Below, piece after piece: positions 1-39,531 of a stretch of DNA of 39,531 nt. The notes under the pieces are model-generated. The model was not told where the DNA came from. It did no database searches and saw only the letters and a list, made by a program, of their open reading frames with translations. A program made the position numbers and the translations under genes. Positions within the stretch are counted from its first letter, which is position 1, and the number at the start of each line of letters is the position of its first letter. The stretch lies in NCBI GenBank assembly GCA_018223125.1, contig JAAEZA010000041.1:1-39531 (forward strand). Reading direction: 5' to 3'. The stretch comes from Paracoccaceae bacterium. Its GTDB lineage: Bacteria > Pseudomonadota > Alphaproteobacteria > Rhodobacterales > Rhodobacteraceae.

Positions 1-287
1 ACCAAAACCTGAACAGAGCTAACCTAAATTAGCGGACTCAATGGGGAGCAGGTCATCTCTGTTTGATACGATTTCTTATCAGTAACGGGTCAAAAAGACG
101 CTTGGTATTTCGCCTTTAACCTTTTGAGAATCTCAAAATCAACAATCTAAAAGCCGTTCGATACCAATGCTACCCAAGAACTATCCTTTGGTATAGTCGT
201 CCTATTCTATATTGCACATGTAACCTCAAAAGCCTTGGTTTAAACCTGAGCCAGAGACATCACCTATATGCGAACAGGAGCAAACTC
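1..287. promoter_or_regulatory. AT-rich upstream region with several dyads
   Basis: No credible gene is seen here. The stretch is AT-rich compared with the rest of the window and holds several symmetric elements. A palindrome with 8-base arms and one centre base, TTTTGAGAATCTCAAAA, lies at 122-138. The heptamer TTGGTAT occurs at 102-108 and 188-194, and its complement ATACCAA at 161-167. A 10-base palindrome GGTTTAAACC is at 237-246. These are candidate regulator sites for the gene starting at 288; no binding protein can be named. A good ribosome site, AGGAG, sits just upstream of the ATG at 288. Confidence 0.4.
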
Positions 288-812
288 ATGAAAAAACCAG
301 GCATTTTAACATCCGCAATCGCCGCGCTGATGTGCGCGCAAATATCTTTCGCATCCACAGTTGCGGCAGAAGAAGCTTTGGCCGCGCCAAGCGGAGAAGT
401 TGTTCTTACGATCAAGGGTGAAATCGACAAGACCAATACCGGTGATGCAGCCGCTTTCGATCTGGATATGATCCACGCTTTCGAAGCCACGGAATATCAG
501 ACGGAAACCATCTGGACCGAAGGCGGACAGGTTTTCAAAGGCGTATTGCTGAGCACTTTGCTGGACTCCATCGGGAGTGACGGCAGCGAGATCAGTGCGA
601 TTGCCGCGAATGATTATTCGGTAGCCATCCCGCTGAACGACGACACTTTCGAAGGCGCGCTGGTCGCGTATGAATTGAACGGGAAACAGATGTCGCGCCG
701 TGATAAAGGCCCGCTCTGGATCATCTATCCTTACGACTCCGACGAAAAATACCGTTCCGAGACCGTTTACAGCCGGAGCATCTGGCAGCTTGACCGCATC
801 ACAGTCAATTAA
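288..812 (+). CDS. Periplasmic molybdopterin-binding-fold protein (SUOX-like domain)
   Basis: A 174-residue protein with an N-terminal Sec signal peptide (about residues 1-27, ending near AEEALA). The rest resembles a stand-alone oxidoreductase molybdopterin-binding (sulfite-oxidase-fold) domain, with the family-like segments FKGVLLSTLLD, NDYSVAIPL and KGPLWIIYPY. The only cysteine is in the signal peptide, so the cysteine that ligates molybdenum in true sulfite-oxidase-type enzymes is absent from the mature protein. It is therefore more likely a binding or sensing protein than an enzyme (inference). An AGGAG site precedes the ATG. It ends 8 bases before the hybrid histidine kinase, so the two are probably co-transcribed and may form a periplasmic sensor pair. 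Confidence 0.75.
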   Translation: MKKPGILTSAIAALMCAQISFASTVAAEEALAAPSGEVVLTIKGEIDKTNTGDAAAFDLDMIHAFEATEYQTETIWTEGGQVFKGVLLSTLLDSIGSDGSEISAIAANDYSVAIPLNDDTFEGALVAYELNGKQMSRRDKGPLWIIYPYDSDEKYRSETVYSRSIWQLDRITVN

Positions 813-820
813 GGGATCCA

Positions 821-3430
821 ATGAAACTCTTCAGCAGGGCCGGCGGCAAGACCGCGTCAGGTGTCAAAAACAGATCGCGGTTTATTTTCCGGCTGGTGTG
901 GACGATTATCCTCATCGGAGGGATCGGTCTTGTGGTCCTGCTGAGTGCTCAACTCTCTTCCAAAATCAGGGAAATGCGCGAGGTTCCGGAAGATAACGCA
1001 CAATGGAACCTGTCTCAGATCGAAGTGGCATTTCTGAAGCTGCGTATCGCAGCTGACGGGGTGCTTTTACGGGGCGAGGCGGCCCTTCCGGATTTTCGTA
1101 AATGGTTTGATATCCATTACAGTCGCATCGATCTTGTCAGCACAAGCAAGGATGCGGTGAACATTCATCAGAACCCCCATTTGCATCGCCTGCACGAATT
1201 GCTGCTGGATTTTAATCGCGATTTGGTCGTTCTTGTTGACGGCCCGGACAACATCCTGCTGGCGAATATGCCGGCAATTGTCGACAGATTGGACAAGCTT
1301 GCCTATGCCCCGCGCGAATTGTCCGTTGGTGGTGTCGAACTCAAGGCAGAGCAGTCGGATACCAAACGCAAAGAGATTGTTCAGATCCTGCAAACGATCG
1401 CGCTGGTTTCAACCATTGTTGTGATAAGCCTTATCCTAGCATTTCTGTTTGTTTGGTTGCAGCGGCGACGCTTGAACGTGCAATCCGCCGAAATCCGGAA
1501 GGCCGGAAAATTTCATGAAACCACCCTTCGTGCATCACTGGATGCGATTGTTGTGGTGGACGGCGCGGGCAGGATTACGGATTTCAACGGCTCCGCGGAA
1601 AAGGTGTTCGGACTGGCCCGCGAGGATGTAATCGGCAAATCCCTGTCTGAAACAATTCTGCCGGAACGGTATCGCAGCGCCCATGAGGCGGGAATGGCCA
1701 ATTATACGAGCGCGGACCAGTCGGGTATCGTGGATCAGGGCCGGCTGGAACTGGCGGCGGTTCATGCGGACGGTCACGAATTCCCGGTAGAGGTTTCTAT
1801 TTCTGAAGCCCATAGCGAGGACGGGCGGATCTTTGTGTCCTACATCCGTGACATCACCGAAGAAAAACAGATCAAGGAAGACTTGCGTAAAGCGCGGGAT
1901 CAGGCACTTGAAGCCTATCAGGAAAAATCCCGTTTCCTTGCGGTTATGAGCCACGAGATGCGCACGCCGCTGAACGGCATCATTTCCTCGCTCCACCTGC
2001 TGCGGGATGATCCACTGACCGAACGTCAGGAGCGTTTTGTAAATCTTGCCGATCATTCCAGCAATGTCCTGCTTAATCACATCAACGACGTGCTGACGAT
2101 CGAGCGGCTTGATTCCGGCGAAACAAAATCCGCGAAACAGGTTTTTTCAGTGCGGGACGTGGCCGTGGACCTGTTGGATGTAATGCGCCCGCTTGCGGAC
2201 GAGCAGAACACCAGCTTGGTGCTGGAGTTTGAGTGCGAGGACGCCTGTGTGCTTGGCGAGCAGCGCCAGATCGAACAGGTTCTGACCAATCTCCTTAGTA
2301 ACGCGATTAAATTCACGGCAAGCGGTCAGGTGACTTTGGGCATCAACTCGCGGTGGATGCAGGACAAGATGCTCGAACTGGATTTCTCTGTCACTGATAC
2401 CGGCGTGGGCATTTCCGAAGAAGATCTGAAAACGGTGTTTGATGATTTCGTGACAGCGGAATCCCCGTACGAGCGTACAACCAAAGGAACGGGGCTCGGG
2501 CTCGGGATTGTGCGGCGTCTGGTAGAGTCAATGGGTGGTGATCTGCACTTTGACAGTATCCTGGGCGAGGGCAGTATTTTCGGTTTCACGGTTACCTTGC
2601 CTGTACAGGAAGGAGCCCTGCCCGCGAAGGAGGAGGCTGCGAAAGGCGCGCAGCCATCTACAGAGAGCGGCTTGAAAATCCTTGTGGTGGAAGACAACCC
2701 GATCAATCGTGAACTGCTGGGCGCGATGCTGGAACGGGACGGGCATGTGGTGTCTTTTGCCACAGACGGTTTTGAGGGTGTCCACGTGGCCAGCAAGAAT
2801 GTCTTTGATGTGATCCTGATGGACATCAGTATGCCCAACATGAACGGGATCAAGGCGACGACGACGATCAAAAGCAGCCAGGGTTTGTCGCGCAACACGC
2901 CGATCTATGCCGTGACCGCCCATGCCATGCCAGCCGAGATTGCCGAGTTTGAGAAAGCGGGTATGGAGGGGTGTCTGCTCAAACCGATCCGCGTTGAGAA
3001 GCTGCGCGAGATCCTGAACGAAATCTCTCAGGACAGCCAGGCAAGCGTGCCCCCGGTTGAACCATCCGCAACGAAAGATGCCAATGGTATCATTCCGCTG
3101 CTTAGCGCCGAGCAGCTAATGAAAATGAGAGAGCTTTTCGGACCCGACACCATGATCGAAAAGGTTCATGCCTTCCTGACAGAAGGGGACGGCCTGATGG
3201 AGGCGATTTCGGGTACCACTGTAGAGCAGGACCGCGAAACGTTACAGCCTGCGACCCACAAGCTTAGCGGCTCTTGTGCGATCTTCGGGGCGGCGCTCTT
3301 GCACCAGACCCTGACCGAACTGGAAACAGCTTGTAAGGAAGAAGACGGGGAAGCCGCAGCGGCTTTGCAGGCCAAGGCGCTGGAAGAGTGGACCCGCACC
3401 AGAACCGCGCTTGACGCAATATATACCTAG
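821..3430 (+). CDS. Hybrid sensor histidine kinase (PAS-HisKA-HATPase-REC-Hpt)
   Basis: An 869-residue inner-membrane kinase. Transmembrane helices at about 22-43 and 188-212 enclose a periplasmic sensor region of about 145 residues. A PAS domain follows (about 230-345), then HisKA with the phospho-acceptor His378 in MSHEMRTPLNG. HATPase_c has the N box NLLSNAIKF (near 490-498) and the glycine box GTGLGLG. A receiver domain (about 618-735) has Asp668 in LMDISMP and Lys721 in LLKP. A C-terminal Hpt domain carries His813 in ATHKLSG. All phosphorelay residues are present, so an intact His-Asp-His relay is expected. Its output partner is not fixed; the single-domain regulator at 6473 is one candidate. 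The ATG at 821 follows an AAGGGA site and the gene is probably coupled to the one before it. Confidence 0.93.
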   Translation: MKLFSRAGGKTASGVKNRSRFIFRLVWTIILIGGIGLVVLLSAQLSSKIREMREVPEDNAQWNLSQIEVAFLKLRIAADGVLLRGEAALPDFRKWFDIHYSRIDLVSTSKDAVNIHQNPHLHRLHELLLDFNRDLVVLVDGPDNILLANMPAIVDRLDKLAYAPRELSVGGVELKAEQSDTKRKEIVQILQTIALVSTIVVISLILAFLFVWLQRRRLNVQSAEIRKAGKFHETTLRASLDAIVVVDGAGRITDFNGSAEKVFGLAREDVIGKSLSETILPERYRSAHEAGMANYTSADQSGIVDQGRLELAAVHADGHEFPVEVSISEAHSEDGRIFVSYIRDITEEKQIKEDLRKARDQALEAYQEKSRFLAVMSHEMRTPLNGIISSLHLLRDDPLTERQERFVNLADHSSNVLLNHINDVLTIERLDSGETKSAKQVFSVRDVAVDLLDVMRPLADEQNTSLVLEFECEDACVLGEQRQIEQVLTNLLSNAIKFTASGQVTLGINSRWMQDKMLELDFSVTDTGVGISEEDLKTVFDDFVTAESPYERTTKGTGLGLGIVRRLVESMGGDLHFDSILGEGSIFGFTVTLPVQEGALPAKEEAAKGAQPSTESGLKILVVEDNPINRELLGAMLERDGHVVSFATDGFEGVHVASKNVFDVILMDISMPNMNGIKATTTIKSSQGLSRNTPIYAVTAHAMPAEIAEFEKAGMEGCLLKPIRVEKLREILNEISQDSQASVPPVEPSATKDANGIIPLLSAEQLMKMRELFGPDTMIEKVHAFLTEGDGLMEAISGTTVEQDRETLQPATHKLSGSCAIFGAALLHQTLTELETACKEEDGEAAAALQAKALEEWTRTRTALDAIYT

Positions 3431-3494
3431 AGGATCAATGTGCTGTCTCTTTCCATAAGCGGCAGATACCTCCATTGCGAAAAACGCACAAAAA

Positions 3495-3532
3495 GAAACG
3501 ACGCTGTCCGGTAATGCCGGAAGCGCCGTTTC
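3495..3532 (-). terminator. Intrinsic terminator, mainly for leftward transcripts
   Basis: A long hairpin: outer arms GAAACGACGCT and AGCGCCGTTTC pair with a single mismatch, and inner arms TCCGG and CCGGA pair perfectly around TAATG. On the minus strand it is followed by TTTTTGTGCGTTTTT, a proper U-tract, so it best fits the end of transcripts from the AHL synthase, whose stop lies about 310 bases upstream on that strand. It may also stop rightward transcription from the hybrid kinase, though the downstream sequence on that side is not T-rich. Confidence 0.65.
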
Positions 3533-3844
3533 CTTGTACGGTGTGAATATTTGTAAGTGTTAGGTGTGTGGTGTTTTCCTATCCTCCCTTTGTCCGTTTC
3601 TGGAATTCCCGGTCCTGTCTCCGGTGCATTGACTGTCTTAAGAAGCTGCTCTGATGGTCCTCTTGAGATCATCCTAACGATATTCTTGCAGGCGGGGGGG
3701 GCGAAAAGGGATAGGGGCCGGTCGCGTCGGGATATGCCGCCTGTTCAAAAGCATAGTATCAGGGAAGGGGGTAGCCTTACCGGCATGCCTCTTTGTTCGG
3801 TTGTCCAGACCGGCGCCGTAAGGAGACTAGAGAGCCACGGATGC
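3533..3844. other. Gap between AHL synthase stop and the terminator
   Basis: About 310 bases lie between the stop of the AHL synthase gene (minus strand) and the terminator hairpin. They include a G-rich run near 3692-3720. No open frame here has a convincing start or family resemblance. If transcription of the synthase gene runs to the hairpin, this is a long 3' untranslated region that could hold a small RNA. Nothing further can be supported from sequence alone. Confidence 0.3.
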
Positions 3845-4600
3845 TCAGTTGCCTTTGGAAATGTCCAGTTTCGTCTTGAGCAATGCGACCTGGCACACTT
3901 CTCCGGCGATTTCCCGTTTGGGACCAAAGGCGCCGGAGTCGAGATCGAGCCGGCTGCTCCAGCGTTTCCACAGATGCGGTACAATGCCGATGACGAACTT
4001 CGCACCTTCCTTATAGGCGGCGTCCGTGATGGCTTGCAGCAGTTGCTTTCGCACGATCAGACGATCGCGCGCGGGCACGTCGTCTGTGACAAAAATTCTT
4101 GAGGCTTCCCAGACTTTGGGGCTGACCGGTGCTTCGCAGATCAGCAGGTCGGAAGGGATGTCCTCAAGCAATCCGCGCTGGGCGTCACGAATCATGTAGG
4201 TGTAAATTCCGCATTGAGCAGTGGTCGGGGTCAGTCTGACACCGGCCAGAATTTCTCCGTAACGGTGCAGAACCAGCCACCTGCTGAAAGGATTATCGTA
4301 CTGATCGAATTCGTAACCGTCGACACTCGGCAATTCCCAACCGCGTTTTTCGATGAAAACCCGACGTCTGATTTGCAGCAGATCGTGAAACATTTCCCCG
4401 TATTTGTGCATATTTCCCATCGAAAGGATGCTCACCCGTATGGTTCCGCGTGTCGGGCCGGTGCTCCGGCGTGGTGACGGGGGGGCGGACACGGGCAGGG
4501 CCTGCTTATCGGCCCCGATCGACAGGTCATGAAAGGATGAAAAGCTAGAAGCTTCAACCGACTGGGAGTTGATCGAAAAGGGGTGACGCAGCGATTTCAC
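3845..4600 (-). CDS. LuxI-family acyl-homoserine-lactone synthase
   Basis: Makes N-acyl-homoserine lactone signals from S-adenosylmethionine and an acyl carrier. The autoinducer-synthase core is clear: RRRVFIEKRGW, then the acidic DGYEFDQYDNP block, the LAGVRLTPTT strand and WEASRIFV, which carry the conserved Arg, Phe, Trp, Asp and Glu-Ala-Ser-Arg positions of the family. I chose the GTG at 4600 because an AAAGAG site lies just upstream, giving 251 residues. The same frame stays open to a TTG at 4687 (280 residues) without a good ribosome site. A disordered N-terminal stretch of about 60 residues precedes the first core strand, longer than usual. No luxR homologue lies nearby; the neighbours are histidine kinases. 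A TATAGCGGCTATA dyad lies about 100 bases upstream. Confidence 0.88.
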   Translation of the reverse strand: MKSLRHPFSINSQSVEASSFSSFHDLSIGADKQALPVSAPPSPRRSTGPTRGTIRVSILSMGNMHKYGEMFHDLLQIRRRVFIEKRGWELPSVDGYEFDQYDNPFSRWLVLHRYGEILAGVRLTPTTAQCGIYTYMIRDAQRGLLEDIPSDLLICEAPVSPKVWEASRIFVTDDVPARDRLIVRKQLLQAITDAAYKEGAKFVIGIVPHLWKRWSSRLDLDSGAFGPKREIAGEVCQVALLKTKLDISKGN

Positions 4601-5047
4601 TGTATTCTCTTTCGGACGCGGTGACGTTTTAAGCAATGAATACCACAGATTGAATCGCAGGACATGGGATAACTTACAGAATCGCAATATTTCGGTGTTT
4701 TATAGCGGCTATATTTTGAGCAATGTAAAGAAATGACAGTAAATTATGGAAAGTTCTTGAAATAATTTTTAATTCAGAACTTAATAAAAGCAATTATTTT
4801 CATGAGGTTGCGGGATTGCTGCAGTTGTTTCCAATTCCCGACATAAAGTTAACACATTCCCCTGAGATCCCGTGGGACTGGTTACGTGTAGTGTTTTTTT
4901 GTCACGCACGAGCGGAGTAGCGAAGTTGCTGCCGCATTTTTATGGAAGTCGGAGAGTCCGTGTATACTAATGAAGGGTTAAGATTACCCGAATTAATTGA
5001 TGCCGTTTCCGGCCCTCTCTTACATCCCTAAAAGGTAACATCCCACA
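4601..5047. promoter_or_regulatory. Divergent intergenic region between AHL synthase and 6-TM kinase
   Basis: An AT-rich stretch separating two divergent genes. It holds a dyad with 6-base arms and one centre base, TATAGCGGCTATA (4701-4713), a possible operator for the leftward AHL synthase. TATACT near 4963 could be a -10 element for the rightward kinase, without a convincing -35. An AAGG at 5032-5035 is the likely ribosome site for the TTG start at 5048. I see no canonical lux box and no gene. Confidence 0.4.
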
Positions 5048-6442
5048 TTGAAACATCAAGGCAGCATACTGATCTCGACTGATCCGGCCTCTCTGAAAAA
5101 AGTTCAGAGGCGGATGGTTGACTATGTCGGATGTATTTCGGGTTTACTTGTACAACGTCAGACAATCTTTATGGCCACCGCTATTCTTGCGGCGGTTTAC
5201 TTTGACTTCTGGATTGCTGTCTATTGTCTGACCCTGATCCAGATTACCGAAGTTTTCGATATTTACCTTGCGCGGCGGGTTCAGGAAGACGAGAGAACCG
5301 GCTCTTTGCGGAGGGTCGTTATCAACTATTACGGGCTGCTGCTGAACACCGTTCTGAACGCTTCGGCAATTTGCTATTTTATCTTCACAATCGCACGGCA
5401 AGAGGGCAACACGACCCACTTTACGCCGATGTTTTTCCTGTTTGCCGCGGCCCTTTTTGCGGCGATGAACAACCATCAGGTTCTGGCCTATATTGGCGTT
5501 CGTCTGCTGATCTACACTGTCACTTTTCTAGCAATCCCGATTATTGACATCGTAGAGACAGATGCCGCGATGATGTCGCCGATCTGGCTGGAGATGTTCA
5601 CCGTTATCTTCGTTCTGTTTTTCATCGTCGACAGTTCGCTGGTCTACATCAAACTTTATCGTAACAACCTTGAACAGATGGAGACACTGAAGGAAGAAAA
5701 GGAAAAAGCGACCTCGGCCCTGATCGCCAAATCGCGGTTCCTGTCTACCATCAGTCACGAATTGCGCACGCCGCTGACCTCTGTAAGCGGCGCAATCGCA
5801 TTGCTGGACACCGGCGCTATGGGAGAGCTGTCGGACAATCAGAAACGGACTTTGCAAATCGCACGCAAGAACGCAGCCAACCTAACCGAACTGGTCGGCG
5901 ATGTGCTGGATGTGCAAAGCCTTGAGGCGGACGAATTGTTGGTCAACATGACGACTGTGTCCTGCCCTGTTGTGCTGAAATCGGTTTATGATGCCAATTT
6001 AGCTGCAGTTGAAAGTCAGGGGCGTAAACTCTTGCTTCAGGACCCTCTGCCGGAACTCAAAATCAGCGTGGACAAGAAACGGCTAGAGCGGATTATGGCG
6101 GGGCTGATCTCTAACGCTGTCAAGTTTTCCGGTCCCGATACCACCATTTCGTTAGGACTGGCCGAACGCGGTGACAAGGTTGATCTGACTGTCACGGACC
6201 AAGGCGAAGGTATTCCCGAAGGTCAGGAAGATGCAGTGTTCTCCAGTTTCACGCAACTGGACGGCACAGATGTGCGCAAGGCGGGAGGGACCGGTCTTGG
6301 CCTGTTCCTAGCCCGCGCCGTTCTTGAAAAAATGGACGGGACGATCCGTTATGACAGCGTCCTGGGCGCCGGTACGACTTTCACCATCACATTTGACAAG
6401 ATCAAATCACAAAAGGAAGCGGCTGTTGTCGCCGCTGTATAG
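5048..6442 (+). CDS. Membrane sensor histidine kinase (6-TM N-terminus)
   Basis: A 464-residue kinase. The N-terminal half (about 36-204) has some five or six hydrophobic helices with very short loops, so the stimulus is probably sensed within or near the membrane. A short coiled linker (205-228) leads to HisKA with His237 in STISHELRTPLTS. HATPase_c has N box GLISNAVKF (352-360), DQGEGIP (384-390) and GGTGLGL (413-419). It has no receiver domain and ends 30 bases before a response regulator gene, its likely partner. The start is uncertain: TTG at 5048 has an AAGG site 12 bases upstream, while ATG at 5114 (residue 23) has AGAGG only 3 bases upstream. The multi-helix sensor layout recalls autoinducer receptors such as CqsS/LqsS, but no sequence identity is claimed. 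Confidence 0.9.
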   Translation: MKHQGSILISTDPASLKKVQRRMVDYVGCISGLLVQRQTIFMATAILAAVYFDFWIAVYCLTLIQITEVFDIYLARRVQEDERTGSLRRVVINYYGLLLNTVLNASAICYFIFTIARQEGNTTHFTPMFFLFAAALFAAMNNHQVLAYIGVRLLIYTVTFLAIPIIDIVETDAAMMSPIWLEMFTVIFVLFFIVDSSLVYIKLYRNNLEQMETLKEEKEKATSALIAKSRFLSTISHELRTPLTSVSGAIALLDTGAMGELSDNQKRTLQIARKNAANLTELVGDVLDVQSLEADELLVNMTTVSCPVVLKSVYDANLAAVESQGRKLLLQDPLPELKISVDKKRLERIMAGLISNAVKFSGPDTTISLGLAERGDKVDLTVTDQGEGIPEGQEDAVFSSFTQLDGTDVRKAGGTGLGLFLARAVLEKMDGTIRYDSVLGAGTTFTITFDKIKSQKEAAVVAAV

Positions 6443-6472
6443 GTAGGCGGAAATTCTTTCCTCCGAGGACAT

Positions 6473-6892
6473 ATGATGACTGAGCTTAAAAGAATTTTAC
6501 ACGTGGATGACGAGGACGATATCCGGTTTATCGTCCAGATCACGCTGGAAATTGCGCGGGGATACGAAATTAAATCCTGTGCGAGCGGCAAGGAAGCCAT
6601 CGAAATTGCACGCAGTTTCAAACCGCAACTTTTATTGCTCGACTTCATGATGCCGGAACTGGATGGAGAGGAAACATGGAAGGGTATCGCAGCCATTGAC
6701 GGACTGGGTGATATTCCGGCCATCTTCATGACTGCCAAGGCTGAGCGGAGTAATACGGACCGTCTTATGGCGGCCGGCGCCGAAGCGGTAATTACAAAGC
6801 CGTTCGAGACCAACGACATCGCAGATATGATAGACGAATGCTGGGAAAATCGTGCCCGAAAAGCGGCGTCTTCCACAGGCACAGCAGTCTGA
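6473..6892 (+). CDS. Single-domain response regulator (CheY-like)
   Basis: 139 residues made almost wholly of one receiver domain. The acidic pocket is VDDEDD (11-16), the phospho-acceptor is Asp57 in LLLDFMMP, and Thr87 (FMTAK) and Lys109 (ITKPF) complete the switch. It has no DNA-binding or enzymatic output domain, so it must act through protein contacts or as a phosphorelay intermediate. It lies 30 bases after the 6-TM kinase and has a GAGGA site at a good distance; a second ATG directly follows the first. Most likely it is phosphorylated by that kinase, and cross-talk with the hybrid kinase is possible. Confidence 0.92.
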   Translation: MMTELKRILHVDDEDDIRFIVQITLEIARGYEIKSCASGKEAIEIARSFKPQLLLLDFMMPELDGEETWKGIAAIDGLGDIPAIFMTAKAERSNTDRLMAAGAEAVITKPFETNDIADMIDECWENRARKAASSTGTAV

Positions 6893-6980
6893 CCTGACGT
6901 CTTCGTGATCAATTTTCTGGCAATGATCGGAACTTTCGCGCGTCCCGCCTGTTGGGTCTGCAAAGCGAAAGGAACGATTT

Positions 6981-8354
6981 ATGGCGAAAATTACCACGCA
7001 GAATCCGGCAACCGGCGAGCCGCTCCAGTCTTATGACGTGATGAGCGGGGCCGAGGCGATGGAGCGGTTGGAGGCTTCTCACAACGCCTTTCTCGAATGG
7101 CGCAAACTGGCCCGTAAGGACAGGGCGCCTTACCTTGAAAAAATTGCTCAAAAGTTGCGGGACAACGCAGACGAGCTGGCCGAACTGATGACAACAGAGA
7201 CCGGCAAGCTGCTTAAGGATGGTCACACAGAAATCGAAATCTGTGCAGCGATCTTTGAATACACCGCGAAGAACGGACCTGATATGCTCGCGGATGAGCA
7301 GCGGACCCATGGGGACGGCAAAAAGGGGATCGTCACCTATCAGCCGATCGGGGTGATCTATTCGATCCAGCCTTGGAACTTTCCGCTTTACCAACCTGTC
7401 CGCGTTCTGGCAGCGAACCTGATGGCGGGGAACGGCTGCGTGCTGAAACACGCGAGCATTTGTACAGGTTCCGGCCTGCGCCTGCGGGAGCTTTGCATAG
7501 AAGCCGGATTGCCCGAAGACCTATTTCAGGTTGTTGTGATTGATCACGAAACCTCGGACAAGCTGATCGAACACCCCAAGGTGCGCGGTGTGACCATGAC
7601 CGGCAGCGACAGTGCGGGCCGTCACATCGGCTCGGTCGCGGCAAAAGCGCTGAAGAAAACCGTGTTGGAGTTGGGGTCGAACGATGCCTACCTCGTGCTG
7701 GAAGACGCTGACGTTGAAACCGCTGTGAAGTTTTCGGTGATGGGGCGGCTGTACAACAATGGCGAAACCTGTGTGTCGGCCAAACGGTTTATCGTGACTG
7801 ACAAGGTTTACGACGCATTTTTAGATGCGTTTGTAGAGCAGATGAAGGCGATCAGAATGGGCGATCCGATGGACGAGGATACCCAGCTTGGCCCCTTGTC
7901 CAGCGAAGACCAGTTCAACACCGTAAAAGAGCAGGTCGAAAAAAGCGTATCCCTTGGTGCTTCGGTACTTTGCGGGGGCGAGGTGCCTGAGCGTGCAGGT
8001 GCCTATTACCCCGCCACCGTTCTGGCCGATCTGAAAGAAGGCATGCCGGCCTTTGACGATGAAATCTTCGGACCTGTCGCCTCTGTTATTCGGGCGCGGG
8101 ATGACGAGCATGCAATGCAGCTTGCCAATGACAGCCGCTACGGTTTGGGCGGTGGCATCTTTTGCAAGGATGAAGAGCACGCAGTTAAACTGGCCCGCGA
8201 ACATTTTGACACCGGTATGGTGCGGATCAATTCGTTTGGTGCCGCCGATCCGAACATGCCATTCGGTGGCGTGAAGGATTCCGGTTACGGCCGCGAGCAT
8301 GGCGGTTTCGGGATGAAGGAATTTGTCAACGCCAAGGCTGTTTTCCTGCCCTGA
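6981..8354 (+). CDS. NAD(P)-dependent aldehyde dehydrogenase, succinate-semialdehyde type
   Basis: 457 residues, the compact length of the Sad/YneI-like branch of the ALDH superfamily, which oxidises succinate semialdehyde and related small aldehydes to acids in the cytosol. Visible residues are Asn133 in QPWNFP, Lys156 in VLKHAS, Glu230 in VLELGS, catalytic Cys264 in NNGETCVSAKRF, and the C-terminal FGGVKDSGYGRE segment. The usual ELGG is ELGS here, a mild departure next to the general-base glutamate. It would fit GABA or putrescine catabolism, and the polyamine operon at 27-35 kb could supply such an aldehyde, but the distance makes this only a suggestion. The substrate is not certain. Confidence 0.85.
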   Translation: MAKITTQNPATGEPLQSYDVMSGAEAMERLEASHNAFLEWRKLARKDRAPYLEKIAQKLRDNADELAELMTTETGKLLKDGHTEIEICAAIFEYTAKNGPDMLADEQRTHGDGKKGIVTYQPIGVIYSIQPWNFPLYQPVRVLAANLMAGNGCVLKHASICTGSGLRLRELCIEAGLPEDLFQVVVIDHETSDKLIEHPKVRGVTMTGSDSAGRHIGSVAAKALKKTVLELGSNDAYLVLEDADVETAVKFSVMGRLYNNGETCVSAKRFIVTDKVYDAFLDAFVEQMKAIRMGDPMDEDTQLGPLSSEDQFNTVKEQVEKSVSLGASVLCGGEVPERAGAYYPATVLADLKEGMPAFDDEIFGPVASVIRARDDEHAMQLANDSRYGLGGGIFCKDEEHAVKLAREHFDTGMVRINSFGAADPNMPFGGVKDSGYGREHGGFGMKEFVNAKAVFLP

Positions 8355-8439
8355 TTGCGCCAGCAACCCCCACGCAGCAACGGGCGGTCTGGCACTGCGC
8401 AAGGCACCCATCCATCCATAAGAAAGAGGAGAATTTGAA

Positions 8440-9060
8440 ATGGCTCACAAAAATGTACTCGTAGCAGGTGCAACCGGCAAAACCGGACGGCAGGTTGTCC
8501 GCAATCTGATCGAGCGGGGGTACAAGACGACCGCGCTTGTGCGGGAAACATCTGATACCAGCGTGTTGCCCGAAGAGGCAGAACTGCGTCAGGGGGATCT
8601 GACCGACCTGCAATCGGGGTGCTGTTCCGACATGGACGCCGTGGTATTCGCAGCCGGTGCAGGCAGCGACGCCAGCCCGGAAATGACCGATAAAGTGGAT
8701 CGACAAGGGGCGCAGAGCCTTATGGAACAGGCCCGTCAGGAGGGCGTGGAACGCTTTGTCATGCTCAGCTCTATCGGTGCGGATCAGGAGAACCCGCAAG
8801 GCGAACTGGCCCATTATCTGAAGGCAAAGCATGAAGCGGACGAACACCTGAAAGACTCCGGTCTCGACTATGCGATCCTGCGTCCTGTGGCGCTGACCGA
8901 CGACGGGCGCAGTGCCAAAATCGTTCTGGGTTCGGATGTGGACGCCAGCGCCAATGCGTCCCGCGCGGATGTGGCCCATGTGCTGGCAGAGGCGGTTGAA
9001 ACGGATATGTTTGTGGGCAAGGCTTTGAACATGCAGTCCACAAACCAACAATTGTTCTGA
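8440..9060 (+). CDS. Atypical SDR / NmrA-like NAD(P)-binding protein
   Basis: 206 residues with an N-terminal Rossmann motif GATGKTGRQV (about 10-19), a LVRETSD cofactor-binding stretch, VVFAAGAGSD, MLSSIGAD and ILRPVALT, all typical of the atypical SDR group that includes NmrA, YwnB and flavin-reductase-like proteins. No classical YxxxK is obvious, so catalytic activity is uncertain and a redox-sensing or reductase role is equally possible. A strong AGAGGAG site precedes the ATG. It lies 85 bases after the aldehyde dehydrogenase and could share its transcript. A bidirectional hairpin terminator follows. Confidence 0.8.
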   Translation: MAHKNVLVAGATGKTGRQVVRNLIERGYKTTALVRETSDTSVLPEEAELRQGDLTDLQSGCCSDMDAVVFAAGAGSDASPEMTDKVDRQGAQSLMEQARQEGVERFVMLSSIGADQENPQGELAHYLKAKHEADEHLKDSGLDYAILRPVALTDDGRSAKIVLGSDVDASANASRADVAHVLAEAVETDMFVGKALNMQSTNQQLF

Positions 9061-9074
9061 TCATTCACACATAA

Positions 9075-9109
9075 AAAGGCAGCGGGCGGCGCGACCGTCT
9101 GCTGCCTTT
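9075..9109. terminator. Bidirectional intrinsic terminator between SDR and ureG
   Basis: Convergent genes are separated by a 15-base-pair stem with two G-U wobbles (arms 9075-9089 and 9095-9109, loop CGCGA). On the minus strand TTTTTATGT follows, a good terminator for the urease operon. On the plus strand the stem ends in CCTTTGTTACGTT, a weaker U-rich tail for the SDR gene. Confidence 0.8.
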
Positions 9110-9125
9110 GTTACGTTACAGCCGG

Positions 9126-9737
9126 TTACAGGCCACCGCATTGCATGATGAAGTTCAGCACGTCGTCCACGCCTTCGTTGTTGCGCAAGGCACAAAAGGC
9201 AAACGGGCGTTCGCCGCGCATCTTCAAACTGTCCCGCTTCATTACATCTAAAGACGCACCCACATGGGGGGCAAGATCGGTTTTATTGATCACCAGCAAA
9301 TCCGAACGGGTGATCGCGGGGCCGCCTTTGCGGGGGATTTCCTCTCCGGCGGCCACATCAATCACGTAAATGGTCAGGTCCGCCAGCTCGGGGCTGAAGG
9401 TGGCTGACAGATTGTCGCCGCCGCTTTCGATCAGGACCACTTCCAGATCGTCATGACGCTGCTGCATTTCCGCGATTGCGGCCAGATTGATCGAGGCATC
9501 CTCGCGGATTGCGGTGTGGGGGCAGCCGCCGGTTTCCACACCGATAATCCGGTCCTGCGGCAGCACTTGCATCCGCATCAGGGCTTCAGCGTCTTCTTGT
9601 GTGTAAATATCATTGGTGATCACCCCGATGGACACAGCTGGGTGAAGGGCGCGGGCCAGCGCGGCTGTCAGTGTGGTTTTACCCACGCCCACAGGTCCGC
9701 CGATGCCGACACGCAGGGGGCCGTTCAGTACTGTCAT
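9126..9737 (-). CDS. ureG: Urease accessory GTPase UreG
   Basis: 203 residues, the usual UreG length. The P-loop is [10 protein letters not shown] (13-22). The nickel-linked CPH motif is in [13 protein letters not shown], the [11 protein letters not shown] segment follows, and the NKTD guanine-specificity motif is in [13 protein letters not shown]. UreG hydrolyses GTP to drive nickel delivery into apo-urease together with UreD, UreF and UreE. Its ATG overlaps the ureF stop in an ATGA, so translation is coupled. It is the last gene of the operon and is followed by a terminator. Confidence 0.97.
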
Positions 9738-10381
9738 GTGCGAAAAATCCTTGGTTGTAGCGTTTCGTGCTGCATGGCCGCGATGTCAGACAGGAAAGCG
9801 GTGCTTTCCAGATCGTCGAGCCCTGCATGTTTTGTTCCGGCGGCAATCTGCTGGCATAGCGGCAGCAGCGCGGCGAGGATGGCCTGCCCGTCGGTCTGGC
9901 CCAGAGGCATCAGGCGCTGGGCGGCAGAGACCAGGTTGCCGGTCATGGATTGCACAAACATAACCGCCGTGAGATCAACGTTGAGAGAGAGCCGCGCCGC
10001 TGCGGCACCAACGGCAACCGGATAGATCAGGCCAACGGTTCCTGCGTTCCAGACCGCTGCGGCGGTTTTACAAAAGGCAGCGCCCTGTGTGCCGGTTTCA
10101 AGGCGGCGCTCTGCGCTGGCGGCAAAGGCCAGTCCTGTGTCATTGACCTCTGACAGCGCGGCGGGGGTGGTGCACTGATAGGCGGCACGCAGCAGGATGC
10201 AGTCATTGCACCCGCTACCGTGTTGAAGGATGTCCTCCAGCCAGTCTGAAAGATCCCCGCCTGATTTGATCAGACCGCTGTCAATCGCGGCTTCCAATCC
10301 GTGGGAATAGGCAAATGCGCCAATTGGAAAGGCCGGAGACAGCCACTGCGCCAGTGTCAGCGCGTCTTGCTCAATGCTCAT
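9734..10381 (-). CDS. ureF: Urease accessory protein UreF
   Basis: UreF bridges UreD and UreG in the urease activation complex. Typical features are [21 protein letters not shown] near the N-terminus, a mostly helical body, and [13 protein letters not shown] toward the C-terminus. I chose the ATG at 10381 (MSIEQDAL), giving 215 residues. The frame is open further upstream, but that part lies over the His-rich tail of ureE and is not UreF-like. The start overlaps the ureE stop by 11 bases and the end overlaps ureG by 4, so three accessory genes are translationally chained. Confidence 0.94.
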
Positions 10382-10880
10382 GGGAATGGGCGTGTGTGGC
10401 GGAGTGTGCCCCGTCATGGGCTGTGGCCCCATGCGCATGCGAATGGGTGCGCCCGTGACCGTAAGCGCCACCTTCAGGTGTAAACGGACGGTTCACCCGC
10501 TTCAGGGCGGCGCCAAGATGTTCCAGCATATGCCCGATCACCGGATCATCCTGAATTAACAGGTGGTCACGACCGATCTGACAAGGCGTGTGCCGGTTGC
10601 CCACATGCCACGCCAGACGCACCAGATCCGGCCCTGTCACCTGTAACAGCGCTTCGGGGGCGGCGGTAATGCGGATCAGCCCGCCGTCTGACAGCTCCAG
10701 CGCATCCCCGTCGTTCAGGGATGTGGTCTGGGGCAGGTCCACCAGAAACGGAATGCCACTGGCGGTGGTCAGGCGTTTGCGGCGCAGGAAACGGCCTGCG
10801 TAATCCAGAACGCAACTGTCTGACGCGCCGTTCCAGTCCCCCGCGCGGTAAAGGTTTTGTGCTATCGGAAGCGTGCCCAT
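10371..10880 (-). CDS. ureE: Urease accessory nickel metallochaperone UreE
   Basis: 169 residues. The N-terminal UreE domain (FLRRKRLTTASGIPFLVDLPQ region) is followed by the metal-binding domain with the conserved WHVGNRHTPCQI motif (histidine ligands), then a tail of about 35 residues very rich in histidine ([15 protein letters not shown]). It binds Ni2+ and hands it to the UreDFG complex. The His tail, as in Klebsiella-type UreE, suggests nickel storage capacity. It starts 9 bases after the ureC stop and its end overlaps ureF. Confidence 0.95.
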   Translation of the reverse strand: MGTLPIAQNLYRAGDWNGASDSCVLDYAGRFLRRKRLTTASGIPFLVDLPQTTSLNDGDALELSDGGLIRITAAPEALLQVTGPDLVRLAWHVGNRHTPCQIGRDHLLIQDDPVIGHMLEHLGAALKRVNRPFTPEGGAYGHGRTHSHAHGATAHDGAHSATHAHSHEH

Positions 10881-10889
10881 CGTGATCCC

Positions 10890-12599
10890 TCAGAACATAA
10901 AGTAGCGTTGTGCCATCGGCAGGGTTTCGGCGGGCTGGCAGGTCAGCAGTTCGCCGTCTGCACGGACTTCGTAAGTCTCGGGATGGACTTCGATTTGGGG
11001 CAGGGTGGCATTCAGGACCATGTCCTTCTTGCCGATATTGCGGGTGTTTTTGACTGCCACGGTTTGCTTTGACAGGCCCAGCTGGTCGCGCAGCCCGCCC
11101 GTTTGTGCTGCCCCGGAAATAAAGCTGACCGAGGATTGGCCGAGCGCGCCGCCATAGCTGGCAAACATCGGGCGGGAATAGACTGGCTGGGGTGTCGGGA
11201 TTGACGCATTCGGATCGCCCATTTGCGCCACAACGATACTGCCGCCCAAAAGGACTATTTCGGGCTTCACACCGAAAAAGGCCGGAGACCACAGGACAAG
11301 GTCGGCCCGTTTGCCAATGGATATATCCCCGAGTTCATGGCCGACCCCTTGGGCAATCGCGGGATTGATGGTGTATTTCGCAATATAGCGGCGCACCCGC
11401 AGATTGTCGTTGTCGCCGGCTTCTTCGGCCAGACGCCCGCGTTGCTTTTTCATTTTGTCAGCGGTTTGCCATGTGCGGATCAGAACCTCTCCGACGCGGC
11501 CCATGGCCTGACTGTCCGAAGCGATGATGGAAAACGCGCCCATGTCGTGCAGGATATCCTCGGCTGCAATGGTTTCGCGCCGGATCCGGCTTTCGGCAAA
11601 GGCGATATCCTCGGGAATGGATTTGTCCAGATGGTGGCAGACCATCAGCATGTCCAGGTGCTCTTCCAGCGTGTTGACGGTGAAAGGGCGGGTCGGATTT
11701 GTGGAAGAGGGCAGCACATTGGTATCACCGCAAATCTTGATGATGTCCGGCGCATGGCCGCCACCAGCCCCTTCGGTGTGAAAGGCGTGGATCGTCCGCC
11801 CCTTCAACGCGCCGACCGTGTGTTCCACAAAACCGGATTCATTCAGCGTGTCGGTGTGGATCATCACCTGCACGTCCATGTCATCCGCCACAGACAGGCA
11901 GCAATCAATGGCCGCAGGCGTGGTGCCCCAGTCTTCGTGCAGTTTCAGCGCACAGGCACCGCCTTTGACCATTTCCACCAGCGCCTCCGGCCTGCTGGCG
12001 TTGCCCTTGCCCGACAGGCCGATGTTCATGGCAATCCCGTCAAAGGATTGCAGCATCCGCCCGATATGCCACGGACCGGGAGTGCAGGTTGTGGCCAACG
12101 TTCCCTGCGCCGGACCTGTGCCACCGCCAAAACAGGTGGTCACGCCGGAATGCAGCGAATCCTCCATCTGTTGCGGGCAGATAAAGTGGATATGACTGTC
12201 CATGCCCCCCGCAGTCAGGATACGGCCTTCACCTGCGATCACTTCGGTTCCCGGACCCACGATAATATCCACACCGGATTGTGTGTCCGGATTGCCCGCC
12301 TTACCGATAGCATGGATCAGCCCGTCCTTCAGTGCCACATCTGCCTTGTAAATACCGGAATGATCCACGATCAGCGCGTTGGTAATCACCGTATCCACAG
12401 CGCCCTGTGCGCGGGTGGCTTGGGACTGTCCCATGCCGTCACGGATCACCTTGCCACCGCCGAATTTGACCTCTTCGCCATAGGTGGTCAGATCCCGTTC
12501 CACCTCGATAATCAGATCCGTATCAGCCAGCCGCAGTTTGTCCCCTGTGGTAGGGCCGTACATCGCCGCATATTGCGCGCGGGAAATTTCTACAGGCAT
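10890..12599 (-). CDS. ureC: Urease alpha (catalytic) subunit UreC
   Basis: 569 residues, the family's normal length. It hydrolyses urea to ammonia and carbamate at a di-nickel site. All key residues are visible: His136 and His138 (SHIHF), the lysine to be carbamylated Lys219 ([12 protein letters not shown]), His248 ([11 protein letters not shown]), His274 ([12 protein letters not shown]), the mobile-flap Cys321-His322-His323 (VCHHLD) and Asp362 (ASDSQAMGR). Its ATG directly follows the ureB TGA (TGAATG), so beta and alpha subunits are translated in step. An intact, presumably active enzyme. Confidence 0.98.
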
Positions 12600-12905
12600 T
12601 CAGAGCGCCCCCATAATCTGTTGATTGAAGCCGTAAACCTTGCGATCGCCACCAAAGGGGATCAACTGCACCTCGCGGCGCTGGCCGGGTTCGAAGCGCA
12701 CCGCGGTTCCTGCTGCAATATCAAGCCGCATCCCGCGGGCCTGTTCGCGGTCGAAATCAAGGGCAGGGTTGGTTTCGGCGAAATGATAATGGCTGCCCAC
12801 CTGTACCGGCCGGTCGCCGGTGTTGGCGACCATCAGCGTCACCGTGCTGGCACCGGAATTCAGGGTCAGCAATCCTTCAGCGGGAAAGAGTTCTCCGGGG
12901 ATCAT
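12600..12905 (-). CDS. ureB: Urease beta subunit UreB
   Basis: 101 residues, with the family start [11 protein letters not shown], the central [20 protein letters not shown] block, [17 protein letters not shown] and [10 protein letters not shown] near the end. It forms the (abc)3 urease core with UreA and UreC. It is separate from ureA, as is usual in proteobacteria and unlike Helicobacter, where the two are fused. The start lies 9 bases after the ureA stop with a GGAGC site, and the stop abuts ureC. Confidence 0.97.
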
Positions 12906-12914
12906 GTGGGGCTC

Positions 12915-13217
12915 CTATCGGATCGGGTTGTGGACGGTGACAAGCTTGGTGCCATCGGGAAAGGTGGCTTCAACCTGCACTTCGTGGATCATTTCGGGGA
13001 TGCCTTCCATACAGTCGGCCCGTGTGATCACCTTGCCGCCCGCTTCCATCATATCCGCAACCGAACGCCCGTCCCGTGCGCCTTCGACCACAGCATCCGT
13101 GATCAGGGCGATTGCTTCGGGGTGGTTCAGCTTGACGCCACGGGCCAGCCGTTTGCGGGCCACATCAGCGGCCAGTGCGACCAGAAGTTTTTCTTTTTCG
13201 CGGGGGGTAAGTTGCAT
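12915..13217 (-). CDS. ureA: Urease gamma subunit UreA
   Basis: 100 residues, the standard gamma-subunit length. Family motifs are [11 protein letters not shown] at the start, [25 protein letters not shown] and the C-terminal [14 protein letters not shown]. It is a structural subunit of the urease trimer. It lies 3 bases after the ureD stop, within the urease operon. Confidence 0.97.
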
Positions 13218-13220
13218 GGA

Positions 13221-14036
13221 TCAAAGCCTCCAGGATGCGGGCAAAGGGGATTGGGACAGATGCTCCAACAGGGGCATCAGGCTGCGGCGCAGCGCAAAAC
13301 TGTCATGGGCAAGCTGGCGGATCACCAGCGTATCGGGGGCAATCAGGCTGGCTCCGGCCGTGGCGGGAAGCAGATCGCGGACAGCGCCCAGTTCGGCGGC
13401 CGCATCTGGGTCAACGCACAAGACGCTTGCCATTGCGCCTGCCTTGTTGGCAATGGCGGGTCGGGACAGGCGGGTGGCAGCATCGCCGCTGATCTTCATC
13501 CCGTCGAGGTAAAGGGGCCGTCCATCCCGCGTTACCGAAATGCGATCGTGAAAATGAATGTCGCGCAGAACCTCTTTCATCGCGGCGCGGCCGAAGACGA
13601 CAGGTTCCACCATCAGCAGGCGGGCATCGCCGTGCAGGTCGATGGACAGGCGGCGGGTCAAAGCACAGCGTTCAAACAGGATCAGTTCTTGTGGCAACCA
13701 GTTCATCTGCGCGCCGGAGTGCACGGTTATTCGGGTTGTTACCCTGCCGGTTTCACCCCGTTGTGCGCGGTAAGCCCGCTCTGCCGCTTGGGTCGTCAGG
13801 CTAAGCGCTGCATTCTCCTCGACAGTGATATCCAGATCATACCTGTCGCCGCCGGTGATGCCTCCGGCTGTGTTCACAAGGATCGTCTCGGCGCCATCGG
13901 TTAATTGTCGGGGAAAAACCAGCTTCAACGCACCGGACTGGCGCAAATCCGCAATGCCAGTGCGGCCCGAAAGGGCGGCGCGGAACGTCAGCCTGGCCGC
14001 GCCAATAGCGCGGGGCTGGGCCGGGCTGGCAGGCAA
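13221..14036 (-). CDS. ureD: Urease accessory protein UreD
   Basis: 271 residues from a TTG at 14036. UreD is the scaffold that binds apo-urease and UreF during nickel insertion. Typical segments are LVFPRQLTDGAETILVNTAGGITGGDRYDL, TTQAAERAYRA and the W(L)PQELILFE motif. The start is uncertain: the frame is closed by a TGA about 36 bases upstream and contains no ATG or GTG before TTG, and the GAGGA site lies about 30 bases away, so initiation may be weak or use an unusual codon. It is the first gene of the operon. The region upstream contains paired direct repeats. Confidence 0.92.
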   Translation of the reverse strand: MPASPAQPRAIGAARLTFRAALSGRTGIADLRQSGALKLVFPRQLTDGAETILVNTAGGITGGDRYDLDITVEENAALSLTTQAAERAYRAQRGETGRVTTRITVHSGAQMNWLPQELILFERCALTRRLSIDLHGDARLLMVEPVVFGRAAMKEVLRDIHFHDRISVTRDGRPLYLDGMKISGDAATRLSRPAIANKAGAMASVLCVDPDAAAELGAVRDLLPATAGASLIAPDTLVIRQLAHDSFALRRSLMPLLEHLSQSPLPASWRL

Positions 14037-14301
14037 AAGGCTTATAGAGGCAGGACTGTTGATCGGATTTCCTCACGCGGGTGCGGTTTGTTTCGTAGGC
14101 TCGAACAAAGCACGATCACAGCGGAGGGCGCAGGGGCAGGGAAGGAGTGCGTTTTTTGCCCTAAAAACAGGCATTTGTACAAATTTTAATCTGAAATTAT
14201 GTGATTTGCACAAAAAATAGCGGCATGTAGCAGTGCGCAGAAGGTAGGGTTTTTCGCGCATCCGGCAGGAGATTCTGCCGGATGCGCGATGTGAAAATCG
14301 A
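14037..14301 (-). promoter_or_regulatory. Urease operon upstream region with two ATTTGYACAAA repeats
   Basis: AT-rich DNA between the 110-aa gene and ureD. The perfect palindrome ATTTGTACAAAT (14173-14184) and the near-copy ATTTGCACAAA (14204-14214) are direct repeats whose starts are 31 bases apart, close to three helical turns. The second copy also sits in the dyad TGTGATTTGCACA (14200-14212). This layout suits cooperative binding of a dimeric regulator on one face of the DNA. The regulator is unknown. I see no convincing sigma-54 promoter. Confidence 0.45.
14254..14289. repeat. 15-bp perfect inverted repeat after the 110-aa gene
   Basis: Arms 14254-14268 and 14275-14289 are perfectly complementary (core GCGCATCCGGCAG) with a six-base loop GAGATT. 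It lies 12 bases beyond the stop of the leftward 110-aa gene, where a terminator is expected. However, the T-run (TTTTT) sits on the plus-strand upstream side, so on the minus strand the stem is followed by AAAAACCC rather than a U-tract. It may be a transcript-end stabiliser or a factor-dependent stop rather than a classical intrinsic terminator. Confidence 0.6.
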
Positions 14302-14634
14302 TTATTTGGACAGATCGAGCGGTGTCCGGCCAAGGCTGGCAATCCGGTTGAGCGTCTGAAGGGTTTCTTCAGCATTGCCCTTTTCATAAGCTGCCTTCAG
14401 ATCGTTTGTCGCTTTGGCAAATTCTTCAAAGGCTTTGTCGATTTGTACCGAAGTGACAGGCAGGCGACCGGTCGAATCGATAAACCGCTCACCCAGATCG
14501 CACAGCAGTCCGTAGGCAACTGCGCGGTCTGCGTCCTGCGTCATCGCCTGTTCCGCCAAGGCGATGGTTTTTGTATAGGCCGCGCCGCTTTTGCCGTTGC
14601 TGCGCAGGGTTTCCAGAATTTGATCGAACATCAT
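14302..14634 (-). CDS. Conserved-looking hypothetical protein, 110 aa
   Basis: I do not recognise a family. It is soluble, with no signal peptide, membrane segment or cysteine-rich motif apart from LLCDLGERF, and appears largely helical. Its length, base use and position support a real gene: it starts 11 bases after the pyrE stop (GGAGC site just before the start; two ATGs in a row) and is the last gene of the operon that begins with the TRAP binding protein. A hairpin follows its stop. Co-transcription with pyrE suggests a role in the same process, but no function can be assigned. Confidence 0.75.
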   Translation of the reverse strand: MMFDQILETLRSNGKSGAAYTKTIALAEQAMTQDADRAVAYGLLCDLGERFIDSTGRLPVTSVQIDKAFEEFAKATNDLKAAYEKGNAEETLQTLNRIASLGRTPLDLSK

Positions 14635-14645
14635 AAGCGTGCTCC

Positions 14646-15338
14646 TTAAAGGGTCAGGTGGGATATGCCGCCGTGTCGGGCGGACCAGTCGAGTGGCGCG
14701 TTCAAAAAGCCCTCAACCTCGGTGAGTGTTTTTGTGTCAAAGCGGTTTTGCGCCTTGCTGGCGGCCAGAACATCCCACCATGTAGCAAGGGAATGCAGTG
14801 TGATGCCGTCCGCCTCCAGCCTGTCGCGGGTTTGCTGGAAAATGTCGTAGTAAAAGACGACGATAGCGTGGTCGGCTTTAGCACCGGCGCGGCGCAGCGC
14901 GTTGCAAAAGTTTATCTTGCTGCCGCCATCCGTTGTCAGGTCTTCCACCAGAAGCACGCGCTGCTGTTCCTGAATATCGCCTTCAATCTGTGCATCGCGC
15001 CCGAAGCCTTTGGGCTTTTTGCGCACGTAGTGCATCGGCAGGCCCATTTCCTTGGCGATCCATGCGGCAAAGGGAATACCGGCGGTTTCACCGCCCGCAA
15101 CCGCGTCAAACTGTTCGAACCCTACGTCCCGCAGGATCAGGGACACGGAAAACGCAGTTACCATGTCGCGCAGGCGCGGATAGGCGATGATCTTGCGGCA
15201 GTCTATATAGACCGGGCTGGCAATGCCGGAGGTGAAGGTGAACGGTTTCTCCGCATTAAAATGCACTGCGTCGATTTCCAGCAGCATATTCGCGGTTGTT
15301 TCGCTCATCACCTCGCGGGGGGGGAAATGGCTGCTCAT
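14646..15338 (-). CDS. pyrE: Orotate phosphoribosyltransferase PyrE
   Basis: Transfers phosphoribose from PRPP to orotate, giving orotidine 5'-monophosphate in UMP synthesis. Seen are the orotate-side segment [32 protein letters not shown], the [14 protein letters not shown] flexible loop and the PRPP motif [15 protein letters not shown] (Glu132, Asp133). I chose the ATG at 15338 because an AAGGAA site lies about 5 bases upstream, giving 230 residues; a later ATG (MSETTANM) is a weaker choice. It lies 49 bases downstream of the M20 hydrolase in an operon with a TRAP importer and dihydroorotate dehydrogenase, so it may handle imported or externally derived orotate. It could still be the sole housekeeping pyrE of the genome. 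Confidence 0.95.
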
Positions 15339-15387
15339 CTGTGTTCCTTTACAATCGGTTGCGCTGTGACAGGAGAGGGTTTCAATA

Positions 15388-16662
15388 TCAGTCGCTCTTA
15401 ACCAGATACTCATAAATGATCGAGACACCAGCGAGAAAATCCGCGATTTCCATCGCTTCGTCCGGATTGTGGGAACCGTTCTGGTTGCGCACAAAAACCA
15501 TCGCGGCCGGAACACCGGCGTTGGAAAACACTGCCGCATCATGGCCACCGCCCGACGCCATCGTCGTCGGCTCCATCCCAAGACGGCCCATGGCCTGTTC
15601 CAGTTGGCTGACCAGTTCCGGCGTCATCAGGGCAGGGGGGGTGTTGTTCACATCTCCAAGGTCAAAGGTCACGCCCCGCTCCGCCGCGATTTTGTCCATT
15701 TCCTCGCGCAGAAGCTGCGCCATCGCTTCCAGCACTTCGCTGTTCTGGCTGCGGATATCAAGGCTGAAGCGGATCTCATCGGCGATGCGCGACATGGCGT
15801 GGCGTTCGGGATCGGTCCCGACCACGCCGGACGTCAGCACCAGATCGTCGCCCTTTTGCACGATGGTCAGCCAGCTTTCATCCAGTCGGTGCAGCAGGTC
15901 GGCCATGGCCAGCACAGGGTCTTTGCGAAAGGCGCGAGGCACGGCACCGGAATGGCCTGCCTCGCCGATGCAGCGCACCTGCTTGTGCCGGAAATTACCG
16001 CGAATGCCTGATACAACGGCCGCCGGTTGGTCCTTGCCGATCAGTAGCGGGCCTTGTTCGATGTGCAGTTCGATATATTCCAGAATATCGGATTTATCCA
16101 TCAGCGGTTGCCCGTCCGAAACCCGCGCCATGTCTATTCCGACATCGGCCATATGGTCCGCAAGGCTGCGCCCGTCGCCCTTATGGGCCGAGGCCAGTTC
16201 ATCGGCATTCAAGGTGCCCATCAACGCTTTGGAGGCAATGTAGCAGGGGCCGAACCACGCGCTTTCCTCCCCCCGCATGGCCAGAACCTTTACTGGGCGG
16301 GCAAAGCGGGTGCCGGTTTTGCGGGCGCGGAACAGGCACATCAGACCAGCGAGAACACCGGCCATCCCGTCATAGTTGCCCCCCATCGGCACGGAATCCA
16401 CATGGGAGCCGACAACCAGGAACTTTTCGGCTTTCGCGTCTTCCGGTAGGGAAACCAACAGGTTCTGCCCCGCATCGGTTTCCACAACCAGCCCTTCTGC
16501 ACGGCAGAGGGCAGCGAGAAATTCCAGAACCTCGGTTTCTTTGGCGGAATAGGCCGGACGGGAGACGCCAAGGCGATCGCGGCTCATGTTGAAGATGTCG
16601 TCAAACCATTGCGTTGCAAGGCGCAACTCGTGGGGATCCGGCGTAAAAGACTGCGTGCTCAT
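15388..16662 (-). CDS. M20-family Zn-dependent carbamoylase / ureidohydrolase
   Basis: 424 residues of the hydantoinase/carbamoylase branch of M20 amidohydrolases (allantoate amidohydrolase, N-carbamoyl-L-amino-acid hydrolase, beta-ureidopropionase), which remove a carbamoyl group as ammonia and CO2. Likely metal ligands are His87 (VGSHVDS), Asp98 (GGNYDGM), Glu132-Glu133 (MRGEESAWF), His200 (ELHIEQGP) and His398 near the C-terminus (NGSHNPDEA). The lid domain has [10 protein letters not shown], and SGGGHDAA is at 371-377. Exact specificity cannot be read from sequence. Because it sits between pyrD and pyrE, N-carbamoyl-L-aspartate is a plausible substrate (inference). Its ATG overlaps the pyrD stop (ATGA), so it is translationally coupled to it. 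Confidence 0.88.
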
Positions 16663-17603
16663 GGAGCAGTCTCCATGAACACGACAGAATCCGCTGCATC
16701 TTCATCACGGACCGAGCCGACTAGATCGGATATATCCGCGATATTCCGGGTTTCCAGATAGGTTTCCAACTGCCCGAGCAGAGTCACCATAATGTTGGGA
16801 TTGATAAAGGTTGCAGTGCCGACCTGAACCGCCGTTGCCCCTGCGATCAGGTATTCCACGATGTCTTCGACCGTGGAAATGCCGCCGCAGCCGATCACCG
16901 GAATCTGTACCGATTTGGCACATTGATAGGCCATGCGCAGGGCAATCGGTTTCAGGGACGGGCCGGACAGGCCGCCCATCAGATTGCCGAGTTTGGGTTT
17001 GCGGGTATGGATGTCAATCGCCATAGACAGCAGTGTATTGGCCACCACCAGCGCATCCGCGCCTGCTTCCTCCGCAGCTTGGGCGACTTCGATGGTTTCG
17101 CCCGTGTTGGGGCTGAGTTTCGCCCAGAGCGGCAGGTCAGAGGCGCTGCGCAGTTTTTCCATCACGGTGGTGGTGGTCGATGGGCGCATGGCAAAGGCCT
17201 TGCCGTCCTCCTCGATGTTCGGACAAGAGATATTCACCTCGATCGCGGCCACACCGGGGACGGAGACCTGCTCGCATATCCGCGCGAATTCATCGGCGGA
17301 ATTGGCGGAAATACTGACGACCAAGGGCACGTCATAGGCGTTGTAAAACGGGATCGTATTGTCGATGAAATGCTGCACGCCTTTGGACGGGATGCCGATG
17401 GAATTCAGCATGGACCCGCGCACTTCACAGACCCGCGGTGTGGGGTTGCCGCCCCGTTTTTCCGCAGTGATGGTCTTGGTCACATGGGCGCCCAACTGGT
17501 GCAGGTCCAGCACTTCGGACAGGTCTTCGGAAAACGTGCCGGATGCCGGCATGATGGGATTGGCCAGCGTCAGACTGCCGATTCTGGTGCTCAGGTCTAC
17601 CAT
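16659..17603 (-). CDS. pyrD: Class 1 dihydroorotate dehydrogenase catalytic subunit
   Basis: FMN enzyme interconverting dihydroorotate and orotate. 314 residues from the ATG at 17603, preceded by a strong GAGGAGG. Cytosolic: there is no N-terminal membrane-binding helix as in the class 2 enzymes typical of proteobacteria. Key features are NPIMPASGTF, Lys43 in VTKTIT, RGSMLNSIG, the class 1 catalytic cysteine Cys127 in NISCPNIEEDGKAF, AKLSPN, and the phosphate-binding GCGGISTVEDIVEYLIAGA. With a PyrK-like partner immediately upstream (7-base overlap) it fits class 1B, which uses NAD(H) and can run in the orotate-reducing direction. A pyrimidine reductase of the same superfamily (PreA/dihydropyrimidine dehydrogenase) is a less likely alternative. 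Confidence 0.93.
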   Translation of the reverse strand: MVDLSTRIGSLTLANPIMPASGTFSEDLSEVLDLHQLGAHVTKTITAEKRGGNPTPRVCEVRGSMLNSIGIPSKGVQHFIDNTIPFYNAYDVPLVVSISANSADEFARICEQVSVPGVAAIEVNISCPNIEEDGKAFAMRPSTTTTVMEKLRSASDLPLWAKLSPNTGETIEVAQAAEEAGADALVVANTLLSMAIDIHTRKPKLGNLMGGLSGPSLKPIALRMAYQCAKSVQIPVIGCGGISTVEDIVEYLIAGATAVQVGTATFINPNIMVTLLGQLETYLETRNIADISDLVGSVRDEDAADSVVFMETAP

Positions 17604-18442
17604 GCCATTGCCTCCTCTATGCCAAAGACAGGGCCTTCGCGGCAGACCCGTTCCTGTGTGATGGTGCCCTTCCGGTTGAACGAACGCACGCAACACTGGC
17701 ACATGCCAAGCCCGCAGGCCATTTGCTGTTCCAGCGCGATTTCTCCGGGGATTTGGTGTTTTGCGCCGATCTCCTGCAACAGCTTCAGCATCCGGTTCGA
17801 CCCGCAGGTGTACATGGCATCTACACCTTCAGAGGCGATGCGGCCTTCGATGATGTCGCGCAGGTTCTCCAGATCAGAGGTGCCGTCAGCATCGGTGACG
17901 GTAATCACCTCGGCACCAAGGCTTTGAAAATGGTCGATAGACATCAGCACATCAGCGTTACGTGCCGAACAGATCGCAACCAGTTTGCGGTTCAGGCGTT
18001 GCGCTTCTTGTGCCAGCGGCGCCAGTGTGGCCAGCCCGACGCCCCGCGCCAGCAGCAAAAGGTTCTGCCAGTCGTCCTGAATGGTAAAACCCACCCCGAG
18101 CGGGCCAAGCACGTTCAGCGTATCGCCCCTGGTCAGTGTGGCCAGTGCACGGGTGCCTTCGCCGGTGACTTTGTAAAGGAACTGCAATTCGCCTTTTTCG
18201 GCGGAATAGCCGTAAATGCTCATCGGGCGGCGCAGGTAAGGTTGCTCGGCCTTTGTGACAGGGCAGAGGATGTGAAAGAACTGCCCCGGCTGGCAATCCA
18301 GCACGGACTGCGGCGCATCAAGCGTCAGCAGGCGGTATTCGCCATTCACCGGAGTGTTGGTCTTGACGGTGGTTTCAACTTCATGAGTTGTCCCGTTCGC
18401 CGGAGAAACCTCTCCGGCGTTATACCTTTGTATCAGTGACAT
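17597..18442 (-). CDS. pyrK: PyrK-like FAD/[2Fe-2S] electron-transfer subunit
   Basis: 281 residues of the ferredoxin-reductase type. An N-terminal FAD-binding barrel carries LRRPMSIYGY (about residues 70-80). A nucleotide-binding domain follows (LLLARGVGLATLAPL, where the usual GGxG is RGVG, then YTCGSNRML). The C-terminal cluster motif has Cys243, Cys248, Cys251 and Cys267 (CGLGMCQCC, then ERVC), matching the [2Fe-2S] site of PyrK. It passes electrons between NAD(H) and the FMN of the dihydroorotate dehydrogenase encoded directly downstream. The ATG at 18442 lies 12 bases after the TRAP permease stop. The extra 25 or so N-terminal residues before the barrel are slightly unusual. Confidence 0.88.
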   Translation of the reverse strand: MSLIQRYNAGEVSPANGTTHEVETTVKTNTPVNGEYRLLTLDAPQSVLDCQPGQFFHILCPVTKAEQPYLRRPMSIYGYSAEKGELQFLYKVTGEGTRALATLTRGDTLNVLGPLGVGFTIQDDWQNLLLLARGVGLATLAPLAQEAQRLNRKLVAICSARNADVLMSIDHFQSLGAEVITVTDADGTSDLENLRDIIEGRIASEGVDAMYTCGSNRMLKLLQEIGAKHQIPGEIALEQQMACGLGMCQCCVRSFNRKGTITQERVCREGPVFGIEEAMAW

Positions 18443-18454
18443 TTTTTGCCTTTC

Positions 18455-19735
18455 TTAGCCGAACAGCAACTTCGGAATGAAAAGTGAGATTTGCGGTACG
18501 TAGGTAATCACCAGCAGGACGAGGATGTTGACGAAGACGAACGGCCAGACCCCCCTGATGATATTCAGTACCGGTTTTTGCAGGGTGGAGGAGGCCACGA
18601 ATATATCCAGACCAAAGGGCGGTGTGATCATGCCCAGACTGATGTTCAGCGTGACGATCATGCCGAAATGCACCGGATCTACCCCGAGCGCCGTGGCCAC
18701 AGGAAACAGTGGCGGCACAAGGATCAGCAGGGCAGAGTTCGGGTCAATGAACATGCCCGCGATCAAAAAGCAGATGTTGACCGCCAGCAGGAACTGGATC
18801 GGTCCTGCGTCGATTGCTGTCAGGAAATCCGTGATCTGGGTCGGAACCTGCGCCAGTGTGACGTAAAAGGAAATCAGCCCGCCCATTGCAAGAAGAATGA
18901 AGATCACGCAGGTGGCAATTGCGCTTTGTTCGGTGATGCGGAACAGGTCTTTGAAGCCGAAATTCCGGTAGACGACCATTTCCACGAAGATGGCGTAGAT
19001 GACGCTGACGGCGGCGGCTTCGGTCGGGGTGATGGTGCCGGAATAGATGCCGCCAAGGATAATCACCGGCATCCCCAGCGCCCAGGCTGAATCCTTCAGG
19101 GCCTGATACCGCTGCCCCCAAGAGGTTTTCGCATCGGCTTTGATCCCTTTTCGCTTGGCCTCTATCCAGACCATGACGGCAAAGGCCAGCCCCAGAAAGA
19201 TGCCCACAGCCAGACCGCCTGCAAACAGCCGCGCAATAGAAGTGCCTGTCATCCAGCCATAGATGATAAAGGTGATGGAAGGCGGGATCAGCAGGGCGGT
19301 TTCCGCACTGGCCACCAACAAGCCAAGGCTGAACTTCTCGGAAAACCCGTTCTTGCGCATTTCGGGATAGACCATCTTGCCCATCGCTGCCACCGTGGCA
19401 GGGGCAGAGCCGGAAACCGAGCCGAAGGCCATAGAGCCGCCGATCACAGTATGTCCCATACCGCCACGGGTGTGGCCGATCATGGCGCGCACAAAGCCGG
19501 TCAGATTGCGGGCAATCTGGCCCGATCCCATCAGATGTGCGGCAAAGATGAAGAAGGGGATCGCCAGCAGGGTGGAATGATCCACGCCGCCGAATATCTT
19601 CTGTACCACGGCCGGATCGGGCAGGTTGCCATAGAACAGTTCCTTGGTGGCAAGGGCGGGAACGCCCAGTACCAGAAACATCTCAAAGCCAAGCACCAGC
19701 AGGACAATGGCGAGCGCGATAACAATCAGGATCAT
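18455..19735 (-). CDS. TRAP transporter large permease (DctM family)
   Basis: 426 residues with about 12 transmembrane helices, the normal size of the TRAP large subunit that drives solute import with the sodium gradient. Family segments include LAIPFFIFAAHLMGSGQIARNL, GSVSGSAPATVAAMG (the SGS..A signature of the transport site), IPPSITFIIYGW, GTITPTEAAA and ITPPFGLDIFVASS. It overlaps the small subunit stop/start (ATGA) and is followed after 12 bases by the PyrK-like gene, so the importer and the dihydroorotate dehydrogenase are on one transcript. Confidence 0.95.
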   Translation of the reverse strand: MILIVIALAIVLLVLGFEMFLVLGVPALATKELFYGNLPDPAVVQKIFGGVDHSTLLAIPFFIFAAHLMGSGQIARNLTGFVRAMIGHTRGGMGHTVIGGSMAFGSVSGSAPATVAAMGKMVYPEMRKNGFSEKFSLGLLVASAETALLIPPSITFIIYGWMTGTSIARLFAGGLAVGIFLGLAFAVMVWIEAKRKGIKADAKTSWGQRYQALKDSAWALGMPVIILGGIYSGTITPTEAAAVSVIYAIFVEMVVYRNFGFKDLFRITEQSAIATCVIFILLAMGGLISFYVTLAQVPTQITDFLTAIDAGPIQFLLAVNICFLIAGMFIDPNSALLILVPPLFPVATALGVDPVHFGMIVTLNISLGMITPPFGLDIFVASSTLQKPVLNIIRGVWPFVFVNILVLLVITYVPQISLFIPKLLFG

Positions 19736-20244
19736 GCGTCATCCCCTTCGATTACATGCTGGTTTTCGGAAAAGCGGTCGATCACGGCGAAAAAGGACAG
19801 GGCGAAGCGCAAGGCCAGCAGGCCGAATCCCGTAACCGGCGCCATATAAACCCAGCCGATGGGTATGTTCAGCGTCGGGCTGCGCTGGCCGGTCATCAGG
19901 ACAAATTCCACAAGGCTTGTGCCAAGCCAAGCCAGGTAAACGGCAAAGAAGAAACCCACCACGTCGATCAGTTTCAGAAGGATAGTGCGGGGCATGCCGG
20001 ACAGTTTGTTACGCAAGGAGTCGATCCCCACATGGCGTCCCTTTTCAAGGGTCAGGCCAAGGGCGATGAAAACCAGAAAGATATTCATGAACCGCACGGC
20101 CTCTTCGATCCATGCAAAGCGGCTGGCAAAGGTGCCGCCGATTTCCCGCGCGATGACATTGCCGAAAAACAGAATGACCATGGCAAGAAAGACGCTGACA
20201 AGGAAGGTCCGTTCCACAAGTCTGAGTAGGTTAAGGAGTTTCAA
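19732..20244 (-). CDS. TRAP transporter small permease (DctQ family)
   Basis: 170 residues with four predicted helices. The N-terminal segment LVSVFLAMVILFFGNVIARE and FAWIEEAVRFMNIFLVFIALGLTLEKGRHVGID are typical of DctQ (E-E-x-x-R before helix 2, GRHxxxD after it). I chose the TTG at 20244 (LKLLNLLRLVERTF) because AGAGGA lies 6 bases upstream; an in-frame TTG at 20271 lacks a ribosome site. It partners the large permease encoded directly after it. A strong hairpin lies between it and the binding-protein gene. Confidence 0.9.
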   Translation of the reverse strand: MKLLNLLRLVERTFLVSVFLAMVILFFGNVIAREIGGTFASRFAWIEEAVRFMNIFLVFIALGLTLEKGRHVGIDSLRNKLSGMPRTILLKLIDVVGFFFAVYLAWLGTSLVEFVLMTGQRSPTLNIPIGWVYMAPVTGFGLLALRFALSFFAVIDRFSENQHVIEGDDA

Positions 20245-20292
20245 ATTCGGTCCTCTGGCTGCAACCGGCAAGGCGGATCAGGGGGAATAAAG

Positions 20293-20323
20293 CGGTCGGG
20301 CCCGACAGTGGCGGGCCCGACCG
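20293..20323 (-). terminator. Hairpin between TRAP binding protein and permease genes
   Basis: A perfect 12-bp GC-rich stem (arms 20293-20304 and 20312-20323, core GGTCGGGCCCG) with a 7-base loop and no strong U-tract. It lies 13 bases past the dctP-type stop. This is a likely attenuator or 3' mRNA stabiliser that keeps binding protein more abundant than permease. Confidence 0.7.
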
Positions 20324-20336
20324 GATAGGAGAACGC

Positions 20337-21350
20337 TTATTTGTTTGCGTTGTAGATTTCGATCAGGGCTTCGCCCTCGTCGCCTGCGCGCTTGATATAG
20401 GCGGCGGTTGCCGGCGCAGTCATTTTCTCGGCAAAGGCCTTGCGTTCTTCGGCAGAGGCTTCGCGGATGTTGATGTCACTTTCACCGATCACTTTCAGGG
20501 CTTCTGCAACAGCCGCCGCCTTATGCTCGGTCAGGGCAGGGACAACTTCGTTGAAGGTATCCTTGATGACGGTTTTATATTCGTCCGGCAAGCTGTTCCA
20601 CCACATCGGATTGAACAGAACCATGTCTTCCATTGCGCCGTGCTCTGACACCACAAGGTAGTCCTGCACTTCAAAGAACTTCATGCGCTGGATGGTGTCG
20701 AGCGGGTTTTCCTGCCCGTCCACAACGCCGGTTTGCAGGGATGTGTACAGCTCGCCAAACGGCAGTGCGATGGCAGAGGCGCCAAGGGCGTTGAACTGTT
20801 CGATCAGGATGTTGGAGTCCATCACGCGGAACTTCTGGTCGGCAAAGGATGCAATATCATCCAGTGGCGCGTTGGAAGTGAAGTTTTTCATGCCGTTCGG
20901 CCACCAGGCCACACCCACAACACCCCGTTTGTCAAATGACGCCAGCAAGGCATCCCCGAACGGGCCTTCGCGCAGGGCCTGTGCGGCAGTCGGGTCAGCA
21001 GGCATCAGATAGGGAATGTCGAGCACGGAAACTGCAGGGTTAAAGCCGCCAAGAAAAGCAGCCGGCGCAACGGTAGCTTCCAGTGTCCCAAGCTGCACGC
21101 CTTCGGTCATCTGGCGCTGGTTGCCCAGTTGGGCCTGCGGGAAGATCTGGAATTCAACGGCACCGTTGGTGCGTTCCTTGACCAGTTCAGCAACTTTCTC
21201 CAGATGCACATGACGGCTTTGCTGGGTTGATTCCAGATGGCCGATACGTGCGGTGAAGTCTTGTGCCAGTGCTGGCGCGGCGGAAAGGGCCACAGCCCCG
21301 AGTGCAAGTGCGCCCAGAGCGCGGCGTGTTATTGTTTTTTTCAACGTCAT
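20337..21350 (-). CDS. TRAP transporter substrate-binding protein (DctP family)
   Basis: 337 residues from the ATG at 21350, which has GGAG six bases upstream (a GTG 12 bases earlier overlaps that site and is rejected). The signal peptide covers 1-30, ending APALAQ; its N-terminus has a twin arginine (ITRRALG), so Tat export is possible. The mature DctP fold shows FQIFPQAQLGNQRQM, Arg175 in DQKFRVMDSN, which is the position of the conserved carboxylate-binding arginine of TRAP binding proteins, and GVVDGQENPLDTI. The ligand is therefore probably a carboxylate. The operon contents point to orotate, dihydroorotate or a carbamoyl amino acid. It is the first gene of the operon and is divergent from an XRE regulator. 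Confidence 0.95.
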   Translation of the reverse strand: MTLKKTITRRALGALALGAVALSAAPALAQDFTARIGHLESTQQSRHVHLEKVAELVKERTNGAVEFQIFPQAQLGNQRQMTEGVQLGTLEATVAPAAFLGGFNPAVSVLDIPYLMPADPTAAQALREGPFGDALLASFDKRGVVGVAWWPNGMKNFTSNAPLDDIASFADQKFRVMDSNILIEQFNALGASAIALPFGELYTSLQTGVVDGQENPLDTIQRMKFFEVQDYLVVSEHGAMEDMVLFNPMWWNSLPDEYKTVIKDTFNEVVPALTEHKAAAVAEALKVIGESDINIREASAEERKAFAEKMTAPATAAYIKRAGDEGEALIEIYNANK

Positions 21351-21502
21351 TGTGTTCTCCACTGTTAATCGTTGCTAAAGGACCGCAGCAATGTATCAAA
21401 GTCAAGACAAATCTCAAAAATGAGAAAAATCTAAGTTTTGTCTACACAGATGGCAAATTCTGGACTAAACCCGATGAACCTAACGTGGAAAAAGCCCAGA
21501 GT
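21351..21502. promoter_or_regulatory. Divergent promoter region, TRAP operon / XRE regulator
   Basis: The gap is AT-rich and holds nested inverted repeats: TCTCA-AAAA-TGAGA (21412-21425), flanked by AGACAAA (21405-21411) and its complement TTTGTCT (21437-21443). This is a good candidate operator for the neighbouring XRE-type regulator, controlling both itself and the TRAP/pyrimidine operon. A shorter TCTCA-containing palindrome is also seen at 122-138, but there is no reason yet to link the two. Confidence 0.45.
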
Positions 21503-22393
21503 ATGACATCTCAATATCAAATGATTTCGGACATTGGCAGACGGTTGAAGTCCTATAGACTCGGCGCGGGGCTGACACCAGAGGAGGTTGCAGCGGCGAC
21601 CGGCATCTCCCGCGCAGCGATCTACAGGTATGAATCAGGCCAGCCGATCCGCGTTGATGCGCTGGGCAAGATTGCCGATCTCCTGGATGTTTCACTGGCA
21701 TCCCTGTTCGGGGTGGGATCAGAGAATATCTCTTCGGCGATCACCTTTTTCGAGCGTCTGCGCCAGATTGAATCAGAGGTGGACCAGATCACGGTATTGT
21801 TCGGGCCGGTACCCTATTTGCTGACCACAGATGCCTACGACGAGATGTTGCCACAGGTGTTGCGCGAAAGCGTGCCAGAGACCGCCGCCAACCGCGACGG
21901 GCTGGAAAATACGATTTCGCAGTTGATGGAAATCCTGCTGCAACGCAAACAACAATTCCGCGAACGCAAGCCCAATATCATCGGTCTGGTTTCTGCGACT
22001 GATCTGGAACAATTCGTCGCCTCGGGCTTTGTGGGCAACCTGCATGGCGGAAATCCGGTTCCCCCTGAACGGTTTGAGGTGGCCCGTCAGGAAATCCGCA
22101 ACATCCAGTCCCTGATCGAAGAGCAGCCTATCGGAATGCAGATCGGGATCGTGCAGGATTCCATGCCCAGTACGATTTTCCAGATTCTGCGCAAGGGCAC
22201 CAGTGCGCAGGTGGCGACAAGCCCGTTCCGGCTGGGCGCTTCGGCCAATGTGCGGATCGGTGTCGCAACGATTACCGCAGCAGAGGAATCCGTAAAACTG
22301 CACCAGTCGGTAGCAGAGCGGATCTGGCAGCAAAGTCTGAAGGGGCAGGAGGCTACAGAGCTGTTGCAGCGGATAATGAACGTAAAAGCATAG
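21503..22393 (+). CDS. XRE-family transcriptional regulator with C-terminal sensor-like domain
   Basis: 296 residues from the ATG at 21503; the frame is open upstream, and a GTG at 21485 is an alternative without a ribosome site. An N-terminal XRE helix-turn-helix spans about 11-66 (RLKSYRLGAGLTPEEVAAATGISRAAIYRYESG). The remaining 225 residues are soluble, contain no known enzyme motif that I recognise, and probably bind an effector or mediate oligomerisation. This length is well beyond a simple XRE repressor. It is divergent from the TRAP/pyrD/pyrE operon with a dyad in the gap, so it is the probable local regulator, perhaps sensing the imported compound. Confidence 0.88.
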   Translation: MTSQYQMISDIGRRLKSYRLGAGLTPEEVAAATGISRAAIYRYESGQPIRVDALGKIADLLDVSLASLFGVGSENISSAITFFERLRQIESEVDQITVLFGPVPYLLTTDAYDEMLPQVLRESVPETAANRDGLENTISQLMEILLQRKQQFRERKPNIIGLVSATDLEQFVASGFVGNLHGGNPVPPERFEVARQEIRNIQSLIEEQPIGMQIGIVQDSMPSTIFQILRKGTSAQVATSPFRLGASANVRIGVATITAAEESVKLHQSVAERIWQQSLKGQEATELLQRIMNVKA

Positions 22394-22408
22394 CTTGAAC
22401 TGCGACGG

Positions 22409-23077
22409 TTAATCCTGCGCCAGTAAGGCCAGGAATCCTCTGCCCGCATATGTATAAAGCCCTGCGATTACGTCCTGATCGTCCGGTGGACTTTTGCCGT
22501 CCGCCAGCGCGGAAATGCGCCAGCGTGAAGTGACCAGTCCCAGCACGGCCGATATGGTAAAGACAAACCCTTGCGCCACTGTGGCAGGCGGGGCGGCGGG
22601 GAAGCGTTCTGTCAGTGCCGCCAGAAATCTGTGTGCTGTGGGGTCGAAATACGTCGCCGCCAGTGTGGCCCAGCGTTGACCGGAAGACACTTGCGCCACC
22701 AGCCGTGCATAGGCCTGCCAGCCCGTGTCATCCCGCGCAAGTGCCAGAAACGGATCAATAAAAGCGTGCAATACCGCCAGAACCGCTTCCTCTTCGGACA
22801 GGTTTGCCAGATCAGGCCGGATGCGGGCCAGTTCCGCCAGCCGTTTCTGGGCCAGCGGTTCCGCGCGGCGGGCGACGATGGCTTCAAAGAAATCCGCTTT
22901 GGCCCCGCCGTGATGGTTCACAAGTGCGGTTTGGACTCCGGCCAGTTTGGCAATGTCCCGGATCGAGGCTCCGTCGAATCCCCTCTCTGCAAACAACTGC
23001 TCTGCACTGTCAAAAATCCGCTGGCGGGTTTCCAGAGACCGTTTGGACGGCGCCCTTTTGCGTTTGATTTCATCCAC
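22409..23077 (-). CDS. TetR-family transcriptional regulator
   Basis: 222 residues from the GTG at 23077, which follows GAGAGG by 7 bases; a TTG at 23092 overlaps that site and is rejected. The HTH is TRQRIFDSAEQLFAERGFDGASIRDIAKLAGVQTALVNHHGGAKADFFEAI, a typical TetR N-terminal domain, followed by a helical ligand domain with a C-terminal hydrophobic helix (GFVFTISAVLGLV). The recognition helix reads VNHHGG where VxYHFG is usual. It is divergent from the flavin monooxygenase operon with a perfect palindrome between them, so it is probably its repressor. Its 3' end is convergent with the XRE gene, 15 bases away. Confidence 0.92.
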   Translation of the reverse strand: MDEIKRKRAPSKRSLETRQRIFDSAEQLFAERGFDGASIRDIAKLAGVQTALVNHHGGAKADFFEAIVARRAEPLAQKRLAELARIRPDLANLSEEEAVLAVLHAFIDPFLALARDDTGWQAYARLVAQVSSGQRWATLAATYFDPTAHRFLAALTERFPAAPPATVAQGFVFTISAVLGLVTSRWRISALADGKSPPDDQDVIAGLYTYAGRGFLALLAQD

Positions 23078-23109
23078 TTCGATACCTCTCAAGATTTATC
23101 TTGCCTTAT

Positions 23110-23127
23110 ATTGAACGATTGTTCAAT
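23110..23127. promoter_or_regulatory. Probable TetR operator, ATTGAAC-GATT-GTTCAAT
   Basis: A perfect inverted repeat with 7-base arms and a 4-base centre lies in the 76-base gap between the divergent TetR gene and the monooxygenase operon. Its size and symmetry match TetR-family operators. It would overlap promoters in both directions, giving autoregulation and repression of the operon. Confidence 0.7.
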
Positions 23128-23153
23128 GTTATTCGGGATTGAGGAGGCAGATT

Positions 23154-24494
23154 TTGACAAAAGACGTTACAAAACCGGAAGGTTCGCAAAACGCTGAAAG
23201 CTATGCGTTGATTGGCGCAGGGCCGATGGGGCTGGCGATGGCGAAAAACCTGAAGGAGCAGGGTATCTCCTTCCACGGGTTCGAGTTGCACACCGATGTA
23301 GGCGGGCTGTGGGATATAGATGCGCCGCTGTCTACCATGTATGACACCGCGCATCTGATTTCTTCCAAGACGATGACGGAATTTGCCGATTACCCGATGG
23401 CAGAAGAGGTGGCGGAATACCCGTCCCACCGTGACTTGCGGGATTACTTTCGCGGTTTTGCGCAGCATTTCGGCCTTTACGACCACTACACCTTTGGCGC
23501 CCGCGTGACAGCAGCCGAACCGCTTGGCGGCAGCGGGGAGGGCTGGCGCGTCACTTGGGAGGTGGACGGCGAAGAATACTCTGCCGAATTTGCCGGCGTC
23601 CTGATCGCGAACGGCACACTGTCCGAACCCAATATGCCGGAATTTGAAGGCCATTTTGACGGAGAGTTAATCCACTCCAGCGCCTACCGGTCGCCTACGC
23701 AATTTACCGGAAAACGGGTGCTGATCGTAGGCGCAGGCAATTCGGGCTGCGATATTGCGGTGGACGCGATCCATCACGGCAAATCCTGCGAACTGTCCAT
23801 GCGGCGGGGCTATTATTTCGTGCCGAAATACGTGTTCGGCAAACCGGCAGACACGATGGGCGGCATGATCAAACTGCCCATGTGGTTGAAACGCAAGGTG
23901 GACGGGGCGATCCTGAAATGGTTTGTGGGTGATCCGCAGAAATACGGCTTTCCCAAACCCGATTACGAACTTTACGAAAGCCATCCCATCGTCAATTCCC
24001 TGATCCTGTTTCACGCGGGCCACGGTGATATTAAAATCCGTGCCGATATAGACCGGATGGACGGTAATACTGTGCATTTCAAGGATGGTACGCAGGGCGA
24101 ATACGACATGATCCTTGCTGCGACGGGGTACAAGCTGCACTATCCGTTTATTGACCACGCCTTGCTGAACTGGCGCGGGTCTGCCCCCCATCTTTACCTT
24201 AATGCGATGCATCCGGAGCGGGATGACCTGTTCGTGCTTGGCATGGTCGAAGCCTCGGGGCTGGGCTGGCAGGGACGTCACGAACAGGCCGAAATGATCG
24301 CCCGCTACATTGCAGGGCTGGCAAAGGGCAGCGCCGAAGCCAAAGCCCTTCAGCAGAAGAAAGCCAAAGGATTTGAGCGGGCCACTGGCGGGATGAATTA
24401 CATCGACCTGCCGCGTATGGCCTATTACGTGGATAAGGCAACCTATCGCGGGGCCGTGAACACGCACATCAAAGCCCTGAAAGAGAGCGCGTGA
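23154..24494 (+). CDS. Flavin-containing monooxygenase (FMO family)
   Basis: 446 residues from the TTG at 23154, preceded by GAGGAGG at an ideal distance; an upstream TTG at 23139 overlaps that site. The FAD motif is GAGPMGLAMA. The FMO fingerprint FxGxxxHxxxY is present as FDGELIHSSAY, and the NADPH motif GAGNSGCD follows. Such enzymes oxygenate nucleophilic N or S atoms or, in some branches, ketones (Baeyer-Villiger). The substrate cannot be read from sequence. It is the first gene of a four-gene operon with a BASS transporter and two SDRs, suggesting uptake and oxidation of one organic compound. Its stop overlaps the transporter start by one base (TGATG). Confidence 0.9.
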   Translation: MTKDVTKPEGSQNAESYALIGAGPMGLAMAKNLKEQGISFHGFELHTDVGGLWDIDAPLSTMYDTAHLISSKTMTEFADYPMAEEVAEYPSHRDLRDYFRGFAQHFGLYDHYTFGARVTAAEPLGGSGEGWRVTWEVDGEEYSAEFAGVLIANGTLSEPNMPEFEGHFDGELIHSSAYRSPTQFTGKRVLIVGAGNSGCDIAVDAIHHGKSCELSMRRGYYFVPKYVFGKPADTMGGMIKLPMWLKRKVDGAILKWFVGDPQKYGFPKPDYELYESHPIVNSLILFHAGHGDIKIRADIDRMDGNTVHFKDGTQGEYDMILAATGYKLHYPFIDHALLNWRGSAPHLYLNAMHPERDDLFVLGMVEASGLGWQGRHEQAEMIARYIAGLAKGSAEAKALQQKKAKGFERATGGMNYIDLPRMAYYVDKATYRGAVNTHIKALKESA

Positions 24495-25396
24495 TGCAGG
24501 ATCTTGACACAATCATGCTGAACTTCAGTCCGGCCAGCCTGATGGCGCTGAATGCCATTCTGGCGGTCGTGATGTTTTCGATCGCGCTGGATCTGCGGGT
24601 AGATGATTTCCGCCGTGTGCTGGTGGCGCCCAAGGCCCTGATTATCGGGCTGGTCTCGCAGTTTTTGCTGTTGCCAGCGCTGACCTTTCTGCTGGTACTG
24701 GTAACAACGCCGCGCCCGTCGATCGCCTTGGGTCTGATCCTTGTGGCAGCCTGTCCGGGGGGAAATATTTCGAACTTTATCACCCATCGTGCAGGGGGAA
24801 ATGCGGCCCTGTCTGTGTCGATGACAGCTTTTGCCACGGTGGGGGCGGTGCTGTTGACGCCGCTCAATATCGCGTTCTGGGGCGGGCTCTACGCCCCGAC
24901 CCGCGCGGTGTTGCAGGCTACGTCCATCGACCCGGTACAGGTCGCGATTACGGTGACGCTGATGTTGCTGTTGCCGCTGGCGCTGGGCATCGCGCTGAAC
25001 GCCCGTAAACCGGCGCTGGCAGGGCGTCTGCGCAAGCCGATGCAACTGGCATCCATGGGAATCTTTGTGGCCTTCATCGTGCTGGCGCTGGCGGCGAACT
25101 GGGGATTTTTCCTGCAATATGCATGGCTCGTCGCCGGATTGGTCGTGCTTCACAACGCACTGGCGCTGGCGGGCGGATTTACCCTTGCCAGTCTTGCGCG
25201 GCTCAGCCCGTTCGACCGCCGTGCCATTACGATTGAAACCGGCATCCAGAACTCGGGCCTTGGACTGGTGCTGATCTTCGGCTTTTTCGGAGGCTTGGGG
25301 GGCATGGCTGTTGTCGCGGCCTTCTGGGGGATCTGGCACGCGATCTCCGGCATCGCACTGGCCGGTCTGTTCAACCGGACCGAGGCCCAACGATGA
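24494..25396 (+). CDS. BASS-family (bile acid:sodium symporter) transporter
   Basis: 300 residues with about nine to ten hydrophobic helices, the usual size of the bile-acid/arsenite/pantoate-type BASS family. Seen are the core ILVAACPGGNISNFITHRAGGNAALSVSMTA, which corresponds to the unwound sodium-site helix, and the second half ETGIQNSGLGLVLIF. It would import or export an organic anion in a sodium-linked way. The start overlaps the monooxygenase stop and the end overlaps the next gene (ATGA), so it is tightly coupled in the operon. The name says little about the substrate: bacterial members carry many organic acids. Confidence 0.88.
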   Translation: MQDLDTIMLNFSPASLMALNAILAVVMFSIALDLRVDDFRRVLVAPKALIIGLVSQFLLLPALTFLLVLVTTPRPSIALGLILVAACPGGNISNFITHRAGGNAALSVSMTAFATVGAVLLTPLNIAFWGGLYAPTRAVLQATSIDPVQVAITVTLMLLLPLALGIALNARKPALAGRLRKPMQLASMGIFVAFIVLALAANWGFFLQYAWLVAGLVVLHNALALAGGFTLASLARLSPFDRRAITIETGIQNSGLGLVLIFGFFGGLGGMAVVAAFWGIWHAISGIALAGLFNRTEAQR

Positions 25397-26328
25397 GCCG
25401 TATTCTGATCACAGGGGCGGCGGGGGCCGTGGGGCAGGCCCTGCTGGCAGAACTGGACGCTGTGCAGCATCAGGTGATTGCCACGGACCTGCGCCCGCCC
25501 GTCCTGCCGGAGGGCGTGACCTTTGAAAAACTGGATGTGACAGGGGATGATCCGGACAGCGTGATCGGGGCGCACAGGCCTGATACGGTGGTGCATCTCG
25601 CCTCTGTCGTCTCGCCACCCAAAGGGTCCACGCGCGCGTTCGAATATGATGTGGACGTAAACGGCAGCCGCAATGTGCTGGCGGCCTGTATCAAACACGG
25701 TGTGGGGCGGATCGTGGTGACATCTTCCGGCGCGGCCTATGGCTATCACGCGGACAACCCTGTTCCCTTGCGCGAAAGCGATCCTGTACGCGGGAACGAA
25801 GCCTTCCCTTATGCCCATCACAAGCGGCTGGTGGAAGAGATGCTGACACAGGCGCGGCAGGACTTTCCCGTGTTGGAGCAGGTTGTTCTGCGGGTCGGAA
25901 CTGTGCTGGGCGCGGGCCTGGAAAACCAGATTACCGCCCTGTTTCACAAGCCGAAACTGCTGATGCTGCGGGGATATGACAGCCCCTTCGTGTTTATCTG
26001 GACGCAGGATCTGGCCCGTATCTTGCGGCGGGCTGCAACCGATGGACCATCGGGTATCTTCAACGTGGCAGGGGACGGGGCGCTTGGCATTCCCGAGCTC
26101 GCCAATCTGCTGGGCAAACCGGTGCGCGCCATCCCCGCAGGGCTGGTGCATGCGGCGCTGTCGGTGGCCAAACCGCTTGGCCTGTCCCGCTACGGGCCGG
26201 AACAGGTGCGTTTTTTGCAGTTCCGCCCTGTACTGGACAACACCGCGTTGAAGCAGAGGTTCGGCTATACGCCGGAACTGACCAGTCTGGAGGTGTTCGA
26301 GTTATGGAGAAAGGCGGCAAACCTGTGA
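25393..26328 (+). CDS. NAD-dependent epimerase/dehydratase-type extended SDR
   Basis: 311 residues. The Rossmann motif GAAGAVGQA (8-16), VVHLASVVSPP, VTSSGAAYGYH and the catalytic Tyr/Lys in PYAHHKRLVEE (YxxxK) mark an extended SDR, similar to sugar-nucleotide epimerases and hydroxysteroid-dehydrogenase-like proteins. No sugar-nucleotide genes are near, so in this operon it more probably reduces or oxidises a hydroxyl/keto group of the monooxygenase substrate (inference). It overlaps the BASS gene by ATGA and the next SDR by 25 bases. Confidence 0.86.
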   Translation: MSRILITGAAGAVGQALLAELDAVQHQVIATDLRPPVLPEGVTFEKLDVTGDDPDSVIGAHRPDTVVHLASVVSPPKGSTRAFEYDVDVNGSRNVLAACIKHGVGRIVVTSSGAAYGYHADNPVPLRESDPVRGNEAFPYAHHKRLVEEMLTQARQDFPVLEQVVLRVGTVLGAGLENQITALFHKPKLLMLRGYDSPFVFIWTQDLARILRRAATDGPSGIFNVAGDGALGIPELANLLGKPVRAIPAGLVHAALSVAKPLGLSRYGPEQVRFLQFRPVLDNTALKQRFGYTPELTSLEVFELWRKAANL

Positions 26329-27092
26329 AAACAGCAGTGATAACCGGTGGCGCCGGCGGTTTGGGGCAAGCGTTGACAACTGATCTGTTGCAGCAGGGGT
26401 GGCAGGTCTATCTGCTGGATTTGCCAAGCGATCAATTGGAGCGGATGGCAGGGCAAAGAGGTGTCACTGCGCTGGCCTGTGATCTCTGTGACAGTGCGGC
26501 GCTTCGTGCGGCGGCGGCTGAAATCCTTGCACAAAGCCCCGCCATCGATCTGGTGATCTACAATGCGGGGCGGACCCAGATCGGACCATTTGAAACGCAG
26601 GATATGGTGGCCCACCGGAAATTGTTCGAGGTGAATTATTTTGCGGCTGTGTCCTGTGCTGCGCTGTTTCTCGGGGCTGTTCGTCAGGCGGAAGGCACCC
26701 ATCTGGCAGTATCATCCGTTGCGGGCTTTGCGCCATTGACGCAGCGCACCGCTTACGCGGCCAGCAAGCACGCGCTGGAAGGGTTCTTCAAGTCCCTGCG
26801 CTCCGAAGAGCGGCCCTATGGTGTGAGAGTACAGATCGCAGCACCTTCCTTCGTCGCCACCAATATCGGCCGCGCAGAGCCCCAATCCGGCGGGCTGGCA
26901 CGCCCCGGATCGGCCACGGACGCGGTGGATGTCATGACGCCGGAGCAGGCCAGCGCGGAAATCCTGCGCGGACTGTCAAAAGGCGCGGATATGATCCCCG
27001 TGGGGCGCGTGGCCAGACTGGCATGGTGGCTGAACCGGATCGCCCCGCGCCTTTATCAAAAGCTGATGGAGCGCAATATCGGCGGATCGTAG
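26304..27092 (+). CDS. Classical short-chain dehydrogenase/reductase
   Basis: 262 residues. Cofactor motif TGGAGGLG, NAG in VIYNAGRTQ, active-site Ser in VSSVAGF and YAASK (Tyr and Lys) are all present, so it should be an active NAD(P)-dependent oxidoreductase. The ATG at 26304 has GGAGG about 10 bases upstream; a GTG at 26325, whose GTGA overlaps the previous stop, is an alternative. It is the last gene of the FMO-BASS-SDR operon and is convergent with the DAO-type oxidase gene only 7 bases away. The substrate is unknown. Confidence 0.88.
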   Translation: MEKGGKPVKTAVITGGAGGLGQALTTDLLQQGWQVYLLDLPSDQLERMAGQRGVTALACDLCDSAALRAAAAEILAQSPAIDLVIYNAGRTQIGPFETQDMVAHRKLFEVNYFAAVSCAALFLGAVRQAEGTHLAVSSVAGFAPLTQRTAYAASKHALEGFFKSLRSEERPYGVRVQIAAPSFVATNIGRAEPQSGGLARPGSATDAVDVMTPEQASAEILRGLSKGADMIPVGRVARLAWWLNRIAPRLYQKLMERNIGGS

Positions 27093-27099
27093 AACCGCA

Positions 27100-28203
27100 T
27101 CACCCCTGCGCGAAACGGGCCGGAGAAAGCGCGGCCACGGTTCCTTCGTCCAGATCCGGAGCCTCTCCCGTACACAGCGCAGCACAAAGAGCCGCCAGCG
27201 CAGGGGCGGTTTGCACGCCGTAGCCGCCTTGACCTGCAAGCCAGAAAAAACCGTCCTTGGCGGGATCGAAGCCTACAACTGGCGTGCGATCTTCAGTAAA
27301 GCTGCGCAGTCCGGCCCAACTGTGGGAAGGGCGTGTTACAGGTACTGTTACCGCTTGTTCATACCGGTAAAGACCTTCGGCCAGCACCATATCATCCGGC
27401 CATGCGTCATGGGGATGGGTCGGGTCTTCATCTGCCGGTGAGACGAGCAACCTGCCTGCATCCGGTTTGGCATACCAGCTTTCGGTGACAGAGGCGAAGA
27501 GGGGCCAGTGATCAATGTTATACTCCTGCGGCGCATCCAGCAGAACCGCAGAGCGGCGCATCGGAGTCAGTCCGACGGGGGATGCGCCTGCCATCTGCGC
27601 GATCTGGTCCGCCCAAGCGCCGCCTGCGTTCACGATTACAGGGGCGAAATATTCTGTTTCTTTTGTTGCAACCCGCCACAGTCCATTGTCATGCGTCAGA
27701 CCACAGACGCGGCTGTTCGTAACCGTCTTTCCGCCTCGCCCCCGCAGCAGCCGCAGATAGCCCTGCAACAACCGGTCTACATCTATGTCCTGCGCGTCCG
27801 GTTCCAATATGGCTGCTGCAATGCGTTCCGGTCGCAGGATGGGCACCAGTTCCAGCGCCTGTTCTGGGCTGAGATGCTCCAGTCCGGTGGCGTCGCGGGC
27901 GTAATCTTCCAGTTCTTCAAGGTCACCCGAACCTGCGATCAGCAGTTCGCCACGTGGCGACAGCAGGCCACTGTCGCAAATGCCCTTTCCGCTCTGCAGC
28001 ACAGGGGCGGCGGCATTGTTCAGGGCGCGCAGAACGGCATTGCCATAGTTGCGGATGAAGATCGCGGCAGACCGTCCGGTGGAGTGATAGCCGAACTGGG
28101 GTTCGGACTCTAGCAGCAGGACATTCGCATGTTCTGCCAGATGGGCGGCAGCACTGGTACCGGCAATGCCGCCGCCGATCACGATGATGTCCGGCTGGGT
28201 CAT
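27100..28203 (-). CDS. DAO-family FAD-dependent oxidoreductase
   Basis: 367 residues of the D-amino-acid-oxidase/glycine-oxidase fold. The N-terminal dinucleotide motif is VIGGGIAGTSAAAHLAE, followed by LLLESEPQFGYHSTGRSAA, APVIVNAGGAWADQIA, GLRSFTEDRTPVVGFDP and the FWLAGQGGYGVQTAPA C-terminal FAD block. It oxidises a C-N bond of an amine or amino acid, releasing ammonia or an amine. It is the last gene of the ABC importer/deacetylase operon and is coupled by ATGA overlap to the deacetylase. In that setting a polyamine or its product is the likely substrate (inference). Confidence 0.88.
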   Translation of the reverse strand: MTQPDIIVIGGGIAGTSAAAHLAEHANVLLLESEPQFGYHSTGRSAAIFIRNYGNAVLRALNNAAAPVLQSGKGICDSGLLSPRGELLIAGSGDLEELEDYARDATGLEHLSPEQALELVPILRPERIAAAILEPDAQDIDVDRLLQGYLRLLRGRGGKTVTNSRVCGLTHDNGLWRVATKETEYFAPVIVNAGGAWADQIAQMAGASPVGLTPMRRSAVLLDAPQEYNIDHWPLFASVTESWYAKPDAGRLLVSPADEDPTHPHDAWPDDMVLAEGLYRYEQAVTVPVTRPSHSWAGLRSFTEDRTPVVGFDPAKDGFFWLAGQGGYGVQTAPALAALCAALCTGEAPDLDEGTVAALSPARFAQG

Positions 28204-29222
28204 GCCCCTTGAAACCCGTTCAGTACACTGGTCAGGTTTTCACCCAGTTCATCGCAAAGATATCCGCCTTCCTGCACCAAAAGGGTCGGCAGTTTCAACC
28301 CCGCTATGGCCGCCCCGATCCGCCCGAAACCTTCGGTGGTGACGGCCAGTCCTTTGAATGGGTCGTCAATAAAGGCATCAAGGCCAAGGGCGATAACAAC
28401 CGCATCCGCACCAAAGGCCCGAACGCGGGCAAGGGCACTATCAAGGGACTTGAGGAAGTCCGCGTCGTTTGTTCCACGGGCCAGCGGCAGGTTGAGGTTG
28501 TAGCCAAGCCCCGCGCCCGCACCCCGTTCATGGGCATGGCCCCAGAAGAACGGGTAGAACCGTTCCGGATCGGCATGGATCGAAACTGTCAGCACATCGT
28601 CGCGATTGTAAAAGATGCCCTGCGTGCCGTTGCCGTGATGCACATCCACATCCAGAATGGCAGGCCGCAACCCTTTGGCCCGCAGGCGCTCGGCAGCGAT
28701 AGCGGAATTGTTCAGAAAGCAAAATCCCCCGGCCAGATCCCCGAAGGCGTGATGACCGGGCGGGCGGGACAGCACATAGGCCGAATGTCCGCCGTCAATC
28801 AGGCTGTCCGCGCCGGATATTGCGGATTGGGCCGACCAATAGGCCGCTTCCCATGTGCCTTCTGCGATGGGGCAGGCGGTGTCGGCCTGATGATAGCCTG
28901 CCTGCCCGACAGCAGAGCGGGGATAGCTGTCTGTCCGGTTCGCGGGGTGAATGTTGGGGATGACCTCTGCACCGGCGCCGTCGATATATTGCCAGCGTTT
29001 GTAGATGTTTTGCAGGAAGGTCAGATATTCGGGCGAATGGATCGCGGCAATCGGGCCAAGCCCTGCATCCTGTGGCGGCTCGAAACGGCACCCTGCAGCG
29101 TCTGCACCAGAGCGCAGCATCTCGATCCGCGCGGGCTGTTCGGGGTTGGGCTGGAGCGCACCGCTCGCCATGAAATGCTTGGGATCATGGTTCCACTGAC
29201 GATCATCAAAAAACGCTTTCAT
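28200..29222 (-). CDS. Histone-deacetylase-fold amidohydrolase, acetylpolyamine amidohydrolase-like
   Basis: 340 residues from the ATG at 29222 (AAAGGA six bases upstream), close to the 341 of characterised acetylpolyamine amidohydrolase. The active site is intact: His157-His158 in RPPGHHA, zinc ligands Asp193 and His195 in DVDVHHGNG, Asp282 in LGLDAFIDDP, and catalytic Tyr321 in QEGGY. GGFCFLNN is also conserved. It removes acetyl groups from N-acetylated polyamines or similar amides in the cytosol. Its neighbours, a polyamine-type importer, an acetyltransferase, an aminotransferase and an amine oxidase, support that role. Other HDAC-like amidase activities cannot be excluded. Confidence 0.88.
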   Translation of the reverse strand: MKAFFDDRQWNHDPKHFMASGALQPNPEQPARIEMLRSGADAAGCRFEPPQDAGLGPIAAIHSPEYLTFLQNIYKRWQYIDGAGAEVIPNIHPANRTDSYPRSAVGQAGYHQADTACPIAEGTWEAAYWSAQSAISGADSLIDGGHSAYVLSRPPGHHAFGDLAGGFCFLNNSAIAAERLRAKGLRPAILDVDVHHGNGTQGIFYNRDDVLTVSIHADPERFYPFFWGHAHERGAGAGLGYNLNLPLARGTNDADFLKSLDSALARVRAFGADAVVIALGLDAFIDDPFKGLAVTTEGFGRIGAAIAGLKLPTLLVQEGGYLCDELGENLTSVLNGFQGA

Positions 29223-29710
29223 TTGCATCCTTTCAGGGTTTCGAACCCGCTTTTGTCCAGAAACATGGTTGTTTCGCTGTCCTTTGGCACAAAGCCGAGC
29301 CTGTCGTAAAACTGTCGCGACTTTACCGACTGGTCGTAAACGGCCAGCTTGATATAACCGGCCCCCCATTTGGCAGCAGACCAGTCAGCCGCGGCCGCCA
29401 GCAAGCGCCGCCCGAGCCCGCTGCCCCGCGTGCTTTCCGCCACCCAGAGATCGGAGACAAAGCTTCCCGTGCTGGCCATAGAAGTGGAGGTTACAGGGGA
29501 GAACATGATGGCGCCGTCCAGCACATCCGGCCTGCTTTGCGCGATCAGTGCATAAAAGGCCGGTAGCGGGCCGAAACCCGCCTGTTCCAGAAACTCCGGA
29601 GTTGCCGGATGGGGATCGTCCAGTTCGGCTGACAAGGCGGCCAGCGCGGCGTTTAGCAAGGGCAGGTCGGATTTTTCCGCCAGCCGGATGGTTTGGGGTG
29701 TCGATAGCAT
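29219..29710 (-). CDS. GNAT-family N-acetyltransferase
   Basis: 163 residues with the acetyl-CoA motif RGSGLGRRLL (R-G-x-G-x-G), preceded by the VSDLWVAEST strand and followed by AVYDQSVKSRQFYDRLGF. It transfers acetyl from acetyl-CoA to an amine. It overlaps the deacetylase start by ATGA, so an acetylase and a deacetylase are translated together, an arrangement worth noting. A polyamine or amine intermediate is the likely acceptor (inference from context); protein acetylation is possible too. Confidence 0.87.
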   Translation of the reverse strand: MLSTPQTIRLAEKSDLPLLNAALAALSAELDDPHPATPEFLEQAGFGPLPAFYALIAQSRPDVLDGAIMFSPVTSTSMASTGSFVSDLWVAESTRGSGLGRRLLAAAADWSAAKWGAGYIKLAVYDQSVKSRQFYDRLGFVPKDSETTMFLDKSGFETLKGCK

Positions 29711-29755
29711 TGTGCAGTCCTGTCGCGGGCAGGCCCGCTCGTTTTTATTGCAGTG

Positions 29756-31084
29756 TCACAGGGTTGGGATTTCGGCCATGAATTGGGCCATGGAACGGTC
29801 CAGTATTTCCGCGATTTCATCCAGTTGCGGTTCGCTTACGCTCATCGGCGGGCAGACCAGAAAGTGATCTCCGGACAGGCCGCCGCGGGTGCGGCGGGAA
29901 TAGATGATCAACCCGTTTTCATAGGCAATATCCACCAGCCGCGCGTGGGCGTTCAGTCCGGTTGGCAAAGGGGCCTTGGTACTGCGGTCCGCCATCAGTT
30001 CGAAGGCCAGCAACAGCCCCTTGCCCCGTACATCCCCGATCACGGGGTAGCGTTGCAACAGCGATTGCAGCCGATCGGTCAGTGCTTGCCCCATGGCTGC
30101 GGCATTGCCGACAAGATCCTGCCGTTCGATTTCATCCAGAACGGCCAGTCCGGCCGCGCAGGCGAGCGGATTACCGGCATAGGTGTAGCCGTGGATGAAC
30201 CCGCCGGCATCAAGAACGGCTTCGACCATATCGTTGCGCGCAATCATCGCGCCAAGGGGCACATAACCCGCGCCAAAGCCTTTGGACAGGGCGATCAGAT
30301 CGGGGGTGACGTCCCAATGTTCCGCGCCAAAGAATTTTCCCGTGCGTCCGCCTCCTGTCATTACCTCGTCATGGATCAGCAGCACACCATATTGGTCGCA
30401 AATCTCGCGGATGCGTTGCATGTAACCGGCTGGCGGCACCAGCGCGCCGGTGGACGCGCCGCCCACAGGTTCGACAATAAAGGCCAGCACGGTTGACGGC
30501 CCTTCTTCAAGGATCTTTTCCTCCAGCATATTGGCATAATGCAGCCCTGTCGCAGGATCGTCCGGATCCAGCCCGTCCAAATAGGCGCGGGGGGCGGGAA
30601 TTTTCGGCATGGGTTTCATCATCGGATCAAACGGGGCGGACATGGGCGCATAGCCGGTGATCGCCAGTGCGCCAAGTGTCGCACCATGATAGCTCGGGTA
30701 GCGGGAAATCACCTTGTACCGTTGGGCCTCTCCTTGGGTCAGGGCATACTGGCGGGCCATTTTCAGTGCGGATTCTACCGCCTCTGATCCGCCGGAGACA
30801 AAGAAAACGCGGTCCAGACCTTCCGGTGTCAACCCCGCAATCCTTGCGGCCAGCGCCTCGCTTGGTTCGGTCTGGAAATGCAGGCGGTAACCGAAGGTGG
30901 ATTTGTCCATCTGTTCGCGCATGGCCGCCAGAACATTGGGGTTGGAATGGCCGATATTGCTGACCATCGCGCCGGAAGATCCGTCGATATAGCGTTTGCC
31001 GGAGGTGTCCCACATATAGATGCCCTCGGCCCGTTGCAGGTCGGGGCGTGGCAGGCGGCTTTGATAGAACAGGTGGCTTTTCAT
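29756..31084 (-). CDS. Class III (omega) aminotransferase, polyamine-type
   Basis: 442 residues from the ATG at 31084, one base after the ATPase stop. PLP-fold features are FFVSGGSEAVESALKMAR, SYHGATLGAL, Asp239 in LIHDEVMTGGGRTG and the PLP lysine Lys268 in ALSKGFGAGYVPLGA. Members deaminate omega-amino compounds such as putrescine, GABA, beta-alanine or taurine using pyruvate or 2-oxoglutarate. The ABC importer just upstream favours a diamine or polyamine substrate, giving an aminoaldehyde. Frames upstream of this ATG run into the ATPase gene and are not used. Confidence 0.9.
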   Translation of the reverse strand: MKSHLFYQSRLPRPDLQRAEGIYMWDTSGKRYIDGSSGAMVSNIGHSNPNVLAAMREQMDKSTFGYRLHFQTEPSEALAARIAGLTPEGLDRVFFVSGGSEAVESALKMARQYALTQGEAQRYKVISRYPSYHGATLGALAITGYAPMSAPFDPMMKPMPKIPAPRAYLDGLDPDDPATGLHYANMLEEKILEEGPSTVLAFIVEPVGGASTGALVPPAGYMQRIREICDQYGVLLIHDEVMTGGGRTGKFFGAEHWDVTPDLIALSKGFGAGYVPLGAMIARNDMVEAVLDAGGFIHGYTYAGNPLACAAGLAVLDEIERQDLVGNAAAMGQALTDRLQSLLQRYPVIGDVRGKGLLLAFELMADRSTKAPLPTGLNAHARLVDIAYENGLIIYSRRTRGGLSGDHFLVCPPMSVSEPQLDEIAEILDRSMAQFMAEIPTL

Positions 31085-31085
31085 G

Positions 31086-32162
31086 TCAGGCGTCTTTCGC
31101 GGGCAGGGCGCTGCATTCATCCGCAGCGAGGGTCAGGTTCACGGTGCCGCCCGCAGCAAAGGGACGGCCCGAAATCATGTTGATGGCCTGTAGCTGGGTG
31201 TCCCCCACGCGCAGGAAATAACGGGCAAGCTGGCCCTGATAATCCACCGCTTCTATCACCGCCTGTGTGCTGTCTGGTGAGGCTGGACCATCGGACAGGA
31301 ACAGTTTTTCAGCCCGCACCATCAACTGCCCCCGACTTGCATCTCCAAGGGTCGCGGCGCGGCTGGCGGGCACAACAGTTGTGCCGAATTCTGCGGTTTC
31401 CAGTGCGACGCCCTGCGCATCCCGCCCCAGAACGCGGGCCGGCAGCAGATTGGACGCCCCAAGGAAGGAGGCAACAAATTCGGAGGCAGGGGTGTTATAA
31501 ACCTCGTCCGGATTGCCGATCTGTTCGACCCGCCCAGCGCTCATCACGACGATACTGTCGGACATGGCCAGCGCCTCTGACTGGTCGTGCGTTACAAAAA
31601 TCGTGGTGACGCCGATGCGGTCCTGAATGGCCTTCAGTTCCACCCGCATATCTTCGCGCAGGTTGGCATCAAGGGCAGACAGGGGTTCGTCCAGCAACAA
31701 AACATCCGGTTCGATCACAATGGCACGGGCCAGTGCGATGCGTTGCTGCTGACCACCCGAAAGCTGCTGGGGGTAACGGTCCTCCACCCCCGGAAGGCGC
31801 ACGATATCAAGGGCGTCCCGCACCTTGCGCGTCACATCGGATTTCGGCACGCCGCGGTATTTCAATCCGAAAGCGATGTTTTCGCCAATGGTGCGATGGG
31901 GAAACAGCGCGTAGTTCTGGAACACCAGCCCCAGATTGCGCTTGTGGATGGGCACGTCGTTGACACGGTTGCCGCCGATCAGGATATCGCCGCTGCTGGG
32001 GTCTGCCAGACCGGAAATCATCCGCAGGATCGTGGTTTTTCCACAGCCCGACGGGCCGAGCAGCGTGGTAAAGGACGCATCCCCGAACACGATATTGGCG
32101 TTGCGGACGGCTTTGACCGCGCCATAGGATTTCTGGATATCGACAAGTTCAACACGCGCCAT
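31086..32162 (-). CDS. Polyamine-type ABC transporter ATPase (PotA family)
   Basis: 358 residues from the ATG at 32162. Walker A GPSGCGKT (36-43), Q-loop VFQNYALFPH, signature LSGGQQQR, Walker B VLLLDEPLSALD and switch His in FVTHDQSEA are all present. A C-terminal TOBE-type regulatory domain follows (about 240-358). It energises import through the two permeases encoded upstream. The order permease-permease-binding protein-ATPase matches spermidine/putrescine (Pot) and related importers; iron or thiamine importers use similar ATPases but the binding protein here is PotD-like. Confidence 0.93.
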   Translation of the reverse strand: MARVELVDIQKSYGAVKAVRNANIVFGDASFTTLLGPSGCGKTTILRMISGLADPSSGDILIGGNRVNDVPIHKRNLGLVFQNYALFPHRTIGENIAFGLKYRGVPKSDVTRKVRDALDIVRLPGVEDRYPQQLSGGQQQRIALARAIVIEPDVLLLDEPLSALDANLREDMRVELKAIQDRIGVTTIFVTHDQSEALAMSDSIVVMSAGRVEQIGNPDEVYNTPASEFVASFLGASNLLPARVLGRDAQGVALETAEFGTTVVPASRAATLGDASRGQLMVRAEKLFLSDGPASPDSTQAVIEAVDYQGQLARYFLRVGDTQLQAINMISGRPFAAGGTVNLTLAADECSALPAKDA

Positions 32163-32199
32163 AGGCAGGGGTTCCCGGAGTGGTTCTGGATAGGGGGGC

Positions 32200-32225
32200 A
32201 CAGGCCGCCGCAGGTGGCGGCCTGT
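32200..32225 (-). terminator. Hairpin between ABC binding protein and ATPase genes
   Basis: A perfect 10-bp stem ACAGGCCGCC / GGCGGCCTGT (arms 32200-32209, 32216-32225) lies about 27 bases after the binding-protein stop and before the ATPase start. With no U-tract it is more likely a partial attenuator or mRNA stabiliser than a full stop. Confidence 0.65.
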
Positions 32226-32251
32226 ACTGTGTCTGTCAGGTCGGGCCGGTC

Positions 32252-33418
32252 TCAGCCGCCCTTGGAGACACGGTTCCATTGTTTGGACTGTTCTTTTTCA
32301 ACTTCGTTCCAGACCACCGGATCGCGGAACACCAGAGTGTCGAGCTTGCCTGTCGGATCATAGGCAGGCAGCGCCTTGATGGTGTCGGTCATCTCTACCT
32401 TGTTCGGGTCAAGAGAGGTCGGGTATTTCTGCCCTTCGGCCACGGCAATCGCAGTGGCAGGGTCCAGCATGAAGTTCAGCAGTTCTTCGGCCTCTGCCAT
32501 GGGGGAACCTTTGAGCACGAACATGCTTTCCATCCACGCCAGACCGTTTGGCGGGTCCATATAGGCGATGGGGTGGCCTTGGGCCTGAAGGGCTGCAACG
32601 CGGCCGGACCATGCTTCGGTAACGTAGATTTCCTCTTTCGCCAGCAGGTCCATCAGTTCCGCACCGGAAGACCAGTATTTCAGCACCAGATCACGGTTTT
32701 CACGGGCCTTGTCCCAAACCGCATCCCAATCCTGAATATTGTTCGGATTCTGATCGGATTGCAGCGCGCCGTACCATGCACGGTTGGCCCAGTCGCCGCC
32801 CCAAGCGCCGATCTTGCCTTTCAATTCCTTGTCGAGCAGCAGGTTCGCACCCAGTTCTTTGGCTTTTTCTTCGGACACATATTTTGTGTTATAGGCAATG
32901 CCGGTCGTGCCGTAGTCATAGGGAATGGCCGAAAGGCTGTTGGGCGTGATCGCCTTGAACGGGGCAATAATCGCCTCCATCACGTTTTCCACATTCGGGA
33001 TATTGGCAAGGTTCAGTTCCGAACCGTAACCTGCATCCACCCAGCGTTTGTACCAGCTGACGCCCGACGAATGCAGGATGTTGTGACCATTGGTGCTACC
33101 AGCAGCTTTGATCTTGGTCAGCACTTCGGACTCGCCCCCGAAGGTGGCATCGACAACCTTGTTGCCGGTGGCTTCTTCGTAGGGATTAAAGGCATGTTTG
33201 CGCAGGGCTTCGGACACGACACCGCCCCAGCCTTCAAAGTAGAGTTCGGTTCCTGCAGCGCGGGCCTGTTGCGCCATGGCTGTCATAATGCCGCCGGACA
33301 CACCGGCATACATCCCCGCAGCGCCCAGCAGGCCGAAGAAAGAGCGGCGGTCCATGTCGCCGTTGCCCATCCGCTCTTTCAGCATCTCGTAACGTTTTGT
33401 ACTGTCTATCTTTTTCAT
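32252..33418 (-). CDS. ABC transporter periplasmic binding protein, PotD/PotF-like, Tat signal
   Basis: 388 residues. The N-terminus has a long n-region, then DRRSFFGLLGAAG (near residue 23) and a hydrophobic stretch ending near QQARA, a twin-arginine-type signal preceded by about 20 extra residues. The mature part is of the extracellular solute-binding family that includes spermidine/putrescine-binding proteins (LYFEGWGGVVSEALRKHAF, YDYGTTGIAYNTKYV, GAELMDLLAKEEIYVTEAWSGR). It delivers substrate to the two permeases whose genes precede it. Ligand specificity cannot be read directly; a cationic amine is favoured by the catabolic genes behind it. Confidence 0.9.
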   Translation of the reverse strand: MKKIDSTKRYEMLKERMGNGDMDRRSFFGLLGAAGMYAGVSGGIMTAMAQQARAAGTELYFEGWGGVVSEALRKHAFNPYEEATGNKVVDATFGGESEVLTKIKAAGSTNGHNILHSSGVSWYKRWVDAGYGSELNLANIPNVENVMEAIIAPFKAITPNSLSAIPYDYGTTGIAYNTKYVSEEKAKELGANLLLDKELKGKIGAWGGDWANRAWYGALQSDQNPNNIQDWDAVWDKARENRDLVLKYWSSGAELMDLLAKEEIYVTEAWSGRVAALQAQGHPIAYMDPPNGLAWMESMFVLKGSPMAEAEELLNFMLDPATAIAVAEGQKYPTSLDPNKVEMTDTIKALPAYDPTGKLDTLVFRDPVVWNEVEKEQSKQWNRVSKGG

Positions 33419-33460
33419 ATGTTTTCTCCTTGTTGGTCGGTTGGTTCTTATTGGTTCGGT

Positions 33461-34252
33461 CTATTTCGTGTTGCGCATGTAATAGCGTGCCAGCGCCCCC
33501 GCCATCAGCGGCACACCGACGGTGATACAGATCATCACAAAGCCAAGCGCGTTGATCTCGGGGCTGACGGAATTGCGTAACATGCCGAAAATCTGGGTGG
33601 GAACGGTCTCCATCCCAGACGGACGCCAGAAAATCGTGGCGGTGATGTTGTCAAAGGAAATGGTAAAGGCAAACAACGCCCCCGCAAAAACGGCGGGCAG
33701 CATCAGCGGGAAGGTCACGGCAAAGAAGGTTTGCAGCGGATTGGCGCCCAGACTGCGCGCCGCTTCTTCGTAATCGCGCCGGATACCTGTCAGCCGCGCC
33801 TGTACCACCAGCACCACGAAGGGCAGGGCGATGATGGAATGGCCCAGCAGCAGCAATCCGAAAGAGCGGGGCACATGCAGCCAGCGCATGAAGATCAGCA
33901 AGCCCACCGCCAGCACCGTTTCGGGCACCAGAACGGGGGCGATCAGAACCGTTGTGATCAGATCCTTGCCGCGGAAGGTATAGCGCACCAGCGCCAGTGC
34001 GGCCAGAATCCCCAGAGTTGTCGCAATAACCGCCGTACAGGCCCCAAGGATAATCGACGTGCGTAACGCGCGAATGATTGCCTCGTTCTCGGAGAGTTTG
34101 ACGAACCAGCGGAAACTGAAGCCTTCAATCGGGAAGCCGCCGAACTGGGACGAATTGAACGCCAGCACCAGCACCACAGCGATAGGGGCGAACATGAAGA
34201 TGTAGACAAGTACAGTATAGGTCTTCAGCAGGGTCCAGACGCGCAGTTTCAT
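33461..34252 (-). CDS. ABC transporter permease (PotC-like)
   Basis: 263 residues with about six helices. The ATPase-contact EAA loop is clear at EEAARSLGANPLQTFFAVTFPLMLPAVFAG. It forms the membrane channel with the permease encoded one base upstream. The gene is followed after about 40 bases by the binding-protein gene, which has a good AGGAG site. Confidence 0.92.
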   Translation of the reverse strand: MKLRVWTLLKTYTVLVYIFMFAPIAVVLVLAFNSSQFGGFPIEGFSFRWFVKLSENEAIIRALRTSIILGACTAVIATTLGILAALALVRYTFRGKDLITTVLIAPVLVPETVLAVGLLIFMRWLHVPRSFGLLLLGHSIIALPFVVLVVQARLTGIRRDYEEAARSLGANPLQTFFAVTFPLMLPAVFAGALFAFTISFDNITATIFWRPSGMETVPTQIFGMLRNSVSPEINALGFVMICITVGVPLMAGALARYYMRNTK

Positions 34253-34253
34253 A

Positions 34254-35126
34254 TTATTTAAACGCCTTTGACAGTTGGTTCAGCCCCATCAGGCGGCTGT
34301 AGACGACCACCACCAGCCCCAGCAGCAGCAAAAGCGTGAAGGACAGGGTCGCCCCCATCGGCCAGTTCAGCTCTGTCACGATGGCGTCATAGATAAGGTT
34401 GCCGAACAGGAAATCGCTCGGCCCGCCAAGGATAAGGGGTGTCACGTAACTGCCTCCTGTCAAAACAAAAACCAGCAGGCATCCGGCGGCCAGACCGGGC
34501 AGGGACAGGGGCAGGGTCACTTCACGGAACGCCTGCCACGGGGTCGCGCCAAGGGTGCGGGCGGCGGGCTCCAGATTTTTGTCGATGCCTTCAAGGCTGA
34601 CATAGATGTTCAGGATCATATAGGGCAGGAAAACGTGGATGAAGCCGACGATGACCGTGAACTCGTTATACATCAGGGACAGCGGCGCGTCGGTCAGGCC
34701 AAGCAGTTGGAACAATCCGTTCAACGCCCCCTGATTGCCGAAAATGTGGATCCAGCTTAGGGTGCGGATAATGAAGCTGATCCAGAAGGGCAGGATCAGC
34801 AGCAGCAGCAAAAGCCACTTGTCGCGGAATTTCGTCATCGCGATGAAATAGGCAGGGATATACCCCAGCACTGCAGCCAGCACCGTGACAATCACCGACA
34901 GCCGCAGGGTTTTCCAGATCGCAACACGGTAATAGCCGTCCGTTGCCACCTCTGCCCAGTTGCCAAACTGGAACGCCACCCTGTCTACGGCAAGGTCGAT
35001 ATTCTCGTAAAAGGAATAGACCAGAATGAAGGCCATGGGGATCACCACCAGAAGACTGATGGCCAAAAGGGAGGGGGACAGCAGCAACCAGGGCCGCTTG
35101 TCTATACTCTGTTCGCTTGATGGCAT
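34254..35126 (-). CDS. ABC transporter permease (PotB-like)
   Basis: 290 residues with about six helices and a cytoplasmic N-terminus of about 15 residues. The EAA-type loop is LEPAARTLGATPWQAFREVTLPLSLPGLAAG. It is the first gene of the importer and catabolic operon, transcribed leftward away from the LysR gene. The ATG at 35126 follows AGGGG. Helices such as PSLLAISLLVVIPMAFILVY and LLLLLLILPFWISFIIRTLSW support membrane location. Confidence 0.92.
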   Translation of the reverse strand: MPSSEQSIDKRPWLLLSPSLLAISLLVVIPMAFILVYSFYENIDLAVDRVAFQFGNWAEVATDGYYRVAIWKTLRLSVIVTVLAAVLGYIPAYFIAMTKFRDKWLLLLLLILPFWISFIIRTLSWIHIFGNQGALNGLFQLLGLTDAPLSLMYNEFTVIVGFIHVFLPYMILNIYVSLEGIDKNLEPAARTLGATPWQAFREVTLPLSLPGLAAGCLLVFVLTGGSYVTPLILGGPSDFLFGNLIYDAIVTELNWPMGATLSFTLLLLLGLVVVVYSRLMGLNQLSKAFK

Positions 35127-35264
35127 TCCGGCCCCTGTTCCCTAAAGTCCTGTTAACTATTGCATGGTGATCTTGAATTGAGCAAATTGATATAAAGCAT
35201 GAATCGCATTAATCAGAATAATGTGTAAGCTGTCATCTTGTAGAATACCTGTAAGGCGGGGCAC
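35127..35264. promoter_or_regulatory. Divergent promoter region, ABC operon / LysR
   Basis: The 138-base gap is AT-rich. A T-N11-A element with small dyad arms, TTGAATTGAGCAA (35173-35185), is a possible LysR box, and GAT-N11-ATC lies just to its right. Divergent LysR genes usually bind such a shared region to control the neighbouring operon and themselves. The match is weak and is offered only as a candidate. Confidence 0.35.
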
Positions 35265-36230
35265 ATGGCGGACCGGGGCGACGAAAAATTTGTGATCGGG
35301 TTGGACTGGAACCTGCTGCGCACATTTGTGGTGATTGTCGAAGAAGGCAGTATCACCCGTGCCGCCCATCGTCTGCTGCGCGGACAGCCTTCGGTCAGCC
35401 TTGCGCTGCAACGTCTGGAACAGGAACTGGACTGCCAGTTGATCGAAAGGGCCAAGGGCAGCTTTCGCCTGACCCGCGCGGGGCAGCGGCTTTATGATGA
35501 ATGTATGGATATTTTCCGCAGCGTTTCGGGACTTAAGGAAATCGCCACGGCTTCCAGTGCCGAAATTTCGGGCGAGATCAGCATCCATCTTGCAAGTCAT
35601 GTGATCACACCCTTGCTGGACGATCTGTTGACGGAGACGAAAACCCTCTATCCCAAAGTCAGTTTCAATATCAAAACCGCCACAAGTGCGGTTGTGACCA
35701 GTGCCGTGCTGGACCGGCAGGCGAGCTTTGGTATCTGTCTGGTAAACCGCAAGCTGCCGGATCTGAGTTATGATCTGCTTTACCGCGAATACTTCAGCTT
35801 TTATTGCGGCCCGACCCATCCGCTGTTCGGGAGGCGCAACCTGACGATGGAAGACCTGCGCGGCCATGACATCGTGACCTTTGACACCGACGACCTGAAT
35901 GATGCGCTCCGCCCTGTGGCATTGCTGCGCAAGCAATGGGATATGGCGCAGCGTATCGTGGGGCGGTCCTCGCAACTGGAGGAAGTGCGCCGGATGATAC
36001 AATGCGGGCTCGGGATCGGATCCCTGCCGATTCATGTGCTGGAGCGGGATGTGCGGGACGGTCTGCTCTGGCGGTTGCCACCCTATGACGATCCGGCCGA
36101 GGTCGATATCTTCTTGCTGCGCAACCCGAGGAAAAAGCTGAACCGTGCGGAACGGATCTTTGTGGATCGTCTGCTGGAGCAGATTCGCACCCTGCCACTT
36201 GCGCAGCGCACCTATCCGGCACCCGTTTGA
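35265..36230 (+). CDS. LysR-family transcriptional regulator
   Basis: 321 residues. The winged helix-turn-helix is at about 13-72 (WNLLRTFVVIVEEGSITRAAHRLLRGQPSVSLALQRLEQELDCQLIER), followed by the LysR effector-binding domain (ISGEISIHLASHVITPLLDD, CGLGIGSLPIHVLE). The ATG at 35265 is chosen from a GGGGC-rich upstream and family length. It is divergent from the polyamine-type importer operon and is its probable regulator, responding to the substrate or an intermediate. Confidence 0.92.
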   Translation: MADRGDEKFVIGLDWNLLRTFVVIVEEGSITRAAHRLLRGQPSVSLALQRLEQELDCQLIERAKGSFRLTRAGQRLYDECMDIFRSVSGLKEIATASSAEISGEISIHLASHVITPLLDDLLTETKTLYPKVSFNIKTATSAVVTSAVLDRQASFGICLVNRKLPDLSYDLLYREYFSFYCGPTHPLFGRRNLTMEDLRGHDIVTFDTDDLNDALRPVALLRKQWDMAQRIVGRSSQLEEVRRMIQCGLGIGSLPIHVLERDVRDGLLWRLPPYDDPAEVDIFLLRNPRKKLNRAERIFVDRLLEQIRTLPLAQRTYPAPV

Positions 36231-36562
36231 ATGCTCGTAAAGGGGTTGGAATTTTGCGAACGAAGCCCTGACAGTAGCGTGAAAGCGGATGTGGTCAAGA
36301 AAGCGGAGATACTCCTGTCTTGAAATGACAACTTACTTGACAATTCAGGAAAACTCTCACTAGCCTGATATTGGATAGTGGAGTGAAAAAGACATTTAAG
36401 CCTTTGTTTTTCCTGCTGGTGCTTGTTTGCGCTTCGCTTTAAGGAGAGCGCCGCAGCTCCGAAAGACTGCTCGCAAGGGAGCTGCCGCTTTGTGCCATTC
36501 GGACAATTGTCCCTTGCTTTTGCAGGGGGCGTCAACGTGAGCAAAAAAAAGAGGAGAACACT
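36231..36562 (+). promoter_or_regulatory. Structured leader upstream of the TAXI transporter
   Basis: A stretch of about 330 bases without a convincing gene. It contains a hairpin at 36447-36489 (GCAGCTCC/GGAGCTGC plus AGCG/CGCT with a 2-base bulge), the perfect 12-base palindrome GGACAATTGTCC at 36501-36512, and a small stem CCCTTGC-TTTT-GCAGGGG at 36511-36528 overlapping its end. The palindrome and small stem cannot both form in full, so alternative structures are possible. A good GAGGAGA ribosome site follows. It could be an operator region, an attenuator or an unlisted RNA element; I do not recognise a known riboswitch. Confidence 0.4.
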
Positions 36563-37519
36563 ATGCGTTTCATGAAACATCTTGCTTTTGCAGGGGCGCT
36601 GCTGGCCGGTACAGCCGGTATCGCACAAGAGAAATTCATCACCATCGGGACAGGCGGTCAGACCGGCGTTTACTTCGTTGTCGGTCAGTCGATCTGCCGT
36701 CTGGTGAACCGCACAACTGCTGAAACAAACCTGAAATGCACCGCGCCGTCCACAGGTGGTTCCATTGCGAACATCAACGCAATCATGGCGGGTGACATGG
36801 ATATGGGTGTGGCCCAGTCCGACTGGCAATACCACGCCTACAACGGCACATCCAAATTTGAAGGAAACCAGTTTTCCGACGAACGTGCGGTCTTTTCCGT
36901 ACACGGTGAGCCGTTCAACGTGATTGCCCGCGCAGATTCCGGCATCAAGACGTTTGCCGATCTTAAAGGCAAGCGCGTCAACATCGGCAACCCCGGTTCC
37001 GGTCAGCGGGCGACTATGGATGTTGTGATGAACGCTCTGGGTTGGACAACCGACGATTTTGCGCTGGCATCCGAACTGAAACCGGCTGAACAGGCTGCTG
37101 CGCTGGGCGACAACAAGGTAGACGCGATCATCTACACCGTTGGCCACCCGAACGGTTCCATTCAGGAAGCGGTTTCCACAGTAGATGCGGTTCTGGTGCC
37201 TGTTGAAGGTCCGGAAATCGACAAGCTGATCGAAGAAAACCCCTTCTATGCTGCCGCGACCATTCCTGGTGGCATGTACAAAGGTACAGATGCGGATGTG
37301 AACACATTCGGCGTCAAGGCGACGTTTGTGACCTCTGCGAAAGTGGATGAAGAGGTTGTTTATCAGGTTGTTAAAGCTGTTTTCGACAACTTTGACCGGT
37401 TCAAGCGTCTGCACCCTGCGTTTGAAAACCTGAAAGAAGAAGACATGATCAGCGCCGGCCTGTCCGCGCCTCTGCACCCCGGTGCCGAGAAATACTACAA
37501 AGAAAAAGGCTGGATGTAA
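36563..37519 (+). CDS. TAXI-family TRAP transporter substrate-binding protein
   Basis: 318 residues with a Sec signal peptide (about 1-21, ending AGIAQ). The mature part is a TAXI-type TRAP binding protein: ITIGTGGQTGVYFVVGQSICRLVN, STGGSIANINAIMAGDMDMGVAQSDW, LKGKRVNIGNPGSGQRATMDVVM and the C-terminal LHPGAEKYYKEKGWM. Ligands of TAXI proteins are often dicarboxylates or glutamate-like; none can be assigned here. It is followed by a hairpin and then by the fused permease, its membrane partner. Confidence 0.94.
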   Translation: MRFMKHLAFAGALLAGTAGIAQEKFITIGTGGQTGVYFVVGQSICRLVNRTTAETNLKCTAPSTGGSIANINAIMAGDMDMGVAQSDWQYHAYNGTSKFEGNQFSDERAVFSVHGEPFNVIARADSGIKTFADLKGKRVNIGNPGSGQRATMDVVMNALGWTTDDFALASELKPAEQAAALGDNKVDAIIYTVGHPNGSIQEAVSTVDAVLVPVEGPEIDKLIEENPFYAAATIPGGMYKGTDADVNTFGVKATFVTSAKVDEEVVYQVVKAVFDNFDRFKRLHPAFENLKEEDMISAGLSAPLHPGAEKYYKEKGWM

Positions 37520-37556
37520 TCCGCCGGTCCCACGCGACCTTTGTGTAAACTGATAA

Positions 37557-37586
37557 CGGTTGCGGCGGCCTGCGCTGCCGCAACTG
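37557..37586 (+). terminator. Hairpin after the TAXI binding-protein gene
   Basis: A stem of about 10 bp including one G-U (arms 37557-37566 and 37577-37586, core GTTGCGGC/GCCGCAAC) lies 37 bases after the stop. A second small stem, GCCCG/CGGGC, at 37607-37622 is just ahead of the permease ribosome site. There is no long U-tract, so partial read-through to the permease is expected. Confidence 0.6.
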
Positions 37587-37646
37587 ACCCGGACTGAAAA
37601 ACAAAAGCCCGAAGCGACGGGCCATAGCGGGGAACAGGGGGCATCC

Positions 37647-39531
37647 ATGACCAATGATCCAAATCAACAGCAGGCTGCTGCGGTAGAGAATGCTGCAACG
37701 GGAGATCGGGGCGGGCTGACACAGGCCGAGCTTGACGAACTGGTTGCGTCCTCTGACACGGGCGGGCGCGGGGCTGTCGGCCCTGTTGGCATCTTTCTGA
37801 CCTGTGTGGCGCTGGCCTGGTCGCTGTTCCAGCTTTGGATCGCCTCGCCGATCCCCTTCATTGTGGGCTGGGGCGTTTTCAACGACACCGAAGCCCGCTC
37901 TATCCATCTGGCATTTGCCATGTTCCTTGCCTTTGCGGCTTTTCCGGCGACGCGTTCCGGATTTCAGATCGGACTTGGCGTTGTGGTGCCGCTGGTCCTT
38001 GCGGGGCTGTTTATGATGGGCGCCAAGGATGGCGTCGTGACATGGTGGATTCCGATTGTCGCGCTGGCCGTTGTTGTCGCTGGCGTGCTTGGCTCTCCGA
38101 AAGACCGGATTCCGGTCTGGGAATGGGCGCTGGCACTGGTCGGGGCGCTGGCTGCGCTCTATCTGTTTGTCTATTACCGTGATATTTCAGGGCGCGTCGG
38201 TGCGCCCGTGCTTCAGGATTTTGTCGTCGCCGTAATCGGCTTGATGCTCCTTCTGGAAGCCACCCGCCGCGCGCTTGGTCCTGCACTGATGATCGTGGCT
38301 TCGGTCTTTCTGGTCTACACCGTGCTTGGCCCCTATATGCCGAGCATCATTTCCCACAAGGGCAACAGCCTGTCCGAAATCGTGAACCACCAGTGGATCA
38401 CCACGGAAGGCGTCTTTGGCATTGCGCTTGGTGTCTCTACCAGCTTTGTGTTCCTGTTCGTTCTGTTCGGTTCCCTGCTGGACCGCGCTGGCGCAGGAAA
38501 CTATTTCATTCAGGTTGCCTTCAGCCTGATGGGGCATATGAAGGGGGGACCGGCCAAAGCGGCTGTGGTGTCTTCGGCCATGACAGGGCTGATCTCCGGT
38601 TCCTCTATCGCCAATGTTGTGACTACAGGCACGTTTACCATTCCGTTGATGAAAAAGGTCGGCTTCAGTTCGGAAAAAGCGGGGGCTGTCGAAGTCGCCT
38701 CTTCGGTGAACGGCCAGATCATGCCCCCCGTGATGGGGGCGGCGGCCTTCCTGATGGTGGAATATGTCGGCATTCCCTATTTTGACGTGGTGAAACACGC
38801 CTTCCTGCCTGCGGTGATTTCCTACATCGCACTGGTTTACATCGTCCATCTGGAGGCGCTGAAAGCCGGAATGGAGGGTCTGCCGCGCGCCTATACGCCA
38901 AAGCCCATCGTGCAACGTCTGATCGGCATGGCGTTTACCATCGCGGCTATCTGTGCGCTGTCCTTCGTCGTTTATTACGGCATGGGCTGGATACGCCCTG
39001 CCTTCCCGCAAGCTGCAGGCTATATCATCTTTGCCTTCCTCACGGCGGTCTATGTGGGGCTGCTCTATATTGCCTCCAAGGAAGAGCCGCTGGAACTGGA
39101 TGATCCGAACGAGCCGGTGACGAGACTGCCGCTGCCCGGCCCGACAATCCGTTCCGGCCTGCACTTTATCCTGCCCGTTGTTGTGCTGGTCTGGGCGCTG
39201 ATGGTGGACCGGCTGTCACCGGGGCTTTCGGCTTTCTGGGCGACCGCCTATATGATCTTTATCCTGCTGACCCAGCGCCCGCTGACCGCAATCATGCGGG
39301 GGGATGCCGCCTTTGGTGCCGCCATACGCAACGGTGTGGCAGACCTGATCGACGGGCTGGAAACCGGTGCGCGCAATATGATCGGGATCGGCATTGCCAC
39401 AGCCACGGCGGGTATCATCGTCGGTGCGGTCAGCCAGACGGGTGTCGGCTCTGCCCTTGCGGATGTGGTCGAGGTTCTTTCCGGCGGCAACATCCTTGCC
39501 ATCCTGTTCCTGACCGCGATCCTGTCACTGA
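37647..39531 (+). CDS. Fused TRAP transporter permease of the TAXI type (cut by window edge)
   Basis: The frame starts at the ATG at 37647 (a G-rich AGGGGG site seven bases upstream) and stays open to the window end, giving about 628 codons without a stop. An N-terminal cytoplasmic segment of about 45 residues (MTNDPNQQQAAAVEN) precedes many helices. The large-subunit signature is clear at ISGSSIANVVTTGTFTIPL and NGQIMPPVMGAAAF, and the N-terminal part corresponds to a fused small subunit. It imports the ligand of the TAXI binding protein encoded upstream, driven by an ion gradient. The C-terminus lies beyond the window. Confidence 0.93.
   Translation, partial: MTNDPNQQQAAAVENAATGDRGGLTQAELDELVASSDTGGRGAVGPVGIFLTCVALAWSLFQLWIASPIPFIVGWGVFNDTEARSIHLAFAMFLAFAAFPATRSGFQIGLGVVVPLVLAGLFMMGAKDGVVTWWIPIVALAVVVAGVLGSPKDRIPVWEWALALVGALAALYLFVYYRDISGRVGAPVLQDFVVAVIGLMLLLEATRRALGPALMIVASVFLVYTVLGPYMPSIISHKGNSLSEIVNHQWITTEGVFGIALGVSTSFVFLFVLFGSLLDRAGAGNYFIQVAFSLMGHMKGGPAKAAVVSSAMTGLISGSSIANVVTTGTFTIPLMKKVGFSSEKAGAVEVASSVNGQIMPPVMGAAAFLMVEYVGIPYFDVVKHAFLPAVISYIALVYIVHLEALKAGMEGLPRAYTPKPIVQRLIGMAFTIAAICALSFVVYYGMGWIRPAFPQAAGYIIFAFLTAVYVGLLYIASKEEPLELDDPNEPVTRLPLPGPTIRSGLHFILPVVVLVWALMVDRLSPGLSAFWATAYMIFILLTQRPLTAIMRGDAAFGAAIRNGVADLIDGLETGARNMIGIGIATATAGIIVGAVSQTGVGSALADVVEVLSGGNILAILFLTAILSL

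Follow-up and report, generated by a model that had tools for sequence, protein, structure and literature searches.

An accessory, patchily distributed operon of a Paracoccaceae bacterium, probably devoted to orotate uptake and degradation

Introduction

What purpose is served by an operon that joins a TRAP importer to a PyrK-PyrD pair, a carbamoylase and an orotate phosphoribosyltransferase? Bacterial breakdown of orotate, a DNA and RNA building block, is old textbook biochemistry, and the reductive degradation by Clostridium (Zymobacterium) oroticum reportedly goes back to work of Lieberman and Kornberg in the 1950s; no gene assignment for this breakdown was found in the literature consulted. 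The operon discussed here lies in the window, i.e., the whole stretch of 39,531 nucleotides that was analysed. A preliminary description had read it as a dual system, in which imported orotate (or dihydroorotate/carbamoyl-aspartate) would be either broken down for nitrogen or turned into UMP by PyrE, and the breakdown part of this reading appears supported by the redundancy of the genome, the gene order, the kinship of the binding protein with that of PDB entry 4NN3 and the dihydroorotase found within the operon of relatives. The locus is most probably an accessory, patchily spread operon for orotate uptake and degradation, which is probably inducible.

Organization of the Locus

The gene content claimed for positions 14302-22393 is confirmed: eight genes run leftward and an XRE regulator gene diverges from them, and Pfam and NCBIfam profile searches assign domains to all of them but the 110-aa protein. 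The preferred start codons of DctP, PyrD, PyrE and the XRE regulator were judged by eye.

21503..22393, plus strand: XRE-type regulator with PLD-like C-terminal domain (PF01381 and structure matches; ORF open from 21263, ATG 21503 preferred)
21412..21425, no strand: candidate operator with the palindromic sequence TCTCATTTTTGAGA, lying 6 bp before the operon's TTGAC -35-like box
20337..21350, minus strand: DctP, predicted orotate-binding TRAP protein (PF03480; ORF from GTG 21362, ATG 21350 preferred)
19732..20271, minus strand: DctQ, small TRAP permease subunit (PF04290; TTG start uncertain)
18455..19735, minus strand: DctM, large TRAP permease subunit (PF06808, TIGR00786)
17597..18442, minus strand: PyrK-like FAD/[2Fe-2S] electron-transfer subunit (PF10418, PF00970; cysteines 243, 248, 251, 267)
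16659..17603, minus strand: class 1B PyrD, proposed NADH-driven orotate reductase (PRK07259 equivalog; NISCPN motif)
15388..16662, minus strand: M20 carbamoylase, proposed N-carbamoyl-L-aspartate hydrolase (ureidosuccinase) (TIGR01879; nearest solved relative 3N5F)
15339..15387, no strand: M20-PyrE gap, position of the class II dihydroorotase in many relatives
14646..15338, minus strand: PyrE, the genome's second orotate phosphoribosyltransferase (NF001729)
14302..14634, minus strand: 110-aa all-helical protein (no profile hit; homologues accompany the module)

DctP and DctQ are separated by 65 bp, DctM and PyrK by 12 bp, and PyrE and the 110-aa gene by 11 bp; a 4-bp overlap is found at both DctQ/DctM and PyrD/M20. 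With the preferred starts, PyrD (ATG 17603) overlaps PyrK and a gap of 49 bp separates M20 from PyrE (ATG 15338).

The PyrK-PyrD Pair

The dehydrogenase is of class 1, NAD type (PRK07259, 352.8 bits versus a cut-off of 269), and carries the NISCPN motif, whose cysteine is presumably significant for class 1B PyrD. Its partner contains the PF10418 Fe-S domain (41.4 bits, cut-off 23.9) and PF00970 (26.3, cut-off 21.1), and its four listed cysteines are taken here to hold an Fe-S cluster. This protein is named PyrK-like because it belongs to a divergent subgroup, well below the cut-offs of all four NCBIfam PyrK equivalogs (137.3 versus 314, 128.3 versus 219, 125.9 versus 270 and 114.6 versus 224). 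Like the known class 1B enzymes, the pair consists of two subunits, an FMN-type PyrD and a FAD/[2Fe-2S] PyrK; unlike them, it accompanies a class 2 enzyme in the genome as an additional copy, its PyrK diverges from the known equivalogs and it is proposed to act as a reductase. NADH electrons would pass via PyrK to PyrD, which would run in reverse and convert orotate to L-dihydroorotate.

The gene order is kept in other genera, a point that the preliminary description had proposed to check, and the genes are linked more than chance would allow: among 80 related loci, which were collected via PyrD, PyrK immediately precedes PyrD in all 80 and the M20 gene immediately follows it in 79. The sole PyrKD relative without carbamoylase is found in an Orbaceae genome, which is also the only one of the 49 genomes searched without a class 2 pyrD above cut-off. 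As carbamoylase and class 2 pyrD are both missing, PyrKD is probably biosynthetic there, and this exception counts in favour of the orotate reading of the other loci.

Carbamoylase and Dihydroorotase

The M20 enzyme falls in the hydantoinase/carbamoylase family (TIGR01879, 276.2 bits versus a cut-off of 204). Its substrate cannot be read from the family models, because none of the equivalogs listed in the family-model search reaches its cut-off. Residues H87, D98, E132, E133, H200 and H398, which we take to form the metal site, occur in 79 of 79 operon copies. So do R221, N223 and R225, which would be compatible with a substrate having an extra carboxylate without proving it. The proposed reaction is the conversion of carbamoyl-aspartate to aspartate, ammonia and CO2.

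In 51 of the 80 loci, a dihydroorotase is encoded within the operon alongside the importer, the proposed reductase and the carbamoylase, and the four copies tested all match TIGR00856 (402-435 bits). This enzyme completes the route from orotate through dihydroorotate and carbamoyl-aspartate to aspartate, NH3 and CO2. It was not seen in the other 29 loci, two of which end within 200 bases of the M20 gene. The gap at 15339..15387 of the window holds no dihydroorotase remnant, and the gene was lost in the window's lineage. Without its own dihydroorotase, the window operon would depend for degradation on enzymes encoded elsewhere. This had been anticipated, and the genome has a class II dihydroorotase on contig C20 and a class I enzyme on contig C6; either could open the ring to give N-carbamoyl-L-aspartate.

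PyrE and the 110-aa Protein

The operon PyrE (NF001729, 374 bits versus a cut-off of 245) is 66% identical to the genome's other copy, on contig C27. Its presence in 63 of the 80 loci could point to salvage only, in which imported orotate would be turned to UMP by this extra PyrE and PyrKD would be a spare biosynthetic enzyme for low oxygen, class 1B enzymes being generally known to work without quinone. Such an explanation does not account for the carbamoylase, which is found in 79 of the 80 loci and would destroy a biosynthetic intermediate. Nor does it account for modules devoid of PyrE: the gene is missing in 12 modules that have more than 7 kb of sequence beyond M20, and in a 19-kb stretch of a Klebsiella plasmid that carries the module. 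Salvage as the only function is thus unlikely. In an operon for uptake and degradation, PyrE plays no part in the degradation itself and would convert some of the orotate, by way of OMP, into UMP.

The 110-aa protein has no match in Pfam or NCBIfam. Its homologues are found in 59 of the 80 loci and in all nine module genomes of the family search, and its AlphaFold model is all-helical with a mean pLDDT of 92.

The Importer and Its Probable Substrate

DctP, DctQ and DctM are encoded together, with PF03480, PF04290 and PF06808 all above cut-off. The best solved relative of DctP is 4NN3 (428 bits versus 171 for the next one), a protein from Maridesulfovibrio salexigens that is known as a structure only and that we take to belong to the screen of Vetting et al. 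2015; the two proteins are 62% identical (200 of 322 residues, E 2.3e-127). A passage on this screen names orotic acid among the TRAP ligands that it found (PMC5812351).

The crystal structure of 4NN3 has orotic acid bound, and this protein carries a Lys at a position where the other compared structures carry Arg (PMC11668362). K159 of the window DctP falls in the alignment column of this unusual Lys. More generally, Lys, Arg and Asn at 4P47 positions 152, 173 and 213 are common to 4NN3 and the window protein, and K159, R179 and N219 are kept in 56 of 56 operon DctPs. Another peculiarity described for 4NN3 is an Asn at 4P47 position 76 (PMC11668362). In the pairwise alignment, this column holds Gln in both the window DctP (Q82) and 4NN3; an Asn common to both (N81) stands one column beside Q82 and is kept in 36 of the 56 DctPs. 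The ligands bound in most such TRAP structures were possibly co-purified and not physiological (PMC11668362), and the orotic acid of 4NN3 could be such a ligand.

Orotate, already counted among the imported acids in the preliminary description, would be the best-supported substrate, over dihydroorotate or carbamoyl-aspartate, given that the closest solved relative of DctP was crystallised with it. Import of dihydroorotate, N-carbamoyl-aspartate or another ureido acid, with PyrD as an oxidising enzyme, would use the same enzymes, since these link dihydroorotate and carbamoyl-aspartate with orotate, and sequence does not settle which substrate the M20 enzyme acts on. This is very unlikely for a DctP of the 4NN3 type; furthermore, hydrolysis of imported carbamoyl-aspartate would not need PyrK-PyrD, yet the pair is found in all 80 loci (these having been found via PyrD). 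In the favoured scheme, periplasmic orotate would be bound by DctP and imported via DctQM by ion symport. In a second lineage of 20 loci, an MFS transporter replaces the TRAP importer, one of the 20 having both.

Redundancy in the Genome

A genome search for a class 2 pyrD and a pyrC had been put forward as a check. A class 2 pyrD was found outside the operon and dihydroorotases were found elsewhere, and other contigs of the same genome also carry a second pyrE and a separate uracil-degradation cluster; the operon is therefore accessory.

The PreTA/dihydropyrimidinase/beta-ureidopropionase route of uracil follows the same reaction logic with homologous enzymes. A uracil or thymine degradation operon, with PyrD as dihydropyrimidine dehydrogenase, would agree with the homology of PyrD to PreA and with the general knowledge that M20 carbamoylases act in the reductive pyrimidine route, but it has almost no likelihood, as a uracil-type set is encoded apart on contig C34 (PreA 721 bits, dihydropyrimidinase 580 bits, M20 405.5 bits), whereas the operon has PyrE and its relatives have dihydroorotase. 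Housekeeping pyrimidine synthesis, to which most of the enzyme names belong, can be given equally little credence in view of the copies encoded elsewhere and of the rarity of a close PyrD. Class 1B PyrD/PyrK had been called unusual, which is true for the Rhodobacteraceae: a close PyrD of the operon's class (E ≤ 1e-60) occurs in just 10 of 394 family genomes, nine of which have the module, and is absent from the one other same-genus genome searched.

Regulator and Candidate Operator

The XRE-type regulator has a PF01381 HTH domain, and a homologue is found in 68 of the 80 loci. Structure matches indicate a PLD-like fold for its C-terminal domain, TrmBL2 being among the matches. TrmB-type regulators combine a DNA-binding domain with a PLD-like sensor; the window regulator has this C-terminal fold in common with them, whereas its DNA-binding part is XRE/HTH_3 and not TrmB. 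Beside the regulator gene lies a TCTCA-N4-TGAGA palindrome that is conserved in relatives. The regulator would pair with this candidate site, just upstream of the -35 box, and would sense orotate or a product of it as inducer.

Distribution and Relation to Known Systems

Related clusters are scattered patchily among other bacteria. On a Klebsiella plasmid from milk, the module adjoins lacYZ, and at least 80% of this module-plus-lac stretch is present in 49 plasmid records. In the plasmid records examined, the dehydrogenase and the dihydroorotase are labelled as pyrimidine biosynthesis. Orotic acid is mentioned as a component of cow milk in a passage of PMC12191573. For marine bacteria, orotate breakdown by the module very probably would be a supply of nitrogen.

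The route of C. oroticum and the proposed one have in common the NADH-dependent reduction of orotate, ring opening by dihydroorotase and the hydrolysis of carbamoyl-aspartate. However, C. oroticum is a fermenting anaerobe whose pathway was studied by enzyme purification, whereas the proposed route is that of an alphaproteobacterial operon. The module also differs from the C. oroticum description by its importer, PyrE, regulator and 110-aa protein, and by the lack of a dihydroorotase of its own in the window.

Significance

There is about an even chance that, with this module, orotate catabolism in bacteria is defined at the level of genes for the first time. It would then be a mobile TRAP/MFS module that comprises a PyrK-PyrD orotate reductase, a dihydroorotase, a new subgroup of carbamoyl-aspartate hydrolases, an XRE-PLD regulator and, as a functional part (e.g., an adaptor of enzymes or regulator), a new family of 110-aa helical proteins. 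It would spread through plasmids, in part in the neighbourhood of lactose genes, and would adapt its carriers to habitats rich in orotate, for example milk.

A recognisable module would supply genes, a regulator and a candidate operator for orotate breakdown, and would point to a class 1B dihydroorotate dehydrogenase working as a reductase. Since the plasmid dehydrogenase and dihydroorotase bear a biosynthesis label, metabolic models based on such labels would run the pathway in the wrong direction. The small conserved 110-aa family gains a concrete context for finding its function. The module would also predict which bacteria are able to subsist on orotate; their range would extend from alphaproteobacteria of the sea to Klebsiella of dairy origin.

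Gene content and genomic setting of the operon

The best explanation of the operon, and a very probable one, is that it brings in orotate and breaks it down reductively, with PyrE offering an optional route for salvage. Such orotate-degradation chemistry is already known from Clostridium oroticum. The eight genes read leftward and their divergently transcribed regulator all lie where the preliminary description had placed them, and family models match its naming. For four of these genes, slightly shifted starts are preferred, by eye. PyrD scores over the class 1B equivalog cut-off, and PyrK, which belongs to a divergent subgroup, has FAD and Fe-S domains. A possible terminator follows the last gene:

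14255-14288: strong GC-rich hairpin beyond the end of the 110-aa reading frame, with runs of T and A on its flanks (seen by eye)

The genome (3.9 Mb, 99% complete, with the window as contig C65) also encodes, as the proposal of a dual system had implied, a class 2 pyrD on C6 (PRK05286.1-2, 487.7 bits vs a cut-off of 366) and dihydroorotases outside the operon, of class II on C20 (431 bits) and of class I on C6 (TIGR00857, 319 bits vs a cut-off of 279). A second pyrE lies on C27 (395.7 bits, 66% identity to the operon copy). Furthermore, C34 groups PreA, a dihydropyrimidinase and an M20 carbamoylase, 26% identical to that of the operon, inside about 6 kb; this is a separate uracil-degradation cluster. 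With these other genes present, the operon is not required either for making pyrimidines or for degrading uracil.

Urease genes (UreD, two small subunits and UreC, named by eye) lie directly downstream on the same strand (10890-14036, minus). Ammonia and CO2 would be expected products of both urease and the orotate operon. Judging from locus labels among the best 80 of 115 related loci, this neighbour is repeated in L049 only, and the proximity is probably due to chance.

Binding protein and M20 enzyme

Among solved proteins, DctP comes closest to 4NN3 (428 bits, the next reaching 171), with 200 of 322 residues identical. 4NN3, from Maridesulfovibrio salexigens, was solved with bound orotic acid and is described as carrying, at 4P47 position 152, a Lys in place of the Arg of the other structures (PMC11668362). 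PMC5812351 includes orotic acid in its list of ligands from Vetting et al. 2015. In the window DctP, K159 corresponds to that Lys, R179 to the binding Arg and N219 to the Asn; all three columns are kept in 56/56 operon DctPs, while the Lys column holds E, E, R and P in four more distant DctPs of the same loci. A second feature named for 4NN3 is Asn at 76 (PMC11668362); by alignment, this column holds Gln in both the window DctP and 4NN3, and the adjoining shared Asn (N81) occurs in 36/56.

The solved protein nearest to M20 is 3N5F, an N-carbamoyl-L-amino acid hydrolase (163 bits). The metal-site residues are invariant in 79/79 operon copies. R221, N223 and R225 are likewise present in all 79, where the 3N5F alignment has A, L and W; judged from sequence, they would fit a second carboxylate on the substrate, as in carbamoyl-aspartate.

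Conservation of the module

A PyrD scan of genome contigs confirmed 115 candidate loci, of which the best 80 were kept and all examined by tblastn, so that counts refer to stretches no longer than 21 kb. The gene order highlighted in the preliminary description is conserved in other genera.

Composition of related loci (best 80 of 115)
PyrK immediately ahead of PyrD: 80/80
M20 immediately behind PyrD: 79/80
XRE regulator: 68/80
PyrE: 63/80
110-aa family: 59/80
Dihydroorotase: 51/80, all 51 also with M20 and importer
Importer: TRAP 55, MFS 20 (L103 having both), neither 6

Some absences are due to contig ends, since L090 and L099, two of the 29 that lack a dihydroorotase, stop less than 200 bases from M20. 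Family models identify the gene between M20 and PyrE as a TIGR00856 dihydroorotase in 4/4 loci tested; in the second lineage, the transporter gene that lies upstream of PyrK is MFS in 5/5 tested.

The only locus without M20 is L108 from Orbaceae bacterium ESL0721, and of 49 genomes searched (from 50 of the 80 loci) this one alone has no class 2 pyrD over the cut-off. This exception backs the degradative reading of the module: PyrKD is here probably the biosynthetic enzyme. Its PyrK-PyrD falls near the catabolic clade on a long branch, so a catabolic enzyme may here have turned biosynthetic.

Among 394 Rhodobacteraceae genomes, a close PyrD (E at most 1e-60) was found in only 10, nine of which carry the module, G263 being the exception; the set included a single further member of the window's genus, G120, which has no close PyrD. 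Among the matches listed, the closest named loci are those of Neptunicoccus sediminis (PyrD 98% identical) and Amylibacter cionae (97%).

Probable loss and possible sharing of dihydroorotase

The PyrD tree places the window with L048 and L049 (support 100/100), nested in a group of seven (100/99) whose other four members carry a dihydroorotase gene. Loss of the operon dihydroorotase in the window lineage is thus the simplest reading. Over the whole tree, its presence and absence require 13 changes, at least 11 of them forced by supported branches. The 49-base gap of the window shows no trace of the gene among the matches listed. In L133 (genome G019), a piece between M20 and PyrE (7791-7976) aligns with 66 dihydroorotase residues; this operon copy is decaying, and the genome has another class II copy.

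Of 28 family genomes tested, 27 have a class II dihydroorotase over the cut-off; the set comprised 10 genomes with a close PyrD, G263 among them, and 18 lacking one. G089 has two, one inside the operon. In G331 (L134) and G152 (L135), the operon copy is the sole one found by this class II search, so that synthesis and degradation could apparently share a single reversible enzyme; within the reach of the same search, the catabolic dihydroorotase may have taken over biosynthesis there.

Small protein and regulator

Neither Pfam nor NCBIfam gives a match to the 110-aa protein. Its structural model has five helices (pLDDT 92) and no clear relative among solved structures. Of the Rhodobacteraceae genomes searched, all 9 with the module encode a member of this protein family, and 1 of the remaining 385 gives an unlinked partial match. 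The small protein stays with the module through rearrangements and onto plasmids; in Pseudolabrys-like loci, its gene sits in reverse orientation between those for MFS and PyrK. In the regulator (21503-22393, plus strand), an XRE DNA-binding domain is combined with a PLD-like domain lacking the HxKx4D motif, an architecture that recalls TrmB, but the DNA-binding part differs.

Spread on plasmids and significance

PyrD relatives with E below 1e-60 occur in 74 plasmid records, 53 of them from Klebsiella. In NZ_CP050823.1 (L152), a Klebsiella plasmid from milk, an MFS module directly adjoins lacY-lacZ (6533-18909). It comprises MFS, PyrK, PyrD, M20, PyrC, an XRE regulator (41% identical) and a small protein (60.7 bits to the 110-aa family profile), and PyrE is absent from the 19 kb examined. 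At least 80% of the 12.4-kb module-plus-lac stretch is present in 49 plasmid records, all organisms pooled, and a search of 5,426 E. coli genomes for near matches to the module part found none. According to a review whose units are apparently misprinted, the milk of cows and sheep contains orotic acid at levels far higher than those of human milk (PMC12191573). The position of this module beside lacYZ suggests that lactose and orotate use are jointly selected in milk. The main text of a paper on lac/fec plasmids from bovine Klebsiella contains no word starting with orot, dihydroorot, pyrC or pyrD (PMC12724306).

The known part of this system is its chemistry; the apparently new part, which appears to be undescribed in the searchable literature, comprises the operon with its candidate operator, a distribution that is wide yet patchy, and the small protein that accompanies it.
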